Assembly (NCBI RefSeq): GCF_007995065.1
Contig: NZ_VOQR01000001.1
Location: 499,001-563,000 of the forward strand
DNA length: 64,000 bases
Source of the DNA: Sphingomonas ginsenosidivorax
GTDB lineage: Bacteria > Pseudomonadota > Alphaproteobacteria > Sphingomonadales > Sphingomonadaceae
Reading direction: 5' to 3'
Position numbers and translations under genes: made by a program. This document shows positions 1-64,000 of this stretch, piece by piece. The stretch's first letter is position 1; every line of letters begins with the position of its first letter. Below the pieces are notes generated by a model. That model worked only from the letters and a program-made list of their open reading frames with translations, was not told the DNA's origin and did no database searches.

Positions 1-1619
1 CCGCGGTCGAACGTCGTGTTGAATTTGTCGCCGGCGCGGCTGAAGAACCGCGACGTCTTCGGGAATTTGCGCTGGCCCCAGCTCTGCTCGGGGTCGCCAT
101 TCTCGTCGGTCTTCTTCTGCTTCAGCAGCGTCGCGGTCAGTGCGGGGCTCAGTACGAGCGCGACCAGCACGGACAGCATCATCGCCGCGACCATCGTCAC
201 CGAGAACTGACGATAGATGACGCCGGTCGACCCGCCGAAGAACGCCATCGGCAGGAACACCGCCGACAAAACGAGCGCGATCGCGATCAGTGCGACGGTG
301 ATCTCGTCCATCGACTTGACGGTCGCATCGCGCGGGGAGAGCTCGGGGTCCTCCTCCATCAGGCGCTCGACGTTCTCGACGACCACGATCGCGTCGTCGA
401 CCAGCAGGCCGATCGCGAGCACAAGTCCGAACAGCGTCAGCGTGTTGATAGAGAAGCCCGCGAGATAGAAAACGCCGAGCGTGCCGAGCAGCACCACCGG
501 CACCGCGATCGCCGGGATCAGCGTCGCGCGCCAGCTCTGCAGGAAGACGAACATGACGATGACGACCAGGATGATCGCCTCGATCAGCGTCTTGACGACC
601 TCCTCGATCGACAGCTTGATGAAGTCAGTGGTGTCGTTGGCGTAGGCGAATTTCAGGCCCGGCGGGAAGCTCTTGGCCTGCTCGCTGATATACGCCTTGA
701 CCAGCTCGGCGGTCTTGAGCGCGTCGGCGCCGGGGGCGAGCAGCACCGCGATACCAGCGCCCGGATGGCGGTTGACGCGGCTGCGCGCGTTGTAGTTCTC
801 GGCACCGAGCTCGATCCGTGCGACGTCCTTGAGCTTGACGGTCGCGCCGTCGCTCTGCGTCTTGAGGATGATGTTGGCGAACTGCTCCGGGGTCTGCAGG
901 CGGGACTGTGCGGTCACCGTCGCGTTGAGCATCTGCGTATCGGGCTGGGGCTGGCCGCCGAGTTCGCCGGCGGCGACTTCGGTGTTCTGCGCCTGGATCG
1001 CGGTGGTGACGTCGCTGGGGATCAGCTGGACCGCGGCGAGCTTGTTGGGGTTCAGCCAGATCCGCATCGCGTACTGCGCGCCGAACACGTTGCTGTCGCC
1101 GATGCCGGGAATGCGGCCGAGCGGGTCCTGAAGGTTCGAGACGAGATAGTCCGAGACGTCCTGGTTGGTCATCTTGTCGGTTTCGTCATAGACGCCGACG
1201 ATCAGGAGGTTGTCCGGGTTGGACTTGCGGACGACCAGGCCCTGTTGCTGGACCTGACTGGGAAGGCGCGACAGCGACTGCTGGACCTGGTTCTGGACCT
1301 GGACCTGCGCGATGTCGGGATCGGTGCCCTTGGAGAAGGTGACGGTGATCGTCACCGATCCGCGCGAGCTCGACGACGAACTGAAGTAGAGCAGCCCGTC
1401 GATGCCGGTCAGCGACTGTTCGACGACCTGCGTGACGCTGTTCTGGATGGTCTGTGCGTTGGCGCCCGGGAACGTGGCGCGCACCGTCACCTGTGGCGGG
1501 GCGACGTCGGGATACTGCGCGATCGGCAGGCCCATGATCGCGCCCACGCCGCCCAGCATGATGATGATCGCGATCACCCAGGCGAAGATCGGGCGATCGA
1601 TGAAGATTCTGGAGAGCAT
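1..1619 (-). CDS. RND multidrug efflux permease (HAE1/AcrB type), 3' end outside window
   Basis: Reading the minus strand from an ATG at 1619 gives an uninterrupted frame of about 539 residues that leaves the left edge, roughly half of a normal ~1,050-residue RND pump. It starts MLSRIFIDRPIFAWVIAI, the typical inner-membrane TM1, followed by a large periplasmic loop with the QYPDVAPP motif. Near residue 400 is the TM4 proton-relay segment GLLVDDAIVVVENVER with the paired aspartates. Such pumps export drugs and hydrophobic compounds with an adaptor and an outer-membrane channel. The adaptor gene lies 6 bases upstream, so the two form an operon. No TolC-type gene is adjacent in the window. The family is clear; the substrate is not predictable. 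Confidence 0.95.
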   Translation of the reverse strand, partial: MLSRIFIDRPIFAWVIAIIIMLGGVGAIMGLPIAQYPDVAPPQVTVRATFPGANAQTIQNSVTQVVEQSLTGIDGLLYFSSSSSSRGSVTITVTFSKGTDPDIAQVQVQNQVQQSLSRLPSQVQQQGLVVRKSNPDNLLIVGVYDETDKMTNQDVSDYLVSNLQDPLGRIPGIGDSNVFGAQYAMRIWLNPNKLAAVQLIPSDVTTAIQAQNTEVAAGELGGQPQPDTQMLNATVTAQSRLQTPEQFANIILKTQSDGATVKLKDVARIELGAENYNARSRVNRHPGAGIAVLLAPGADALKTAELVKAYISEQAKSFPPGLKFAYANDTTDFIKLSIEEVVKTLIEAIILVVIVMFVFLQSWRATLIPAIAVPVVLLGTLGVFYLAGFSINTLTLFGLVLAIGLLVDDAIVVVENVERLMEEDPELSPRDATVKSMDEITVALIAIALVLSAVFLPMAFFGGSTGVIYRQFSVTMVAAMMLSVLVALVLSPALTATLLKQKKTDENGDPEQSWGQRKFPKTSRFFSRAGDKFNTTFDR

Positions 1620-1625
1620 GGGCTG

Positions 1626-2870
1626 TTAGCCGGCCTTGCCTTGGCCGCCGGACCCGCCGGATTTCTCCTGCTGCTCCTTCGATGGCGGCTTGATGATCTG
1701 CGCGCTGTTGGCGGGCACGGGCTTGACGTTCTGGTTCGGCGCGAGCTTCGACAGGCCCTGCGTGACGATCTTGTCGCCCGCGTTGATCCCGTCGGTCACG
1801 ACCCAGAAGGCGCCCTGCGTGCGGTCGGCCTTGATCGTCTTCTGCACCGCCTTGTTCTGCGCACTGATCACGTAGACGGTTGCGTTGCCCTTGGCATCGC
1901 GTGCGACGGCGGCCTGCGGGACCAGGAAGGCGCGGGTGTTCGTCGCCTGCGCGAACCGTGCGCGGACGAACATGCCGGGCAGCAGCAGCCCCTGCGGATT
2001 GGGGAAGCGCGCGCGCAGCGTCACAGTACCGGTCTCGACGTTGACCAGCGCCTCGGCGAACTCGACCGAGCCGGTGGCGCCGTAATCGCTGCCGTCCTCG
2101 AGCGAGAGGCGGACTTCGGCGCGAGTTGCGACGATGCCGTTCCGCCCCAGCGACCGCCGCAGCGTCAGCATGTCGGCGGAGGATTGCTGGATATCGACGA
2201 ACATCGGGTCGAGCCGCTGGATCTGCGCGAGCGGATCGGTCTGGCTGGCCGACACCAGCGCGCCGACGGTGAACAGCGAGCGGCCGATCCGCCCGGTGAT
2301 CGGGGCGGGGACGGTCGTGAACTTCAGGTTGATCCGCGCGGTTTCCAGCGCGGCGCGCGTCTGCGCGACCGAGGCGGTGGCCTGGCGCGAGGTCGCGATG
2401 GCGTTGGTATAGTCCTGCTTGCTGATCGCCTCCATCTCGGCGAGCGGCTTGTAGCGGGCGGCGAGGATGCCCTGCGCCTGCGCATTCGCCTGCGCACTGC
2501 GCAGGTTCGCCTGTGCCTCGTTGGCGGCGGCGCGGTACAGGCGCGGGTCGATCTCGTAGAGCGGCTGGCCGCGCTTCACGAGGGTGCCTTCGGTGAAGAA
2601 GCGGCGGCGGATAATGCCGTTGACCTGGGGGCGGACATCCGAGCTTTCGAACGCGGTCGTGCGCCCGCTGAGTTCCGTGGTCATCGCGACGCTGGTCGGC
2701 TGGACGACGACATAGCCGACGGTCGGCGTGCCCTGGCCGGGAGCGTTCGCGCCCTTGCCCTTGCCCTGCGCCTTGTCACCGCCACCCGAGCAGCCCGCAA
2801 GCGCGAAGGCGATCAGGCCCAAAGCGGATCCGGTCGAGGCGAGCCGCCCCGGAAAATGTCGTGCTATCAA
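1626..2870 (-). CDS. RND efflux periplasmic adaptor (AcrA/MexA-like lipoprotein)
   Basis: A 414-residue membrane-fusion protein. The N-terminus is a lipoprotein signal with an LAGC lipobox (Cys27). A barrel-sandwich hybrid follows with the standard VRPQVNGIIRRRFFTEG lipoyl half-motif and a matching half, PAPITGRIGRSLFTVG, around residue 190, separated by an alpha-helical hairpin, then a beta-barrel and a membrane-proximal domain. The C-terminal tail is Lys/Gly/Ser-rich. The start is a TTG with weak ribosome-binding sequence; no ATG occurs between it and the signal peptide. It lies 6 bases before the permease and would link that pump to an outer-membrane channel. The divergent 120-base gap to rpiA should hold its promoter; no convincing operator was seen. 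Confidence 0.95.
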   Translation of the reverse strand: MIARHFPGRLASTGSALGLIAFALAGCSGGGDKAQGKGKGANAPGQGTPTVGYVVVQPTSVAMTTELSGRTTAFESSDVRPQVNGIIRRRFFTEGTLVKRGQPLYEIDPRLYRAAANEAQANLRSAQANAQAQGILAARYKPLAEMEAISKQDYTNAIATSRQATASVAQTRAALETARINLKFTTVPAPITGRIGRSLFTVGALVSASQTDPLAQIQRLDPMFVDIQQSSADMLTLRRSLGRNGIVATRAEVRLSLEDGSDYGATGSVEFAEALVNVETGTVTLRARFPNPQGLLLPGMFVRARFAQATNTRAFLVPQAAVARDAKGNATVYVISAQNKAVQKTIKADRTQGAFWVVTDGINAGDKIVTQGLSKLAPNQNVKPVPANSAQIIKPPSKEQQEKSGGSGGQGKAG

Positions 2871-2993
2871 ATCTGGTTCCGCTCGCGATCGGTGTACTAG
2901 GCTGCCCTAACCACGCAAATGTACCAGAAGTGTGTCGGTTGCATAGCGGGTGCGAAAATGCGCCCTCGGTGGCTGCGTTGACGAGGGCAGGTG

Positions 2994-3665
2994 ATGAACG
3001 ACGACAAAAAGGCGGCGGCGCTGGCAGCGATCGCGGAGGTGCGCGACGGGATGCTGGTCGGGCTCGGGACGGGATCGACTGCGGCGTTCGCGATTGCGGG
3101 CCTTGGCGATCGTGTCGCGCAGGGGCTCGCGATCCGCGCGGTCGCGACCTCCGCGGCGAGCGAACGGCTGGCGCGCGCGGCCGGCATACTGATCGTCGAC
3201 TTTGCCGGCGTGTCCCGGGTCGACCTGACGATCGACGGCGCCGACGAGATCGACTCGCGGCTGTTCGCGATCAAGGGGGCAGGGGGGGCGATGCTCCGCG
3301 AGAAGATCGTCGCGGCGAGCTCGGACCGGATGATCGTGATCGCCGACGGATCGAAGCGGGTCGCGAGGATCGGTGCGGCGAAGCTGCCGGTCGAGATCCT
3401 GCCCTTCGCCGCCGCCTATGTCCTGCGCGTCCTCGCGGAAATGGGCGGTGCGCCCGTCGTGCGCGCCGACTATCGCACCGACCAGGGCAACCTCGTCGCG
3501 GACTGCCGGTTCACGATGCCGGACGACGTCGGCACGCTGGCGGCCACGCTCGCCGGTATCCCCGGCGTGCTCGGCCACGGGCTGTTCCTGAACGAGGTGG
3601 ATGCTGCCTATATTGCGGACGATGGCATCGTTACGCGGCTGGAACGCTCGGGCGCATCGGCCTAA
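2994..3665 (+). CDS. rpiA: Ribose-5-phosphate isomerase A
   Basis: A 223-residue protein that interconverts ribose-5-phosphate and ribulose-5-phosphate in the non-oxidative pentose-phosphate pathway. Diagnostic segments are GLGTGSTAAFAI near the N-terminus (phosphate-binding loop), DLTIDGADEID (catalytic aspartates) and KGAGGAMLREKI. The length matches the family (~220). GTG (2991) and ATG (2994) are adjacent in frame; the ATG is chosen because a GAGGG sequence lies about 7 bases before it. It heads a run of pentose-phosphate genes with tkt and tal downstream, 68 bases from tkt. Confidence 0.97.
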   Translation: MNDDKKAAALAAIAEVRDGMLVGLGTGSTAAFAIAGLGDRVAQGLAIRAVATSAASERLARAAGILIVDFAGVSRVDLTIDGADEIDSRLFAIKGAGGAMLREKIVAASSDRMIVIADGSKRVARIGAAKLPVEILPFAAAYVLRVLAEMGGAPVVRADYRTDQGNLVADCRFTMPDDVGTLAATLAGIPGVLGHGLFLNEVDAAYIADDGIVTRLERSGASA

Positions 3666-3733
3666 AGGGGCTCTATCTTGGCAACCAGATCGGACGCGCG
3701 GCGTTCGGTACAGTCTAGAGCGAGGCTTTCTGC

Positions 3734-5823
<2,090 letters not shown>

Positions 5824-5824
<1 letters not shown>

Positions 5825-6948
5825 TGGGTGCGCTCAACCAGCTCGAAGGCTTCGGCCAGGCGGTATGGCTCGATTTCGTCGACCGCAAGTTTCTCGAGGC
5901 CGGCGGCCTGCAGAAGCTGGTCGACGAGGACGGCCTGACCGGCGTCACCTCCAACCCGTCGATCTTCGAAAAGGCGATGGGGCATGGCGACGCCTATGAC
6001 TCGACGCTCGCCGCTTATGACAAGGAGCATGCCGGCGCGGCGACGATCGATCGCTACGAGCATCTGGCGATCCAGGACATCAAGGCGGCGGCGGACACGC
6101 TGAAGCCGGTTTATGACAAGCTCGACGCAAAGGACGGCTATGTCAGCCTCGAAGTGTCGCCCTACATCTCGGACGACACCGACGCGACGATCGCCGAGGC
6201 GCAGAAGCTTTGGGGGATGGTCGACCGGCCGAACCTGATGATCAAGATCCCCGGCACGCTCGCGGGCGCACCGGCGATCGCGGCGACGATCGCTGCCGGG
6301 ATCAACGTCAACGTGACGCTGCTCTTCTCGCTCGAGGCGTATCAGCGCGTCGCCGAGGCCTATGCGATGGGGCTCGAGGAGCGCGTGAAGCAGGGCCAGC
6401 CGATCGACCGGATCGCCAGCGTCGCGAGCTTCTTCGTCAGCCGCATCGACGCGACAATCGACAAGGAAATCGACGCACGGATCGAAAAGGGCGATGCGGA
6501 AGCCGACGCGCTCAAGGCCGTGCGCGGCAAGGTCGCGATCGCCAACGCCAAGATGGCGTATCAATGGTATCTCGACTTCCTCAAGACCGATCGCTGGCAG
6601 GCGCTGGCCGCCAAGGGCGCGCAGCCGCAGCGGCTGCTCTGGGCATCGACTGGGGTCAAGGACCCGGCCTATCCCGACACACTCTACATCGACACGCTGA
6701 TCGGCAAGGACACGGTGAACACGATGCCGCCCAAGACGATGGACGCGTTCCGCGACCATGGCACTGCGGCCGAGACAATCACTGCGGACATCGACGGGGC
6801 GAAGCACACGCTGGCCGAGGCCGAGCGGCTGGGGCTGGACCTCAACGGCGTGACCGGCAAGCTAGTCGAAGAGGGCGTCGCCTCGTTCGTGAAGGCGTTC
6901 GACGACCTGCTCGGCGCGATCGCGAAGAAGCAGCCGGCAACGGCCTGA
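5824..6948 (+). CDS. tal: Transaldolase (long TalB/TAL-type of actinobacteria and alphaproteobacteria)
   Basis: A 374-residue transaldolase that moves dihydroxyacetone units between sugar phosphates through a Schiff-base lysine. The segments GVTSNPSIFEKAM and NLMIKIPGT (active-site Lys in the IKIP strand) are diagnostic, as are INVNVTLLFS and VASFFVSRIDATID. The length fits the ~370-residue transaldolase subgroup rather than the ~220-residue one. GTG (5821) and ATG (5824) are both possible; ATG shares one base with the tkt stop and has GGAG about 8 bases upstream. It acts with rpiA, tkt and gnd. Confidence 0.96.
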
Positions 6949-6951
6949 CCC

Positions 6952-7062
6952 CCGTCTCCTGAACCTGGTTCAGGATCCACCATCCCGCAGGCGCTACCCT
7001 AGGTGATCGAACGGTAGCGCCTGCCGCCGGCTGGATGCTGAAACAAGTTCAGCATGACGGCG
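6952..7062 (+). repeat. REP-like intergenic inverted-repeat element (CTGAAC/GTTCAG family)
   Basis: Between tal and gnd. The left arm carries CCTGAACCTGGTTCAGGATCC and the right arm GATGCTGAAACAAGTTCAGCATGACG. The arms are inverted relative to one another, and each is itself an imperfect palindrome. A relative lies at 24,884-24,974. The centre holds a second palindrome (GGCGCTACC...GGTAGCGCC). Confidence 0.8.
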
Positions 7063-7105
7063 TTTGTGGGGCGGGGCGTTTTACTCCAGTATCAAGGTAT
7101 ATCGC

Positions 7106-8089
7106 ATGAAGATCGGACTGATCGGCCTCGGCCGGATGGGCGGCAACATCGCTCGTCGCCTCATGAAGAACGGCCATGAGGTCGTGGCGTTCGATCGCAG
7201 CGAAGAGGCCGTGCAGAAGCTCGCGGCCGACGGCGCGATCGCTGCGTCGTCGCTCGATGACATGCGCGGCAAGCTCGACACGCCGGCCATCTGGTGGGTG
7301 ATGCTCCCTGCCGGCGGCCCGACCGAGGACACGATCGCGACGATCGCGGACAAGGCGTCGGACGGCGACATCATCATCGATGGCGGCAACAGCTTCTACA
7401 AGGACGATGTCCGCCGCGCGAAAACGCTCGCCGAAAAAGGCATCCACTATGTCGACGTCGGCACGTCCGGCGGTGTCTGGGGGCTCGAGCGCGGCTATTG
7501 CATGATGATCGGCGGCGACAAGGAGACCGTTGACCTGCTCGATCCGATCTTCGAGACGCTCGCTCCGGGGATGGGCGACATCGTCCGCACGTCCGGCCGC
7601 ATTGCCGAGCAAGTCGACCCGCGCGCCGAGAAGGGCTATATCCATGCCGGCCCGCCGGGCGCCGGGCACTTCGTCAAGATGGTCCATAACGGCATCGAAT
7701 ACGGCCTGATGCAGGCCTATGCCGAGGGCTTCGACATTCTCAAGGGCAAGGCGTCCGAGAATCTGCCCGAGGACGAGCGCTTCGATCTCAACATGACCGA
7801 CATCGCCGAAGTCTGGCGCCGCGGTAGCGTGATCTCGTCCTGGCTGCTCGACCTGACCGCGATCGGCCTCGCCAAGGACGAGAAGCTCGAACAGTTCACC
7901 GGCAGCGTCGCGGATTCGGGCGAGGGCCAATGGACGATCGACGCTGCGATGGAGGAGAAGGTGCCGGCCAACGTGCTGACCGCCGCGCTCTACGCGCGCT
8001 ATCGCAGCCGCGTCGATCACACGTTCGGCGACAAGCTGCTGTCTGCGATGCGCTTCGGCTTTGGCGGGCATGTGGAGATCCCGCAGTGA
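7106..8089 (+). CDS. gnd: 6-phosphogluconate dehydrogenase, decarboxylating (short YqeC/GntZ-like type)
   Basis: A 327-residue dehydrogenase converting 6-phosphogluconate to ribulose-5-phosphate with CO2 release. The start at ATG 7106 gives [19 protein letters not shown], a complete Rossmann nucleotide loop, with AAGGT 7 bases upstream; a longer upstream frame would add an irrelevant leader. [13 protein letters not shown] and [19 protein letters not shown] (catalytic Lys) are diagnostic. It is much shorter than the ~470-residue E. coli type and matches the short subgroup, often NAD-dependent (known of the family, not shown here). It overlaps the next HAD gene by 4 bases. Confidence 0.95.
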
Positions 8090-8895
8090 GCATCCGCCTG
8101 CTCGTCTCCGATGTCGACGGCACGCTGGTCGACAAGGACAAGAAGGTCACGTCCGCTACCGTCGACGCGGTGGCACGCCTCAAGGCGGCGGGCGTGGGCT
8201 TCACGATCATCAGCGCCCGGCCACGCTCGGGCATGATGCCGATCGCCGACCTGCTCGGGATCGACGAACCGATGGGCGCGTTCAACGGCGGCATCGTCTT
8301 CAAGCGGGACGGCACGCTGATCGAGCATCACATGATCAAGCCGGAGGTCGCGCGCGGCGCGATGGCGATCATCGGCGACGCGAAGGTCGATACCTGGGTG
8401 TTTTCGGGCGACGTCTGGTACGCGAGCACCGACCAGGGCGGCCATGTCGGCAGCGAGCGCAAGGCGTCCGCGCAGAACCCGGTCGTCATCGACAGCTTCG
8501 AGCATCTGCTCGGCAAGGCCGACAAGATCACCTTCGTCAGCGACGACGAGGCGCTGTTGCGCGACCTGCATGCGAAGGTGGCCGCGGAATTCGGTCCGAA
8601 GGCGACGATCGTCCAGAGTCAGACCTATTATCTCGACATCACGCCGGTCGAGGGCAACAAGGGTACCGGCATCTGCGAACTGGCGGAAGCGTTCGGGGTG
8701 CCGCTTGCACAGACCGCGGCGATCGGCGATCAGGCCAACGACATCGCCATGCTGAAGCGCGCCGGCCTCGCGATCGCAATGGGCAACGCTTCGGCGGATG
8801 TTCGGGCGGTCGTGCACGAGGTAACATCCGCCAACGATGCCGACGGCGTCGCCAATGCCATCGATACATTCATCCTCACCGGAGTTCCCGCATGA
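8086..8895 (+). CDS. Cof-type HAD-IIB sugar-phosphate phosphatase
   Basis: A 269-residue HAD-IIB hydrolase. Motif I is [16 protein letters not shown] with the nucleophilic Asp; motif II is [11 protein letters not shown]; the late acidic motif is [26 protein letters not shown]2b cap sits between them. Such enzymes dephosphorylate phosphosugars and related metabolites. The GTG start overlaps the gnd stop (GTGA), and its own stop overlaps the next ATG. A role in trimming sugar phosphates linked to the pentose-phosphate genes is inferred only from position. Confidence 0.9.
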
Positions 8896-9635
8896 AAGAA
8901 CTGGTTGCCTTCGACCTCGATGGAACGCTGGCCGAGAGCAAGCAGGCGCTGCTGGAGCCGATGGGCGAGGCGCTCGCCGATCTGCTCGACGTAGCGCATG
9001 TCGCGGTGATCTCGGGCGGCGACTGGCCGCAGTTCGAAAAGCAGGTTGCGAGCCGCCTTCCCGAGCGTGCCGACCGCACCAAGCTGTGGCTGATGCCGAC
9101 GACGGGCACCAAGCTCTATCGCTACGATGGCGAATGGCGCGTGGTTTATGCCGAGCTGTTCGCGGACGACGAGAAGGCGAAGATCCTGACTGCGTTCGAC
9201 GAATCGCTGAAGGCCACGGGCTTCGTTCCCGAACAGACCTGGGGCGAGCGGATCGAGGATCGCGGCAGCCAGATCACCTTCTCGGCGCTCGGCCAGGAAG
9301 CACCGATCGACGCGAAGCATAGCTGGGATCCCGATTTTGCAAAGCGCAAGGTGATCCAGGCCGATCTGCAGAAGCGCCTGCCGGGGCTGTCGATCAACAT
9401 GGGCGGCGCGACCTCGATCGACATCACGCGCGAGGGTGTCGACAAGGCCTATGGCCTGCGCAAGCTCAACGAGGTCAGCGGGATCGCGCTCGAATCGATG
9501 ATGTTCATCGGCGACGCGATCTTCCCGGGCGGCAACGACTATCCGGCTGAGCAGCTCGGTCTCGACGTCGTCAAGGTGAAGAACCCCGAGGGCACGCTGG
9601 CCGCGATCGCGGGCATCGTTGCATGCCTCAAATAG
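8892..9635 (+). CDS. Phosphomannomutase-like HAD-IIB phosphatase
   Basis: A 247-residue protein beginning [18 protein letters not shown], with the size and motif layout of the eukaryote-type phosphomannomutase (PMM) HAD family. Motif II is VAVISGGDWPQF; the substrate-cap region has TWGERIEDRGSQITFSALGQ; the Mg-binding end is MMFIGDAIFPGGNDYPAEQLG. The family interconverts hexose 1- and 6-phosphates or acts as a phosphatase. It starts inside the previous stop (ATGA), making two HAD genes in tandem in one operon with gnd. The exact substrate is unknown. Confidence 0.88.
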   Translation: MKELVAFDLDGTLAESKQALLEPMGEALADLLDVAHVAVISGGDWPQFEKQVASRLPERADRTKLWLMPTTGTKLYRYDGEWRVVYAELFADDEKAKILTAFDESLKATGFVPEQTWGERIEDRGSQITFSALGQEAPIDAKHSWDPDFAKRKVIQADLQKRLPGLSINMGGATSIDITREGVDKAYGLRKLNEVSGIALESMMFIGDAIFPGGNDYPAEQLGLDVVKVKNPEGTLAAIAGIVACLK

Positions 9636-9636
9636 C

Positions 9637-10092
9637 ATGAGCGTCGCGTTTCGCCGGGACAGCGATGAGGAGCATCTCGAACCCAAGTTCGAGATGCCGA
9701 TCGCGCCCGGTCCCAATCTGGTGACGCCGCGCGGCCTCGCGTTGATCGGCGAGCAGGTCGACGCGATCGAGGCTGCGATCGAGGCCGAGACCGACGATCA
9801 GGCCTTGGTCGTGCTCAAGCGCGACCTGCGCTACTGGCACACGCGGCAGACCACCGCGGAACTCGCCGCGGCGCCCGAGGCGGGCGAGGCGGGGATCGGC
9901 TCGTCCGTGCGCGTGCGGATGAACGGCGCCGAGCGGACCATCGCGATCGTCGGCGGCGACGAAGCCGAACCGGGCGCCGACCGGCTAGCCTTCTCGTCAC
10001 CGCTGGCGCGTGCGCTGATCGGCGCGATGGCGGGCGAGCGCGTGGCGTTCAACGGTCGCGACGACGCGATCGAAATCCTGGAGATCGCGTAA
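9637..10092 (+). CDS. GreA/GreB-family-like protein (C-terminal Gre/Rnk domain)
   Basis: 151 residues. The C-terminal half fits the FKBP-like Gre domain (IGSSVRVRM, AIVGGDEAEP, FSSPLARALIGAMAGERV, ending AIEILEIA). The N-terminal half is a short helical hairpin (VTPRGLALIGEQVDAIE...). The acidic SENAEY-like tip, which places Mg2+ in the RNA polymerase active centre in true Gre factors, is not visible. It may bind RNA polymerase without stimulating transcript cleavage (inference). One base separates it from the PMM-like gene, and its stop overlaps the next start. Confidence 0.75.
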   Translation: MSVAFRRDSDEEHLEPKFEMPIAPGPNLVTPRGLALIGEQVDAIEAAIEAETDDQALVVLKRDLRYWHTRQTTAELAAAPEAGEAGIGSSVRVRMNGAERTIAIVGGDEAEPGADRLAFSSPLARALIGAMAGERVAFNGRDDAIEILEIA

Positions 10093-10274
10093 TGGCTGCC
10101 GAGAAGTTCGAACGCCATCGCCAGCCCTGGACGCAGGACGAGATCCAGAAGCTGCATACGCTTGCCAAGAAGGGGATGGCGCTGAAGGCGATCGCGAAGG
10201 CGATGACGCGGAGCGAGGAGTCCGTGAAGGACCGTGCCAAGGCCGACGGACTCAATATCGCCAAGCTGCGGTAG
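10092..10274 (+). CDS. Small Myb/SANT-like helix-turn-helix protein
   Basis: 60 residues, very basic. The pattern is W-T-x-x-E-I-x-x-L-x-x-L...G-x-x-L-K-A-I-A-x-x-M-x-R-S-E-E-S-V-x-x-R-A, typical of small alphaproteobacterial Myb/SANT-like HTH proteins. The start overlaps the stop of the Gre-like gene (ATG inside GTAATGG). A similar frame lies at 53,568-53,780. The DNA target is unknown. Confidence 0.7.
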   Translation: MAAEKFERHRQPWTQDEIQKLHTLAKKGMALKAIAKAMTRSEESVKDRAKADGLNIAKLR

Positions 10275-10332
10275 CCTTTGACACGACGTTTCTCCCGCGA
10301 AAGCAGGAGAACGGTTTGCTTCTCAACCCTAC

Positions 10333-10440
10333 CTTCCACCCCGGCGAAGGCCGGGGCCCAGTTGGAAAGGCCGATGTAACGAAGTGCCGTCCGGCGTTGC
10401 GAGGGGCACCCAACTGGGCCTCGGCCTTCGCCGGGGTGGG
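10333..10440 (+). repeat. REP-like inverted repeat (CCCCGGCGAAGGCCGGGG family)
   Basis: Two arms of about 28 bases, CACCCCGGCGAAGGCCGGGG...CCCAGTTGG and its inverted mate CCAACTGGGCCTCGGCCTTCGCCGGGGTG, enclose about 50 bases between the Myb-like gene and the flavoprotein gene. The family differs in sequence from the other REP-like elements in the window but has the same bipartite design. Confidence 0.85.
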
Positions 10441-10494
10441 GTATGCGTGTATGGGCGCACCCTCTCCATAGGTTTGTGGGGGACGGAGTTCAGA

Positions 10495-11667
10495 GTGCCC
10501 AACTACGACGCGATCATCCTCGGCGCAGGCGCCGCCGGCCTCATGTGCGCCGCCGTCGCCGGCCAGCGCGCGCGGCGGGTCCTGCTCGTCGACCACGCCG
10601 ACGAACCGGGCAAGAAGATCATCATATCGGGCGGCGGACGCTGCAACTTCACCAACGTCAACACCGCCGCCGACCGCTACATTTCCGCCAACCCGCATTT
10701 CGCGAAATCCGCGCTCGGTCGCTACACTGCAGCCGATTTCATCGCGCTGGTCGAGTCCTACGGCATCGCCTGGCACGAAAAGACGCTCGGCCAACTCTTC
10801 TGCGACGGCTCGGCGAAGCAGATCGTCGCAATGCTGCTCGACGAATGCGCGAAGGGCAGGGTGGACTGGTCGCTCGGCCGCGCGGTGACCGGAGTCGCGC
10901 ATGACGGCGACGACTTCCGCGTGTCGATCGACGGGCGCGACGTCACGGCACCCGCGCTGGTGATCGCCACCGGCGGCCCGTCGATCCCGAGAATGGGCGC
11001 GACCGGTTTCGCCTACGACCTCGCGCGCCAGTTCGGGCTGAAGGTGGTGGAACCGCGCCCGGCACTCGTCCCGTTGACGCTCGGCGGCGACGAGACGCTG
11101 TTCCGTTCGCTCTCCGGCGTTGCCGCCGACGTCGTCGCGTCCTGCGGCAAGACCGCGTTCCGCGAGGCGGCGTTGTTCACGCATCGCGGCCTTTCGGGCC
11201 CGTCGATCCTGCAGGTCTCGTCCTATTGGCGCCACGGCCAGCCCGTCGGCATCGATTTCCTCCCCGACCGCGACGCCGGCTGGCTGCAGGACGCCAAGCG
11301 AACGACTCCCCGCGCCACGCTGCGCAAGACGCTGGCGGGCGCATTGCCGGACCGTCTGGCGGAGATTTTGGCCGAGCGGCTCGGCATGACGGGAGAATTA
11401 TCCGCGCTCACCGACAAAAAGCTCGCCGAGGCCGAGAGGCGCCTAAGTCACTGGAACTTCACGCCGAACGGCTCGGAAGGCTATGCCAAGGCGGAGGTCA
11501 CGGCGGGCGGAATCAGCACTGCTGACCTTTCATCGCAAACAATGGAAGCCAAACGGACAAAAAACCTGTATGCGATCGGCGAAGCAGTCGATGTCACGGG
11601 TTGGCTCGGCGGCTACAATTTCCAATGGGCATGGGCGAGCGGGTGGGCCGCGGGTCAGGTCCTGTAG
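10495..11667 (+). CDS. HI0933/BaiN-like NAD(P)/FAD-dependent oxidoreductase
   Basis: A 390-residue flavoprotein. The GTG start at 10495 follows GGACGGAG and gives VPNYDAIILGAGAAGLMCAA, the FAD-binding dinucleotide loop; earlier frame sequence overlaps the REP element and is rejected. The family hallmark SGGGRCNFTN follows at about residue 42. A later GG-ATGGPSIPRMG-like motif and the C-terminal MEAKRTKNLYAIGEAVDVTGWLGGYNFQWAWASG complete FAD binding. The family includes bile-acid reductase BaiN and E. coli YhiN. The physiological substrate is unknown. Confidence 0.9.
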   Translation: MPNYDAIILGAGAAGLMCAAVAGQRARRVLLVDHADEPGKKIIISGGGRCNFTNVNTAADRYISANPHFAKSALGRYTAADFIALVESYGIAWHEKTLGQLFCDGSAKQIVAMLLDECAKGRVDWSLGRAVTGVAHDGDDFRVSIDGRDVTAPALVIATGGPSIPRMGATGFAYDLARQFGLKVVEPRPALVPLTLGGDETLFRSLSGVAADVVASCGKTAFREAALFTHRGLSGPSILQVSSYWRHGQPVGIDFLPDRDAGWLQDAKRTTPRATLRKTLAGALPDRLAEILAERLGMTGELSALTDKKLAEAERRLSHWNFTPNGSEGYAKAEVTAGGISTADLSSQTMEAKRTKNLYAIGEAVDVTGWLGGYNFQWAWASGWAAGQVL

Positions 11668-11721
11668 GGACAATCCGCCAGAGGCTTGCCTAAAGCAGCC
11701 CGGCCACCATCTAGGACGTAC

Positions 11722-13488
11722 ATGCCTTTCTCGAATATTCCGTCGCTTCTTTCCGAAGCGCTCGCCGCGCGTGGCTATACCGCGCTCACCCCCGTCCAGG
11801 CTCATGTGATCGAGGACAATGCCCGCGGGCGTGACCTGATCGTGTCGGCACAGACCGGCTCGGGCAAGACCGTCGCCTTCGGTCTTGCCATGGCCCCCGA
11901 ACTGCTCGGCGAAGCCGGCGAGGACGGCGTCCAGCGCCTGCCGGCACCGCACAAGCCGCTCGTGCTCTGCATCGCACCGACGCGTGAGCTCGCGCTGCAG
12001 GTCAGCCGCGAACTGATGTGGCTCTACGCCAAGGCCGGTGCGCGCATCTCGACCTGCGTCGGCGGCATGGACGCCTCGAAGGAGCGTCGCAGCCTCGCGC
12101 ACGGCGCGCACATCGTCGTCGGCACGCCCGGCCGTCTGCGCGACCATCTGGAGCGCGGCGCGCTCGACCTCTCGGCCCTGAAGGTCGCGGTGCTCGACGA
12201 GGCCGACGAGATGCTCGACATGGGCTTCCGCGAGGATCTGGAGCAGATCCTCGACGCCTCGCCCGAGGGTCGCCGCACGTTCATGTTCTCGGCGACGATG
12301 CCGAAGCCGATCGTCGCGCTCGCGAAGCGCTACCAGAAGGATGCGGTCCGCATCTCGACCGTCGGCGAGGATCGCGGCCATGGCGACATCAGCTACCAGG
12401 CCGTCACCGTCTCGCCGTCCGAGATCGAGCACGCCGTCATCAACCTGCTGCGCTTCCACGAGGCGGAGACGGCGATGCTGTTCTGCGCAACGCGCGACAA
12501 TGTCCGCCACCTCCACGCCAGCCTGGTCGAGCGCGGTTTTGCCGCGGTCGCGCTGTCGGGCGAGCACAGCCAGAACGAGCGCAACGCCGCGCTGCAAGCG
12601 CTGCGTGATCGTCGCGCCCGCGTCTGCGTCGCGACCGACGTCGCCGCGCGCGGCATCGATCTTCCGACGCTGAGCCTCGTCGTGCATGTCGAACTGCCGC
12701 GCGATGCCGAGACGCTGCAGCATCGCTCGGGCCGTACCGGCCGCGCCGGCAAGAAGGGCACCGCGGTGCTCATCGTGCCGTTCCCGCGTCGTCGCCGCGT
12801 CGACATGATGCTGCGGGGCGCCAAGATCAACGCCGAGTGGATCAACGCCCCGACCGCGGATGACATCCGCAAGAACGACCGTGAGCGGCTGATCACGATG
12901 CTGATGCAGCCGGTCGAGATCGAGGATGAGGATCGCGAGCTGGCGACTCGCCTGATGGCCGAGAAGACCCCCGAGGACATCGCCGCGGCGCTGGTGCACA
13001 TGCACCGTGCGACGATGCCGCAGGCCGAGGACCTGATCGACCAGAGCAAGCAGTCGGTCGGCGACGATCGCAGCACCGGCCCGCGCGCCGGGTTCGAGGA
13101 CACCGTCTGGTTCCGCATGGACATCGGCCGTCGCCAGAACGCCGATCCGCGCTGGATCCTGCCGCTGATCTGCCGTCGCGGGCACATTACCAAGTCCGAG
13201 ATCGGCGCGATCCGCATCGGGCCGAACGAGACCGCGTTCGAGATTCCGCGCAGCGTTGCCTCGCGCTTCGTCTCCGCCATCCAGCGCACCGCTCAGGCGG
13301 GTGAAGAAGAGAGCGGCGTCGCGATCGAAGCGATGCAGGGCGCGCCTGAGAGCACCGCACGGCATGCCGGCGGTGGCAACCGCAGCAACGCGGGGGCGCC
13401 GCGCCAGACGCTGCACCGCTCGCCGTCGCCGCGCGGCGGCCCCGCACCGACGCGGCATCGCCCGCCGAACCGCGGCCCGCGTCCGTAA
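11722..13488 (+). CDS. DEAD-box ATP-dependent RNA helicase with DbpA-like RNA-binding domain
   Basis: A 588-residue helicase. The Q motif (TALTPVQ), Walker A (SAQTGSGKT), Ia (PTRELALQ), GG, Ib (GTPGRLRDHL), DEAD box (VLDEADEMLD), SAT (FSATMP), and motifs V and VI (ATDVAARGIDL; HRSGRTGRAG) are all present in order. The C-terminus carries a DbpA-type domain (residues ~460-520, WFRMDIGRRQ...ITKSEIGAIRI) and a basic Arg/Pro tail. DbpA-type enzymes remodel rRNA during ribosome assembly. The ATG at 11722 directly precedes PFSNIPSLLSEALAARGY, the usual N-terminus. It stands alone, 54 bases after the flavoprotein gene. Confidence 0.95.
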   Translation: MPFSNIPSLLSEALAARGYTALTPVQAHVIEDNARGRDLIVSAQTGSGKTVAFGLAMAPELLGEAGEDGVQRLPAPHKPLVLCIAPTRELALQVSRELMWLYAKAGARISTCVGGMDASKERRSLAHGAHIVVGTPGRLRDHLERGALDLSALKVAVLDEADEMLDMGFREDLEQILDASPEGRRTFMFSATMPKPIVALAKRYQKDAVRISTVGEDRGHGDISYQAVTVSPSEIEHAVINLLRFHEAETAMLFCATRDNVRHLHASLVERGFAAVALSGEHSQNERNAALQALRDRRARVCVATDVAARGIDLPTLSLVVHVELPRDAETLQHRSGRTGRAGKKGTAVLIVPFPRRRRVDMMLRGAKINAEWINAPTADDIRKNDRERLITMLMQPVEIEDEDRELATRLMAEKTPEDIAAALVHMHRATMPQAEDLIDQSKQSVGDDRSTGPRAGFEDTVWFRMDIGRRQNADPRWILPLICRRGHITKSEIGAIRIGPNETAFEIPRSVASRFVSAIQRTAQAGEEESGVAIEAMQGAPESTARHAGGGNRSNAGAPRQTLHRSPSPRGGPAPTRHRPPNRGPRP

Positions 13489-13511
13489 TAGGGCGACCAT
13501 GCCCCCCCTAT

Positions 13512-13583
13512 CCGTTCGTGCTGAGCGAAGTCGAAGCACTATGTCATGGGGCAATGCCCTTCGACTTCGCTCAGGGCGAACGG
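13512..13583 (+). repeat. REP-like inverted repeat (TTCGTGCTGAGCGAAGTCGAAGCAC family)
   Basis: Arms CCGTTCGTGCTGAGCGAAGT and, inverted, ACTTCGCTCAGGGCGAACGG enclose a short AT-rich loop between the helicase and DUF188 genes. The stem is near-perfect over about 25 bases. It may fold as an RNA hairpin after the helicase gene, but there is no T-run, so a mobile REP-type element is the better reading. Confidence 0.85.
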
Positions 13584-13600
13584 AAGAGGAGTGATCTGCG

Positions 13601-14062
13601 GTGACCGACGCTAACATCCGCATCCTCGTCGACGCCGACGCCTGCCCGGTAAAGGACGAGATCTACAAGGTCGCGTGGCGGCACGAGGTGCCCGTCACCA
13701 TCGTCAGCAACAGCCATTTCCGTATCCCCGTCCACCCGTTGATCACCCGTGTGGTCGTCAGCGATGGCTTCGATGCCGCCGACGACTGGATCGCCGAGCA
13801 GGCGGACGCCCGCACCGTCGTCATTACCGCCGACATCCTGCTCGCGGATCGCTGCGTGAAGGCCGGTGCGACCGTGCTGTCCAACGCCGGCAAGCCGTTC
13901 ACCACCAATTCGATCGGCAGCGCGGTCGCGGTGCGCGCGATCATGGCCGACCTGCGCGCCGGCGGCGACGTGATCGGCGGACCGGCACCTTTTTCGAAAC
14001 TCGATCGTTCACGGTTCTTGTCTGCTCTTGATGCCGCACTCGTGCGGTTGAAACGCGGCTGA
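13601..14062 (+). CDS. YaiI/YqxD family DUF188 protein
   Basis: A 153-residue member of the UPF0178/DUF188 family, a PIN-like fold. Conserved features are the N-terminal ILVDADACPVKDEIYK, VSNSHFRIP, VITADILLADRC and GKPFTTNSIGSA. Function is not established for the family; a nuclease-type role has been suggested from fold. The GTG start follows GAGGAG at good spacing, just after a REP-like element. Confidence 0.88.
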   Translation: MTDANIRILVDADACPVKDEIYKVAWRHEVPVTIVSNSHFRIPVHPLITRVVVSDGFDAADDWIAEQADARTVVITADILLADRCVKAGATVLSNAGKPFTTNSIGSAVAVRAIMADLRAGGDVIGGPAPFSKLDRSRFLSALDAALVRLKRG

Positions 14063-14084
14063 ATATTTGGGACCGTCTACCGTC

Positions 14085-17000
14085 ATGCCACGCTCCCATC
14101 TCCTCGACCGCGACCAGCTTCTTGCCCGCCAGGCGTTCCAGTTGCGACTGGTCGATACGCTGCGACACCTGGATCGTGCCGAGGACATCATGCGGGCCGC
14201 GGCCGAGGCGCTGGGGCGGTATCTCGGTGTCGCGCGGTGCGGCTATGGCGAGATCGCCGAGGACGGCGCGGTAATCCACGTCACCGGCGACTGGACGCCG
14301 GATCCGTCCGCCACCGCAAATGGCGAGACGCATGCGCTTGGCGCCTTTGCCGCGCCGCTTTTCGCCGAGTTGCTTCAGGGACGGACGGTGGTCGTCGAGG
14401 ATTGCTGCAACGACCCGCGAACGAGCGACCGGGCGGCCGAATGGGCCGAGATCCAGACTCGGACGATGGTCGTGTTCCCGCTGTCGCGCCACGGTGCGCT
14501 TGTCGCGATCTTCTACGTCCACGACCCCGAGCCGCGGTTCTGGGACCATGCCGAGATCGCGCTGGTCGAGGACGTCGCGCTGCGGACGGCGGACGCGGTC
14601 GAGCGGGTCCGGGCCGAAGCGGCATCGAAGGAGAGCGAGGGCCGCTACCGGTCGTTGTTCAACTCTATCGATGCCGGGTTCTGCGTCGTAGAGATGCGGT
14701 TCGCCGCGGACGGCACGGCGGAGGATTATCGCTTCATCGAGGTCAACGACGGGTTCGTCGATTATACCGGGCTTGTCGGCGCGACCGGGCGCTGGGTCCG
14801 CGAGCTGATACCCGCACACGAGCAATATTGGTTCGACCGGTTCGGCGCGGTGGCGCGGACCGGCGAGCATGTCCGGTTCGAGGATTATGCCGGGGGGCTC
14901 GATCGCCGCTGGTACGACGTCCACGCCTACCGCGTCGGTGCACCCGAGCTGCACCATGTCGCAGTCCTGTTCACCGACATCACCGAGCGTCGTCGCGCCG
15001 AGATCGCGCTGCAGCAGAGCCGCGAGGAGCTGGAACTCGCGACCCGGGCGGCGCGGCTCGGACGGTTCGACTATCGGCCGCAGACCGGCACGCTGACCTG
15101 GGACGACCGCTGTCGCGAATTGTTCGGGCTGCCGCCGGGTGTCCCGGTGGACTATGAGGGCAGCTTCCTCTCCCGCGTCCATCCCGATGATCGCGCGGCG
15201 ACCCAGGCCGCAGTCGACATGGCCCTCGACCCGGACGGGCCGCGCGGGTTCGACATCGAATACCGCGTCATCGCCGGGGGTGAGGGTATCGAACGCCATC
15301 TGCTCGCCCACGGCATCGTCTTTTTCGACGGGCGCTTGCCGATCCGCATGATCGGGACGGTGTTCGACCTCACGCGCGACCGGCAGGCGCAGGCGGCGCT
15401 CGTCGAGACCGGCGAACGGTTGCGGCTGGCCGGCCGGGCGACCAACGACGCGATCTGGGACTGGGACCTGCGCCGCGACCAGGTGTTGTGGAACGAGGCG
15501 CTTGAACGCTCCTATGGTCATGTCGCAAGTGACGTCGAGCCGACCGGCGCCTGGTGGATCGGTCAGATCCACCCCGACGATCGCGCGCGGGTCGATGCCA
15601 GCATCCATGCGCTGATCGACGGGGACGGGTCCGACTGGACCGACGAATACCGCTTTGCGCGTGCCGATGGCAGCTACGCCGACATTCTCGACCGCGGCTA
15701 CGTGATCCGTGACGCATCGGGCGCCGCGATCCGGATGATCGGCGCGATGCTCGACCAGTCGGCGCGCAAGGCGGTCGAACGCCAGTTGCGTGCGGTCAAC
15801 GAGCGGTTGGCGGAAACCGTCGAGACCGCGACCGCCGATCGCAACCGGCTCTGGGATCTCTCGGGCGACATCATGCTGCGTGCCACGTTCGACGGGACGA
15901 TCGTCGCCGCAAACCCCGCCTGGACCGCGATGCTGGGATGGGACCTGGCCTCGATCCTGCAGCGGCCGCTGTTCGACCTGCTCCATCCGGACGACCGCCA
16001 CACCACGGCAAAGGCAGCGGCCGGGCTGGCGAGGGGCGAAACGATCGGGCGGATCGACAATCGCTATCGCCACCGCGACGGCAGCTATCGCTGGATCAGC
16101 TGGGCAGCGCGGCCCGGCGACGGGCTGATCAACGCTGTCGGCCGCGATATCACCGAGGAGAAGGAGCGCGAAGTCAGGCTTGCGCGCGCCGAGGATGCGC
16201 TGCGCCAGGCCCAGAAGATGGAAGCGGTCGGCCAGCTCACCGGCGGTATCGCGCACGACTTCAACAACATGCTCACCGGGATCATCGGGGGGCTCGACAT
16301 GATCCGGCGCAACCTGCCCGAGGCTCGCCCGGAAAAGGTCGATCGCTATCTGTCCGCGGCCTCGGTTTCGGCGCAGCGTGCCGCCGGCCTGACGCAGCGC
16401 CTGCTCGCTTTCTCGCGGCGGCAGTCGCTCGACGTCGTGGCGGTCGACCTCGGCCAGCTGGTCGACGGCATGGAGGACCTGCTCCGCCGGACGCTCGGCG
16501 AGACGATCGAGATGGAGGTGCTGGGCGGACGGGACCTGTGGCGAGCGAAGACCGACGCCAACCAGCTCGAGAGCGCGCTGCTCAACCTCGCCATCAATGC
16601 GCGGGACGCCATGCCCGACGGCGGACGGCTGACGATCGAGACGTCCAACGCGCATCTCGACGCCGCCTATACGGACGGCGTCGACGAGGAGCTTGAGCCC
16701 GGCGACTATCTCGTGGTCGCAGTGTCCGACACCGGCACCGGCATGAGCGAGGCGGTGATCGCAAAGGCGTTCGACCCGTTCTTCACGACCAAGCCGATCG
16801 GGCAGGGCACGGGGCTCGGTCTCTCGATGATCTACGGCTTCGCGCACCAGTCGGGTGGGCATGTCCGGATCCGCTCGGAGGAAGGCAAGGGTACGACGAT
16901 CACGCTGTATCTTCCCCGCTTCCGCGGCAGCGCGGACGCCGCGACGGCGGTCGACCGCTACGAACCCCTGCCGCGCGCACGCGGCGAATCGGTGCTCGTG

Positions 17001-17348
17001 GTCGAGGACGACAGCGCGGTCCGGATGCTGATCGTCGATGTCCTCGACGGACTGGGATACCGCGTGATCGAGGCGTGGGACGGGCCGGCGGCGTTGCCGA
17101 TCCTGGCGAGCGACACGCGCATCGACTTGCTCGTCAGCGACGTCGGGCTGCCGGGCATGAGCGGTCGGGAGGTCGCGGAGATCGCGCGGCAATATCGACC
17201 GCGGCTGAAGGTTCTGTTCGTGACCGGCTATGCCGAGCAGGCGGCGGTACGTGGCGAGTTCCTGGGCGATGACATGGAGATGATCACCAAGCCGTTCCCG
17301 ATCGACCTGCTCGCCGCGCGGATCAGCGCGTTGATCGGCGGCGGGTAA
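14085..17348 (+). CDS. Hybrid sensor histidine kinase / response regulator with GAF and multiple PAS domains
   Basis: 1,087 residues, predicted cytoplasmic (no signal peptide or TM segment). From the N-terminus: a GAF-like domain (~20-165), then four PAS/PAC units (roughly 190-310, 320-440, 445-565, 590-705), then HisKA with the H-box [23 protein letters not shown] sequence (phospho-His near residue 722), the HATPase with N box ([14 protein letters not shown]), G1 (DTGTGM) and G2 (GTGLGLS), and a C-terminal receiver domain whose phospho-acceptor is the Asp in [10 protein letters not shown] (~1,018). Such kinases sense small ligands, light or redox. No cognate output gene is adjacent. ATG 14085 is preferred over an upstream in-frame TTG. 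Confidence 0.92.
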
Positions 17349-17418
17349 GCCGCCGAACGCGGGTTGATCTTCGCCGTGCATCGCAGGCATAGGCGCGCTT
17401 CATCAGGAGACCGACGTC

Positions 17419-18714
17419 ATGCAGACCGCCGCCGGTCCCGCGCTGGGCGTGGATTTCGGCACGACGAACACCGTCGTTGCCTTGGGTCAAGCGAATGGCT
17501 TGCCCGAACTCGTGCCCTTCGCCGCGCCTACCGAGGACAGTCCGGTGTTCCGCTCCGCGCTGTGCTTCTGGCATGACGACGTACCGGGCGGTCTGGCGTC
17601 CGATGCAGGCCCTTGGGCGATCGCCGAGTATCTCGAATTCCCCCAGGACAGCCGCTTCCTGCAATCGTTCAAGTCGGTCGCGGCCAGCGCGGCGTTCGAA
17701 CAGGCCTCGGTCTTCGACAAGCGGTTCCGGTTCGAGGATCTCGGGCGGCTGTTCCTCGACCGCCTCGTCGCACATGCCGGCGGCCGGCTCGACACGCGCC
17801 CCGCGCGCATCGTCGTCGGCCGGCCCGTCGAATATGCCGGCAGCCGTCCCGACGAAGCGCTTGCCCGCACCCGCTACGACGCGATGTTCAAGGGCTTCGG
17901 CGTCGACATCCATTATGTCTACGAACCGCTCGGCGCGGCCTATAGTTATGCGACCCGGCTGACCGAGCCCGCGACGATCCTGGTCGCCGATTTCGGCGGC
18001 GGCACCAGCGACTTCTCGGTCGTGCGCGTCGCCGAACCGGGGGCGGCGCAACGCTGCACGCCGCTCGGCCATGCCGGCATCGGGATCGCGGGCGACCGGT
18101 TCGACTACCGTCTCGTCGACCGTCTCGTCCTGCCGATGCTCGGCAAGGGCGGCAGCTACCGTTCGTTCGACAAGGAACTCGAGATACCGCGCGGCTATTT
18201 CGCCGATTTCGCGGACTGGTCGCGGCTCGCACTGATGCGCAACCGGCGCACGCTCGAGGAACTCGACCGCCTGCGCCGCACCGCCACCGACCCCGCCGCG
18301 ATCGCGCGGATGATCGCGGTGATCGAGAACGAGCTCGGCTATCCGCTCTACGACGCGGTCGGCCGGCTCAAGCGGGCGCTGTCGACCGACGAGTCCGCGC
18401 ATTTCCATTTCGCCGGCGCCGGGCTCGAGATCGAGGCGGATGTCACCCGCGCGCAGTTCGAGGACTGGATCACCGACGACATCGCCCGGATCGAGGCGAC
18501 CGTCGACCGCGCCTTGTCCGCCGCGAACGTCGGGCAGGGGGGTATCGACCGTGTGTTCCTCACCGGCGGGTCGTCGCTGATCCCCCGCGTCCGCCGGATC
18601 TTCACCGACCGGTTCGGCGAGGCGGCGATCATGAGCGGCGGCGAACTCACCTCGATCGCGCACGGCCTCGCGCTGATCGGCGAGCAGGACGATATCGCCG
18701 CGTGGTCGGCCTGA
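17419..18714 (+). CDS. Hsp70-family protein, YegD-like
   Basis: A 431-residue actin-like ATPase of the Hsp70 superfamily, lacking the substrate-binding domain and lid of DnaK, as in E. coli YegD. The phosphate-1 loop is LGVDFGTTNTVVALG at residues ~9-23; phosphate-2 is LVADFGGGTSDFSVV (~190); the adenosine motif VFLTGGSSLIPRVRR lies near residue 375. The function of YegD-type proteins is unknown. Its stop shares a base with the following methyltransferase-like gene, so the two are co-translated. Confidence 0.88.
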   Translation: MQTAAGPALGVDFGTTNTVVALGQANGLPELVPFAAPTEDSPVFRSALCFWHDDVPGGLASDAGPWAIAEYLEFPQDSRFLQSFKSVAASAAFEQASVFDKRFRFEDLGRLFLDRLVAHAGGRLDTRPARIVVGRPVEYAGSRPDEALARTRYDAMFKGFGVDIHYVYEPLGAAYSYATRLTEPATILVADFGGGTSDFSVVRVAEPGAAQRCTPLGHAGIGIAGDRFDYRLVDRLVLPMLGKGGSYRSFDKELEIPRGYFADFADWSRLALMRNRRTLEELDRLRRTATDPAAIARMIAVIENELGYPLYDAVGRLKRALSTDESAHFHFAGAGLEIEADVTRAQFEDWITDDIARIEATVDRALSAANVGQGGIDRVFLTGGSSLIPRVRRIFTDRFGEAAIMSGGELTSIAHGLALIGEQDDIAAWSA

Positions 18715-19379
18715 TGGTCCCACGCATCCTCCTCGATACCGCCCAGGTCCCCGATGGCGGCGAGTTGCGCCTGCTGCAACGCGGGGCAGAGTTCTCGATC
18801 ATGCTCGGCGCCAACGAGCTGATGAACAGCCGGCTCAGCGGCTCGGAAGAGGCACTGGCCGAGCTCGCCTGCGACCGGCTCGGCGCACGGCGGGGCCTGC
18901 GGATCCTGATCGGCGGCCTGGGCATGGGCTTCACGCTCCGCGCGGCGCTGGCCCGGCTGCCGGCCGATGCCGACGTCGTGGTCGCCGAACTCGTCCCGGC
19001 GGTAATCGCCTGGGCGCACGGGCCGATGGCGGCAATCCACGGCAACAGCCTTGCCGATCCGCGCACCCACATCGTCGAAGCCGATGTCGCGGAGTCGATC
19101 GCCCAGGGCGACTGGGACGCGATCCTGCTCGATGTCGACAACGGTCCCGACGGCCTGACGCGTACCGGCAACGACCGGCTCTACGGCGCGCGGGGGCTCG
19201 CGATCGCGAAGCAGGCCCTCCGGCCGGGTGGCATCCTCGCCGTCTGGTCGTCTGCCCCCAGCAAACCGTTCGTTCGAAGGCTTTCGGAAGCAGGTTTCGC
19301 CGTCGACGAGGTCGCAGCCCGGGCCAATCGAGGCGGTGGCGCGCGCCACGTGATCTGGTTCGCGACCGTACCCGAATGA
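18714..19379 (+). CDS. Spermidine synthase-like protein (class I SAM-dependent aminopropyl/methyltransferase fold)
   Basis: 221 residues. An N-terminal beta segment precedes the Rossmann core with the nucleotide loop LIGGLGMGFTLRAAL (~residues 63-77), an acidic strand end (VVVAELVPAVIAW) and ILLDVDNGPDGLT, matching the spermidine-synthase-like family. It is shorter than true spermidine synthases (~280), so polyamine synthesis is not assured. ATG 18714 forms TGATG with the Hsp70 stop; a GTG at 18702 is an in-frame alternative. Confidence 0.75.
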   Translation: MVPRILLDTAQVPDGGELRLLQRGAEFSIMLGANELMNSRLSGSEEALAELACDRLGARRGLRILIGGLGMGFTLRAALARLPADADVVVAELVPAVIAWAHGPMAAIHGNSLADPRTHIVEADVAESIAQGDWDAILLDVDNGPDGLTRTGNDRLYGARGLAIAKQALRPGGILAVWSSAPSKPFVRRLSEAGFAVDEVAARANRGGGARHVIWFATVPE

Positions 19380-19466
19380 CGACCGGCCTTGCCGCAGGAT
19401 AGTCACACAGGTTAGTGGCCCTCCGAGCGGCCCCGTCGGACAGTCGCGATCTCAGGAGATGATGCA

Positions 19467-20807
19467 GTGAACCCTTCGGAGACCTATGCGGTCGCAGAGA
19501 CCCCCCGACGCAAGAAATGGACGGGCCAGCTTTATCTCCAGGTACTCGTGGCGATCGTGCTCGGCGCGGCGCTCGGGCATTTCTACCCGACCTATGGCGC
19601 GGCGCTGAAACCGCTCGGCGACGCGTTCATCAAGCTCGTGAAGATGATCATCGCGCCGGTGATCTTCCTGACGCTCGTCACCGGCATCGCGGGCATGAAG
19701 GAACTCGGCTCGGTCGGCCGCGTCGCCGGCAAGGCGTTCGCCTATTTCCTGTTCTTCTCGACGCTCGCGCTGATCGTCGGGTTGATCGTCGCCAACGTCA
19801 TCCAGCCGGGTGCCGGCATGAACGTCGACGTCGCCTCGCTCGATGCCGCCTCGATCTCGGAATATTCGCACAAGGCGCATGAGACGACGATCACCGGTTT
19901 CCTGATGTCGATCATCCCGAACACGCTGGTCGGCGCGTTCACCGATGGCAACATCCTCCAGATCCTCCTCGTCGCGATCCTGTTCGGCATCGCGATCAGC
20001 CTGGTCGGCGCGCCCGCGAAGCCCGTGCTCGACTTCCTCGAACGCCTCAGCATCGTCGTGTTCCGCCTCGTCGGCATCCTGATGCGCGCAGCCCCGCTCG
20101 GCGCGTTCGGCGCGATCGCGTTCACGATCGGCAAATACGGCATCGGCAGCCTCGCCAACCTCGGCGCACTGGTCGCGACCTTCTACTTCACGTCGGCGCT
20201 GTTCGTCCTCGTCGTGCTCGGCACCGTCGGCAAGCTCACCGGCTTCTCGATCCTCAAGCTGATCCGCTATCTGAAGGCGGAGCTTCTGCTGGTCCTCGGC
20301 ACCTCGTCGTCCGAGGCGGCACTTCCCAACCTGATCCAGAAGATGGAAGCCGCTGGTTGCGAGAAGTCGGTCGTCGGCCTGGTCGTCCCGACCGGCTATT
20401 CGTTCAACCTCGACGGCACCAACATCTACATGACGCTGGCGGCGCTGTTCATCGCGCAGGCGACCAACACCGACCTGACGCTCGGGCAGGAAGTGCTGCT
20501 GCTGCTCGTCGCGATGATCTCGTCCAAGGGCGCGGCGGGCGTCACCGGCGCAGGCTTCATCACGCTGGCGGCGACGCTGTCGATCGTGCCGACGATCCCG
20601 ATCGCGGGCATGGCGCTGATCCTCGGCGTCGATCGCTTCATGAGCGAGTGCCGCAGCCTGACCAACTTCATCGGCAATGCCGTCGCCACGATCGTCGTGG
20701 CGAAATGGGAGAATGCGCTCGACCGCGACAAGCTGAACGCTGCCCTGAACGGTGAGCTGCCCGAGCTGGCGCCGGCGGCAACGACTGCGTCCGCGACCAC
20801 TTATTGA
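19467..20807 (+). CDS. dctA: C4-dicarboxylate/H+ symporter DctA
   Basis: A 446-residue inner-membrane transporter of the DAACS family (glutamate/dicarboxylate:cation symporters) that imports succinate, fumarate and malate. About eight TM helices are visible; the first hairpin carries [13 protein letters not shown] and the following TM carries [14 protein letters not shown], both family hallmarks, with the second hairpin around [17 protein letters not shown]. Full length. The GTG start follows an AGGAG sequence. A short palindrome (CGCCGGAAACGGCG) directly follows the stop and may weakly terminate. Confidence 0.93.
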
Positions 20808-20856
20808 CGCCGGAAACGGCGCGCCTGTTCCTGCTTATCTGTACCGGATTACCATT

Positions 20857-22395
20857 ATGACCTCGACGACGATCGGCCGCGTGCGGCATGCGGCGGGATT
20901 CTCCGCGGCCATACTCTCGATCCTGGCGACATCGACGACTGCCGGGGCGCAGGCTGCGCCGTCCGCCTCGTCTCGGAACTCGATCGGGGCCAAGGAAGCG
21001 TCGAGCACCGCCGATGCATCGCCGATCGCGGAAAGCTACCCCGATGCGGGGGTCGGTGACGGCGTGACGACGGGCGGCTACAACCAGTCGCGCTGGGCGG
21101 AGGACTGGTCGAAGCTGCGCGACCCCAAGAAGCGCAAGGATCTCGTCGACCAGCTCAAGTTCATTCCGATCGCGGGTGACGGCGACGTGTACCTGACGCT
21201 GTCGGGAGAGGCGCGGTTGCGCGTCAACCAGACCACCAACCCCAACCTGCGCGAATCGGAGGCGCAGCGACAGGATATCCTGCGTCTGTTCGGCGGTGCC
21301 GACCTTCACGTCGGGGAACATGTCCGCCTGTACGGCGAACTCGCGCACGGCACGCTGGAGGGCGTCAACCTGGGAACCGCGCTGCCGAACCTGCGCAACA
21401 AGCTCGCGGTGCAGCAGGCGTTCGTCGACGTCACCGGGACGGTCGCGGATGTCGATCTGGGCGTTCGCTATGGCCGCCAGACCTTCGCCGACGGGCCGAA
21501 CCTGATGGTCGTGCCGCGCGACAACAACACGCTGTATTTCGGATTCAACGGCGTCCGCGCCTGGGCGCGCACCGCCGGCGTCCGCGCCGACGTGTTCGAC
21601 TTCAAGCCGACCGCATACGGCACTGGCGGGACCCAAGACGACGATGCCGAGAATGCGCGGCGCTTCTCGGGTATCTCGACCGGGATCGTCGTTCCCGAAT
21701 CGCTGTTCGGCGGATCGAAGCTGTTCGCTGACCCCTTCCTCTGGCGCCTCCGCAACCGCGCGGCAGTGTGGGGCACCGACACCGCCCGCGAAGTGCGCAA
21801 CTTCTACGGCCTCCATTTCTGGGGCGATGCAGGGCCGGTCAATCTCGACTGGACGATCAACTATCAGGGCGGACGTTACGACAACCGTTCGATCAAGGCG
21901 TGGCTGGTGCTGCTGGCGCAGACGTACAAGGTCGGCAAGGGCAAGAACGCCCCGCGGGTCGGCTTTCACGCGGACTATGCGAGCGGTGGCGGCGCCTATG
22001 GAACGGGCACGCTGCGCACCGCGCTCGCGCCGTTCGGCAACAACATCTATTACAGCTACCAGCTGTTCGCCACGCCGACCAACCTGATCGCGCTCGCGCC
22101 GAACGTGACGTTCAGCGTGTTCGACAAGCTGCGGCTGACGGCGGAGTATCAGCGGTCGTGGCGCGATACGCAGAGCGATGCGGTGTACCGCGCCAACGGA
22201 ACCGCCTTTGCAGGTACGCAGAATGTCGCAGGTCGGCGGATCGCCGATACGTTGCGATTCCAGGCGGTGTACCCGTTCACCTCGCGGCTGTCGTTCACGG
22301 GGCGATACGAACATCTGATCGCGGGCCCTGCGTTGACGAACGCAGGCTACAAGAACTCCGACTTCCTAGCGGGGTGGCTCAGCTACCGCTTCTGA
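20857..22395 (+). CDS. Alginate-export-family outer-membrane beta-barrel protein
   Basis: A 512-residue protein with an N-terminal signal peptide (hydrophobic stretch ending TTAGAQA), followed by alternating amphipathic strands and a C-terminal aromatic residue (WLSYRF), typical of outer-membrane barrels. The VYLTLSGEARLRVNQT start of the barrel and the RYGRQTFADG segment match the alginate-export (AlgE-like) family common in Sphingomonads. The substrate is unknown. Proximity to dctA suggests passage of organic acids or sugars (inference). A longer upstream reading overlaps dctA and is not used. Confidence 0.8.
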   Translation: MTSTTIGRVRHAAGFSAAILSILATSTTAGAQAAPSASSRNSIGAKEASSTADASPIAESYPDAGVGDGVTTGGYNQSRWAEDWSKLRDPKKRKDLVDQLKFIPIAGDGDVYLTLSGEARLRVNQTTNPNLRESEAQRQDILRLFGGADLHVGEHVRLYGELAHGTLEGVNLGTALPNLRNKLAVQQAFVDVTGTVADVDLGVRYGRQTFADGPNLMVVPRDNNTLYFGFNGVRAWARTAGVRADVFDFKPTAYGTGGTQDDDAENARRFSGISTGIVVPESLFGGSKLFADPFLWRLRNRAAVWGTDTAREVRNFYGLHFWGDAGPVNLDWTINYQGGRYDNRSIKAWLVLLAQTYKVGKGKNAPRVGFHADYASGGGAYGTGTLRTALAPFGNNIYYSYQLFATPTNLIALAPNVTFSVFDKLRLTAEYQRSWRDTQSDAVYRANGTAFAGTQNVAGRRIADTLRFQAVYPFTSRLSFTGRYEHLIAGPALTNAGYKNSDFLAGWLSYRF

Positions 22396-22419
22396 TCTGA
22401 TGCGGGGGCGTCCTTCCGT

Positions 22420-22505
22420 TCCACGCCTCCCTGACGAGAGTCAGGAACCAGGGTAACGCCGTCGCGCTCCTTGGCTCTGGATCCTGACCTTCGTCAGGAT
22501 GACGC
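22420..22505 (+). repeat. REP-like inverted repeat (CCTGAC...GTCAGG family)
   Basis: The arms CCTGACGAGAGTCAGGAACCAG and, inverted, GGATCCTGACCTTCGTCAGG are separated by about 35 bases in the gap before the acyl-CoA dehydrogenase pair. Each arm is itself a hairpin. No promoter could be assigned with confidence in the remainder of this gap. Confidence 0.75.
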
Positions 22506-22591
22506 CAGGGACGATGGCAATCCACCATACCGGCCTTTCAATTCCTGCTCCATCTGTGGCAAAGCGGCGCCTTCATCAGGAGTCGCCGTCC

Positions 22592-23800
22592 ATGGATCTG
22601 TCGTTCACGCCCGAAGAGGAAGCCTTTCGCGAGGAGGTCCGCGACTTCTTCCGCGAGAAACTGCCGCCGCGCCTCGCTGCTCAGGTTCGCGAGGGGCGCC
22701 GCCCGCGCAAGGCGGACATGGAGGAATGGCACGCGATCCTGAACGAACGCGGCTGGCTCGCCAACCATTGGCCCGAACAATGGGGCGGCCCCGGCTGGAG
22801 CGTCATCCAGCGCTTCATCTTCGACAATGAATCCGCTCTCGCGCACGCTCCGCGTGTCGTGCCGTTCGGCGTCAACATGCTCGGCCCGGTGCTGATCAAG
22901 TACGGCTCCGAGGCGCAGAAGCGGCACTGGCTGCCGCGCATCCTCGACGGCTCCGACTGGTGGTGCCAGGGCTATTCCGAACCCGGTGCCGGGTCCGACC
23001 TCGCGGGCCTCAAGACCACCGCCGTCCGCCAGGCGCGGGAGGGGGGCGACGTCTATGTCGTCAACGGCCAGAAGACCTGGACCACACTCGGCCAGTTCGC
23101 CGACATGATCTTCTGCCTCGTCCGTACCGAATCTTCGGCAAAGAAGCAGGAGGGGATCAGTTTCCTGCTCGTCGACATGAAGAGCCCGGGCGTCGAAGTC
23201 CGCCCGATCACGCTGCTCGACGGCGAGGCTGAGGTGAACGAGGTGTTCTTCACCGACGTCGAGGTGCCCGTCGCCAATCTGGTCGGTGAAGAGAATCAGG
23301 GCTGGACCTACGCCAAATATCTGCTGACCTACGAGCGGACCAACATCGCGGGGGTCGGCTTCTCTGTCGCCGCGTTCGAGGCGCTCAAGGCGGTCGCGAG
23401 CGAGCAGAAGAAGAACGGCCGTGCGCTCGCCGATGACCCGCTGTTCGCGGCGCGCATGGCGCGGGTCGAGATCGACCTCGCCAACATGCAAACCACCAAC
23501 CTGCGCGTGCTCGCCGCGGTCGCCGGCGGCGGCGTGCCGGGCGCCGAAAGCTCGATGCTCAAGATCAAGGGGACGGAGATCCGCCAGGAGATCACGTCGC
23601 TCAACCGCCGCGCCTTCGGCGCTTATGCCGCGCCTTATGTGCCCGAGGCGCTGGAGGCTGGCTGGAACGGCGAACCGATCGGTCCCGACGATGCCGGCAC
23701 CGCGGCGCCGAGCTATTTCAACAATCGCAAACTGTCGATCTTCGGCGGGTCGAACGAGATCCAGAAGAACATCATCTCCAAAGCCATCCTGGGTCTCTGA
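22592..23800 (+). CDS. Acyl-CoA dehydrogenase (first of tandem pair)
   Basis: A 402-residue FAD-dependent acyl-CoA dehydrogenase. N-terminal helical domain (MDLSFTPEEEAFREEVRDFF); middle beta domain with QGYSEPGAGSDLAGLKTTA (FAD/substrate contact) and KTWTTLGQFAD; C-terminal helical domain with FGGSNEIQKNIISK. AGGAG lies about 9 bases before ATG 22592, so the longer upstream frame is not used. It is paired with another acyl-CoA dehydrogenase 3 bases downstream. Tandem pairs often form heteromeric enzymes for steroid or branched acyl chains (family knowledge); the substrate here is unknown. Confidence 0.92.
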   Translation: MDLSFTPEEEAFREEVRDFFREKLPPRLAAQVREGRRPRKADMEEWHAILNERGWLANHWPEQWGGPGWSVIQRFIFDNESALAHAPRVVPFGVNMLGPVLIKYGSEAQKRHWLPRILDGSDWWCQGYSEPGAGSDLAGLKTTAVRQAREGGDVYVVNGQKTWTTLGQFADMIFCLVRTESSAKKQEGISFLLVDMKSPGVEVRPITLLDGEAEVNEVFFTDVEVPVANLVGEENQGWTYAKYLLTYERTNIAGVGFSVAAFEALKAVASEQKKNGRALADDPLFAARMARVEIDLANMQTTNLRVLAAVAGGGVPGAESSMLKIKGTEIRQEITSLNRRAFGAYAAPYVPEALEAGWNGEPIGPDDAGTAAPSYFNNRKLSIFGGSNEIQKNIISKAILGL

Positions 23801-23803
23801 ACC

Positions 23804-24880
23804 ATGAACTTCGAGCATAATGACGACCGCCGCATGCTGGCCGACACGCTCACGCGGGCGCTGCGCGACGGCTACCCCATCGAGACGCGCAACGCCGCCG
23901 CCTATGGCGAAACCGGCTACGATCCCGCGGTATGGCAACAGCTGAGCGAGCTCGGCATCGCCGCTGCGCTGTTCGACGAAGCCGCCGGCGGTTTCGGCGG
24001 CACCGGGTTCGACGTCATGGTGGTCTTCGAGGCACTTGGCCGCGCCCTAGTGGTCGAGCCCTTCCTTGGTACGCTGATGGCTGGCCGTGCGCTTGCCGCC
24101 GCGGGCGGGCATGACGAGGCGCTCGCCGGGATCGTTTCGGGTGAGACTTTCGCGACCTTCGCACATGACGATGCCGCCACGCCGGTCACCGTGACGAAGA
24201 CGGCGGAAGGCTGGGTCCTGAACGGTACCAAGGCCGTCGTCCGACAGGCGGGCGCCGCGTCGCTGATCGTCGTCAGCGTGGACGACGGCGCGCAGGTGTT
24301 CGCAGTCCCCGCGGATACCCCCGGCGTCTCGGTCCGCAGCTACACTCTCGTCGATGGCGGCGCGGCAGGGGAGGTGACCTTTGCCGACGTCGTGCTCGGC
24401 GCCGATGCGCGTCTCGGCGGCGACGGCGATGGCCAGCGCATCCACGAGGCCGCGATCGGCGCGGGGCTGCTCGCACTGTCGGCCGAGGCAGTGGGCGCGA
24501 TGGAATATGTGAAGGAGGCGACGCTCGGCTATCTGCGCGACCGGAAACAGTTCGGTGTGCCGATCGGCAAGTTCCAGGCGCTGCAGCACCGGATGGCGAC
24601 CGTGCTGCTCGAGATCGAGCAGGCGCGCTCCGCGGTCATCAACGCCGCCGCGGCGTTCGACGGCGACGATGCCAGGGCGCGCGAGCGTGCACTGTCGGCG
24701 GCGAAATACACGATCGGGCGGACCGGCGCGCTGGTCGCCGAGGAATCGGTCCAGATGCACGGCGGCATCGGCATGACCTGGGAATATGCGGTGTCGCATT
24801 ACGCCAAGCGGCTGGTGATGATCGACCACCAGCTCGGCGACGAGGATTACCACCTGCAGCGCTACATCGCGCTGGGGTGA
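23804..24880 (+). CDS. Acyl-CoA dehydrogenase (second of tandem pair)
   Basis: A 358-residue paralogue of the upstream gene with lower conservation in the middle domain (the canonical TEP-like FAD loop is weak). The C-terminal domain is clear: YLRDRKQFGVPIGKFQALQHRMA, with a late ESVQMHGGIGMTWEYAVSHYAKR. Together with the preceding gene it fits an alpha-beta FadE-type heteromer in which only one subunit carries each full catalytic feature. A REP-like element follows immediately. Confidence 0.9.
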   Translation: MNFEHNDDRRMLADTLTRALRDGYPIETRNAAAYGETGYDPAVWQQLSELGIAAALFDEAAGGFGGTGFDVMVVFEALGRALVVEPFLGTLMAGRALAAAGGHDEALAGIVSGETFATFAHDDAATPVTVTKTAEGWVLNGTKAVVRQAGAASLIVVSVDDGAQVFAVPADTPGVSVRSYTLVDGGAAGEVTFADVVLGADARLGGDGDGQRIHEAAIGAGLLALSAEAVGAMEYVKEATLGYLRDRKQFGVPIGKFQALQHRMATVLLEIEQARSAVINAAAAFDGDDARARERALSAAKYTIGRTGALVAEESVQMHGGIGMTWEYAVSHYAKRLVMIDHQLGDEDYHLQRYIALG

Positions 24881-24883
24881 CCC

Positions 24884-24974
24884 CCGTCATGCTGAACTCG
24901 TTTCAGTATCCACCGTGCCACGAACGATCGCGCCTCTGGGGCGGTGGACCCTGAAACACGTTCAGGGTGACGGT
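24884..24974 (+). repeat. REP-like inverted repeat (CTGAAC/GTTCAG family, second copy)
   Basis: Arms CCGTCATGCTGAACTCGTTT and, inverted, ACCCTGAAACACGTTCAGGG lie between the convergent acyl-CoA dehydrogenase and engB genes. It is related in sequence to the element at 6,952-7,062. Confidence 0.85.
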
Positions 24975-24976
24975 TG

Positions 24977-25636
24977 TCAGCCGATCGCCTCGACCACCGC
25001 CGCGCGCAGCTCCGGGATCCCCATCCCGTATTCCGACGACGTCACCAGGATGTCCGGATGCGCCGCAGCGCGCTTGCGCGCCTCGATCGCGGTGCGCTCG
25101 GTCACCTCTTCGAGTTCGCTCGCCTTGATCTTGTCCGCCTTGGTCAGCACCATCCGGTAGCTGACCGCCGCCTTGTCGAGCATCTCGAGGATCTCGCGGT
25201 CGACGTCCTTGATCCCGTGCCGCGCGTCGATCAGCACCAGCGCGCGTTTCAACTCCTGCCGCCCGCGCAAGAAGTCGTTTACCAGAAACCGCCACTTCTT
25301 GACGATATCCTTGGGCGCCTTTGCAAAGCCATAGCCCGGCATGTCGACCAGCCGGAACGCCAGAGGCGCGCCGACGTCGAAGAAGTTGAGCTCCTGCGTG
25401 CGCCCCGGCGTGTTCGACGTGCGTGCCAGGCTGTTGCGCCCGGTCAGCGCGTTGAGCAGCGACGACTTGCCGACGTTCGAGCGTCCCGCGAACGCCACCT
25501 CGGGCACGCTCGCGGTCGGCAGGAACTCCAGCGTCGGCGCCGACTTCAGGAACTGGATCGGCCCTGCGAACAGCTTCCGCGCCGCTTCCAGCGTCTCCGT
25601 ATCGAACGGCGGCTCTACCGGGGGGAGGTTGCTCAC
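24977..25636 (-). CDS. engB: Ribosome-biogenesis GTPase EngB/YihA
   Basis: 219 residues. G1 is [17 protein letters not shown], the switch region [13 protein letters not shown]3 [13 protein letters not shown]4 LTKADK and G5 TSSEYG. EngB GTPases assist 50S assembly. The start overlaps the yidC stop by 4 bases (ATGA), keeping it in the rpmH-rnpA-yidD-yidC cluster. Confidence 0.97.
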
Positions 25637-27336
25637 TTCTCCACCGGCGTCTGCAACGCGGGATGCCGCGAATAAAGCAGCTTCTGCTGGAGGATCGTCA
25701 GGATGTTCGATGTGATCCAGTAGATCAGCAGGCCGACCGCGAACGACGACATCACGAACATCAGTACCCAGGGCAGGAACGCGAAGACCTGCTTCTGCGT
25801 GTCGTCCATCGGCGTCGGGTTCAGCTTGAACTGATAGTACATCGAGATGCCGTACAGGATCGGCACCACGCCGATCGCGATCGCGTGCGGCGGCGTGAAG
25901 GCGAGCACCCCGAACACGTTGAGCGGGGTCAGCGGGTCGGGCGCGGACAGGTCGTGGATCCAGCCATAGAAGGGCTGGTGACGCATTTCGATCGTCAGCA
26001 TCAGCACCTTGTACAGCGCATAGAAGATCGGAATCTGCAGCAGCGTCGGCAGGCAGCCTGCGAGCGGGTTGACGCCCTCGGCCTTGTACAGCGCCATCGT
26101 TTCCTGTTGCAGCCGGACCTTATCGTCCTTGTACCGCGCCTGCAGCGCCTTCGCCTTGGGCTGCACCGCGCGCATCGCCGCCATCGACGCGAACTGGCGC
26201 TGCGCGATCGGGAACATGATCCCGCGGATCGTGACCGTCAGCAGGATGATCGCCACGCCGAAATTGCCGACCAGCCGGAACAACCAGTCGAGATAATAGA
26301 AGATCGGCTTCTCGACGACGCGGAACCACCCCCAGTCGATCGCATAGTCGAGCTGGCTGACGCCTTCCCTGTCGGTGTAGCGGTCAAGCAGGCGGACTTC
26401 CTTCGCGCCTGCGAAGAAGCGCGACGTCTGCGTGACGGCCGCACCCGGCGCGATGATCTTGGGCTGGAGCGCGTAATCGGCCTGGTAGGCCTTGTTGGCG
26501 CCCGCACGGAACTGGCCGTCGAACGTCTCGTTCCGGTCGGGGACCAGCGCGGTCAGCCAGTATTTGTCGGTGAAACCCAGCCAGCCATTCTTCGTCGTGA
26601 ACCGCTGCGGGGCCTCGTCGACGTCCTTGTAGTCGGGGCGGTAATGCGCGCCGCCATTGTCGACCGACATCGGGCCGACATGGATCGTCATCGACGACGG
26701 GTCCTTGGAAATTCCGACGCGGTTGACCAGGCCATAGGTTGCGACCGGCACCGGCGCGGTCCCGGCGTTGAGCACGGTCTGGCGGACGGTGAACATGAAG
26801 TCGTTGTCGACCGCGAGCACGATGCGGAAGCGCTGCCCGGTCGCGTTGGCGGCGTCGAGCGTCACTGGCGTGGTCGGGGTCAGCGCATTGCTGCTCGCTT
26901 TCCAGACCACGTCGGCGCCCGGCGGGGTCAGGCCGTCGGCGCGCCAGCCGAAGCTCGCGAAATAGGCGTCGGGGCTGCCGGCCGGCGACAACAGGCGGAT
27001 CGGCGGCGCGTTCTTCGCGACCGACTCGTCATACTGCTTGAGCACGAGATCGTCGATCCGCGCGCCCTTCAGGTTGATCGAGCCCGACAGGCGCGGCGTC
27101 TCGATGCGGATGCGCGGGGTCTCGGCCAGTACGACCTGGCGATTGCGGATCGCCGCCGCGCCGTCCGCGGCGGGGTCTGCGCTCGGGTTGGCGATCGCCT
27201 TCGACTTGCCGTCGACGATCTTCGTCGCCGGCGGGTTGGCGGTCGGGAAGAACTTGCCCTGGATCAGCGGCCACCCGAACAGGATGAGCGCCGCGATCAC
27301 CGCGAACAGCACGAAATTCTGCTTGTCGTCTTTCAC
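25633..27336 (-). CDS. yidC: Membrane protein insertase YidC
   Basis: 567 residues. The N-terminal TM ([19 protein letters not shown]) is followed by the large periplasmic beta domain of the Gram-negative type and the conserved C-terminal core of five TM segments, including [25 protein letters not shown] (hydrophilic-groove Arg), [19 protein letters not shown] and a final TM before [12 protein letters not shown]. It inserts inner-membrane proteins alone or with SecYEG. The position between yidD and engB is the classical one. Confidence 0.98.
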
Positions 27337-27363
27337 AGGGCTGCGTCTTTCAGAGTTTTCGAC

Positions 27364-27576
27364 TCAGGGAACCGGATCGGGTCCGTACCCGCCCCAAGGA
27401 TGACAACGCGCGATGCGCTTCGCCGCCAGCCAGCCCCCTTTGACCGCGCCATAGCGGTTGAGGGCGGTGATTGCATAGGCGGAACACGATGGCGTGTAGC
27501 GGCACGAAGAGGGCAGGACGATCGACGGGCCCAATTGCCAGCCGCGTGCGACGAGGATGAGCAGGCGGGCAATCAT
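27364..27576 (-). CDS. yidD: Membrane protein insertion efficiency factor YidD
   Basis: 70 residues. The Cys-rich core RYTPSCSAYAITALNRYGAVKGG and RCHPWGGYGPDPVP define the family. The start is ATG 27576 (MIARLLILVARGWQL), preceded by GGAGAG; the longer open frame upstream only reads through a REP-like element. It lies 27 bases upstream of yidC. Confidence 0.95.
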   Translation of the reverse strand: MIARLLILVARGWQLGPSIVLPSSCRYTPSCSAYAITALNRYGAVKGGWLAAKRIARCHPWGGYGPDPVP

Positions 27577-27581
27577 CTCTC

Positions 27582-27688
27582 CGTCACCCCGGACTTGGTC
27601 CGGGGGCCACGTATCCGCGCGCTCCACGGACAAGTATCCGCCGATGAGTGCGCCGCGGCGTGGATGCCGGACCAAGTCCGGCATGACG
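27582..27688 (-). repeat. REP-like inverted repeat (CCGGACTTGGTCCGG family)
   Basis: Arms CCCCGGACTTGGTCCGGGGG and GCCGGACCAAGTCCGGCATG are nearly perfect palindromes separated by about 60 bases. The element separates yidD from rnpA, an unusual insertion within a normally tight cluster. It is the sixth REP-like element noted in the core part of the window. Confidence 0.85.
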
Positions 27689-27706
27689 AAGAGAAGGGCG
27701 ACAAGG

Positions 27707-28171
27707 TCACCGCGCCACCTTGCCCAGCGCCTTGCCGAACTCGCTCAGCAACAGCGCATAGTCGCGTTCGATGCCGCCGTTGCGCCCGATCAGCACATGA
27801 TCGGCACCCGCGACGCCGCGTTCCGGCAACAGCTCACGCACCAACGCCCGCAACCGCCGTTTCATGCGGTTCCGGACGACGGCGTTGCCGATCTTCTTGG
27901 TGACGGTGAAGCCGATTCGCATCGTCGCATCACCGTCATCGCGCGGGCGCATCAGCAGGACGAATCCCGGCATCGGCGCGCGCTTGCCTGCATTCGCCGC
28001 GAGGAAATCGCGGCGTTTGCTGAGTATGGTTAGGCCGACAGCTTCTTGCGACCGCGTGCGCGGCGGGCGTGGATCACTGCCCGACCGCCGACCGTCGCCA
28101 TCCGTGCACGGAAGCCGTGACGACGGGCGCGGACCAGGTTGCTCGGCTGAAAGGTGCGCTTCATCGGTCAT
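27707..28171 (-). CDS. rnpA: Ribonuclease P protein component; start codon uncertain, frame overlaps all of rpmH
   Basis: The conserved part runs from [16 protein letters not shown] through the RNR motif ([19 protein letters not shown]) to the stop, about 110 residues, the normal RnpA length. It binds the RNase P RNA for 5' tRNA maturation. The curious point is the start. In frame between the rpmH stop and the conserved region there is no ATG, GTG or TTG. The only canonical in-frame start is ATG 28171, 7 bases upstream of the rpmH start, which would give a 154-residue protein with a Pro/Arg-rich leader and rpmH nested inside. A rare start (CTA, ATA or CTC near 28,015-28,025) is the alternative. 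The product call is firm, the 5' end is not. Confidence 0.9.
28030..28164 (-). CDS. rpmH: Ribosomal protein bL34
   Basis: 44 residues, [20 protein letters not shown] followed by [24 protein letters not shown], essentially the textbook L34 sequence. It is the first gene of the rpmH-rnpA-yidD-yidC-engB cluster on this strand. GGAAT precedes the ATG and is shared with the upstream rnpA-frame ATG. Confidence 0.97.
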
Positions 28172-28189
28172 TCCTAATTCGTCAAACAG

Positions 28190-28215
28190 AAAAGGGCCGC
28201 CACGCGGACGGCCTT
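28190..28215 (-). terminator. Rho-independent terminator
   Basis: On the minus strand the sequence AGGCCGTCCGCGTGGCGGCC can fold into a GC-rich hairpin and is followed by a CTTTT run. It lies after the small membrane-protein gene at 28,251-28,598 and before rpmH, so it probably ends that gene's transcript and insulates rpmH. Confidence 0.65.
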
Positions 28216-28250
28216 GATGAGGCGGCGCTTAGGCAAAACAGGCGCGCAAG

Positions 28251-28598
28251 TCAATCGACCGCTGCCCTGCGATCGACCGTCGGCGCGGCCTTTGCACGCG
28301 CGTGGCGCCGAAGGGCACTGGGCCGTCGCATGACCCGGTCGACCAGGTGCCCGGTCCGCGGCCAGCGCCGTTTAAGCCGCGCCCATTTCAACTTGGCGCG
28401 CTGCGAATTGCGCAGGATCAGGATCATTCCGCCCGCGAACAGGAAGACCCCGCCCGGGCCCGGCAACGGTCCCATGATGCCCGCGCCGACGATCAACACC
28501 CCGCCGAGCGAGAGCTGGGCGATGCGCATCGCTGGGTGCCGGGCCGGATGCCGGGCGGGGGGTCGGGCAGGATGACGGGCGGGCTTCACGACGGGCAT
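28251..28598 (-). CDS. Small membrane protein, PGPGW-like
   Basis: 115 residues, or 92 if translation starts at the internal ATG 28529 (MRIAQLSLGGVLIVGAGIMG). The first 23 residues are a low-complexity ARHPA repeat. The body has a hydrophobic segment containing GPLPGPGGVFLFAGGMILIL, like the PGPGW family of small membrane proteins, then a very basic tail (KRRWPRTGHLVDRVMRR). The function is unknown. Confidence 0.6.
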   Translation of the reverse strand: MPVVKPARHPARPPARHPARHPAMRIAQLSLGGVLIVGAGIMGPLPGPGGVFLFAGGMILILRNSQRAKLKWARLKRRWPRTGHLVDRVMRRPSALRRHARAKAAPTVDRRAAVD

Positions 28599-28716
28599 GT
28601 AGGTCCAGTGTATTATCGCGGCAAGTCACTCGCCGTAGGCAAGCACGCAAATTGGGGTATGAATGTGACGCGCCCGCGCTTCGCGGAAGCGATGCGCGAC
28701 GGGGCGGGGGAAATGC

Positions 28717-29592
28717 GTGGCGGCGATCGTGTCGACGGTGGCGTATCTGGGGCTGGAAGCGCGCGCCGTCGAAGTGCAGGTGCAGCTGATCCCGGGGTTG
28801 CCCGCGTTCAACGTCGTCGGGCTCGGCGACAAGGCGGTCGGTGAAAGTCGCGAGCGCGTACGCGGCGCGATCGCCGGCATGGGGCTCGCGCTGCCGCCGA
28901 AACGCATCGCGGTGAACCTGTCGCCGGCCGACCTGCCCAAAGAAGGGTCGCATTTCGACCTTCCCATCGCGCTCGCGCTACTCGGCGCGATGGGCGTGGT
29001 CGATGTCGAGACGCTCGCCGATTATGTCGTCGTCGGCGAACTCGGCCTCGACGCGCGGATCACCGCATCGCCGGGTGTGCTGCTCGCGGCGCTTCACGCG
29101 TCGGAGGTCGGCAAGGGGCTGGTGTGCCCCGCATCGCAGGGCGCGGAAGCGGCCTGGGCGGGGTCGATCGAAGTGATCGCCGCGCCCGACCTGCTCGGGC
29201 TCATCAACCATTTCAAGGGCCATGGACTGCTGAGACCCCCGACGCCGGGGGAAGCGGACGAACTGGTTCACGGCCCCGACCTGCGCCAGGTCAAGGGGCA
29301 GGAGACCGCCAAGCGCGCGCTGGAGATCGCAGCAGCGGGCGGGCACAACCTGTTGATGTGCGGCCCGCCGGGTTCGGGCAAGTCGCTGATGGCGTCATGC
29401 CTGCCCGGCATATTGCCACCGCTCGACCCCGCGGAGGCGCTGGAGGTGTCGATGGTCCAGTCGGTCGCGGGCACTCTCACCGGTGGTCGCCTGACGCGAA
29501 CCCGCCCGTTCCGTGCGCCGCACCATTCCGCCTCGATGGCGGCGTTGACCGGCGGCGGTGTGAACGTCTTGGGTCTCGTTGCACTAGCTTGA
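28717..29592 (+). pseudogene. comM: comM/yifB Mg-chelatase-like ATPase, truncated by insertion at about 29,559
   Basis: ComM proteins are ~500 residues. Here the N-terminal Lon-protease-like region (VSTVAYLGLEARAVEVQVQL), RVKGQ/QVKGQETAKRALEIAAAGGHN and Walker A (MCGPPGSGKS) are intact, and PFRAPHHSASMAALTGGG is reached at residue ~281. In homologues this leads to Walker B (LFLDELPEF), but here the frame runs into unrelated sequence and stops nine codons later. The remainder of comM is found in no frame up to 64,000. ComM acts as a hexameric helicase in branch migration during natural transformation (known for Vibrio and Haemophilus), so the host is probably comM-negative. Confidence 0.9.
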
Positions 29593-29628
29593 GTGCTGCT
29601 GCACAGGGCGGGGCTTCCTTGCACTAGC
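29579..29628 (+). repeat. Subterminal direct repeat TTGCACTAGC, two copies 40 bases apart
   Basis: TTGCACTAGC occurs at 29,579-29,588 and 29,619-29,628, within the first 70 bases of the putative element end. Tn7-like transposons carry several such sites near each end for binding of the DDE transposase (TnsB/TniA). The identical decamers and regular spacing fit that role; a function is inferred. Confidence 0.5.
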
Positions 29629-29714
29629 AGCGAGAGAAAGACATTATGCCCGGGTGCTCATATCACGTCCCTTGAACTCGCTGAGAAGGTTGCCCGGGCA
29701 GATCAGTCACTTCT

Positions 29715-30857
29715 TTGCCCCATTCGTCTAGGCCATGGCCCATACGGGTTGAGCCAGCGTCGGGTGAGGCGCTTTCATCGTGGCTTACTCGCATCGGGAA
29801 CTTGCACGATGTTAGTTTCGAGCAGCTGGTTCAAGAATACTTCGGATACAGCGGGAGTTGGTCCGAAATTAATTTTACGAGCGATCTAAATCTTTTGCAG
29901 AATATCTGCAGATTAAGTCGCGTAGAGTTTAATAAAGTTCGTTCGATGACGTTTGATGGCGTTGTTCCATATGCATTTGGCGATAATGCAGGAGGTTTTG
30001 AGGATTACGTTCTAAGTCAGACAGTTTTATTGAAAAGCTGGAACGATCGGCCAAGACTGACACGAAATTCCCTTAAGTGGCGGCCTTGGGGTTTTGGAGA
30101 TCGAGTTCGGGCCTGTCCTCGATGCGTAGGCGAGGATTGCACTATCGCCCTGCGTTTGGACTGGCTGGTTCCAGTTTCACTATCATGTGCCACGCATCAG
30201 TGCTTCCTTCAGGAATGCGTATTTTTACCTGGTCAGTATGTATTGTGGAATCAAACCTTTACAGGCAAGCCGACGCTCGAAATGGTTGAGTTAGATCGTA
30301 TTTCGGGCAACGCTTTTCGCGAGGGGATAATACCCGATCAATTCATTACACCTACACGATGGTTCAGGACGCTCAGAACGTTAGTCGAAGAGCTAATCGC
30401 GCCGGGTTATGTCCATAAAGAAAAACGAAAGTTAATTGCTGAGCTTTGGCACGAATATGGAGACAGAATACTGCGTTTAACGGGAGGATCGTTTGAGCTA
30501 TTACAGTGGATAGATCAGAGAGAGGTGTTGAAGGTGGCTTCTGTTGGAATAGCTCACCTAATTAATACATCATACCAAGAGGTTTTAGGGGTAGAATGGC
30601 CAATTAGATCCGCGGAAGTCAAAAAAGCAGCCCACTACCTAAAAGATGCCTTGGCAACACGAGTATGGAAAAATACTTTAGCAGATGGTGGCTATGACAG
30701 GGCGAAACGAGATTCCTCTTACGCTTCGCTACTAGGGAACATTTTATACTGGCATCGCGACTCGCAAATGGAGCGCGCATGGATGATCGAAATCTATTTG
30801 CAATCGAAAGGGGTTTCAAGTTTCTCAGCTAACGATATTAGAATGTATAAAGGATAG
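29715..30857 (+). CDS. tniQ: TniQ/TnsD-family transposon target-selection protein
   Basis: 380 residues. The N-terminus has the TniQ signature PWPIRVEPASGEALSSWLTRIG; a zinc-finger region follows with RACPRCVGEDC (C-x2-C) and a later CATHQCFLQ (C-x2-H), with the usual RLDWLVPVSLSCATH linkage. TniQ/TnsD proteins recognise the attachment site and recruit the transposition machinery. The start is a TTG with no clear ribosome-binding site; all upstream in-frame sequence is closed by stops. The gene is strikingly AT-rich relative to the window, a sign of transfer. No partner tnsABC or tniAB is adjacent. Confidence 0.85.
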   Translation: MPHSSRPWPIRVEPASGEALSSWLTRIGNLHDVSFEQLVQEYFGYSGSWSEINFTSDLNLLQNICRLSRVEFNKVRSMTFDGVVPYAFGDNAGGFEDYVLSQTVLLKSWNDRPRLTRNSLKWRPWGFGDRVRACPRCVGEDCTIALRLDWLVPVSLSCATHQCFLQECVFLPGQYVLWNQTFTGKPTLEMVELDRISGNAFREGIIPDQFITPTRWFRTLRTLVEELIAPGYVHKEKRKLIAELWHEYGDRILRLTGGSFELLQWIDQREVLKVASVGIAHLINTSYQEVLGVEWPIRSAEVKKAAHYLKDALATRVWKNTLADGGYDRAKRDSSYASLLGNILYWHRDSQMERAWMIEIYLQSKGVSSFSANDIRMYKG

Positions 30858-31116
30858 ATTAAATTTGCCCATTTAGGGGTCATTTGAAGCCTCCGTTTGG
30901 TATTCTTAAAGCATTTTAAAAGAATGTGTCTCATGACAATGGGCTTAAAGCCTTCGCTTTAAGAAGCGTGTGGACCGCAAGTGCTGACGTCTGAAACGCC
31001 GGACAGGGTATACCCTGAGTGGACGTGGGCTTTGGTACACAAAACCCGTTCAAACAGGGTCGGTAGCAGAGAAATCGGACACCTCATTATGAGGGTCTAG
31101 AGTCTGCCTGGACACA

Positions 31117-31767
31117 TTAGGGGTGCACGTCTGACATTGCTGCGTCAGCCTCTGCCTGTCGACGGCGATCACGAGCAATCTTGGCGAGCAGCGTTCGACT
31201 GCACCCAGTTGCATCCATTATATCGCGCCAGCTTCGGCCATCGCGAAGAAGGCTCGAGATGGCAGCGTTGCGTGTCTTGTTCTCGGGACGCCCCTTATAA
31301 AGGCCCGCTGCCTTGGCTTTTGCAGTGCCTTCGGCTTGTCGACGACGGCGATCCTCATAATCCTTACGGGCAACCGCGGCGAGTACGTCCAACATCATGG
31401 CGTTGACCGCTGCGAACATTCGGCCGGTGAACTCATCCGTCGGTGCCGTCAGGATCCACGACGTCGGCAGGTCGAGTGCAACAACCCGGACCTGCTTGGC
31501 GTCGATTAGATTGCGCAGCTTGATCCAGTCTGGCGAGGTGAGGCGGGAAAGCCGATCAACCTGCTCGACCAGGAGCACGTCTCCCGGCTCGCAATCCGAC
31601 AGCAGGCGGAATAGCTCTGGCCGGTGGAGCTTGGCTCCACTTTCGTTTTCGACATAGCGGGCCGCAATCCGAAGCCCGTGCTCGGCCGCAAACACGTCGA
31701 GGGCGCTCTTGGCGCGCGACGCATCCTGTTCGGAGGTAGAAGCACGAAGATAGGCTCGGATGAACAT
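31117..31767 (-). CDS. Serine recombinase (resolvase/invertase family)
   Basis: 216 residues. The catalytic serine is in the N-terminal AYLRASTSEQDASRAK (Ser10). Further motifs are LLVEQVDRLSRL, the E-x-x-R-x-x-x-A-like region around DEFTGRMFAAVNAMMLDVLAAVARKDYEDRRRRQAEG, and a C-terminal helix-turn-helix (GRSWRDIMDATGCSRTLLAKI). It probably resolves cointegrates or inverts DNA at a nearby res site. The 260-base gap to tniQ and the 230 bases upstream are non-coding and hold a 12-base palindrome, AGGGTATACCCT, at 31,005-31,016. Confidence 0.9.
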   Translation of the reverse strand: MFIRAYLRASTSEQDASRAKSALDVFAAEHGLRIAARYVENESGAKLHRPELFRLLSDCEPGDVLLVEQVDRLSRLTSPDWIKLRNLIDAKQVRVVALDLPTSWILTAPTDEFTGRMFAAVNAMMLDVLAAVARKDYEDRRRRQAEGTAKAKAAGLYKGRPENKTRNAAISSLLRDGRSWRDIMDATGCSRTLLAKIARDRRRQAEADAAMSDVHP

Positions 31768-32036
31768 CCCGTAGTCTGCTATATGTGGTGCTTATTAGTC
31801 TAGTCTTTTTTACGCCGTCAGGGCGGGTTTAAAGTACCAGCTATTGAGCGGTCTGCTAAAGGCATACGTTAAAAGCACCGGAGATTATGCACGTGGGGCA
31901 GCTTCACGTCGATGAGCCATAATCCAAACGGTGTGGTACAAACGAGGCTCGCTGGCATACCGTGGGGACGGTTGCTGCTAAGCCGGGATATCCCTAGAAG
32001 ATGATGACGATGCTGATCAGAGGTACAGAGGCCGTC

Positions 32037-32282
32037 ATGACGCTACAGATCAACATAACGCCAAACGGGCGCATGAGCCTGCCCGCTGACGTTCGCAAGC
32101 GGTTGGGCCTGACGGGTGGCGGTGCGGTATATCTCGACGAAACCGAAGATGGCGTTGTTCTGCGAACCGCCAGCCAAGCGGTGGCAAGGGCGCAGGCGCT
32201 GGCCGAGCAATATACCGGCGGTAATCCCGACGCCTCTGTTGACGCATTCCTCAATCGGCGTCGCGAAGATAGCGGCGAATGA
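32037..32282 (+). CDS. AbrB/SpoVT-type antitoxin (VapB-like)
   Basis: 81 residues. The N-terminus has the swapped-hairpin fold sequence ITPNGRMSLPADVRKRLGLTGGG with following VYLDETEDGVVLRT; the C-terminal region (VDAFLNRRRED) would wrap the toxin. ATG 32037 is chosen because AGAGG precedes it; upstream in-frame ATGs add a non-conserved leader. The stop overlaps the toxin start (ATGA), the standard antitoxin-first order, and the complex probably represses the promoter upstream. Confidence 0.85.
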   Translation: MTLQINITPNGRMSLPADVRKRLGLTGGGAVYLDETEDGVVLRTASQAVARAQALAEQYTGGNPDASVDAFLNRRREDSGE

Positions 32283-32665
32283 GCGTGGTTCTCGACGCCT
32301 CGGCTCTCATCGCAATGATCAAGGGTGAAAAGGGATCTACCAAGGTTGCAGCCGGTATCGCCGGTGCGCGAGTGAGCAGCGTGAACTACGCTGAGGTGGT
32401 GACCCACTTCATTCATACCGGAATGCCCGAGCGAGAAGTTGATGCCATGCTTGATCCGCTGCCACTGACGGTAGTGCCGGCCGACAAGGCCTTGGCGAAA
32501 ATCGCCGGGCGGCTGCGCGCCGCGACGGCCGAGGCGGGCCTTAGCCTTGGAGATCGCTTTTGTCTGGCTCTAGCCCGACGGGATGGATTGCCCGCTTGGA
32601 CCAGCGACCAGAACTGGAAGAAGATCGCGGATGCAGTCGAGGTCAAGGTCGTGACGATCCGCTAG
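32279..32665 (+). CDS. PIN-domain ribonuclease toxin (VapC-like)
   Basis: 128 residues. The acidic PIN residues are visible: VVLDASALIAMIKGE (Asp), VNYAEVV (Glu), LGDRFCLALAR (Asp) and WTSDQNW (Asp). VapC toxins cut tRNA or rRNA and are held in check by VapB. The pair could stabilise the island. Confidence 0.88.
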   Translation: MSVVLDASALIAMIKGEKGSTKVAAGIAGARVSSVNYAEVVTHFIHTGMPEREVDAMLDPLPLTVVPADKALAKIAGRLRAATAEAGLSLGDRFCLALARRDGLPAWTSDQNWKKIADAVEVKVVTIR

Positions 32666-33049
32666 AACTTGGCGGGAAGGGCAGGGGGCAACCACCTGTC
32701 GATCCTCTGGAAGCGGAAGGTCTGCATCCTGGTGGAAAACCGCCTGTCCGCTGTTGGGCGGCGTTTCGGCGAAAGCTGCCGGGCGACTTCCGACCCATAG
32801 TAAGTCATTCAGGACAACTTTTCTGCTCCCTGAAAGCCGCCGTCCGGCCGCGCGGTTGGCTGCGGCTCAGCTGAACGAGCCGGGCACCGGCTCCTGCGTA
32901 GCGACACCGTTAACGCACAGGTTAGCGTGTCGCAGATGTGCGTTGAAAGTCGCGTAATTCCGCGACTGACATTCGCGACAGCTACGCCGTCAGCCGACCA
33001 CGCTTGAGCTGGTGTAGCGAAACTCAGGATATTCGCGACAATCCTCCCA
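32666..33049 (+). other. 384-base non-coding gap with repeated TGTCGC/GCGACA motifs
   Basis: No convincing gene. Four GCGACA/TGTCGC hexamers lie at 32,901, 32,928, 32,975 and 33,035. The last two are within ATTCGCGACA. A perfect GTCGCG-6-CGCGAC palindrome sits between them. The spacing is irregular. The cluster could be a recombination (res-like) or transposon-end site, or a regulator-binding region. No function is assigned. Confidence 0.35.
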
Positions 33050-33779
33050 CTAACCCATGACGATCATCTCGGTCGCGATCAGCGCGAGCAGGACCATGAC
33101 GAGCTGGCGGAAGCGCTCAACGGGCAGACGCTTGATGAGCAAGCACCCCGCCCAGGTGCCAACGATCATCGCCAGCCCCATCGCGATCGCCAGCGGCCAG
33201 AAGGTTGGTCCAAGGTCGATCGTCGCGCCGTAAACAATTGTCTTGGCACTGTGCATCACGATCGAGGCGACCGCGTCACTCGCGACATAGGCAAGCGGTG
33301 GCAAACCGAGGCTCAGGAACACCGCTGCGCCGAGCGGCCCGGCGCTCCCGACTAGCCCGGACAACAGGCCGGTCACACCGCCCCCGATCACCAGCACGCG
33401 GCGCGAGGGTTTAAACGCGATCATGCCCGTGGCCTTCAGGATGACGAACAGCAGGATCGCCACGCCCACGATCCTCGCAACGAGCGCCGTCGGTAGCGAC
33501 GCGAACGACAATGCGCCCAGCATCGAGAACGGTATGGCAGCGGAGAGGAACAGCAACACGGGCCGCCAACGGATTGGCGCCAGCCCAGCCCATCCCGGCC
33601 GGCGCACCGTTGCCGATGATCTGGACGATCGTCAGCAGCGTCACCGCTTCGGTCACGCCGACGACTTAAATCAGCAGCGGCAGCAACAGCAGTGCCCCGC
33701 CAAACCCGGCCGAACCCGAGATTGCAGCAGCCGCAAATGCACCGACGATCAGCAGCCCATATTCGATCATTGGTGTCAT
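33050..33779 (-). pseudogene. TauE/SafE-family permease, broken by one stop and a frameshift
   Basis: The N-terminus (MTPMIEYGLLIVGAFAAAAI) begins at 33,779 and meets an in-frame TAA at 33,666-33,668, then continues in the same frame (VVGVTEAVTLLTIVQIIGNG), then shifts frame near 33,600 into RWRPVLLFLSAAIPFSMLGA and runs 185 residues to the stop. Joined, it gives a normal ~240-residue, 7-8 TM TauE/SafE transporter (sulfite, sulfoacetate or other anion export). Its ATG overlaps the DUF190 stop. Two separate lesions favour decay over a single sequencing slip, though assembly errors cannot be excluded. Confidence 0.8.
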
Positions 33780-34152
33780 CGGTCGAACCGCGGCATGACC
33801 GACCAGTGTTCCAGCTGCTTGTAGACGATCACCTTGTCGCCGAGCAGGTCGCCATGTCGCCGGCAGAACCGGTCGAGCTGGTCGCGTTCGCCGACGAGTT
33901 CGACGCAGATCGTCAGATGGGGATCGGCCGCCTCCGATCCGTTCTCGCGGATCTGGCCGTGGTTGCTGAACCCATAGTGCGTGTGTTGCGCGACGGCATT
34001 GATGATGCCGTCTGGATTAGCTCGCGATAGAGCGGCTTGGCAGCCCACAGCGTACGCAGGCTGCGCTCACCAATTCGGTCGGACGGTTTCATGTAGATAC
34101 GCAGCATGCCGATTTCGCGATGCTGGACGGTGAAACGATTGGGCATGGACAA
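33776..34152 (-). pseudogene. DUF190 family protein, frameshifted
   Basis: DUF190 proteins (~110 residues, PII-like fold) often accompany fluoride exporters. The first half (IGMLRIYMKPSDRIGERSLR...AKPLYREL) reads from ATG 34152. The second half (ANPDGIINAVAQHTHYGFSN...ICVELVGERDQLDRF) reads in another frame to 33,776. The break lies within about 34,012-34,026, a 1-2 base change. It sits 20 bases after the CLC gene and overlaps the TauE start, so the three were one fluoride-responsive operon. Confidence 0.8.
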
Positions 34153-34172
34153 ACCCTCGATTGGTGGGGGGA

Positions 34173-35528
34173 TCAGGAGCGTGGGCTTCGCGAGGCGCGG
34201 TGTGCCCGCGCCTCGCGAAGCGTCGCGTTCGGGGTGAGGCCGGTCGCCGGCACCTTCGGCACCGCGACGCGCTGCGACAGGTAGATGCCGTTATGACCGG
34301 AGCAGAGGTAGGCGACGAAGCAGGCCACCGCGATCGGCACCGCATAGGCAGCGCCGAACAGTTCGATGCCCATGAAGGTGCAGGCGAGCGGGGTGTTGGC
34401 CGCGCCCGCGAACAGCGCGACGAAGCCGAGCGCGGCGAATACGCTGGTGGGCACGCCGAACATGGGGGCGAGTGCGTTGCCGAGCGCCGCGCCGATGAAG
34501 AACAGCGGTGTCACCTCGCCACCCTTGAAGCCGGCGCTGAGCGTGACGACGGTGAACAGCAGCTTGATCGCCCAGCTCCACGGATGCGTGTCCGGTCCGA
34601 AGAAGCTGGCGATGGTGAGGCTGTCGGGCGTCGCTGCCAACGTGCCGAGTCCGAGATAGTCGCGCGTTCCGAACAGGTAGACGAGCGCGATGACCGCGAT
34701 GCCGCCAATGGCGGGGCGTAACGGGCCATAGGAGACGATGCGCTTGAGCCACCCGCCGAGCGTGTGATTGGCTTCGGCGAAGGCGAGACCGACCAGCCCG
34801 AACGCAACCCCGGCGACGCCCGCCTTGGTGACGAGCAGCGCATCGACCGGCACCAGCGCATCGATCCGGTAGACGCCGTGATGGATGCCCCAGGCAAGGC
34901 ACGTCCAGTCGCCGACCAGTGCCGCGACCAGGCACGGCACCAGCGCGCGATATTCGACACGCCCGATCGCCAACACCTCCAGTGCGAACACCGCCCCTGC
35001 GATGGGCGTGCCGAACACCGCGCCGAACCCGGCCGCAATGCCCCCCATCAGCAGGATGCGGGTGCCGTCAGCATCGAGCTTGAGCGCGCGACCGAAACCG
35101 CTGGCGAGACTGCCGCCCAACTGGACGGCGGTGCCTTCGCGCCCGGCCGAACCGCCAAACAGATGGGTCACCACCGTGCCGAAGAAGATCAGCGGTGCCA
35201 TCCGCAGTGGCACCCCCCCGCCCGGTTCGTGGATCTGCTCGACAATAAGGTTGTTGCCGCCCTCCACCGAGCGGCCGGTCAGATGGTAAAGCAGTCCGAC
35301 CACGAACCCGCCGATCGGCAGCAGGTAGAGCAGCCAGGGAAAGGCAAAGCGAAGCCGGGTCACGGCATCGAGGCTCCACAAGAAAGCCGCGCAGAGCGTT
35401 CCCACCATTGCGGCCATCGGGACCAGGATCAAGGCCCATCGCAGCACCGACATGGCATGGGTGCGGCGATCGCGAATGAACGCTGCCATGTTGAACTGGT
35501 CGTAGAGATTGCGAAATGTCGCGCGCAC
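34173..35528 (-). CDS. CLC-family fluoride/chloride channel or antiporter
   Basis: 451 residues with about ten hydrophobic segments. The CLC anion-pathway motif [19 protein letters not shown] is clear, with [25 protein letters not shown] and [20 protein letters not shown] following. The GTG start has an excellent AGGAGG four bases upstream. A fluoride riboswitch about 30 bases further upstream indicates a CLC-F-like exporter that removes fluoride from the cytoplasm (inference from the riboswitch plus known biology). The downstream DUF190 and TauE genes are broken. Confidence 0.9.
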
Positions 35529-35556
35529 GATTCCTCCTTGCTGCCTTGCGGCGCCT

Positions 35557-35619
35557 GGTAGGAATCATCGACCCTTGCGAGGGCGGTTCGGCCGAATGGC
35601 CCGGCGGAAATCCATCGCC
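35557..35619 (-). promoter_or_regulatory. Fluoride riboswitch (crcB motif)
   Basis: On the minus strand the 5' leader of the CLC gene contains GGCGATGG...CCGCC, then a small GC hairpin, then AACCGCCCTCGCAAGGG and GATGATTCCTACC. This matches the conserved core of the fluoride aptamer (GGCGAUG, CGCC, AACxGCC, GAUGxxxCCUAC) in order and spacing. The riboswitch turns genes on when fluoride binds. It ends about 30 bases before the GTG start and its ribosome-binding site. Confidence 0.88.
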
Positions 35620-35773
35620 GTGCCGAGCATATGCTGTCCGACGGCGACCTGGTCAACCATCGGCAGGGTCACGATGAGACCATTGTTTTGCTGAGGATCA
35701 ATAATTGGCTCAACCATGGAATAAATCTCGACGGGCGTCGTCTACGCTTTCGAGACTGATGCGCCGGAGGCTT

Positions 35774-36157
35774 ATGCGTAGACGAAATTGGATGCTGGGT
35801 CTGACTGCTTCGGCCATGCTCACCGGCGCAGTCGCGGCCGCCCCCGCCGATGGCTACGCCAGCATGGTATCTGCCGCGATGGACCGGATGATGGCGGGCA
35901 TGATGGTCAAGCCGTCCGGCGACGTCGACCGCGACTTCGTCGCAATGATGCTTCCGCATCACCAGGGCGCCATTGATATGGCGGTGGCAGAGCTGCGCTA
36001 CGGTCATAACGAGCAGCTCAAGCGCATTGCGCAGGAGATCATCATCGATCAGCAGCAGGAGATCGCCGCCATGAAGTTGGCGATTGGTCAGCCGCTACCC
36101 CCTTCGACGCCAGCCCCGACGCAGGGCGGCGACTACCACAGCCATATGGAGCACTGA
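35774..36157 (+). CDS. DUF305-family periplasmic protein
   Basis: 127 residues. A signal peptide (MRRRNWMLGLTASAMLTGAV) is followed by the DUF305 core, with DFVAMMLPHHQGAIDMA and LRYGHNEQLKRIAQEIIIDQQQEIAAMK, which is His/Met-rich and ends HSHMEH. Homologues bind or respond to copper in several bacteria. GGAGG lies three bases before ATG 35774. Earlier in-frame ATGs (35705, 35759) exist but lack a better site. It opens a four-gene operon with a beta-propeller, a sigma factor and an anti-sigma factor. Confidence 0.82.
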   Translation: MRRRNWMLGLTASAMLTGAVAAAPADGYASMVSAAMDRMMAGMMVKPSGDVDRDFVAMMLPHHQGAIDMAVAELRYGHNEQLKRIAQEIIIDQQQEIAAMKLAIGQPLPPSTPAPTQGGDYHSHMEH

Positions 36158-36158
36158 C

Positions 36159-37598
36159 ATGATCCGGACCTTCCTGCGCTCGGCCGCCTTGCTGATGAGC
36201 GCCGCACCGGGCATTGCCATGGCCCAGCAGGCGCCGTGGAACGCCAAGGACGTGCCTGTCAGCCACCGCGACCGCGTCTATGCATCCGAACAATTCTCCA
36301 ACACGGTGTCGGTGACGGACCCGGCCGACAACAGGTTGCTCGGCGTCATCAAGCTCGGCGATCCGCAGCCGATGAATTTTTCCCCGCTCTACAAGGGGCA
36401 GGTGCTGGTTCACGGCCTCGGCTTCTCGCCGGACGGGAAAACACTGGCGGTCGTGTCGATCGGATCCAACGCCGTGTCGTGGATCGACACCGCCACCAAC
36501 ACCGTCAAGCACACGACCTATGTCGGGCGCAGCCCGCATGAGGCGTTCTTCACGCCGGACGGCAAGGAGGTGTGGGTTACGGTACGCGGCGAGGATTACA
36601 TCGCCGTGCTCGACCCCAAGACGTACAAGGAGACCGGTCGCATCAAGACGCCCGGTGGTCCGGGCATGACGATCTTCTCTCCCGATGGCCGATACGGCTA
36701 TGTCTGTTCCTCGTTCAATCCGGTGCTGGCCGTGTTCGATGTCTCGACCCACGCGCAGGTCGGACAGGTGGCGCAGCCGAGTCCGTTCTGTCCCAACATC
36801 GCCGCGACGCCGGACGGCAAGCAGGTGTGGTTCACGCTGAAGGACATCGGCAAGACGGTCGCATTCGATGCCAAGCCGCCTTTCGCGATCCTCAAGGTGC
36901 TGGATACCGGACCGATCACCAATCACGTCAACTTCGCCCGCACGGTCAGGGGACAGTTCGCCTATGTCACGGTAGGCGGGGAAAACGCGGTGAAGGTGTT
37001 CCGCACGTCCGACTTCGCGCTTGTCGCCACCATCCCGGTCGGCAAGATGCCGCACGGTGTCTGGCCATCGGGCGACGGCCGGCGCATCTATGTCGGGCTG
37101 GAGAATGCTGATGAACTTGCCGCGATCGACACCGCCGGCAACAAGGTCGTTGCCACCGTGCCGGTCGGACAGGCACCGCAGGCGATCGCCTATGTGCCGA
37201 ACGCTATTCCGACAGGCCTCGGCACCGACAATCTTCAACCGCTCGGTACGGCAGGCAAGGCGGTGCATCTGAACATGGGGCCGGTTCGCGGCAATGGTGC
37301 TGCAAGCAGCATTACCCTCTTCGACCAGGGCATCATTCAGGTCGTGCAGAGTGCCGTTACCGGTTTGCAGCCCAAGAAGCCTTACATGCTCGTGCTCACC
37401 GCCAACGCGGACGGCAGCGGTGCGGTAGAGCCGCTTGCGAACTTCATGAGCAATCCGGCAGGTGCGGCGATCGTCAACGCGTCGGGTCCGATCCGGCAGA
37501 TCGTTCAAGGCAGCACCGCGGCACCCCGGCGTTTTCTGGCGGTCGCCGAGGTGGTGAACGGCGCTCCGGGCCGCATCGTGCAGGTGCAGCGCGACTGA
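36159..37598 (+). CDS. YncE-like periplasmic beta-propeller protein
   Basis: 479 residues with a signal peptide (ending GIAMAQQ) and about seven repeats of the YVTN type: VYASEQFSNTVSV, LGFSPDGKTLAVVSIGSN, AFFTPDGKEVWVTVRGEDYIAVLD and relatives. The C-terminal ~100 residues form a different, less conserved domain. YVTN propellers bind partners or metals in the periplasm. No heme motif is seen. One base separates it from the DUF305 gene; the next gene begins 1 base after its stop. Confidence 0.8.
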   Translation: MIRTFLRSAALLMSAAPGIAMAQQAPWNAKDVPVSHRDRVYASEQFSNTVSVTDPADNRLLGVIKLGDPQPMNFSPLYKGQVLVHGLGFSPDGKTLAVVSIGSNAVSWIDTATNTVKHTTYVGRSPHEAFFTPDGKEVWVTVRGEDYIAVLDPKTYKETGRIKTPGGPGMTIFSPDGRYGYVCSSFNPVLAVFDVSTHAQVGQVAQPSPFCPNIAATPDGKQVWFTLKDIGKTVAFDAKPPFAILKVLDTGPITNHVNFARTVRGQFAYVTVGGENAVKVFRTSDFALVATIPVGKMPHGVWPSGDGRRIYVGLENADELAAIDTAGNKVVATVPVGQAPQAIAYVPNAIPTGLGTDNLQPLGTAGKAVHLNMGPVRGNGAASSITLFDQGIIQVVQSAVTGLQPKKPYMLVLTANADGSGAVEPLANFMSNPAGAAIVNASGPIRQIVQGSTAAPRRFLAVAEVVNGAPGRIVQVQRD

Positions 37599-37599
37599 G

Positions 37600-38109
37600 A
37601 TGGACCCGCTTGCCGCCGCGATCGAGCCACTGATCCCCGGTCTGCGCCGCTATGCCCGGTCGTGGTTGCGCGATCCGGCGATGGCGGATGACGTGGTGCA
37701 GGATTGCCTTGAGCGCGCGGTCGGGCGCTGGCGCCAGCGACGGGGTGCAGAGGTTCGCCCATGGGTCTACGCGATCCTGCACAATCTGTTGGTCGACCAT
37801 CAGCGGCAGCACAGTCGGCGAGGTACGGCGGTTCCGCTCCACCTCGTCGACGACGCTGCGCTCGGCCGCCCGGCCGATCAGGACGTAGGCCTGCACCACC
37901 GAGACCTGTTGCGCGCACTTGATGCGTTGCCCGAGGAGCAGCGGACGGTGCTGCTCCTCATTTCCGTCGAAGGTCTGTCATATGGGGAAGTCGCTGCCGT
38001 CGTCGGCGTGCCGCTGGGAACGGTGATGTCGCGCATATCGCGGGCGCGCGACCGTCTGGCGACGCTCCTCCGCGAGGGTGAACGGCCACGATTAAGGAGT
38101 ATTCGATGA
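37600..38109 (+). CDS. ECF RNA polymerase sigma factor
   Basis: 169 residues. Region 2 is MADDVVQDCLERAVGRW with RPWVYAILHNLLVDHQRQ; region 4 is DALPEEQRTVLLLISVEGLSYGEVAAVVGVPLGTVMSRISRAR. The adjacent overlapping gene encodes its anti-sigma factor. It probably transcribes its own operon in response to an extracytoplasmic stress that releases the anti-sigma factor; the signal is not evident, but copper or metal stress is suggested by the DUF305 gene (inference). Confidence 0.93.
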   Translation: MDPLAAAIEPLIPGLRRYARSWLRDPAMADDVVQDCLERAVGRWRQRRGAEVRPWVYAILHNLLVDHQRQHSRRGTAVPLHLVDDAALGRPADQDVGLHHRDLLRALDALPEEQRTVLLLISVEGLSYGEVAAVVGVPLGTVMSRISRARDRLATLLREGERPRLRSIR

Positions 38110-38876
38110 CCAGCCCGATCGGAGAGGACGATCTGGCCGCGTGGATCGATGGAAGGCTGTCGCCCGAGCGGCAGCGTCTGGTCGACGCTTACCTTGAAGG
38201 CCAGCCGGACGTGCATGCCCGTTTGCGGGAGCAGGCGGAGCAGGCGCGAGCTCTTGCGTCCCTGTTCGCTCCCATCGCGGAGGAACCGATCCCGGCGACG
38301 ATGCGCGTCGCAGCCATCAGGGGACGGCAACGCCAACCGCCTTGGCAACTCGCCATCGCCGCGTCGCTTCTGCTGGCGGTCGGATTTGGCGGTGGTTGGT
38401 CGAGCGCGCGGTGGAGCGGCGAACCCCACGCGGGCATCGCGGCGCTGGCCAATGAGGCGAGCGACAATTTCCGTGTCTATGCCGCCGACCGGATTCGACC
38501 GGCGGAAATCGGCCCCGACCAGCGCGCCATGCTGATCCGATGGACCTCCAGCCGATTGGGTGAGCGCGTGACCATCCCGGACCTCAGCACAGCGGGTTAC
38601 CGCTATGGCGGGGGGCGATTGGTCGCGACGCCCCACGGCCCTGCAGCGCTGCTCCTCTATGATGGACCGCAAGCGTCGAAGCTTGCGGTGCTGACGAGGC
38701 CCATGCAAATCGACAAGAGCGCAAGCATGACCAGCACGTCCAGCGGGACCATGGGCCGGGTCACATGGGCGGTCGACGGGATCGGCTATAGTGTGGTGGG
38801 GGAGCGCCCCGCTGCCGAGCTGCATCCGATCGCCAACGAGGTCCAGCGCCAGGCCGATGCGGCGCTTGTGTCCTGA
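38106..38876 (+). CDS. Anti-sigma factor (membrane-anchored)
   Basis: 256 residues. A cytoplasmic N-terminal helix bundle (DDLAAWIDGRLSPERQRLVDAYL) of the anti-sigma domain type precedes a single TM (PPWQLAIAASLLLAVGFGGGW, residues ~78-100) and a periplasmic domain of ~155 residues. The start overlaps the sigma gene by 4 bases. No zinc-binding HxxxCxxC motif is visible, so it is not a ZAS-type anti-sigma. Confidence 0.85.
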   Translation: MTSPIGEDDLAAWIDGRLSPERQRLVDAYLEGQPDVHARLREQAEQARALASLFAPIAEEPIPATMRVAAIRGRQRQPPWQLAIAASLLLAVGFGGGWSSARWSGEPHAGIAALANEASDNFRVYAADRIRPAEIGPDQRAMLIRWTSSRLGERVTIPDLSTAGYRYGGGRLVATPHGPAALLLYDGPQASKLAVLTRPMQIDKSASMTSTSSGTMGRVTWAVDGIGYSVVGERPAAELHPIANEVQRQADAALVS

Positions 38877-38927
38877 TAGCACCTGGCCAGTTCTCAGCGC
38901 CGACAGGCACTGGGCGGACCAGCGGGA

Positions 38928-39440
38928 TCACGGCTTGCGCGCGGCATCGTTCCGGTCGGCCTCTGCCGGAGTCAGCCTGGCCCGTTCGCGAATGCGACGT
39001 TCGAGTGGAGCGCCGACGAACAGTACGAGCATCGCAAGGCTCAACCCGCCGATGATGAGCGGCCACACCGCCAACCCTGCTGCCGCGCCGATCGTGGCTG
39101 TTACCCAGATGCATGCGGCAGTCGCCAATCCATGCACTTCCTGACCCTGGCCGACCCGCAGCACAGCGCCGGCACCGATGAAGCCGACGCCGGACAGAAT
39201 GCCCTGCATCGCCCGTCCTGCGGCATCGGCGTTCACATTCGGCAAGCCACTGTGTACGATCGCCTGCACGGCGATGCAGCTCGCCAGACCGACGAGGCCC
39301 AGCGTCCGCAAGCCCATGATCTGCCGGTTCTCGCGCGAGCGTTCCCAGCCGAGCACCATCCCAGCCGCGGTCGCCACCACCAGCCGCCCGATTGCATCGA
39401 TCCAAAAGCCGAGATCCGGTGCCGCTGACGCTTCGATCAT
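38928..39440 (-). CDS. MgtC/SapB family membrane protein
   Basis: 170 residues with about four TM segments: GRLVVATAAGMVLGWERSR, TLGLVGLASCIAVQAIV, GILSGVGFIGAGAVLR and a C-terminal pair. The GWERSRENRQIMGLRT and GVGFIGAGAVL motifs define the family. MgtC proteins are linked to low-Mg2+ survival. ATG 39440 overlaps the stop of the upstream sulfite oxidase gene (ATGA). Confidence 0.9.
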   Translation of the reverse strand: MIEASAAPDLGFWIDAIGRLVVATAAGMVLGWERSRENRQIMGLRTLGLVGLASCIAVQAIVHSGLPNVNADAAGRAMQGILSGVGFIGAGAVLRVGQGQEVHGLATAACIWVTATIGAAAGLAVWPLIIGGLSLAMLVLFVGAPLERRIRERARLTPAEADRNDAARKP

Positions 39441-40504
39441 TCGACCAGCACGTGCACATGATGCCAGGCGGTGCACAGATAGCCAGCGAAGTTCCACATC
39501 GTATCCGGCCGCTCGGGCTGACCCTGTCCAGTGTCGTCGAAGGCGCGCACGACAAGGTGCTGGCGCCCCTTGTCGAGCGTGGCGTCGAGGGTCCAGCGCC
39601 GCCAACCCCAGTGCGCCTCCGGATCATCGGTGAACGTCGCCTGTTGCCAGTCGCGACCACCGTTTACCGACACTTCGACCCGAGAGACGCGGCGATCATA
39701 GGCGATGGCATAGCCCTCGATCCGCACCTCCCCGGCCGGCAAGCTTTCGCCAGAGCCGGGCACGCAGATCGCGGCGTTGAGCGGCATGGCATTGATGGTC
39801 AGACCCTGGCTCCAGTCGACGGTGTCGCTCGTCACATCGGCAGGAAAGAGCTTGTAGTCGTGCGCCTGGATCGGTGCGTCGGATGGCGTCTCGCGCACCT
39901 CGATCCGTGTCAGCCATTTGGCGCTCCGCACCCCGGCATAGCCCGGCACCACCATGCGGATCGGTGCGCCGTGTTCGGGCGTCAGCGGCTCGCCGTTCAT
40001 CGCCCAGGCAATGAGGACGTCGGGTTGCCGCGCCTTGTCCATGGCGATCGAGACCCCGAACAATGCTTCCTCGCCTTCGACGTCCACCTCGTCCGCTCCG
40101 GTGAACGCCACGAACAGGTCGGACGCATCCGGCGCACCGACGGCATCCAGTACGTCGGACAGTCGTACGCCGGTCCACTCCGCATTGCCGATCGCGCCCA
40201 CGTCCCACGGGTCGCCGGACGTTTTTGCGAACTGCTGAAGATCCGTGCGCCGGTTGCCGGCGCACTGGAGAACTGCCGTCACCGTCCGCGTGGCCAACGC
40301 GCTCTTCAACTCCTCCACCGAGAAGGAGCGTCTTTCCATGTTCATCCCGCTGACCTCGATCCGGTGATCGGCAGGCAGATCAGGCACCGCACCATGGCTG
40401 CGCACGTAGAACAGCGCCTGCGGCGTCAGGAACCGCTCGATCAGCGCGCCGGGCGTCGGCTCGGCGTTGTAGGGCTCGGATTTGCGCTCGATCATATCAG
40501 TCAT
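39437..40504 (-). CDS. Sulfite oxidase-family molybdopterin enzyme without signal peptide
   Basis: 355 residues. The molybdopterin domain has TVTAVLQCAGNRRTDLQQF with the Mo-ligand Cys, then GAIGNAEWTGVRLSDVL and IAWAMNGEPLTPEHGAPIR, and the C-terminal Mo-co dimerisation domain (VSRVEVSVNGGRDWQQA). No N-terminal signal is present, unlike the Tat-exported homologue at 42,761-43,996, so a cytoplasmic sulfite-oxidising or reductive role is possible. It diverges from the LysR gene, sharing the 146-base promoter region 40,505-40,650. Confidence 0.88.
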   Translation of the reverse strand: MTDMIERKSEPYNAEPTPGALIERFLTPQALFYVRSHGAVPDLPADHRIEVSGMNMERRSFSVEELKSALATRTVTAVLQCAGNRRTDLQQFAKTSGDPWDVGAIGNAEWTGVRLSDVLDAVGAPDASDLFVAFTGADEVDVEGEEALFGVSIAMDKARQPDVLIAWAMNGEPLTPEHGAPIRMVVPGYAGVRSAKWLTRIEVRETPSDAPIQAHDYKLFPADVTSDTVDWSQGLTINAMPLNAAICVPGSGESLPAGEVRIEGYAIAYDRRVSRVEVSVNGGRDWQQATFTDDPEAHWGWRRWTLDATLDKGRQHLVVRAFDDTGQGQPERPDTMWNFAGYLCTAWHHVHVLVE

Positions 40505-40650
40505 GGACGAACCAACGCCGCAAGCGCGCGGATCGCTTCAAATCTTCAAGACTATCGCAGACGAAGGATTACCGATCGTTCCGATATCCAGATTGAAATA
40601 AACGGATCAAACGGTTGGTCGTATCGATAAGATTGCGCGATATAAGCTGC

Positions 40651-41523
40651 ATGACCCTGGAGCAACTCAGAATATTCGTCGGTGTCGCCGAGCGCGAACA
40701 CGTCACCAAGGCAGCGGAGGTGCTGAACGTCACGCAGTCCGCTGCCTCCGGCGCGGTCGCGGCCCTCGAAGCGCGCTACGGGGTTCCTCTGTTTCACCGT
40801 GTCGGGCGTGGCATCCAGCTGACCGAAGCAGGCCGCGGCTTTCTGGAGGAAGCGCGCGCAGTGCTGGGGCGGGCAGCGCATGCCGAGACGATGCTGGCGG
40901 ACTATGCCGGGCTTGCCCGTGGTTCGTTGCGGATCGTCGCAAGCCAGACGATCGCGAGCTACTGGTTGCCGGCAAAGCTCGCCTCCTTCTACGAACGCCA
41001 CCCGCAGATCGCGGTCGAACTGGCGATCGACAACACCGAAGGTGCAGCAGCGCAGATCCTGAGCGGCGCGGCGGAGCTCGGTTTCGTCGAGGGCGAGGTG
41101 GACGAACCGGCGCTCGCCCTCTGGAATGTCGGGCGTGACCCGATGGTGCTGGTCGGCCATGAGGACGCCGGGCGCGTCGACGAGGACTGGCTTCGCGCTG
41201 CACGCTGGATCGTCCGCGAGCAGGGTTCGGGCACGCGCTCGACCTTCGAGGACGTGCTGCGAACGCGCGGGTTTGATCCGGCCCAGCTGACAGTAGCGAT
41301 GACGCTGCCGTCCAACGAGGCGGTGCGTACCGCGGTCGAGGCCGGTGCCGGCGTCGCTGTGTTGTCGCGATTGGTCGTCGCACGCGCGCTCAAGGCCGGC
41401 GATCTGGTCGAGTTGCCGCTTGGGTTACCCGATCGCGCCTTCCACGCGCTGCGCCACAAGGAACGCTATCGCACCCGCGCGGCCGACGCGCTGACGGACC
41501 TCATCAAGGAGCAGGTCGCATGA
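40651..41523 (+). CDS. LysR-family transcriptional regulator
   Basis: 290 residues. The HTH is MTLEQLRIFVGVAEREHVTKAAEVLNVTQSAASGAVAALE; the effector domain follows (LRIVASQTIASYWLPAKLASF). It probably controls the divergent sulfite oxidase gene and the transporter/sulfite dehydrogenase genes downstream, perhaps in response to sulfite or sulfate (inference). ATG 40651 gives the standard N-terminus. The stop overlaps the next ATG (ATGA). Confidence 0.93.
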   Translation: MTLEQLRIFVGVAEREHVTKAAEVLNVTQSAASGAVAALEARYGVPLFHRVGRGIQLTEAGRGFLEEARAVLGRAAHAETMLADYAGLARGSLRIVASQTIASYWLPAKLASFYERHPQIAVELAIDNTEGAAAQILSGAAELGFVEGEVDEPALALWNVGRDPMVLVGHEDAGRVDEDWLRAARWIVREQGSGTRSTFEDVLRTRGFDPAQLTVAMTLPSNEAVRTAVEAGAGVAVLSRLVVARALKAGDLVELPLGLPDRAFHALRHKERYRTRAADALTDLIKEQVA

Positions 41524-42671
41524 CTGCCGACGCACCTTCGGCCCTGACCGGCCTCAAGCCGCTAAGCAGGCTCGATCACCCGCGCGAGATGATCCGCCAG
41601 TTCACACCCAACTGGTTCGCCGCGACGATGGGCACCGGCATCCTCGCTCTCGCGCTGCCGCAGGTGCCCAATATCGGCCCCGCGCTCAAACCGATTGGCG
41701 AGGTGTTGTGGTTCTTCAACATCGCGCTCTTCATCCTGTTCGCCGGTCTCTATGGCGCGCGCTGGGCGATGTTCGGGCATGAGGCACGGCGCATCTTCGG
41801 CCACAACACCGTGTCAATGTTCATCGGGACCATTCCGATGGGCTTGGCGACGATCATCAACGGATGCCTCGCCTTCGGGATCGCGCGGTTCGGTAACGGC
41901 ATCGTGCCGGTCGCACACGTCCTGTGGTGGATCGACGTCGCCATGTCGCTCGCCTGCGGCGTGTTGATCCCCTACCTGATGTTTACCCGCCACGAGCACA
42001 GCCTGGACGGCATGACTGCGGTATGGCTGCTGCCGGTCGTCGCAGCGGAAGTGGCGGGTGCCAGCGGCGGGCTGCTCGCGCCGCATCTGACCGATCCTCA
42101 CGCGCAGATCGTGACGCTCGCCACTTCCTACGTGCTGTGGGCCTATTCGGTGCCGGTCGCGTTTGGCATCCTCGCTATCCTGATCCTGCGCATGGCGCTC
42201 CACAAGCTCCCGCACGAGAGCATGGCGGCATCCTCTTGGCTTGCGCTGGGGCCGATCGGCACCGGGGCGCTGGGTATGCTGGTGCTTGGGGCGGATGCGC
42301 CGGCGATCCTCGCGGCGCATGGGCTGGTCGGTGTCGGTACCGTCGCGCAAGGGATCGGCGTCGTCGCCGGGCTCTGTCTGTGGGGTTTCGGCCTGTGGTG
42401 GCTGGCGCTCGCGACGCTCATCACCATCCGCTACTGGCGCGCCGGCGTCCCATTCAACCTTGGCTGGTGGGGCTATACCTTCCCGCTCGGCGTCTACACC
42501 GTCGCCACCTTCCGCCTCGGTACGACGCTGAACCTAGGCTTCTTCGGTATTGTCGGCACAGTGCTGACGGTCGCGCTCGCGGCGATGTGGCTGCTGGTCG
42601 GTGCCAAGACACTCGCCGGAGCATGGCGCGGCAACCTGTTCGTCTCGCCCTGCATCGCTACCCCGAACTGA
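41520..42671 (+). CDS. SLAC1/TehA (TDT) family anion transporter, probable sulfite efflux
   Basis: 383 residues with ten hydrophobic segments, starting with QFTPNWFAATMGTGILALAL and ending with NLGWWGYTFPLGVYTVATFRLG, the family hallmarks shared by yeast Ssu1 sulfite pumps, TehA and plant SLAC1. The setting, between a LysR gene and two sulfite oxidases, suggests sulfite export (inference). Co-translated with the regulator. Confidence 0.85.
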   Translation: MTADAPSALTGLKPLSRLDHPREMIRQFTPNWFAATMGTGILALALPQVPNIGPALKPIGEVLWFFNIALFILFAGLYGARWAMFGHEARRIFGHNTVSMFIGTIPMGLATIINGCLAFGIARFGNGIVPVAHVLWWIDVAMSLACGVLIPYLMFTRHEHSLDGMTAVWLLPVVAAEVAGASGGLLAPHLTDPHAQIVTLATSYVLWAYSVPVAFGILAILILRMALHKLPHESMAASSWLALGPIGTGALGMLVLGADAPAILAAHGLVGVGTVAQGIGVVAGLCLWGFGLWWLALATLITIRYWRAGVPFNLGWWGYTFPLGVYTVATFRLGTTLNLGFFGIVGTVLTVALAAMWLLVGAKTLAGAWRGNLFVSPCIATPN

Positions 42672-42760
42672 TCCACCCTGATGATCGGATCAATCGGTCC
42701 GATCACTTGCAGAACGCCGCTTCGAACCGCCAGCGTGGCTGGCCACAGGAGAGCCTTGTC

Positions 42761-43996
42761 ATGGACAATTTTGACGCCGCGCTGGCGAGTGAAACCAGCC
42801 GTCGCCGCTTTCTCAGGCGTACGGCGCTCGGCACCGCCGGCCTTGCCGCAGCACCTGCGCTGGCGCAGCAGCTCGTCGACCTGAAGCTGCCTGGCGGCAA
42901 TGCCGAGCGGCCGATGACCAGCGCCTTTCCTGGCAAGGGCAGCATGATCCTCCAACGCATCCATCCTCCGCTGTTGGAGACGCCGATGGACGTGTTCGAC
43001 AAGTCGGTGTTCACGCCCAACGACCAGTTCTTCGTTCGCTGGCACTGGGCCGACATTCCAACCTCGATCGACGTCGAGAGCTTCCGCCTCAACGTCTTCG
43101 GCCACGTCAACCGACCGCTGTCGATTAGCCTCGCCCAACTGCTGCGCCTGCCGCGGGTCGAGATGGCGGCGGTCAACCAGTGTTCGGGCAACAGCCGTGG
43201 GCTGTTCCAGCCCCGGGTCGCCGGCGCGCAATGGGGCAACGGCGCGATGGGCAATGCCAAATGGCTCGGCGTGCGCCTGCGCGACGTGCTGGACCTCGCG
43301 GGGGTCAAGGCAGGCGCGGTACAGGTGCGCTTTGGCGCGCTCGATCAGCCGGTTGTGGCGGACGCCCCTGACTTCGAGAAGGCGCTCGACATCGACCATG
43401 CCCGCGACGGCGAAGTGATGATCGCCTTCGGCATGAACGGCGAGCAGCTGCCGCTCCTCAACGGCTTTCCCTGCCGGCTGATCGTCCCGGGCTGGTATTC
43501 GACCTACTGGGTCAAGATGCTGAACGCGATCGAGGTACTGCCCGGCCTTGACGACCAGTATTGGATGGCCAAGGCCTACAAGATACCGGCGACACCCGGC
43601 GCGAATGTCGCGCCCGGTGCCAAGGACTTCCCGACCGTGCCGATCAATCGCATGATCCCGCGCAGCTGGATGACCAGCCTGCCCGATGGCCAGGCGATCG
43701 CCTATGAGGCGTCGATCCCGGTCGGCGGCATCGCGATGGGCGGCGATTGCGGCGTCGCCAAGGTCGATGTCTCGTCGGATGGTGGGCGCACTTGGTACAA
43801 GACGACGCTCGGAGTGGACGAGGGCAGGTACAGCTTCCGTCGGTGGGATGGTCGCGTGCCGCTGAGACGCGGTCCCAACCCGATCATGGTGCGCTGCTGG
43901 AACACCAATGGGGTCGCCCAGCCGATGAAGCCGATCTGGAACCCGGGCGGGTTCATGCGCGGCAACATCGAAACCACCACCATCATCGCGGCCTGA
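42761..43996 (+). CDS. Sulfite dehydrogenase molybdopterin subunit (SorA-like), Tat-exported
   Basis: 411 residues. The twin-arginine signal SRRRFLRRTALGTAGLAAA sends the folded Mo-enzyme to the periplasm. The Mo-binding domain has VNQCSGNSRGLFQPRVAG (ligand Cys), GNAKWLGVRLRDVL and MIAFGMNGEQLPLLNGFPCR; the dimerisation domain is C-terminal (VAKVDVSSDGGRTWYK). It should oxidise sulfite to sulfate and pass electrons to the cytochrome c encoded 12 bases downstream. Upstream frame sequence overlaps the transporter gene and is not part of it. Confidence 0.92.
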   Translation: MDNFDAALASETSRRRFLRRTALGTAGLAAAPALAQQLVDLKLPGGNAERPMTSAFPGKGSMILQRIHPPLLETPMDVFDKSVFTPNDQFFVRWHWADIPTSIDVESFRLNVFGHVNRPLSISLAQLLRLPRVEMAAVNQCSGNSRGLFQPRVAGAQWGNGAMGNAKWLGVRLRDVLDLAGVKAGAVQVRFGALDQPVVADAPDFEKALDIDHARDGEVMIAFGMNGEQLPLLNGFPCRLIVPGWYSTYWVKMLNAIEVLPGLDDQYWMAKAYKIPATPGANVAPGAKDFPTVPINRMIPRSWMTSLPDGQAIAYEASIPVGGIAMGGDCGVAKVDVSSDGGRTWYKTTLGVDEGRYSFRRWDGRVPLRRGPNPIMVRCWNTNGVAQPMKPIWNPGGFMRGNIETTTIIAA

Positions 43997-44008
43997 GGAG
44001 CGAGTAGC

Positions 44009-44491
44009 ATGAAGACCCCGTCTACCGGCATCATGGCCGCTGGCCTGATCGGCCTGACCGGTATTATCCTCGTCTCGATCGGGGCGCCGAGCAGCCGCAA
44101 GGCGCCTGCCCCGATCTCCGAGACATCCGAGCCGGCACCGCCCACCAGCGTCTCAGCCCGCGGCTTTTCGCTCGCCTCGACCAGCGTCGACCTGCCGGTC
44201 GATGACGTTACCTACCCCGATGGTCCGCACGCCGACGTCATCAACGCCAACTGCACTTCGTGCCACTCGGCCAGCATGGCGCTGACCCAGCCTGCGCTAT
44301 CGGCGGATCAGTGGAAGGCGACCGTCACCAAGATGCGCGAAGTGTACAAGGCTCCGGTGGCCGAGAAGGACGTCAACGCGATCGTCGCCTATCTCATCGC
44401 TATGCCGAGCCACAAGGCGGCACCCGCGACAGGCAAGGCACAGGATCCCGACCCCAAGGCGGCTCCCGATGCCTCAGGTGGAACAGGCTAA
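44009..44491 (+). CDS. Cytochrome c subunit (SorB-like)
   Basis: 160 residues. One N-terminal TM or signal anchor (GIMAAGLIGLTGIILVSIG), a Pro-rich linker, then a single heme c site NANCTSCHSASM, with an axial Met probably in MREVYKAP or the later IAMPSHK. GAGGAG precedes the ATG. It is the likely electron acceptor of the adjacent sulfite dehydrogenase. Confidence 0.88.
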   Translation: MKTPSTGIMAAGLIGLTGIILVSIGAPSSRKAPAPISETSEPAPPTSVSARGFSLASTSVDLPVDDVTYPDGPHADVINANCTSCHSASMALTQPALSADQWKATVTKMREVYKAPVAEKDVNAIVAYLIAMPSHKAAPATGKAQDPDPKAAPDASGGTG

Positions 44492-45200
44492 CCGATCTCC
44501 TTCCATAATCCCGAAATACCATCGTTTGTGGGACGGTCGCCAGCAGTGAACTGCAACGCGCCGACACTGCCTTGCGAGCGGACAGAAGGAAGAGCTTCAA
44601 CCCTCAATGAAGCTTCATCGGTGCCGTTTGGTAGGGTGCCGTTTGGTCCTCCTTGGTTAGGACTCCAGGCGGACCAAAGGGCCAATCCGAGCTAAATTCT
44701 TAATGTCCCTTTTTGGCGGAAATCGGACCGGCCAGAGTAGGAACGCAGAGGGTATACCTGAAAAACACCGACCCTAAATCGATCAATGTCTCGGTCTGTC
44801 GCGGAGCGGGCAGGGGGGCTGTCGAGCGTGGGTGTCCCGGCGGACCTATCGCAGCCACCTTGGCTTTCCCGAAACTCCATCTCCGCGAGACCATTTCGTG
44901 AAAATGATTTCGGGAACAGATTTCGAGAAATGCGCCGTAGATGAGGGCGGGGCCGACTGAACGACGCCCGCTTTCTCACTGGCCCTTCCTTTTCGAGAAC
45001 GCCGTGTTAGCCGCAAACCTCAATAGTCCGCCATTCGTGACTGATGAGATTGTCTCGATAGCCCAGATTGCCGAGAGGCTTTTTGGCAGGGATTGTATTG
45101 CCTGCCAGCGCCGCTCAACGGTGTAATGTCGATTGCCGATAGCCGATATCAGGAGACGACGTTATCTTGCGGCGTTGAATCCTTCCCGAGGAGACGAAAA
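44492..45200 (+). other. 709-base non-coding region containing repeat copy A
   Basis: No supported gene. It includes the imperfect repeat described at 44,629-44,760, and further on a GAAATG/CATTTC-rich stretch (TTTCGTGAAAATGATTTCGGG and ATTTCGAGAAATG) around 44,893-44,932 that can fold into hairpins. The base composition is lower in GC than the flanks. Confidence 0.4.
44629..44760 (+). repeat. Imperfect island repeat, copy A
   Basis: Begins CGGTGCCGTTTGGT, followed by GGGTGCCGTTTGGTCCTCCT, then GGACCAAA, and about 120 bases on the palindromic GGTATACC. The copy at 54,571-54,720 has the same order. The pair brackets the divalent-metal resistance module. Confidence 0.6.
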
Positions 45201-45572
45201 ATGAAGCGGCGTTGGATGATCTCACCTGTGCTGTTGGTAATGACCGCCTGCGGACAGTCAGGCAGCGAATATGTCGGCAAATGGGAACGAGGCAAAACAA
45301 GCCACGAGAATGGCTTCTCCGGCGCTCAAGTTAATGTCGTCAAGGATACCATGACGATCGAACGTAACGGCGATAGCTTCCTTTTGAATAATACTCGGGT
45401 TCTCACGCAAGGCGGTGGAAAGCCATTCATCTATCCTAACAATAAGCAGCCAGCGATCTACAAAGACGGTCAGCTACAAGTCGCTGGAGGGCTCGCGGCT
45501 TACGTCATTGACAAAGCATCCGGGCATCTTGTCGCACCGGACGGCGGAGGGGATTTTACTAGGACTAAGTGA
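45201..45572 (+). CDS. Hypothetical lipoprotein
   Basis: 123 residues with a short lipoprotein signal (MISPVLLVMTACGQ; lipobox MTAC) and a hydrophilic domain rich in beta-type residues (EYVGKWERGKTSHENG, DTMTIERNGDSFLLNN). GAGGAGA lies 8 bases before the ATG. No family was recognised. Its GC content is below that of neighbouring genes. Confidence 0.7.
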   Translation: MKRRWMISPVLLVMTACGQSGSEYVGKWERGKTSHENGFSGAQVNVVKDTMTIERNGDSFLLNNTRVLTQGGGKPFIYPNNKQPAIYKDGQLQVAGGLAAYVIDKASGHLVAPDGGGDFTRTK

Positions 45573-45655
45573 ACAGAAGGCTTGGCATTATCCCCACTGT
45601 ATCTCCGATCTACGATCTACGATCCTTTGCAGGAAATCGGGTTAGCAGCGAGATA

Positions 45656-46060
45656 CTATGCAGAAGGAGCAAGTGCCTCGATGATCCGGCAGTCGGCGAC
45701 GGTGTTGCGGCTACAGGAATCTATCAGCGCGTCGAGTTCACCAGCAAGCGCGGTGAGGTCTACGATTTTGCGCCTGATCGCGTCGCGGTGTTGGTTGGCA
45801 ACGACATCGACGGCGATGCAGGACTGATCGCGCCGATCGGCCAGCCCCATAAGCTCGCGTACCTGATCGATTGAAAAGCCAAGATCCCGCGCACGCCGAA
45901 TGAAGGACAGGCGGCGCAGATGCGCGCCCTCATAGGTCCGATAGTTACTCGCCGATCGCGCAGGTGCGGGCAGTAAGCCAATCTGCTCATAGTAGCGGAT
46001 CGTCTCGACCTTCGTGCCCGTCGCACCGGCCAGTTTTCCGATCGTAAGTTTCTCAGACAC
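45656..46060 (-). CDS. MerR-family heavy-metal regulator (PbrR/CadR-like)
   Basis: 134 residues from GTG 46060. The winged HTH is LTIGKLAGATGTKVETIRYYEQIGLL; the metal-binding cysteines are Cys81, Cys116 and Cys124, a C-x34-C-x7-C arrangement close to PbrR/CadR (Pb, Cd, Zn). It is divergent from a CDF exporter and binds the intervening operator to switch it on when metal is present. An upstream in-frame ATG at 46093 would read through the operator and is less likely. Confidence 0.92.
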   Translation of the reverse strand: MSEKLTIGKLAGATGTKVETIRYYEQIGLLPAPARSASNYRTYEGAHLRRLSFIRRARDLGFSIDQVRELMGLADRRDQSCIAVDVVANQHRDAIRRKIVDLTALAGELDALIDSCSRNTVADCRIIEALAPSA

Positions 46061-46065
46061 AACGC

Positions 46066-46096
46066 TTGACCCTCTAGCGACTAGAGGGTGCATATA
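46066..46096 (+). promoter_or_regulatory. MerR-type promoter/operator with 19-bp spacer
   Basis: TTGACC (-35, 46,066-46,071), a 19-base spacer containing the near-palindrome CTCTAGCGACTAGAG, and CATATA (-10, 46,091-46,096). The long spacer is the hallmark of promoters that MerR-type activators unwind on metal binding; the sequence closely follows the PbrR/CadR operators. It drives the CDF gene and, in the other direction, the regulator. Confidence 0.85.
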
Positions 46097-46129
46097 GGCT
46101 GTCAGATCGATTCTATCGAGGTGGCGAAC

Positions 46130-46792
46130 ATGGCCTGCACAAGCTGCGCGTCCGACAAGGCGGGTACTCTCAACGACCCCAAGTGGCGGCGCGCGCTATT
46201 GATCGCGCTCGCCATCAATGGCGGCATGTTCGTTATCGAAATTGCGGCCGGCATCACGGGTGGATCGAAGGCCCTGCAAGCCGACGCGCTCGACTTTTTC
46301 GGGGATACTGCGAACTACGCAATCAGTCTTGGCGTTGCCGGGATGGCGATAGCCTGGCGCGCACGCGCTGCGATGTTGAAGGGGGCGACGCTTGCTTTGC
46401 TAGGCGTCTATGTCCTGTTCGCAGCGGGATGGGGTGCGCTCCACGACGCAACGCCCCATGCCGAAATTATGGGCGTAGTCGGCATCGCCGCGCTGATCGC
46501 GAACCTTGTGGTCGCGGTCATGCTGTACCGCTTCCGAAGCGGTGATGCGAACATGAGGTCGGTATGGATTTGCTCGCGCAATGACGCGATCGGCAACATC
46601 GCCGTCGTACTGGCCGCAGGCGGCGTGTTCGGCCTCAACAGTGCGTGGCCTGATCTTGCCGTCGCCGCCTTGATGGCGGTGTTGGGAATATCGGGCGGTT
46701 TTCAGATCATGCGGCAGGCGCGCGCCGAAATGCGTAGCGAGCCCTCACCCGCCCCCGCTACTTACCAGCAGTCGTTACATGGCAGTCGGTAA
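46130..46792 (+). CDS. CDF-type cation efflux protein
   Basis: 220 residues. A Cys-rich N-terminus (MACTSCASDKAG), then about six TM segments: ALLIALAINGGMFVIEIAAG, ADALDFFGDTANYAISLGVA (metal-binding Asp residues) and SRNDAIGNIAVVLAAGGVFG with Asn-Asp in place of the usual His-Asp. It lacks the long cytoplasmic C-terminal domain of CzcD. It exports Zn2+, Cd2+, Pb2+ or Co2+ against protons; the regulator type favours Pb/Cd/Zn. Confidence 0.88.
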   Translation: MACTSCASDKAGTLNDPKWRRALLIALAINGGMFVIEIAAGITGGSKALQADALDFFGDTANYAISLGVAGMAIAWRARAAMLKGATLALLGVYVLFAAGWGALHDATPHAEIMGVVGIAALIANLVVAVMLYRFRSGDANMRSVWICSRNDAIGNIAVVLAAGGVFGLNSAWPDLAVAALMAVLGISGGFQIMRQARAEMRSEPSPAPATYQQSLHGSR

Positions 46793-46811
46793 GCTGCTAA
46801 GGCGCGGGCCG

Positions 46812-47147
46812 ATGCACCGCCTTTCCGCCATGTTCCTCAGTTTCATGCTCGTGCTTATGCTCGGGCTTGGATCAGTCGCGCATGCGACCGAAGGCGTGAC
46901 GTGCGTTGATACCACAGCGGTCAGCTCCCTCGATCATTGCGACGGCGATGCCGACCAAGTGCCGGCAGACGCCGACAAGGCATATCCTCACCATCATGGC
47001 GGTTGCCACGGCCATCATGTCGGCGTGCCGATCGCGTCCGATTCAACCGGACCAGCCAGCAGCGTTCGTATGACTGCATCGGTGTGGCGCAATGCGCCCA
47101 AGGCCCCGGCAGCGTCGGACCCAGCCCTACGTCCTCCCCAAGCCTGA
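46812..47147 (+). CDS. Small secreted His-rich protein
   Basis: 111 residues. A signal peptide (MHRLSAMFLSFMLVLMLGLG...AHA) is followed by a short domain with CVDTTAVSSLDHCDGDADQ and AYPHHHGGCHGHHVG. The His/Cys cluster suggests periplasmic metal binding. It precedes czcC by 65 bases and is probably part of the same operon. Related small genes precede czc operons in other proteobacteria. Confidence 0.7.
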   Translation: MHRLSAMFLSFMLVLMLGLGSVAHATEGVTCVDTTAVSSLDHCDGDADQVPADADKAYPHHHGGCHGHHVGVPIASDSTGPASSVRMTASVWRNAPKAPAASDPALRPPQA

Positions 47148-47212
47148 CCAACGCCTAATTCCGTCGGGAAAGCCCGTGCGGACGCCCAAGGTTCGTCAGG
47201 AGTCCATTACCC

Positions 47213-48475
47213 ATGCACCGTTTTATTGCGGCCTTATTGGCCGTGGCGTCGTGCGCGTCGATCGCGCAAGCGCAGTCAGCCGATCCCACATCGACCAGTC
47301 CCCCGCTCACCCTTGATCAGGCGCTTTTACTTGCCGGAGCGACCGCCCCCAGCCTTGAGGCTGCCACAGCAGGCGTCCGGGCAGCAGAGGCAGGCCGCAC
47401 GGTTGCCGGCTACCGCCCTAACCCGTCGATCGTCGCCGAGACCGAGAACATTGCTGGCAGCGGTCAATATCGGGGCCTTCGCAGCGCCGAGACAACGGCA
47501 GGTCTGGCACTACCGATCGAACTGGGTGGAAAACGATCGGCACGGATCGCTGTCGCAGATGCGATTGGTAATCGAGCGAGGATAGGCACGGCGTTGGCCG
47601 CGGCCGATCTACGGCTTGCCATCACGCAGCTCTACATCGAGGCGACCGCAGCGGAACGCCGACTGGTGACCGCGCGCGAGCAGGCCGGTATCGCCCGCGA
47701 AGCATCGCGCGCAGCCGGCGTCCGCGTTCAAGCGGGGCGAGCATCACCGCTCGAACAGCAGCGCGCCGATGTATTGCGGATCAACGCGGAGACGGCTGTG
47801 GAGCGCGCAGAGCGGCTTGCCGAGGTCGCGCAAAGTAATCTTGCCCGACGGATCAGCCAACCCCTCACGGGACCGTTGGACTTGGCGTGGTTCAATCGCG
47901 TCGAGGGCTTTGGTCCGGCACGGCCGATCGAGACCGCAGGGACGTTGGCATTGGCAGCGACCCGCGCAGACGTGACAACGGCAGAGGCACAGGTGCGGCT
48001 TGCCAGGTCGCAACGCATTCCCGACGTGACACTCAGCGCCAGCGCACGCCGGCTTGAGGCTACGAACGACGTGGCAGCGGTGTTCGGGGTGTCGATCCCG
48101 TTTCCGCTGTTCAACAACGGCAAGGCGGCAGTGGCGCAGGCGCGGGCGCAGACCGATCAGGCGCAGGCGCTACGTCGCGTCGCCGAGCTGGATACCGCGC
48201 AGGATATCGCAAGCGCACAGGCAAACGTCGCGAATGCCGCGACGACCGCTCGTAACGCCAGCGGGCCGGCATTGGCATCGGCAAGCGAAGCCGCTCGTAT
48301 TGCCCGGATAGGCTACCGGGAGGGCAAGTTTGGGCAGCTCGATTTGCTCGATGCCGAACGTACCCTGTCCGAAACACGAACCGCCGCGATCGATGCGCTC
48401 GCCACCTATCACGACGCCAAGGCACGCCTCGAACGGCTCGTTGCCGCAGCGCCCTCGCCCGAGGAAACCAATTAA
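47213..48475 (+). CDS. czcC: CzcC-type outer-membrane efflux protein (TolC family)
   Basis: 420 residues with a signal peptide (MHRFIAALLAVASCASIAQAQ) and the two-fold OEP repeat of long helices (LTLDQALLLAGATAPSLEAA; EAARIARIGYREGKFGQLDLLDAERTLSETR). It forms the outer-membrane duct of a metal-exporting CzcCBA complex. The stop is immediately followed by the czcB start (shared base). Confidence 0.9.
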   Translation: MHRFIAALLAVASCASIAQAQSADPTSTSPPLTLDQALLLAGATAPSLEAATAGVRAAEAGRTVAGYRPNPSIVAETENIAGSGQYRGLRSAETTAGLALPIELGGKRSARIAVADAIGNRARIGTALAAADLRLAITQLYIEATAAERRLVTAREQAGIAREASRAAGVRVQAGRASPLEQQRADVLRINAETAVERAERLAEVAQSNLARRISQPLTGPLDLAWFNRVEGFGPARPIETAGTLALAATRADVTTAEAQVRLARSQRIPDVTLSASARRLEATNDVAAVFGVSIPFPLFNNGKAAVAQARAQTDQAQALRRVAELDTAQDIASAQANVANAATTARNASGPALASASEAARIARIGYREGKFGQLDLLDAERTLSETRTAAIDALATYHDAKARLERLVAAAPSPEETN

Positions 48476-49644
48476 TGACGAAGATCATCATACGGGCGCT
48501 CGCGCCTGTGACCCTGGCTATCCTCCTTGCCGGGTGCGGCGGGGGTAGCAACAGCGAGGCCGGTGAGAAGGCCGGAGCCGAGAAGACCGAAGGTGCCGAG
48601 GCCGGCGAAGCCAAGGAGGGTCCAAAGGATATCGTCACCCTGTCCGCGCAGCAGATCGCGGATGCCGGGATAGAGGTTACGCGACCTACAGTAGGCGGCG
48701 TGGCCGGAGCGATCGAGCTATCGGCAACGATCGAGGGTGATCCTCAAGGCGTGCAGGTCGTGTCCACCTCCGTAGGCGGTCGGCTCGTTTCCCTCACCCG
48801 CAATCTCGGGCAGTCAGTCAGCCGGGGAGACCCGCTGGCTATCATCGAAAGCCGGGAAGCGGCATCACTGAAAGCGGAGGTAGAGGCTGCGCGCGCGCGT
48901 TCCGCACTCGCCCAATCGAACCTTCGCCGCGAACAGCGCCTGTTTGCCGAACGCGTTTCGCCGGAGCAGGATCTGGTTGCAGCGCGGACGGCAGCGACGG
49001 AGGCCAGTATTGCCCTTCGCCTCGCGCAGCAGCAGTTGTCAGCGACGGGCAGCGGAGGCGGTGCGCTCAACCGCATCGCGGTTCGTTCGCCGATCGCCGG
49101 CCAAGTGATCGCGCGATCGGCCACCCTCGGGCAAGCCGTCGCGGCCGATGCAGAGCTGTTCCGCGTCGCCAATCTGTCGAAGGTCACTGTCACCACATCA
49201 CTCGTCCCCACCGATGCCGGTCGGGTGAAACCCGGCGTGCGTGTCGAAGTAACGGCACCGGGGCGGCGTCAGGAGGGGCGTGTTACGTTCGTGTCCCCCA
49301 TTCTGGACGAGACGACGCGATTGGTGCCGGTGATCGCCACCCTCGACAACGCCGGCAGCACATGGCGCGTTGGTGAGACGGTCAACGTATCGATCCTCGT
49401 TCCAGCGACCGGGGACCGTACCGTTGCTGTACCATCGGCCGCAGTGCAGATGATCGAGGACAAGTCGTTTGTGTTCGTCCGCACCGCGACAGGTTTCCGG
49501 GCAATTCCGGTGACGCTTGGCCGCACTAATGGCGGGCAAGTCACCGTAACGGCAGGCCTTACCGGCTCGGAGCGCATCGCTTCCACCAACAGCTTCACGC
49601 TCAAAGCCGAACTCGGCAAGGGTGCGGGCGGGGATGAGGACTGA
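48475..49644 (+). CDS. czcB: CzcB-type membrane fusion lipoprotein
   Basis: 389 residues. The lipobox (ILLAGC) anchors it to the inner membrane; an Ala/Glu/Lys/Gly linker follows, then the HlyD-type core with GGRLVSLTRNLGQSVSRGDPLAIIESREA and AVRSPIAGQVIARSATLGQAV, a helical hairpin and a beta-barrel. It links CzcA to CzcC. It lacks the long His-rich N-terminus of some CzcB proteins. Confidence 0.92.
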   Translation: MTKIIIRALAPVTLAILLAGCGGGSNSEAGEKAGAEKTEGAEAGEAKEGPKDIVTLSAQQIADAGIEVTRPTVGGVAGAIELSATIEGDPQGVQVVSTSVGGRLVSLTRNLGQSVSRGDPLAIIESREAASLKAEVEAARARSALAQSNLRREQRLFAERVSPEQDLVAARTAATEASIALRLAQQQLSATGSGGGALNRIAVRSPIAGQVIARSATLGQAVAADAELFRVANLSKVTVTTSLVPTDAGRVKPGVRVEVTAPGRRQEGRVTFVSPILDETTRLVPVIATLDNAGSTWRVGETVNVSILVPATGDRTVAVPSAAVQMIEDKSFVFVRTATGFRAIPVTLGRTNGGQVTVTAGLTGSERIASTNSFTLKAELGKGAGGDED

Positions 49645-49647
49645 GCC

Positions 49648-52600
49648 ATGATCGGTCGCATCGTCACCCTCTCCGTCGAGAAGCGCTGGCTCGTCCTGCT
49701 TCTCACTATCGCGGCTGCATTGCTCGGGATTGGCGCGCTGCGTCAGCTTCCGATCGACGCCGTACCCGACATCACCAACAACCAGGTGCAGATCAACGTC
49801 GTTGCTCCTGCCCTCTCCCCCGATCAGATCGAGAAGCAGGTTGCGTTCACGGTCGAAACCGCGCTCGCGGGCATTCCCGGTCTTGAATATACCCGCTCGC
49901 TAAGCCGCAATGGCTTTGCCCAGATCACAGCGGTTTTCGGTGAAAAGACCGATATCTACTTTGCGCGGGCGCAGGTCGCGGAACGCCTGCGAACCGCAGA
50001 GGAAGACCTTCCCGAAGGTGTGAACCCCGAGATGGGGCCGATCGCCACGGGCCTTGGCGATATCTTCATGTGGACCGTCGAATACCGCGAGCTGGATCAG
50101 GTCCATCATCGCAACGGGGAACCTGGCCTGCAACGCGATGCCAGCTATATCACCCCCGAGGGGGATCACCTCGTCAGCGACGCCGACAAGGCGACATATC
50201 TGCGCACCGTGCAGGATTGGATCGTCACGCCGCAGCTCAAAAGCACGGCCGGGCTTGCTGGCGTCGACTCCCTTGGTGGCTACACCAAGGAATATCTCGT
50301 TATTCCGGACATACAGCGCATGGCGGCAATGCGGCTAACGCTTCAGGATCTCACCACCGCCCTACAGCGCAGCAATACCAGCGCGGGCGCTGGCGTGGTC
50401 AACCGCAACGGCGAAGGGTTGGCGGTTCGATCGGATGGGCGTGTCCGCAACGCCGACGAGCTGGCCCGTACCGTCGTTGCCACCCGCGAGAGCGTTCCAA
50501 TACTGCTCAACCAGATCGCGACCGTTCGCACCGGGCAGGCGCTACGCATGGGATCGGCGTCGGAAAACGGTCATGAGGTCGTCGTTGGGACCGCAGTCAT
50601 GCGGATCGGGGAGAATAGCCGCACGGTGTCGACGGGCGTTGCCGAACGGCTGACGCAGATCGGCCGCTCGTTACCGGTCGATGTTGTCGTGAAGCCGGTT
50701 ATGAACCGGACCGAGCTGGTGAACTCCACGATCGCCACGGTTGCCCGCAACCTTGCCGAGGGTGCGGTGCTGGTGATCGTCGTTCTGTTTGCCCTGCTTG
50801 GCAATTTCCGTGCGGCGTTGATCGCGGCCTGCGTCATTCCGATCACGATGCTGTTGACCAGCATCGGCATGTTGAAGGCGGGTGTTTCGGCCAATCTGAT
50901 GAGCCTTGGCGCGCTCGACTTTGGTCTGATCGTGGATGGCGCGGTCATTATCGTGGAGAACGCATTACGGCGTTTGGGCGAGGCGCAGCATGGTCGCGAT
51001 GACGTGCTGACGATCGAGCAACGTCTCGGGATTGTCGCCGCATCGGCGCGCGAGATGATCCGGCCATCGGTGTACGGGCAGGCTATCATCATCCTTGTCT
51101 ATGCGCCGTTGCTCACCTTCACGGGTGTCGAAGGCAAGATGTTCGAGCCGATGGCGCTGACAGTCATCATCGCTCTGGTGTTCGCCTTCATCCTGTCGCT
51201 GACCTTCATACCGGCAGCGATTGCGATCTGGCTCAGCAAACGGGTTGAGGAAAAGGAAAGCCGCGTCGTCACGTTCCTACGGCAGCGCTATGAGCCGGGA
51301 CTCGATGCGGCAATGCGCCGACCCACCCTCACTATCGGCGTCGCGATCGGTGCGCTGGCACTCGCCGGGGCTGCTTTCACGACATTGGGGCAGGAGTTCT
51401 TGCCGCAGCTCGATGAGGGCAACATTCTCGTTCAGGCGGTCCGCATCCCCGGCACATCGGTCGATCAGAGCCAGGCCATGCAATTCCAGGTGGAAAAGGC
51501 ACTCGCCAAGGCCCCTGAGGTCCGTTTCGCCTTCTCCCGCACCGGCACGTCCGAAATCGCATCGGACCCAATGCCGCCTAACGCGACCGACACCTTCGTC
51601 ATCCTGAAGCCGAAGAAGGAGTGGCCCGACCCCGGCCTGTCCAAGGGAGAGCTGGTGGAGCGGCTGGAAAAGCGTCTCTCCACCCTGCCGGGCAACGCCT
51701 ATGAGATCACGCAGCCGATCCAGATGCGGTTCAACGAGCTGATCGCGGGCGTGCGCGGCGACATCGCGATCAAGGTCTTTGGCGATGACTTTGGCGAGAT
51801 GAACGCGACCGCAGATCGGATCGCCGGCATCCTTCGAAAGACGCGGGGTGCAGCAGACGTGCGGGTTGAACAAACCGAAGGTTTGCCGATGCTCGATATT
51901 CGGCCGAACCGCACCGCCATGTCCCGTGTCGGGGTAACGGCGGGTGACGTGCAGGACACGGTTGCCACAGCCATTGGCGGCCGACAGGCTGGTGTGATCT
52001 TTGAAGGCGATCGTCGCTTCCCCGTCGTGATCCGGATGGCGGAAAGCTCAAGATCCGATCTGACGGCGGTTGCTCAGGTCCCGGTGCCGACCGGCAGTGG
52101 CGGCTTCGTACCGCTATCGACCGTGGCGGATATCGCGGTGGTCGATGGTCCCAACCAGATCAGTCGCGAGAACGGCAAGCGGCGTGTCGTGGTGCAGGCC
52201 AACGTGCGCGATCGAGACGTGGCCGGTGTCGTGGGTGATGCCCGGTCAGCCATCGACGCTCAGGTGAAATTGCCGCCCGGCACGTATCTCGAATGGGGCG
52301 GTCAGTTCGAGAACCTTGCATCCGCCCGCGATCGGCTCAGCGTTGTGGTGCCGATCTGTTTCGTGGTCATCATGTTCCTGCTCTACGGCGCGCTAGGCTC
52401 CGTCAGGGATGCGTTGATCGTGTTTACCGGCGTTCCGCTGGCGTTGGTCGGAGGCATCCTTGCGCTGGTGCTAAGAGGCATGCCGTTTTCCATTTCAGCG
52501 GCAGTCGGCTTCATCGCGTTATCAGGTGTCGCGGTTCTCAACGGGCTGGTCATGGTGTCGTCCATCCATGATCTGATGCGGCAAGGCATTGATCGTGCGG

Positions 52601-52881
52601 TAGCGGCGCATCAAGGCGCTCTGGCGCGGCTCCGGCCGGTTGCGATGACGGCGCTCGTTGCGTCGCTTGGCTTCGTTCCGATGGCACTTGGTCATGGTGC
52701 TGGAGCCGAGGTGCAAAAGCCGTTGGCGACCGTCGTCATTGGTGGCCTGATATCCGCAACGTTGCTCACCTTGTTCGTGCTGCCGACGCTCTACGCTCGT
52801 TTCGGACGGCGCGAGTTGCCAGCTCCATCAGGGAAACACATCGAACTGCCGCCTTCGGCTCATGACAGCGTGAGGGCTTAA
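49648..52881 (+). CDS. czcA: CzcA-type heavy-metal RND permease (HME family)
   Basis: 1,077 residues, full length. The HME signature DFGLIVDGAVIIVENALRR in TM4 (proton-relay Asp and the DFGxxxDGA pattern) is diagnostic. TM1 begins VEKRWLVLLLTIAAALLGI; QLPIDAVPDITNNQVQ and the later ALSGVAVLNGLVMVSS are standard. It pumps divalent cations (Co2+, Zn2+, Cd2+ or relatives) out through CzcC. The ATG is 3 bases after the czcB stop. Confidence 0.96.
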   Translation: MIGRIVTLSVEKRWLVLLLTIAAALLGIGALRQLPIDAVPDITNNQVQINVVAPALSPDQIEKQVAFTVETALAGIPGLEYTRSLSRNGFAQITAVFGEKTDIYFARAQVAERLRTAEEDLPEGVNPEMGPIATGLGDIFMWTVEYRELDQVHHRNGEPGLQRDASYITPEGDHLVSDADKATYLRTVQDWIVTPQLKSTAGLAGVDSLGGYTKEYLVIPDIQRMAAMRLTLQDLTTALQRSNTSAGAGVVNRNGEGLAVRSDGRVRNADELARTVVATRESVPILLNQIATVRTGQALRMGSASENGHEVVVGTAVMRIGENSRTVSTGVAERLTQIGRSLPVDVVVKPVMNRTELVNSTIATVARNLAEGAVLVIVVLFALLGNFRAALIAACVIPITMLLTSIGMLKAGVSANLMSLGALDFGLIVDGAVIIVENALRRLGEAQHGRDDVLTIEQRLGIVAASAREMIRPSVYGQAIIILVYAPLLTFTGVEGKMFEPMALTVIIALVFAFILSLTFIPAAIAIWLSKRVEEKESRVVTFLRQRYEPGLDAAMRRPTLTIGVAIGALALAGAAFTTLGQEFLPQLDEGNILVQAVRIPGTSVDQSQAMQFQVEKALAKAPEVRFAFSRTGTSEIASDPMPPNATDTFVILKPKKEWPDPGLSKGELVERLEKRLSTLPGNAYEITQPIQMRFNELIAGVRGDIAIKVFGDDFGEMNATADRIAGILRKTRGAADVRVEQTEGLPMLDIRPNRTAMSRVGVTAGDVQDTVATAIGGRQAGVIFEGDRRFPVVIRMAESSRSDLTAVAQVPVPTGSGGFVPLSTVADIAVVDGPNQISRENGKRRVVVQANVRDRDVAGVVGDARSAIDAQVKLPPGTYLEWGGQFENLASARDRLSVVVPICFVVIMFLLYGALGSVRDALIVFTGVPLALVGGILALVLRGMPFSISAAVGFIALSGVAVLNGLVMVSSIHDLMRQGIDRAVAAHQGALARLRPVAMTALVASLGFVPMALGHGAGAEVQKPLATVVIGGLISATLLTLFVLPTLYARFGRRELPAPSGKHIELPPSAHDSVRA

Positions 52882-52884
52882 GCT

Positions 52885-53571
52885 ATGCAGGCCGTTGCTT
52901 TCACGCTCATTCCCGTCGTCGCCGTACTGATCGGCTCGCTATTCGCGGTATCGAGACGGCCAAGCGATGCCTTCGTAAGCGCTATGCAGCACTTGGCGGC
53001 AGGCGTCGTGTTCGCCGCAGCGGCAGCCGAGATCCTGCCCCAAGTGATGCACGAAGGTTCACCGATCGCGACATTCACAGGCGGCGCGCTTGGTATAGTC
53101 GTGATGCTGTCACTCAAAGCCCTTGAGGGTCGCGCCAGTGGACCGATTGCTATGTTGGGCGCGGTCGCAGTGGATATCCTGATCGACGGGCTAGTTCTCG
53201 GGTTGGCGTTCGTCGCTGGCGGGAAGGCCGGCGTGTTGCTGACGATCGCGTTGACGTTGGAGGTGCTGTTTCTCGGACTGACCGTGACGACCGAGTTGGG
53301 CGAGACGATCAAGTCCAAGGCGCGGATCATCGGAATTACGATGGGGATCGCGTTGTTGCTGCCGATCGGTGCGGCGATAGCGACTCCCGTTGCAACGTTT
53401 CCGCCCGTCGTCATCGCCGGGTTTCTCAGTTTCGGTCTGATGGCGCTGCTCTACCTCGTGACGGAAGAGCTGTTGGTCGAAGCGCATGAGAAGCCAGACA
53501 CCCCGCTTATCAGCGCGATGTTTTTCATCGGGTTTTTGGGATTGCTCCTGATCGAGGAGTTTTTGGGCTGA
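52885..53571 (+). CDS. ZIP-family metal transporter
   Basis: 228 residues and about eight TM segments. The segment MLGAVAVDILIDGLVLGLAFVAGG and TIALTLEVLFLGLTVT match the ZIP (ZupT/GufA) fold, with acidic residues D-x-x-I-D-G and LE in place of the usual H-x-x-x-D/E pattern. ZIP proteins normally import Zn2+ and Mn2+, although some bacterial members equilibrate metal in either direction. It is the last gene of the czcCBA operon, three bases after czcA. The atypical metal-site residues are noteworthy. Confidence 0.75.
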   Translation: MQAVAFTLIPVVAVLIGSLFAVSRRPSDAFVSAMQHLAAGVVFAAAAAEILPQVMHEGSPIATFTGGALGIVVMLSLKALEGRASGPIAMLGAVAVDILIDGLVLGLAFVAGGKAGVLLTIALTLEVLFLGLTVTTELGETIKSKARIIGITMGIALLLPIGAAIATPVATFPPVVIAGFLSFGLMALLYLVTEELLVEAHEKPDTPLISAMFFIGFLGLLLIEEFLG

Positions 53572-53780
53572 CCGCTCGACGTGGAACGTCTTGGACCGAT
53601 GATGATGACGCCGAGCTTCGTCAGCGTATCGGGGCCAAACAGACTCTGGCGGTAATCGCGCGCGAGATGGGACGAACGATGGATGCGGTTCGGGGAAGAG
53701 CCTCAACCCTGAGGGTAACTCTTCGCTCGTCGCAGCGACCGTGGCGGGACGGCGTGCCGCGCCGAGTAGACGTAGACTAG
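53568..53780 (+). CDS. Small Myb/SANT-like HTH protein or fragment; start uncertain
   Basis: An open frame of ~70 codons overlapping the ZIP stop by 4 bases. It contains TSWTDDDDAELRQRIGAKQT and LAVIAREMGRTMDAVRGRASTL, the W-x5-E/D-x-x-L...IA-x-x-x-x-R-T-x-x-A-V-x-x-R-A pattern also seen at 10,092-10,274. No ATG, GTG or TTG is available in frame; only a CTG overlapping the upstream stop. It could be a coupled CTG-start gene or a remnant. Confidence 0.45.
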   Translation: MTARRGTSWTDDDDAELRQRIGAKQTLAVIAREMGRTMDAVRGRASTLRVTLRSSQRPWRDGVPRRVDVD

Positions 53781-53807
53781 AAAATAGGGACGGTTGCCCG
53801 CCCCTAT
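53781..53807 (-). terminator. Rho-independent terminator
   Basis: On the minus strand ATAGGGGCGGGCAACCGTCC folds with CCCTAT closing the stem and is followed by TTTTC. It sits just after the Cys-rich gene on that strand and lies at the convergent junction with the metal operon. Confidence 0.7.
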
Positions 53808-53814
53808 CCAGCTT

Positions 53815-54003
53815 TTAACCGTGCTTCATGCCGCCCTTGGCATTATCGCAGCAGTCCGCAGCCTTGGCTTTTGCGCTATCCTTGCAGCAGTCCGCACCGT
53901 CCTTGCAGCACGCCATGTCGGCGCAGCAATTGGCGACAGCGGCGAATGCGCCAGTCGACAGGGTGAGGGCGAAGGCAGCGCTGATGAGCTTGAACTTGGT
54001 CAT
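53815..54003 (-). CDS. Small secreted Cys-rich protein (metallothionein-like)
   Basis: 62 residues: a signal peptide (MTKFKLISAAFALTLSTGAFA), then a 40-residue tail with eight cysteines in four CC pairs (NCCADMACCKDGADCCKDSA, DCCDN) and KGGMKHG. The repeated C-C-x-D/x-x pattern suggests metal binding in the periplasm. It lies convergent to czcCBA and near other metal genes, supporting that role. No named family was recognised. Confidence 0.8.
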   Translation of the reverse strand: MTKFKLISAAFALTLSTGAFAAVANCCADMACCKDGADCCKDSAKAKAADCCDNAKGGMKHG

Positions 54004-54040
54004 GATATTCTCCGAAATTTACGTGTGATGGTGTTTGACG

Positions 54041-54394
54041 TCACACGGTTTGCGGAGGGGGCGTGGCCGGAGCGTATGCCATGCCCAAAAGGCCGGTCTG
54101 TGGAGCCGGCCAAGGCGATAGACGGGAGGACGGAACCAGCTCGATATGCTCGACGGTTTCGCCGGCAACCGCAACGCACGGTATGGCGCAAGCCGACGCA
54201 GGCACCTTTTTGATAGGAGTGCCTGCTGATTTGCTGGCGCAGTCCACCATCGCGGATGCAGCCGGAGGCGCGGCCATCGCCATCGTCTCGCAGAGCGGGC
54301 CAAGCCGGACCAGCAAGATCACCGCCAGGACGAGAAACGCCATAGAATGCAATATCTTGGAGAGTGGGCGAGCCCGGCGTTTCATTGGATGCAT
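54041..54394 (-). CDS. Hypothetical small exported or membrane protein
   Basis: 117 residues. The N-terminus has one hydrophobic segment (ILHSMAFLVLAVILLVRLGPL), followed by an Ala/Pro-rich, weakly Cys-containing region (VDCASKSAGTPIKKV, ACAIPCVAVAGET). ATG 54394 and ATG 54385 are both possible. It lies 37 bases upstream of the Cys-rich gene in the same direction and is probably co-transcribed. No family was recognised. Confidence 0.55.
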   Translation of the reverse strand: MHPMKRRARPLSKILHSMAFLVLAVILLVRLGPLCETMAMAAPPAASAMVDCASKSAGTPIKKVPASACAIPCVAVAGETVEHIELVPSSRLSPWPAPQTGLLGMAYAPATPPPQTV

Positions 54395-54570
54395 CTAGAA
54401 GCACAATCAGTGATGCACAATGTCGTAGGTGGCGGCGGATGGCGCTAGACCGGTTTTCCCCTTCTATCTCAGTTTCTCGATCCACCATCCTTTTTGAGAA
54501 TCCAGACGCACGAATTTAGCTCTGGTTCGATCAAGTTCAGAAACCCCTGATGCCACGTACAATGCCTACT

Positions 54571-54720
54571 GCGGTGCCGTTTGAACGGGTGCCGTATGGT
54601 CCTTCTTGGTCAAGGCTTAAGCCGGACCAACCGAGCAGCTTGACCAGATTTTTATGCGTAAACTTTTGACGTAAAACGAACCCGATTAAAGAGGTCCACT
54701 GGGGGTATACCCAAACCATA
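54571..54720 (+). repeat. Imperfect island repeat, copy B
   Basis: CGGTGCCGTTTGAACGGGTG, CCGTATGGTCCTTCTTGGT and GCCGGACCAA, then after about 132 bases GGGTATACCC. Same order and orientation as copy A at 44,629. The remainder of the 385-base gap 54,395-54,779 is AT-richer and non-coding. Confidence 0.6.
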
Positions 54721-54779
54721 CCGACTAGCGTCGACCGCAACGACCTCTCAGGGCAGGGATCGAGGGCGCAAAATCCCTC

Positions 54780-55595
54780 TCAAAAAGGCTCGGCTTTAAT
54801 TGTCCGTCGATGTTCGTCAGACAGTCGGGAGAGAGAGGGAGGTTGGTCATAAACAGTTCCTCGCTCAGCCGCCTTCCTGCCCGTTGCAATCGAAATTATC
54901 GTGGCTATGATCGCAGTCAGCCCGACTTTATCGAACTTACTTTTCCGGTTCAGGAACGAGACAAATCTTGCGATAAGCTCGTAGCTCCTTTGTGCGCATC
55001 TATCCCAAGGTGCCTTGAGAGACCAACCAGTCAGAACTAGGAAGAGAGCGAAATAAGGCACAGCCCATGATCCCTCTAGGAAGGTCAAGGGTCTAATAGT
55101 AGAACCACCGGGATCTTTCACCATCAAGGACGAGAACATAGTTCGCGCAGTCGCTACCGCATCGCCTAGGTAGCCTAGTAGTATTAGTAGAATAAAAAGC
55201 AGTAAAAGAGAAAAGCGCGCTGGCGCCGCAACGGTAGCAAGCTTCAATCCGCCACCACAGACTACCGAAAATAAGGCGGTTAAGCAGCTATAAAATATGA
55301 TCCTGATCATATCACCTCGACCTAGAGGGACAGGAACGCCGTTGGCCGGGAAATGGCTCGATATGATGGGTAGTATGCCCATGATTGGCACAGCGGCGAA
55401 GAGCACACCGAGCCCGGCTATGCTAAAGAACCAGACGGCAAATATCTCCCACCGACTAAGCTTTGGAAGATCCTTAGACGGCTTAGGCCGACGCCCAAAT
55501 ATTAGCCGTCGCGCGCTACGGCACCGCCGGGCAGGGCGAACCTTCGCTGATCTGAGACTACGGGCTGTCTTGATTTTGCTTAAGGTAGCGGACAT
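54780..55595 (-). CDS. Hypothetical integral membrane protein
   Basis: 271 residues. A basic N-terminus of ~45 residues is followed by four or more TM segments (WEIFAVWFFSIAGLGVLFAA, IIFYSCLTALFSVVCGGGL, FSLLLLFILLILLGYLG, AVPYFALFLVLTGWSL) and a hydrophilic C-terminus. No family was recognised. GC is low relative to the host. A 63-codon frame starts 10 bases upstream in the same direction. Confidence 0.6.
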   Translation of the reverse strand: MSATLSKIKTARSLRSAKVRPARRCRSARRLIFGRRPKPSKDLPKLSRWEIFAVWFFSIAGLGVLFAAVPIMGILPIISSHFPANGVPVPLGRGDMIRIIFYSCLTALFSVVCGGGLKLATVAAPARFSLLLLFILLILLGYLGDAVATARTMFSSLMVKDPGGSTIRPLTFLEGSWAVPYFALFLVLTGWSLKAPWDRCAQRSYELIARFVSFLNRKSKFDKVGLTAIIATIISIATGRKAAERGTVYDQPPSLSRLSDEHRRTIKAEPF

Positions 55596-55604
55596 TGGTT
55601 GTTC

Positions 55605-55796
55605 TCACTTTGCGGCGGCAGCCTTGTAGGTCAGTTCCGTTTCGGATTGCTTTCGATCATAGGGAGGGCGGATGCCAAACGCCGCAGCCACGTCGGCATG
55701 CTCCACCGTTAGCCTGTACCCTAAACATACCGTTCGTCTTGTCGCGAAGACAGCTAGGTAGGGCTTTGCCCTATCTGTCGAAATCCAGGAGTCCAT
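55605..55796 (-). CDS. Hypothetical small protein
   Basis: 63 residues (MDSWISTDRAKPYLAVFATR...), soluble, no family recognised. It ends 9 bases before the membrane-protein gene, so the two may form an operon. Low confidence because of the length. Confidence 0.35.
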   Translation of the reverse strand: MDSWISTDRAKPYLAVFATRRTVCLGYRLTVEHADVAAAFGIRPPYDRKQSETELTYKAAAAK

Positions 55797-56109
55797 TTCT
55801 TTTAGGAAGCGAGAGGTCTGCTTTCCGCTGTTCGGTTTCAGTCTGCGAGCGGCATAAACGGACTTTGGTTCGGCAGGCGGGGCAGCGGCCGAAGCGCCGC
55901 ATCTATTTGATAGCGGAATAGCCAGTTCGCCAATAGCTGCAGTGAGAAGGAACAGTCTTATGGCAGGGTGACTGTCCGATGAAGTGGGAAAAGTTTGGAG
56001 CGCTCCCGAAGGCGAGTCGATGAGGATCGTGCCTCAACGAGTATTGGATAGGCCATCTAGTGATCGACATATCCTTGATTGAACAGGCGCTTGATCTGAT
56101 CTTAGTGTC
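55797..56109 (+). other. 313-base gap upstream of the metallopeptidase gene
   Basis: No supported gene. AT-richer than average and should contain divergent promoters for the small ORF/membrane pair and for the HExxH gene. No specific operator was identified. Confidence 0.3.
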
Positions 56110-57015
56110 ATGGTGACAAACGAACCCACCGATAACCCCATTCCCGATCAGCTCGACGGTAAGGCGCTCGCCCAAATGGCGGCCGCAGATTTTGAGTATT
56201 TCTTTTTGCCGGGGCTCGGTCCCAAGGTGGAGATCTCCGTTGGCAATACGCATAGCGCTTGTATCCGACGCAAGGATGACAAGGTTTGGATTGCCATACC
56301 AGCTGAGATGGCACGCGAGGAGATCACTGACGCTGCGCGCATGTTTTTCCATCTGATTATACTCGGTCACGAAATTGCCCATCTTGTTCATAGGCACCTC
56401 TATGCTGGTCAGCAGGAAACCGCTGATTATCGCGCGTTGGAATATTGGGCCGACTTTTACGGCGCTAAAGTTATGATGGCTCTGGTCACATTCGGCCCTC
56501 GAGTCTCACAAGTTTTCAAGCGGTTCTTCCCGGACGGCACCTCGTTCGATGTTCCGATGGAGCATGTCGGTGAGGCGGCTGGGCGGCTAATCGACACCGT
56601 TTATATTCCTGACCCTCGCTACCCCGCGCCGCTTCTTCGCGTCGGTCTCGTAAATAACGGTATTACGTCCTTCCTACGGCATGAGTTTGCGGGAAAGGGC
56701 GTGAATCCAATTTGGTACTATAGCGTATTCAAGAGGGTATTCTCGGCAACTACTACTCGCGAGCGGATGGTCCTTCATCCCGAGGAAATGGAATTCGACA
56801 TTGAGCCGGTGGATCGTGCGCGCCGCTGGCACCGCGAGATGCAGGGCAATAGGCCGGCCATCGCTCCGTGGCTAAAACCCCCTGTCTTGGTCTACCTGCA
56901 CACAAGCTTCGACCAAAGCGACGAGGAGCGGGCTGAGTCAGAGCGTATTCGCTTGCGAGAGCTACAGGCGGGTGGTTTCCTTTTAGACGAACCTGGTCTC
57001 GAACCGCCAAATTAA
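56110..57015 (+). CDS. Predicted HExxH zinc metallopeptidase
   Basis: 301 residues. Zinc-binding motif IILGHEIAHLVHRHL (His87-Glu88-x-x-His91) with a probable third ligand in the downstream ADYRALEYWADFYGAK (Glu about 18 residues on). No signal peptide or TM segment, so cytoplasmic. The E-x-x-AD element is reminiscent of soluble gluzincin-type peptidases such as those in phage-exclusion (Lit-like) or toxin-associated families, but membership is not demonstrated. Moderately lower GC than the host. It lies upstream of the three-gene ATPase operon. Confidence 0.72.
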   Translation: MVTNEPTDNPIPDQLDGKALAQMAAADFEYFFLPGLGPKVEISVGNTHSACIRRKDDKVWIAIPAEMAREEITDAARMFFHLIILGHEIAHLVHRHLYAGQQETADYRALEYWADFYGAKVMMALVTFGPRVSQVFKRFFPDGTSFDVPMEHVGEAAGRLIDTVYIPDPRYPAPLLRVGLVNNGITSFLRHEFAGKGVNPIWYYSVFKRVFSATTTRERMVLHPEEMEFDIEPVDRARRWHREMQGNRPAIAPWLKPPVLVYLHTSFDQSDEERAESERIRLRELQAGGFLLDEPGLEPPN

Positions 57016-57072
57016 TAACCGATGTGGCTTAGCGTGGACATATGATCTTGCGACCGCGTACCCGTGCGGCCT

Positions 57073-57342
57073 TCAAAGACTGATATCACGCCGCGCCATT
57101 TCATCGAACGCCATATCCCCAATTGGCGGGCGGGGCTTGGCTTTGAAGATGTCAGCAAGGTCGAGCAGATCGTCATTAGAAAGGTTCGTGATCGATGCTC
57201 GTATTTCGGTAAGGCGCTGTACCGCGCGATCACCGCGATCGGTGAACCGCTTCATTCTCATCTTGAGCATGTGCACTTCTACCACATTGCTCGTGGGGAC
57301 GGCAGGGGTGTTCGCCGCCGGTTGGCTCGGACTGTTCGCCAA
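57073..57342 (-). CDS. Hypothetical small protein
   Basis: 89 residues, hydrophilic (MANSPSQPAANTPAVPTSNV...; KRFTDRGDRAVQRLTEIRAS). An overlapping plus-strand frame also exists and is judged less likely because it has an Arg/His-biased composition. No family was recognised. Confidence 0.35.
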   Translation of the reverse strand: MANSPSQPAANTPAVPTSNVVEVHMLKMRMKRFTDRGDRAVQRLTEIRASITNLSNDDLLDLADIFKAKPRPPIGDMAFDEMARRDISL

Positions 57343-57397
57343 GTGATCTGGCTGTGGATAGGAGCCTTGCGCCGTATATTTAACCTTTCACGGCGAA

Positions 57398-59323
57398 ATG
57401 AACGATCTTCACCCTGCGATCGGTTTCCGTTGCCTAGCAGGCATGTTCGATTACAAGCCTGTGAAGGGCACAAGGGGGAACGGTTTGTCGGCACATTCTT
57501 CAACGTCGGCATGGGTACGTTTTCTACGCAACTACGGCCCCATTCCCACGAACGACAACATGTACGACGAATCTATTCAGCGTGCGTTGAAGCGTCACAA
57601 GATCGCCCCGATAACGCTGCCGGCGCCATTGGTTGGTCGGCTCGTCGCGAACTTCGAAGGCGAGAATGCCATCTCGCACATCATCACCGGCACCGCGGGC
57701 GACGGTAAGACGTACCATTGCCGGGAAGTCTGGACCGCCCTTGGCGGCGACGCTGGTGTATGGAATGCGGGAGACAAGGTGCAGACCCTCAAGGTCGGCA
57801 GCCGGACGCTCGTGATCGTCAAGGACCTGAGCGAACTTCGTGAGGACGAGAGCGCCGAGATCATCGTCGCCTTCGCCCGCGACGTCGCCGATCCCGCGGC
57901 CGCGACGACCTACCTTCTAGCCGCCAATCATGGACAGCTCCTGGAGAAGCTCAAGTCCGCGCCGCCGAGCCCCGAGGTCGAGCGCGTCACCGCCGTCGTT
58001 GAGGAACTGCTGGTGACTGGCAGGAACCCCGATGCCGGGATCTCGGTCGGACTGGACGATCTCAGCCGATCGCCGGCCGCGGAGATGGCGATGCAGATCA
58101 TCGAGGAGGTCACCTCCCACGATGGCTGGGAAGGTTGTGGAAGCTGCGCCGCCAATGCGGGCGATGGCATCTGTCCGATCTTCGAGAACCGCCGGCGTCT
58201 GACGGGGAAGGGGCCCGACGACCCCTTCAGGCGGCGCATCACCGCTCTCATCGAGCTGAGCGAGCGGAACGGCAACCACTTCCCCGTCCGGCAGCTGCTC
58301 GCACTGGTCGCCAACAGCATCCTGGGGCACCCCGACGCCCGTGACGGCCTGATGAGCTGCGCCGAGGTTCCGGCGATCGTCCAGAGCGGAAAAGCGGACC
58401 GCGCGAGCATCTACCGCAACATCTTCGGCGAGAACCTTCGGCCAAGCAAGGCGGAGAAGACCGAGCTCTTCCGAAAGCTGAACATGTTCGGCATCGGGGC
58501 CGAGACCAGCAACCGCGTCGACAATCTGCTCGTCTACGGTGCCGACGACCCCGCCTATGCGGACGACTATGCTCGGCTGGTGCTTGCTGATCCGATCTAC
58601 GGTGCGACCCCTTCGTATGTCGGCGCACAGCGCGTCTATCTGGAGGGTGCGGAGGGCACCGACCGCCGCGCGTTCCTCGGCGCCCTTCGCGCGCAGCGGC
58701 AGCGTCTGTTCTTCACCATGCCCGACGAACTGGCCGCGACGTACGATCTGTGGGATCTGACCGTCTTCCGGTATGCCGGTCTCTACCTCGACGTGGCGGC
58801 GAAGGTCGCGGACAGGCAGGCGGTGCCGCGACAGGCCGTGTCGATGGTCGTGCGCGGGTTGAACCGCATCTTCACGGGCATGCTGGCGCAGAACCAGGAC
58901 GAGCTGGTTCTCGCGACGTCGGGCAGCTACTCGCAATCCAAGCGCAGCCCGCTTCTCGACGAGCTGATCTCGGTCCCTCGGCAGGGCGGCGAGGAGGTGT
59001 CGATCATAACGGACGGCGCGGGCGGCTTCTGCGTGTCGGTCAAACTCGTGCGCGGATCCGAGATCCCTCCCGTGACCCTGTCGCTTTCGCCCACCCGGTT
59101 CGAGTTCCTCGGCCGCGTCTCGGAAGGCGCGCTGCCGAGCAGCTTCTCGCTCGAGTGTCACGAGGACCTCCTCGCCTTCAAGGCGCGGCTGCTCCGGGAG
59201 ACGGAGAACCGTCGCAGGCTCGATGGTGATGACGAGATCAACGAGGGAGAGCTGATGCTCCGGTTCATCGACCTGGCCGGTGACGGTCGAGCGGTCGCTC
59301 GTCGCGTGGTGGTGCGGATATGA
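57398..59323 (+). CDS. P-loop NTPase with Cys cluster, DptF-like
   Basis: 641 residues (587 if started at ATG 57560). Walker A GTAGDGKT at residues ~98-105 after NYGPIPTNDNMYDESIQRAL, which extends upstream of the later ATG and favours the longer start. A probable Walker B is TLVIVKDLSEL. A Cys cluster GCGSC...GICPIFENRR lies about residue 250. P-loop plus this cluster and the following gene order resemble DptF, the ATPase of phosphorothioation-dependent restriction. The call is by resemblance only. The stop overlaps the next gene by 4 bases. Confidence 0.6.
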   Translation: MNDLHPAIGFRCLAGMFDYKPVKGTRGNGLSAHSSTSAWVRFLRNYGPIPTNDNMYDESIQRALKRHKIAPITLPAPLVGRLVANFEGENAISHIITGTAGDGKTYHCREVWTALGGDAGVWNAGDKVQTLKVGSRTLVIVKDLSELREDESAEIIVAFARDVADPAAATTYLLAANHGQLLEKLKSAPPSPEVERVTAVVEELLVTGRNPDAGISVGLDDLSRSPAAEMAMQIIEEVTSHDGWEGCGSCAANAGDGICPIFENRRRLTGKGPDDPFRRRITALIELSERNGNHFPVRQLLALVANSILGHPDARDGLMSCAEVPAIVQSGKADRASIYRNIFGENLRPSKAEKTELFRKLNMFGIGAETSNRVDNLLVYGADDPAYADDYARLVLADPIYGATPSYVGAQRVYLEGAEGTDRRAFLGALRAQRQRLFFTMPDELAATYDLWDLTVFRYAGLYLDVAAKVADRQAVPRQAVSMVVRGLNRIFTGMLAQNQDELVLATSGSYSQSKRSPLLDELISVPRQGGEEVSIITDGAGGFCVSVKLVRGSEIPPVTLSLSPTRFEFLGRVSEGALPSSFSLECHEDLLAFKARLLRETENRRRLDGDDEINEGELMLRFIDLAGDGRAVARRVVVRI

Positions 59324-60867
59324 CGATCGAGATACTGCCGCGCCCGACGAGCTTTGACGATCGGAGCGGGCCTGACTTCTGGATCGACGAGGCGATCTGG
59401 GGGCACCGTCTGTACGACGAGCAGACCCCGTGGTTGACCTTCCTGGAGTTCATGACCGTGCTGCTCGCGGAGCACCGGGAGGGGCGCGCTCTTCGCGAGG
59501 ATGCGTTCAACAGCCTGTCCTACCGTCCGCAGCTCCAGCTCCGTCTGCGCAATCTCGTGTTCAACAACCCGCACATCATGACCGTGCTGGCGGAGGATCG
59601 TGCGGATGACGCGTCCTGGACGAGCTGGCTCGAAAAGATCACGGAGACGGCGGGTGGCCTCGACAAGCCGGATTTCACGTATCTCCGCGATCGCTTCGAG
59701 AGCTTCCAGGACTTCGCGGCCGTGATAGGTTTCCTCCAGGGGTCGGCCATCGAAGGGACCAGCAACAAGCGCTGGAGTTCGAAGTTCGTCTTTCCGTTCG
59801 GTCCGAACGCCCTCTACGAGGATGCGAACGTCAATCCGCGCGGCGGGGTGTCGAACGACCGCCGCTTCTTCGCCCGCACCGGCGAGCTACTCTATCTGAT
59901 GCTGTGCCGGAGCCGCGATGCGGATGCTCTACGCGGCCTGCTCGTCAGCCGGTTCCTCGAGAACGCTGCGCCCTACGACCGCATGGCGCGCGCCATCCAG
60001 GGGGACGCGCAGCTGGCGAAGTCGGAGCGCGCGGGGGCGTTTCTGCCATGCGCGTCCCACCCGCTGTTCGACCGTCTCGCCGAGGACTGGCTGGCGATCC
60101 TCAGCCTGCCGATCCCCGCATATGACGCCATACCGCATCTGGTGACGATGACGGGGCTGAACATGATGCTTTATCAGCTCGAACGTGCCCGTGATGTGCT
60201 CGATCAGGATCCGGTGCGACTGGTCTGCGAGATCGTCTCGCCGAGGAAGTCGGTGGTGCGCGACCTCTCGGCGGATTCGTATCAAAGGAACAACGGACTG
60301 CCGCAGCAGGCGGTCGACCGCTTCATCCGGCAGATCGCCGAGACCGAGGAGTGGCAGGCAGCGACAGCATCCGACGATCCCGTCCTGAACGCCGGCGACA
60401 TTCTTCGAAAGGCCTTCGGATGGCCGGACGCGGATGACGACGACATCGCCCCCGACCCGGCCGCGCTCATCGAACAGCTCGCGGCGCGCGCGCTCAGTCG
60501 GCACAAGCAGCACATCGGCAAGATCCACATGACGTGGTCGCGCGCAATCGGGCTTTCCTCGCGTCGGTCAAGCCGCCGGGTCCGCTACGCCCCGACCGAT
60601 CGTCTGCTGAAGACGCTCGTGGTGTGCTCGGTCTCAAAGCGTCTCGAGTTCCGGGATTTCCTTGCACTGCTCCACGATCGCTACGGCATCGTGATAGGCG
60701 ATGCGCAGGCCCGCGATTTCGTTGCGAGCGGTGACGCCGATCAGGAGGACTTCTCGGATAACGCCCGTCGGCTCGAGGAACGGCTGGCGAGCCTGGGCCT
60801 GTTGAAGCGGCTGTCGGACTCCTGCGCCTATGTCGAAAATCCCTTTCAGCGAGCCCAAGCCGCGTGA
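59320..60867 (+). CDS. Uncharacterised 515-residue protein, DptG-position
   Basis: 515 residues, soluble. No clear catalytic motif is visible; the N-terminus is WGHRLYDEQTPWLTFLEF, and the C-terminal ~100 residues look helical and winged-helix-like (FLALLHDRYGIVIGDAQARDF). Translationally coupled to both neighbours (ATGA and GTGA overlaps). By position and size it would correspond to DptG, but I cannot confirm this from sequence. Confidence 0.6.
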   Translation: MTIEILPRPTSFDDRSGPDFWIDEAIWGHRLYDEQTPWLTFLEFMTVLLAEHREGRALREDAFNSLSYRPQLQLRLRNLVFNNPHIMTVLAEDRADDASWTSWLEKITETAGGLDKPDFTYLRDRFESFQDFAAVIGFLQGSAIEGTSNKRWSSKFVFPFGPNALYEDANVNPRGGVSNDRRFFARTGELLYLMLCRSRDADALRGLLVSRFLENAAPYDRMARAIQGDAQLAKSERAGAFLPCASHPLFDRLAEDWLAILSLPIPAYDAIPHLVTMTGLNMMLYQLERARDVLDQDPVRLVCEIVSPRKSVVRDLSADSYQRNNGLPQQAVDRFIRQIAETEEWQAATASDDPVLNAGDILRKAFGWPDADDDDIAPDPAALIEQLAARALSRHKQHIGKIHMTWSRAIGLSSRRSSRRVRYAPTDRLLKTLVVCSVSKRLEFRDFLALLHDRYGIVIGDAQARDFVASGDADQEDFSDNARRLEERLASLGLLKRLSDSCAYVENPFQRAQAA

Positions 60868-63800
60868 CACCATCTGATCTCATCGGCGCCGCCGGCGCCG
60901 CATCCATCCGCCAGCGACTTTCGGCCATCGGTGATGGCGAAGGTGTGGCGCGCTACCTCCTGGACCGACTGACGGGCGAACAGGTGGCGGCGATCACGAG
61001 CGCGCTGCTCGTCGATCCCCAGACCGACACGTTGCTCAAGATCCAGTTGCCGCGAACGCTGATCGGCGGGTTCGATCTGCCCGACCACGTCGTCACGGAT
61101 GAAAGGACCGTCGCGATCCGGCATGCCGAATGTGACCGGCCCGCGCTTCTCCTGGCCAACACCGACGACGATCAGGGCGCCTCGCTCGGCGACGTGACGC
61201 TGATCGGCGCAAAGCAGTTGACCGAGGATTCCGAACCCTGGGTCGGAGCGGCGGCGGCCGGATTGGGGCTTCCCGACAACCAGCTCTCGGCGTGGCGGGC
61301 CGCGCTCAAGGGCCTAAACGCCGCCGACGACTGGACCCTTCATCAGATCTCCAACTACGTTGCGCTCACGCGCGAGCGCATCGCGGAGGAGTCGACGACG
61401 GTCTCGGACGCGTTGGGCTGGGCTCTGCCAGCGCTCCACCTCCCGCGCGACAGCGGCTACTTCCTCGGCGTCCGGGACAAGGATCTCGAGAAGTCGCGGA
61501 GCTGGAGCCGGCTGTTCGAAAAGCTGGTGTCGGACCGGCGGCCGCTGCTCGCCAAGCAGCGCCCCAACCGCCAGATCATCGAAAGCGACGATCTGCGCAG
61601 CCAGTTCGAGGGCGTCAGGGATGACATCCCGGCCGAGGTCCACCCGGCGATCGAGGCCTTCATCGCCGCGACGCCGGGCTGGAACGCAGCCGCCGACGCG
61701 CTCGCGCAGTTCGAGTGGGAGGGACAGAGCGTCCTCCAGCTCTTCTCCGGCATCAAGCTGAAGAAGACCACGCTGCCGCAGGAGACGCTGTCCTTCTTCG
61801 AGTTCACCTTGCCTGATCGGCTCAGTCCGAAGGACGTCGACTACCTCGAGGCTTTGAAGTCGAGGTCGCTAAAGGAGACGCGGGACGACGATCGGGAATT
61901 CTTCGAAACCCACCGGGATGATCTGAGCCAGGACAAGGCGCTCCGTGTGAAGTGGGAGCGCTTCATCTTCGGCCGGCCGATCGAGTGCAACGACTTCCTG
62001 GAAGGAATTCTGCGTGCGTTGGAACGCCTGTTCGGACAGATCAACTTCGCTAGCAAGCGCACGCTGACCATCCGTGCCGCTCGCCGCAGTCGTTCCCAGG
62101 TCCTGGACATCAACGCCGACGTCGGCCTCGCGTTCGGGCTCCGTTATCGTGGCCTGCCGGCGCTCATGGGCACGGCCGTCGAGTGGGACGTGCCCTACCT
62201 TTTCGAGTATGAGGAGCTGCTCGACAGGGCCAAGAAGCGGAAGAAGTATCGCCGGAACGAGTCGAGCTCGCGGGCCGCGCTCCAGATCAAGTTCGACGTG
62301 GTGCTGACCTCGGGGTCCGAGCGTGCGACGGTCCAGCTGATCTGGATAGCGCAGCAGAACGCCATCGGGTTCGAACTGCCGAAGGACCTCGCGCGCCTGC
62401 TGAAGCGACCAATGACCAGGAGCAGCGTCGCCCGGTTGCCGGTCAGCCGAAAGGGTGCTCTGCAGTCGGTTTCGCTCGCCGACGTCGGAACGCTGCAGCC
62501 CGCCTTCGGCCAGGACGCCGGTTCCCTGGTGCCGCGCACGGCGAGCGGCGAGGACGTCGGCAAGGCGTTTTCCAAGGCGCTGAAGGCCGCGGCGCAGAGC
62601 GGTCGCATCGATCCGTCCGGCGTTTCGGTGATCGGTTCGGCTTGGACGGCGTTCGAGACCGCGTACGTCGGTGCCATCGGCGCGCTTCAGGTGTCGGGCT
62701 ACGCATCGGCCGGCCTCATCGAGCAGGCAGCGACCTACGGGACGTTGCTGAACACGCTTTCCGCGCACGCACCCGGAGATCTCAACCGCCGGGACCTGTG
62801 GGAGCCGGTGCTGAGCCTCGGCGTGGTACCCGTGGCCGGCAGCGCACCCTCGGCGATTGTGGCGCCGTGGCATCCACTTCGGCTCGCGGCATCCGCGGTC
62901 AAGATGCGGTCGGTCGCCGGCCTCGCCGAATATCTGCTTTCCGACGTCGAAGTGAATTTCGGCGACTCCCGCCTGTTCTTCTCCGATCTTCGCGACGAGC
63001 TCGCGCATCCGCTCTACCCCGAGATCGCGGTGGGATACGACGGCAGCGAGGCCGTTCTCCTTTCCGAGACCGGGACGGTGAACGACTACAGCCTGCTCGA
63101 ACGCCCGGTGCGCGATCCGTCCGAGGCGACGACCGACGTCGACCCAGCCGAGGCGGCCAAGCAGATACGGGCACTGCTCGAACGGTATCTCGATCTGCAA
63201 CCGCACGAGAGGTCGAATCTCTCCATCATGCTGTTCAACTGCGACGCGGCCGGCCTGCCGCTCGCGACGGTGAACGGTCTGAGTTCGGTGCAGGACCAGG
63301 AGGAGGTGCACTGCAACGTCCTGGTGCGGCATCGCGACCGGACCCGGCTTTCCCGCGTCTATGGCGAGTTGCTTGACCGTTCGGAAGGCGATCCGGATGC
63401 GGTGGTCGTCAGCGAGACCTCGCGCAACTTCATGTCCAAGCTCCGCATCGGCGTGATGCTCGACAGTGGTACCGTGCGTCCGGGGAACGCCACCCGCGAG
63501 ATCGACGTCGCATTCCTTCACGACGTCGTGTCGCGGCAGGCGCGTGAGCAGTGGTTCCCGGTCCCGGCGGCAGGTTCGAATCCCGGTCTGCTCGAGCATG
63601 TACCGGCGCGCTGGTCCTATCGCCGGGTGACGGCTGAGGACGAGCTGAAGGCGACGGTCTACCTCACGTGCCCGAGGCAGCCGGACGCCGGCTGGGCCTA
63701 TGTCGATGCCGTCGCGAACGTGATCCGCCGGCAATCGCACGGCGCGGGCGAACACTATCTCCCGGCGCGGCAGATCTCCTTTCAGGACTCGGGCCTCAAG

Positions 63801-64000
63801 GGGATGTTCGACGAGGTCCACGAGATGGCCGAATGGGTCGCGACCTACGACGACCTCCTCGACAAGCGGCAGCTCGCCGCGCAGGGCATCAGCGTCATAC
63901 GGTACCGGCGGCAAAGGACGCATGGGCGCAACATTGTCGTGTCCTCCACGTCCGAACTCCGCATCCTAAACGTGCTCGTTCGCAGACGGCTGACCGAACT
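60864..64000 (+). CDS. Giant DptH-like protein, 3' end outside window
   Basis: A GTG at 60864 overlapping the previous stop opens a frame of more than 1,045 codons that runs off the right edge. The visible part is a long region of unknown fold with WHPLRL near residue 669, a basic KKRKKYRRNES patch near residue 460, and YRRQRTHGRNIVVSSTSELRIL just before the edge. A C-terminal FtsK/HerA-type ATPase, usual for DptH-type proteins, would lie beyond the edge. DptF, DptG and DptH together cut DNA lacking phosphorothioate modification. Confidence 0.6.
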   Translation, partial: MTPSDLIGAAGAASIRQRLSAIGDGEGVARYLLDRLTGEQVAAITSALLVDPQTDTLLKIQLPRTLIGGFDLPDHVVTDERTVAIRHAECDRPALLLANTDDDQGASLGDVTLIGAKQLTEDSEPWVGAAAAGLGLPDNQLSAWRAALKGLNAADDWTLHQISNYVALTRERIAEESTTVSDALGWALPALHLPRDSGYFLGVRDKDLEKSRSWSRLFEKLVSDRRPLLAKQRPNRQIIESDDLRSQFEGVRDDIPAEVHPAIEAFIAATPGWNAAADALAQFEWEGQSVLQLFSGIKLKKTTLPQETLSFFEFTLPDRLSPKDVDYLEALKSRSLKETRDDDREFFETHRDDLSQDKALRVKWERFIFGRPIECNDFLEGILRALERLFGQINFASKRTLTIRAARRSRSQVLDINADVGLAFGLRYRGLPALMGTAVEWDVPYLFEYEELLDRAKKRKKYRRNESSSRAALQIKFDVVLTSGSERATVQLIWIAQQNAIGFELPKDLARLLKRPMTRSSVARLPVSRKGALQSVSLADVGTLQPAFGQDAGSLVPRTASGEDVGKAFSKALKAAAQSGRIDPSGVSVIGSAWTAFETAYVGAIGALQVSGYASAGLIEQAATYGTLLNTLSAHAPGDLNRRDLWEPVLSLGVVPVAGSAPSAIVAPWHPLRLAASAVKMRSVAGLAEYLLSDVEVNFGDSRLFFSDLRDELAHPLYPEIAVGYDGSEAVLLSETGTVNDYSLLERPVRDPSEATTDVDPAEAAKQIRALLERYLDLQPHERSNLSIMLFNCDAAGLPLATVNGLSSVQDQEEVHCNVLVRHRDRTRLSRVYGELLDRSEGDPDAVVVSETSRNFMSKLRIGVMLDSGTVRPGNATREIDVAFLHDVVSRQAREQWFPVPAAGSNPGLLEHVPARWSYRRVTAEDELKATVYLTCPRQPDAGWAYVDAVANVIRRQSHGAGEHYLPARQISFQDSGLKGMFDEVHEMAEWVATYDDLLDKRQLAAQGISVIRYRRQRTHGRNIVVSSTSELRILNVLVRRRLTE

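Follow-up and report, generated by a model that had tools for sequence, protein, structure and literature searches.

Elements that target comM have been described in Acinetobacter as carriers of resistance islands (Tn6022/AbaR). Passages of PMC10293859 describe Tn6022 as inserting in comM with the help of TnsF and TniQ, a 10-bp stretch within the Walker B motif being required, and TnsF as an inactive tyrosine recombinase that serves as the comM selector. According to passages of PMC11406308, nearly all comM-targeting elements have TnsE, and members of the Tn5053 family mostly have one TniQ and target resolution sites that are abundant on plasmids. In the same source and in sections of PMC8649781, the loss of TnsA and the gain of a resolvase are equated with replicative transposition via a cointegrate; these sections of PMC8649781 also state that TnsA-less elements usually carry a resolvase. 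Dual TniQ/TnsD elements, as described in parts of PMC10293859 and PMC11406308, have two selectors, one of them being a chromosomal-site selector in many CASTs.

In Sphingomonas ginsenosidivorax, comM was found to be split by a 66,658-bp Tn7-like element that extends from position 29559 of the window (the whole stretch of 64,000 nucleotides that was analysed) to C1:595216. The features at its left boundary are as follows.

28717..29558, plus strand: 5' portion of comM, 280 codons plus two bases, containing Walker A; PF13541 and PF01078
29554..29558, no strand: GGCGG, the 5-bp target duplication on the left side (its right counterpart is at C1:595217-595221)
29559..29640, plus strand: left end of the element, the TGTGAACG tip and three subterminal repeats (29579, 29599 and 29619)
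29715..30857, plus strand: TniQ1, 380 aa; PF06527 at 1.3e-21; placed by the TniQ tree in its Tn402-type branch; putative second target selector
31117..31767, minus strand: small serine resolvase; PF00239 at 2.5e-24; catalytic residues kept in an alignment (Y, R, S and D-R-L-x-R)

A previous interpretation made from the window alone (the sequence-only reading) had claimed that the comM frame is canonical, is then broken, and is cut by a Tn7-like element. This proved to be right. The gene is canonical from 28717 to 29558, after which the frame is lost and about 10 foreign codons lead to a stop (ORF 28717-29592). The 3' part of comM, for which that reading had proposed a search, lies outside the window at C1:595217-595888 (in L011); it contains LFLDELPEF and directly follows ...TTCCACA, the matching transposon end. 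The second half of PF01078 was matched at C1:595199-595558, about 66.7 kb past the 5' part. The near junction reads ...GGCGGCGG/TGTGAACG and the far junction ...AAGCTTTCCACA/GGCGGGCTGAAG, and the target duplication of about 5 bases that had been anticipated is GGCGG on both sides. When the element and one GGCGG were taken out, an open comM of 502 codons resulted, and comM was full-length in 5/5 other same-genus genomes of the family sample, as the suggested comparison with relatives had foreseen. An intact comM elsewhere in the genome, on whose absence the sequence-only reading depended, was not present: other matches to the ChlI / Mg_chelatase family exist, but PF13335, the C-terminal domain of ComM, matched only once in the 2 contigs (4.14 Mb), at C1:595580-595867, so there is no second comM. 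Since the split falls between Walker A and Walker B, ComM function has probably been lost.

The tips of the element are TGT...ACA. The TGT tip that had been noted begins at 29559 with TGTGAACG, the repeated subterminal decamer TTGCACTAGC occupies 29579-29588 and recurs at 29619-29628, a related site lying between them at 29599, and the tniQ gene that had been placed about 150 bases downstream starts at 29715, 156 bp inside the tip. YTGCAY sites were located 21, 41, and 61 bp from the left tip and 21, 65, and 87 bp from the right tip, with none on the other strand in either end; 0.29 sites would be expected by chance in both ends together (mononucleotide shuffles). Their places were partly kept in relatives whose end sequences differ, namely, CROZ (21, 41, and 138 left; 21, 65, 82, and 87 right), Leaf20 (21 and 61 left; 21, 66, and 88 right), Leaf10 (21 and 41 left; 65 and 87 right), and Leaf9 (21, 36, and 41 left; 87 right). 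This comparison covered 7 elements, two having ends identical to those of our element; the left end is identical in Leaf34 and PP-CE-1A-559.

Transposition genes were found at both ends. From the right tip inward, they encode TniA/TnsB (586 aa), TniB/TnsC (303 aa), and TniQ2 (323 aa), and from the left tip inward, TniQ1 and then the serine resolvase (216 aa). TniA matched PF09299 (2.8e-8), PF09039 (2.3e-7), and rve (8.2e-4, under its Pfam cut-off), TniB matched PF05621 (3.7e-60), and TniQ2 matched PF06527 (2.7e-26). TniQ1 and TniQ2 were the only two places in the genome with a TniQ family match. The locus therefore has the features of a Tn7-like element (a DDE transposase, an AAA ATPase and TniQ, a 5-bp duplication, TGT..ACA ends, and subterminal repeats) together with the gene features of Tn5053/Tn402 (tniA, tniB, tniQ, and tniR without TnsA). 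An integrase island was considered as well and ruled out, because the ends, the duplication, and TniABQ fit a transposon. Two points are added to the earlier interpretation: TnsA is absent while a resolvase is present, and the TniQs are two, not one. No such element was described in the titles and abstracts listed for TniQ with a resolvase or serine recombinase and for comM in sphingomonads, in a collection that covers few subscription journals, and the terms "resolvase," "serine recombinase," and "Sphingomona" are absent from the main text of PMC10293859.

Like Tn6022/AbaR, the element has TnsB, TnsC, and TniQ at one end, lies in the same stretch of comM, and is flanked by a 5-bp duplication; the comM insertions of Acinetobacter sp. 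NIPH 2100 (GTGGC) and Pedobacter sp. Hv1 (GTATC) lie 1 bp and 4 bp further on, respectively. Unlike Tn6022, it is without TnsA, no TnsF was found, and it has a serine resolvase and a second TniQ at the other end. The lineage had been proposed to be separate from that of the Tn6022-type elements of Acinetobacter, and this was upheld by a TniA that is 33% identical to that of Tn6022 and belongs to a clade of its own in the TniA tree (100/99). TnsA (PF08722) was found in 0/9 genomes (our own and 8 relatives) and in 8/8 genomes with other comM-inserted Tn7-like elements (two of Acinetobacter, those of Pedobacter and Pseudoalteromonas, and G208, G160, G164, and G055). In G522, the end of TniA is separated from the tip by about 0.1 kb, too little to accommodate TnsA. 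A tblastn search with one Acinetobacter TnsF gave no match in the element or near TniA in eight relatives. The TnsE profile PF18623 was silent in 17 genomes and in all 14 controls alike and is hence no measure of absence, and NCBIfam at an E of ≤0.01 gave no name to TniQ, TnsF, or three TnsE-like proteins. A small serine resolvase was found near the left tip in 8/10 members and further inside in Leaf34, the PP-CE-1A-559 element being covered on either side of its middle.

The element is like Tn5053/Tn402 (tniABQR) in that it has TniA, TniB, TniQ, and a resolvase without TnsA and in that TniQ1 falls in the Tn402-like TniQ branch. Because TnsA is absent and a resolvase is carried, its transposition chemistry resembles that of Tn5053. 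It differs from Tn5053/Tn402 in that its TniA and TniQ2 are on the comM side of the trees, it has two TniQs, it is 66.7 kb long, and this copy sits in comM, in contrast to the insertion of Tn5053/Tn402 at plasmid res sites. Dual TniQ/TnsD elements (Tn7-like elements and CASTs) would share the feature of two selectors in one element; however, their genes are described as lying in tandem or one of them works with CRISPR, whereas the TniQs here are at opposite ends and in different tree branches.

A search of the species collection with TniA gave 8 loci with homologues 55 to 100% identical, all from Sphingomonas sp. (among the best 80 of 182 loci): Leaf34, PP-CE-1A-559, CROZ-RG-20F-R02-07, Leaf20, Leaf10, Leaf17, Leaf9, and TREG-RG-20F-R18-01. 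In 8/8 of these relatives comM was split, with matches to its first part ending at residues 282 to 295. TniQ2 was matched at an E of ≤1e-40 in 14 of 295 same-genus genomes, i.e., our own, eight that agree with the named Sphingomonas loci, the tenth member G522, whose comM was interrupted at that place as well, and four that are more distant. Among the last, comM was split at the same nucleotide in G311 (duplication GGGGG, TnsA present) and near residues 390 to 392 in G414 and G337 (the first match reaching 447 in G337), and it was full-length in G355. TniQ2 was 57 to 100% identical across the clade. The left tips were at one comM nucleotide in 10/10 members (our own and nine same-genus genomes). 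The 5-bp duplication was legible on both sides in 9/10 members, Leaf10 being without comM beside the right end. Its letters track the allele of the host, with GGTGG in Leaf9 and GGCGG in the other eight, which fits separate insertions. In Leaf34 and PP-CE-1A-559, TniA, TniB, and TniQ2 were 99.7 to 100% identical to our own, pointing to recent spread. No clade member was found on a plasmid among the matches listed in a TniA search (at least 5,000 records, all <60% identical; best, 43%).

In the 85-row TniA tree, from which 5/89 loci were omitted because the extracted ORF was <350 aa (L140, L148, L149, L162, and L169), nine TnsA-less Sphingomonas elements formed one clade (100/99), and the Tn402-like TniA row was placed apart from our TniA, in a branch of 58 rows (99/97) none of which is a comM element. 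The comM label required at least 3 changes on this tree, and 0/500 shuffles were as good. In the 61-row TniQ tree (ORFs of <200 aa dropped, proteins cut at 450 aa, the G055 row filling 15% of the columns), TniQ2 belonged to a 23-row branch (100/99) with all 17 TniQs of comM-inserted elements and 6 others for which insertion in comM is not known. TniQ1 was in the opposite branch, that of TniQ from tniA-tniB-tniQ plasmid elements, within a 32-row set (97/90) that includes a Tn402-like TniQ. For both trees, the software warned that long branches meet, in the TniQ tree also on the side of TniQ1, and the terminal branch of G208 had a length of 4.2 in the TniA tree; the support values therefore overstate how secure the deep placement of TniQ1 and G208 is. 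A tblastn search with TniQ1 matched 557 plasmid records, none covering 80% of TniQ1, and the plasmid TniQs were 30 to 34% identical to it (best 10 of 557). The two plasmid loci inspected were both tniA-tniB-tniQ, one with a recombinase gene after tniQ. TniQ1 had no resolvase or HTH match, and its AlphaFold2 model had a pLDDT of 39.6 (7 sequences, 69 to 99% identity), reaching ≥50 only from about residues 6 to 80.

A TniQ-type gene was present at the left tip in 10/10 members, and two profiles for the left module together matched all ten. The TniQ1 type was found in four (our own, Leaf34, PP-CE, and CROZ, the last 42% identical). In the other six (Leaf20, Leaf17, Leaf10, Leaf9, TREG, and G522), the gene is on the opposite strand and encodes a fusion in which about the first half of a TniQ domain is followed by a resolvase-like region and then a resolvase HTH; profile searching of 7,994 scored candidates gave 8 proteins of this type. 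In the five fusions that were scanned, the TniQ half-domain gave E values from 1.3e-4 to 0.03, none of which reaches the Pfam cut-off, and HTH_7 matched at 1.1e-10 in Leaf10 and 0.024 in TREG. The Leaf20 gene has an in-frame stop after 194 codons. A model of P0129, which is near-identical to the Leaf10 fusion, had a pLDDT of 66, and its top Foldseek match was Tn3 resolvase on site III (E of 1.2e-7; TM 0.29 by query and 0.50 by target), with gamma-delta resolvase next. Alignment of the fusion with the clade's own resolvases by hhalign gave a probability of 93.7% over residues 104 to 269. In 12/12 aligned fusion rows, among them two pairs of near-duplicates, other residues take the place of the arginine located two positions before the catalytic serine and of the final arginine in D-R-L-x-R; the first arginine of that motif is replaced in 11/12, whereas resolvases retain these arginines (6/6). 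In one subgroup (six rows), the arginine at place 44 (resolvase numbering) is kept and a serine lies one residue off the catalytic place, so whether the serine is lost hinges on how the rows are aligned; for the other subgroup, the register is unsure. The resolvase half of the fusion is thus predicted to be degenerate. A search for a counterpart of the left module in the fetched pieces of TnsA-bearing and other comM elements (G208, G311, G160, G164, G055, G125, Acinetobacter, Pedobacter, and Pseudoalteromonas) gave weak TniQ or resolvase hits only, with an E of 0.004 or worse.

A mosaic was also seen between 29559 and 35528. The tips, TniQ1, and TniABQ2 of our element match Leaf34 and PP-CE, and its resolvase (98%) and the genes that follow are shared with Leaf9 and G522 (comparison with loci L184 and L213), which bear the TniQ-resolvase fusion in place of TniQ1.

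The ends, the 5-bp duplication, the split comM, the machinery at both ends, and the use of one nucleotide in 10/10 members are direct observations. As a mechanism, we consider it fairly probable that homing to comM via TniQ2 is combined with replicative transposition with a resolvase and with TniQ1 as a second selector. TniQ2, TniB, and TniA of the right end would recognize comM. With TnsA absent, transposition would be replicative, and the cointegrate would be resolved by the element's serine resolvase. TniQ1, which is of the Tn402/Tn5053 type by descent, would be a second selector for another target, probably resolvase res sites carried by plasmids; the idea rests on its descent and on the sister fusion, whose domains would point at resolvase sites as well. 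The second TniQ would then stand in for TnsE, providing a plasmid route besides the home site, and the left selector would be swappable, its slot being filled in sister elements by the fusion of TniQ with a degenerate resolvase.

The left slot protein differs in six members and the nucleotide is unchanged, which makes a role of the left slot in choosing comM improbable. The strongest candidate for the comM selector is TniQ2, because two left modules go with one nucleotide and TniQ2, TniB, and TniA are common to all members. In addition, that nucleotide is the insertion point in the TnsA-bearing G208 and G311, whose right-end TniQs are 34% and 42% identical to TniQ2. It is unlikely that the left TniQ (TniQ1 or the fusion) selects comM and TniQ2 serves another target. 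The left tip does carry a TniQ-type gene in every member, and a degenerate resolvase could act as the inactive recombinase TnsF does for Tn6022, as described in passages of PMC10293859; however, two very different left modules would need to pick one nucleotide, and G208 and G311 do so with a right-end TniQ and no left partner in the fetched ends (12.9 and 12.9 kb of the ~47-kb insert of G208; 14.5 and 15.5 kb of the ~37-kb insert of G311). We regard it as equally improbable that an unrecognized TnsF-like partner encoded by the cargo chooses comM and that TniQ2 serves as a hub, as in Acinetobacter Tn6022. TniQ2 is short (323 aa), and the TniQ of Tn6022 requires TnsF according to parts of PMC10293859; against this, the 2 kb after TniQ2 contain on the same strand only a 125-aa ORF overlapping a deaminase gene, and the tblastn search with one TnsF query was negative in the element and near TniA of eight relatives. 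Very unlikely is a left TniQ that is a role-less passenger from an older nested Tn5053-like insertion, for although left modules were swapped between relatives (the resolvase and following genes being common to Leaf9 and G522, TniQ1 and the ends to Leaf34 and PP-CE) and the Leaf20 fusion gene is broken by its stop, a TniQ-type gene kept there in 10/10 members despite differing sequence argues for a use.

This TnsA-less lineage homes to nearly the same comM nucleotides in Sphingomonas as known comM elements do, with a second TniQ of the other branch. A hybrid lifestyle, in which one TniQ homes to comM, an exchangeable second TniQ hunts res sites on plasmids, and the fusion forms a new class of selector reading res sites directly, is put forward tentatively. 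If these roles are true, the element illustrates how swapping of target selectors may lead to a home-plus-plasmid lifestyle. Like TnsF, the sister fusion would be a recombinase stripped of catalytic residues that has seemingly been taken up for target selection; unlike TnsF, this putative selector has a serine resolvase fold and is joined to half a TniQ. Two kinds of recombinase would then have been recruited for DNA targeting, the inactive tyrosine recombinase TnsF and a degenerate serine resolvase.

The cargo in the window comprises the following.

34173..35528, minus strand: ClC-type chloride channel (PF00654)
41520..42671, plus strand: SLAC1/TehA-type anion channel (PF03595)
45656..46093, minus strand: MerR-family regulator (PF13411/PF09278)
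46088..46792, plus strand: cation-efflux protein (PF01545)
47213..52881, plus strand: RND efflux operon (PF02321, PF00873), with an outer-membrane protein (47213-48475), an unprofiled middle gene (48475-49644), and the pump (49648-52881)
57398..64000, plus strand: Ssp phosphorothioation defense, SspF, SspG, and the start of SspH (PADLOC; SspF 1.4e-238, SspG 4.5e-221)

Beyond the window (L010), the rest of SspH is followed by SspD, C, B, and A (PADLOC; SspH scored on the L010 part), and the Ssp set of the island is SspA-D and SspF-H. The right part of the cargo encodes an impB/mucB-type protein, a DnaE-type polymerase, and a deaminase. The first two, at L011:1876-7602 (C1:582876-588602), are ImuB-DnaE2 mutasome-like; the ORF at 1876-2637 of L011, before the impB/mucB-type gene, has no Pfam match and might be ImuA. 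The codon scores of TniQ1, TniQ2, TniB, and TniA ranged from -85 to -34 and most cargo ORFs were positive, with a score trained on ten genes of the stretch (four of them window cargo and one in L011) that favors cargo; four other island ORFs, including 54780-55595, 77423-79099, and 80958-81620, were negative.

Within this family, comM is a hotspot for insertion. Of 298 same-family genomes, 30 had an insert of ≥1 kb in the gene on one contig (our own and 29 of the 51 re-searched; L054-L092). By tblastn at 1e-8, 13 inserts had a large serine recombinase, 9 had an IS1595-type transposase, and 5, our own included, were Tn7-like; 3 were left untyped (G102, G125, and G232), and Pfam was applied to examples. 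The decayed insert of G125 (L082) begins at the comM nucleotide used by our element (...GGCGGCGG/TGAAAACAG); a resolvase is present, tblastn gave no TniA, and its far side is without comM up to residue ~424. A second TnsABC-TniQ lineage (G160, G164, and G055; L087-L092) is inserted at comM residue ~394 with the duplication GCCGA. In it, tniQ is faced by an ORF of 559 to 585 aa, which is named by no Pfam or NCBIfam model (G160 scanned) and is perhaps TnsE. The IS1595-type elements, 3 to 13 kb in length (L071-L075 and L078-L081), occupy two comM places only, residue ~240 (5 genomes) and Walker B LPEFQ (4 genomes). Their tip resembles GGCATTATGTAGCAA in 8/9, that of G162 being different, and an 8-bp duplication, GARGCRCT or GARTTYCA with letters that follow the host, was present on both sides in 8/9 (not G281). 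For an IS1595 transposase, site specificity of this kind seems unusual.
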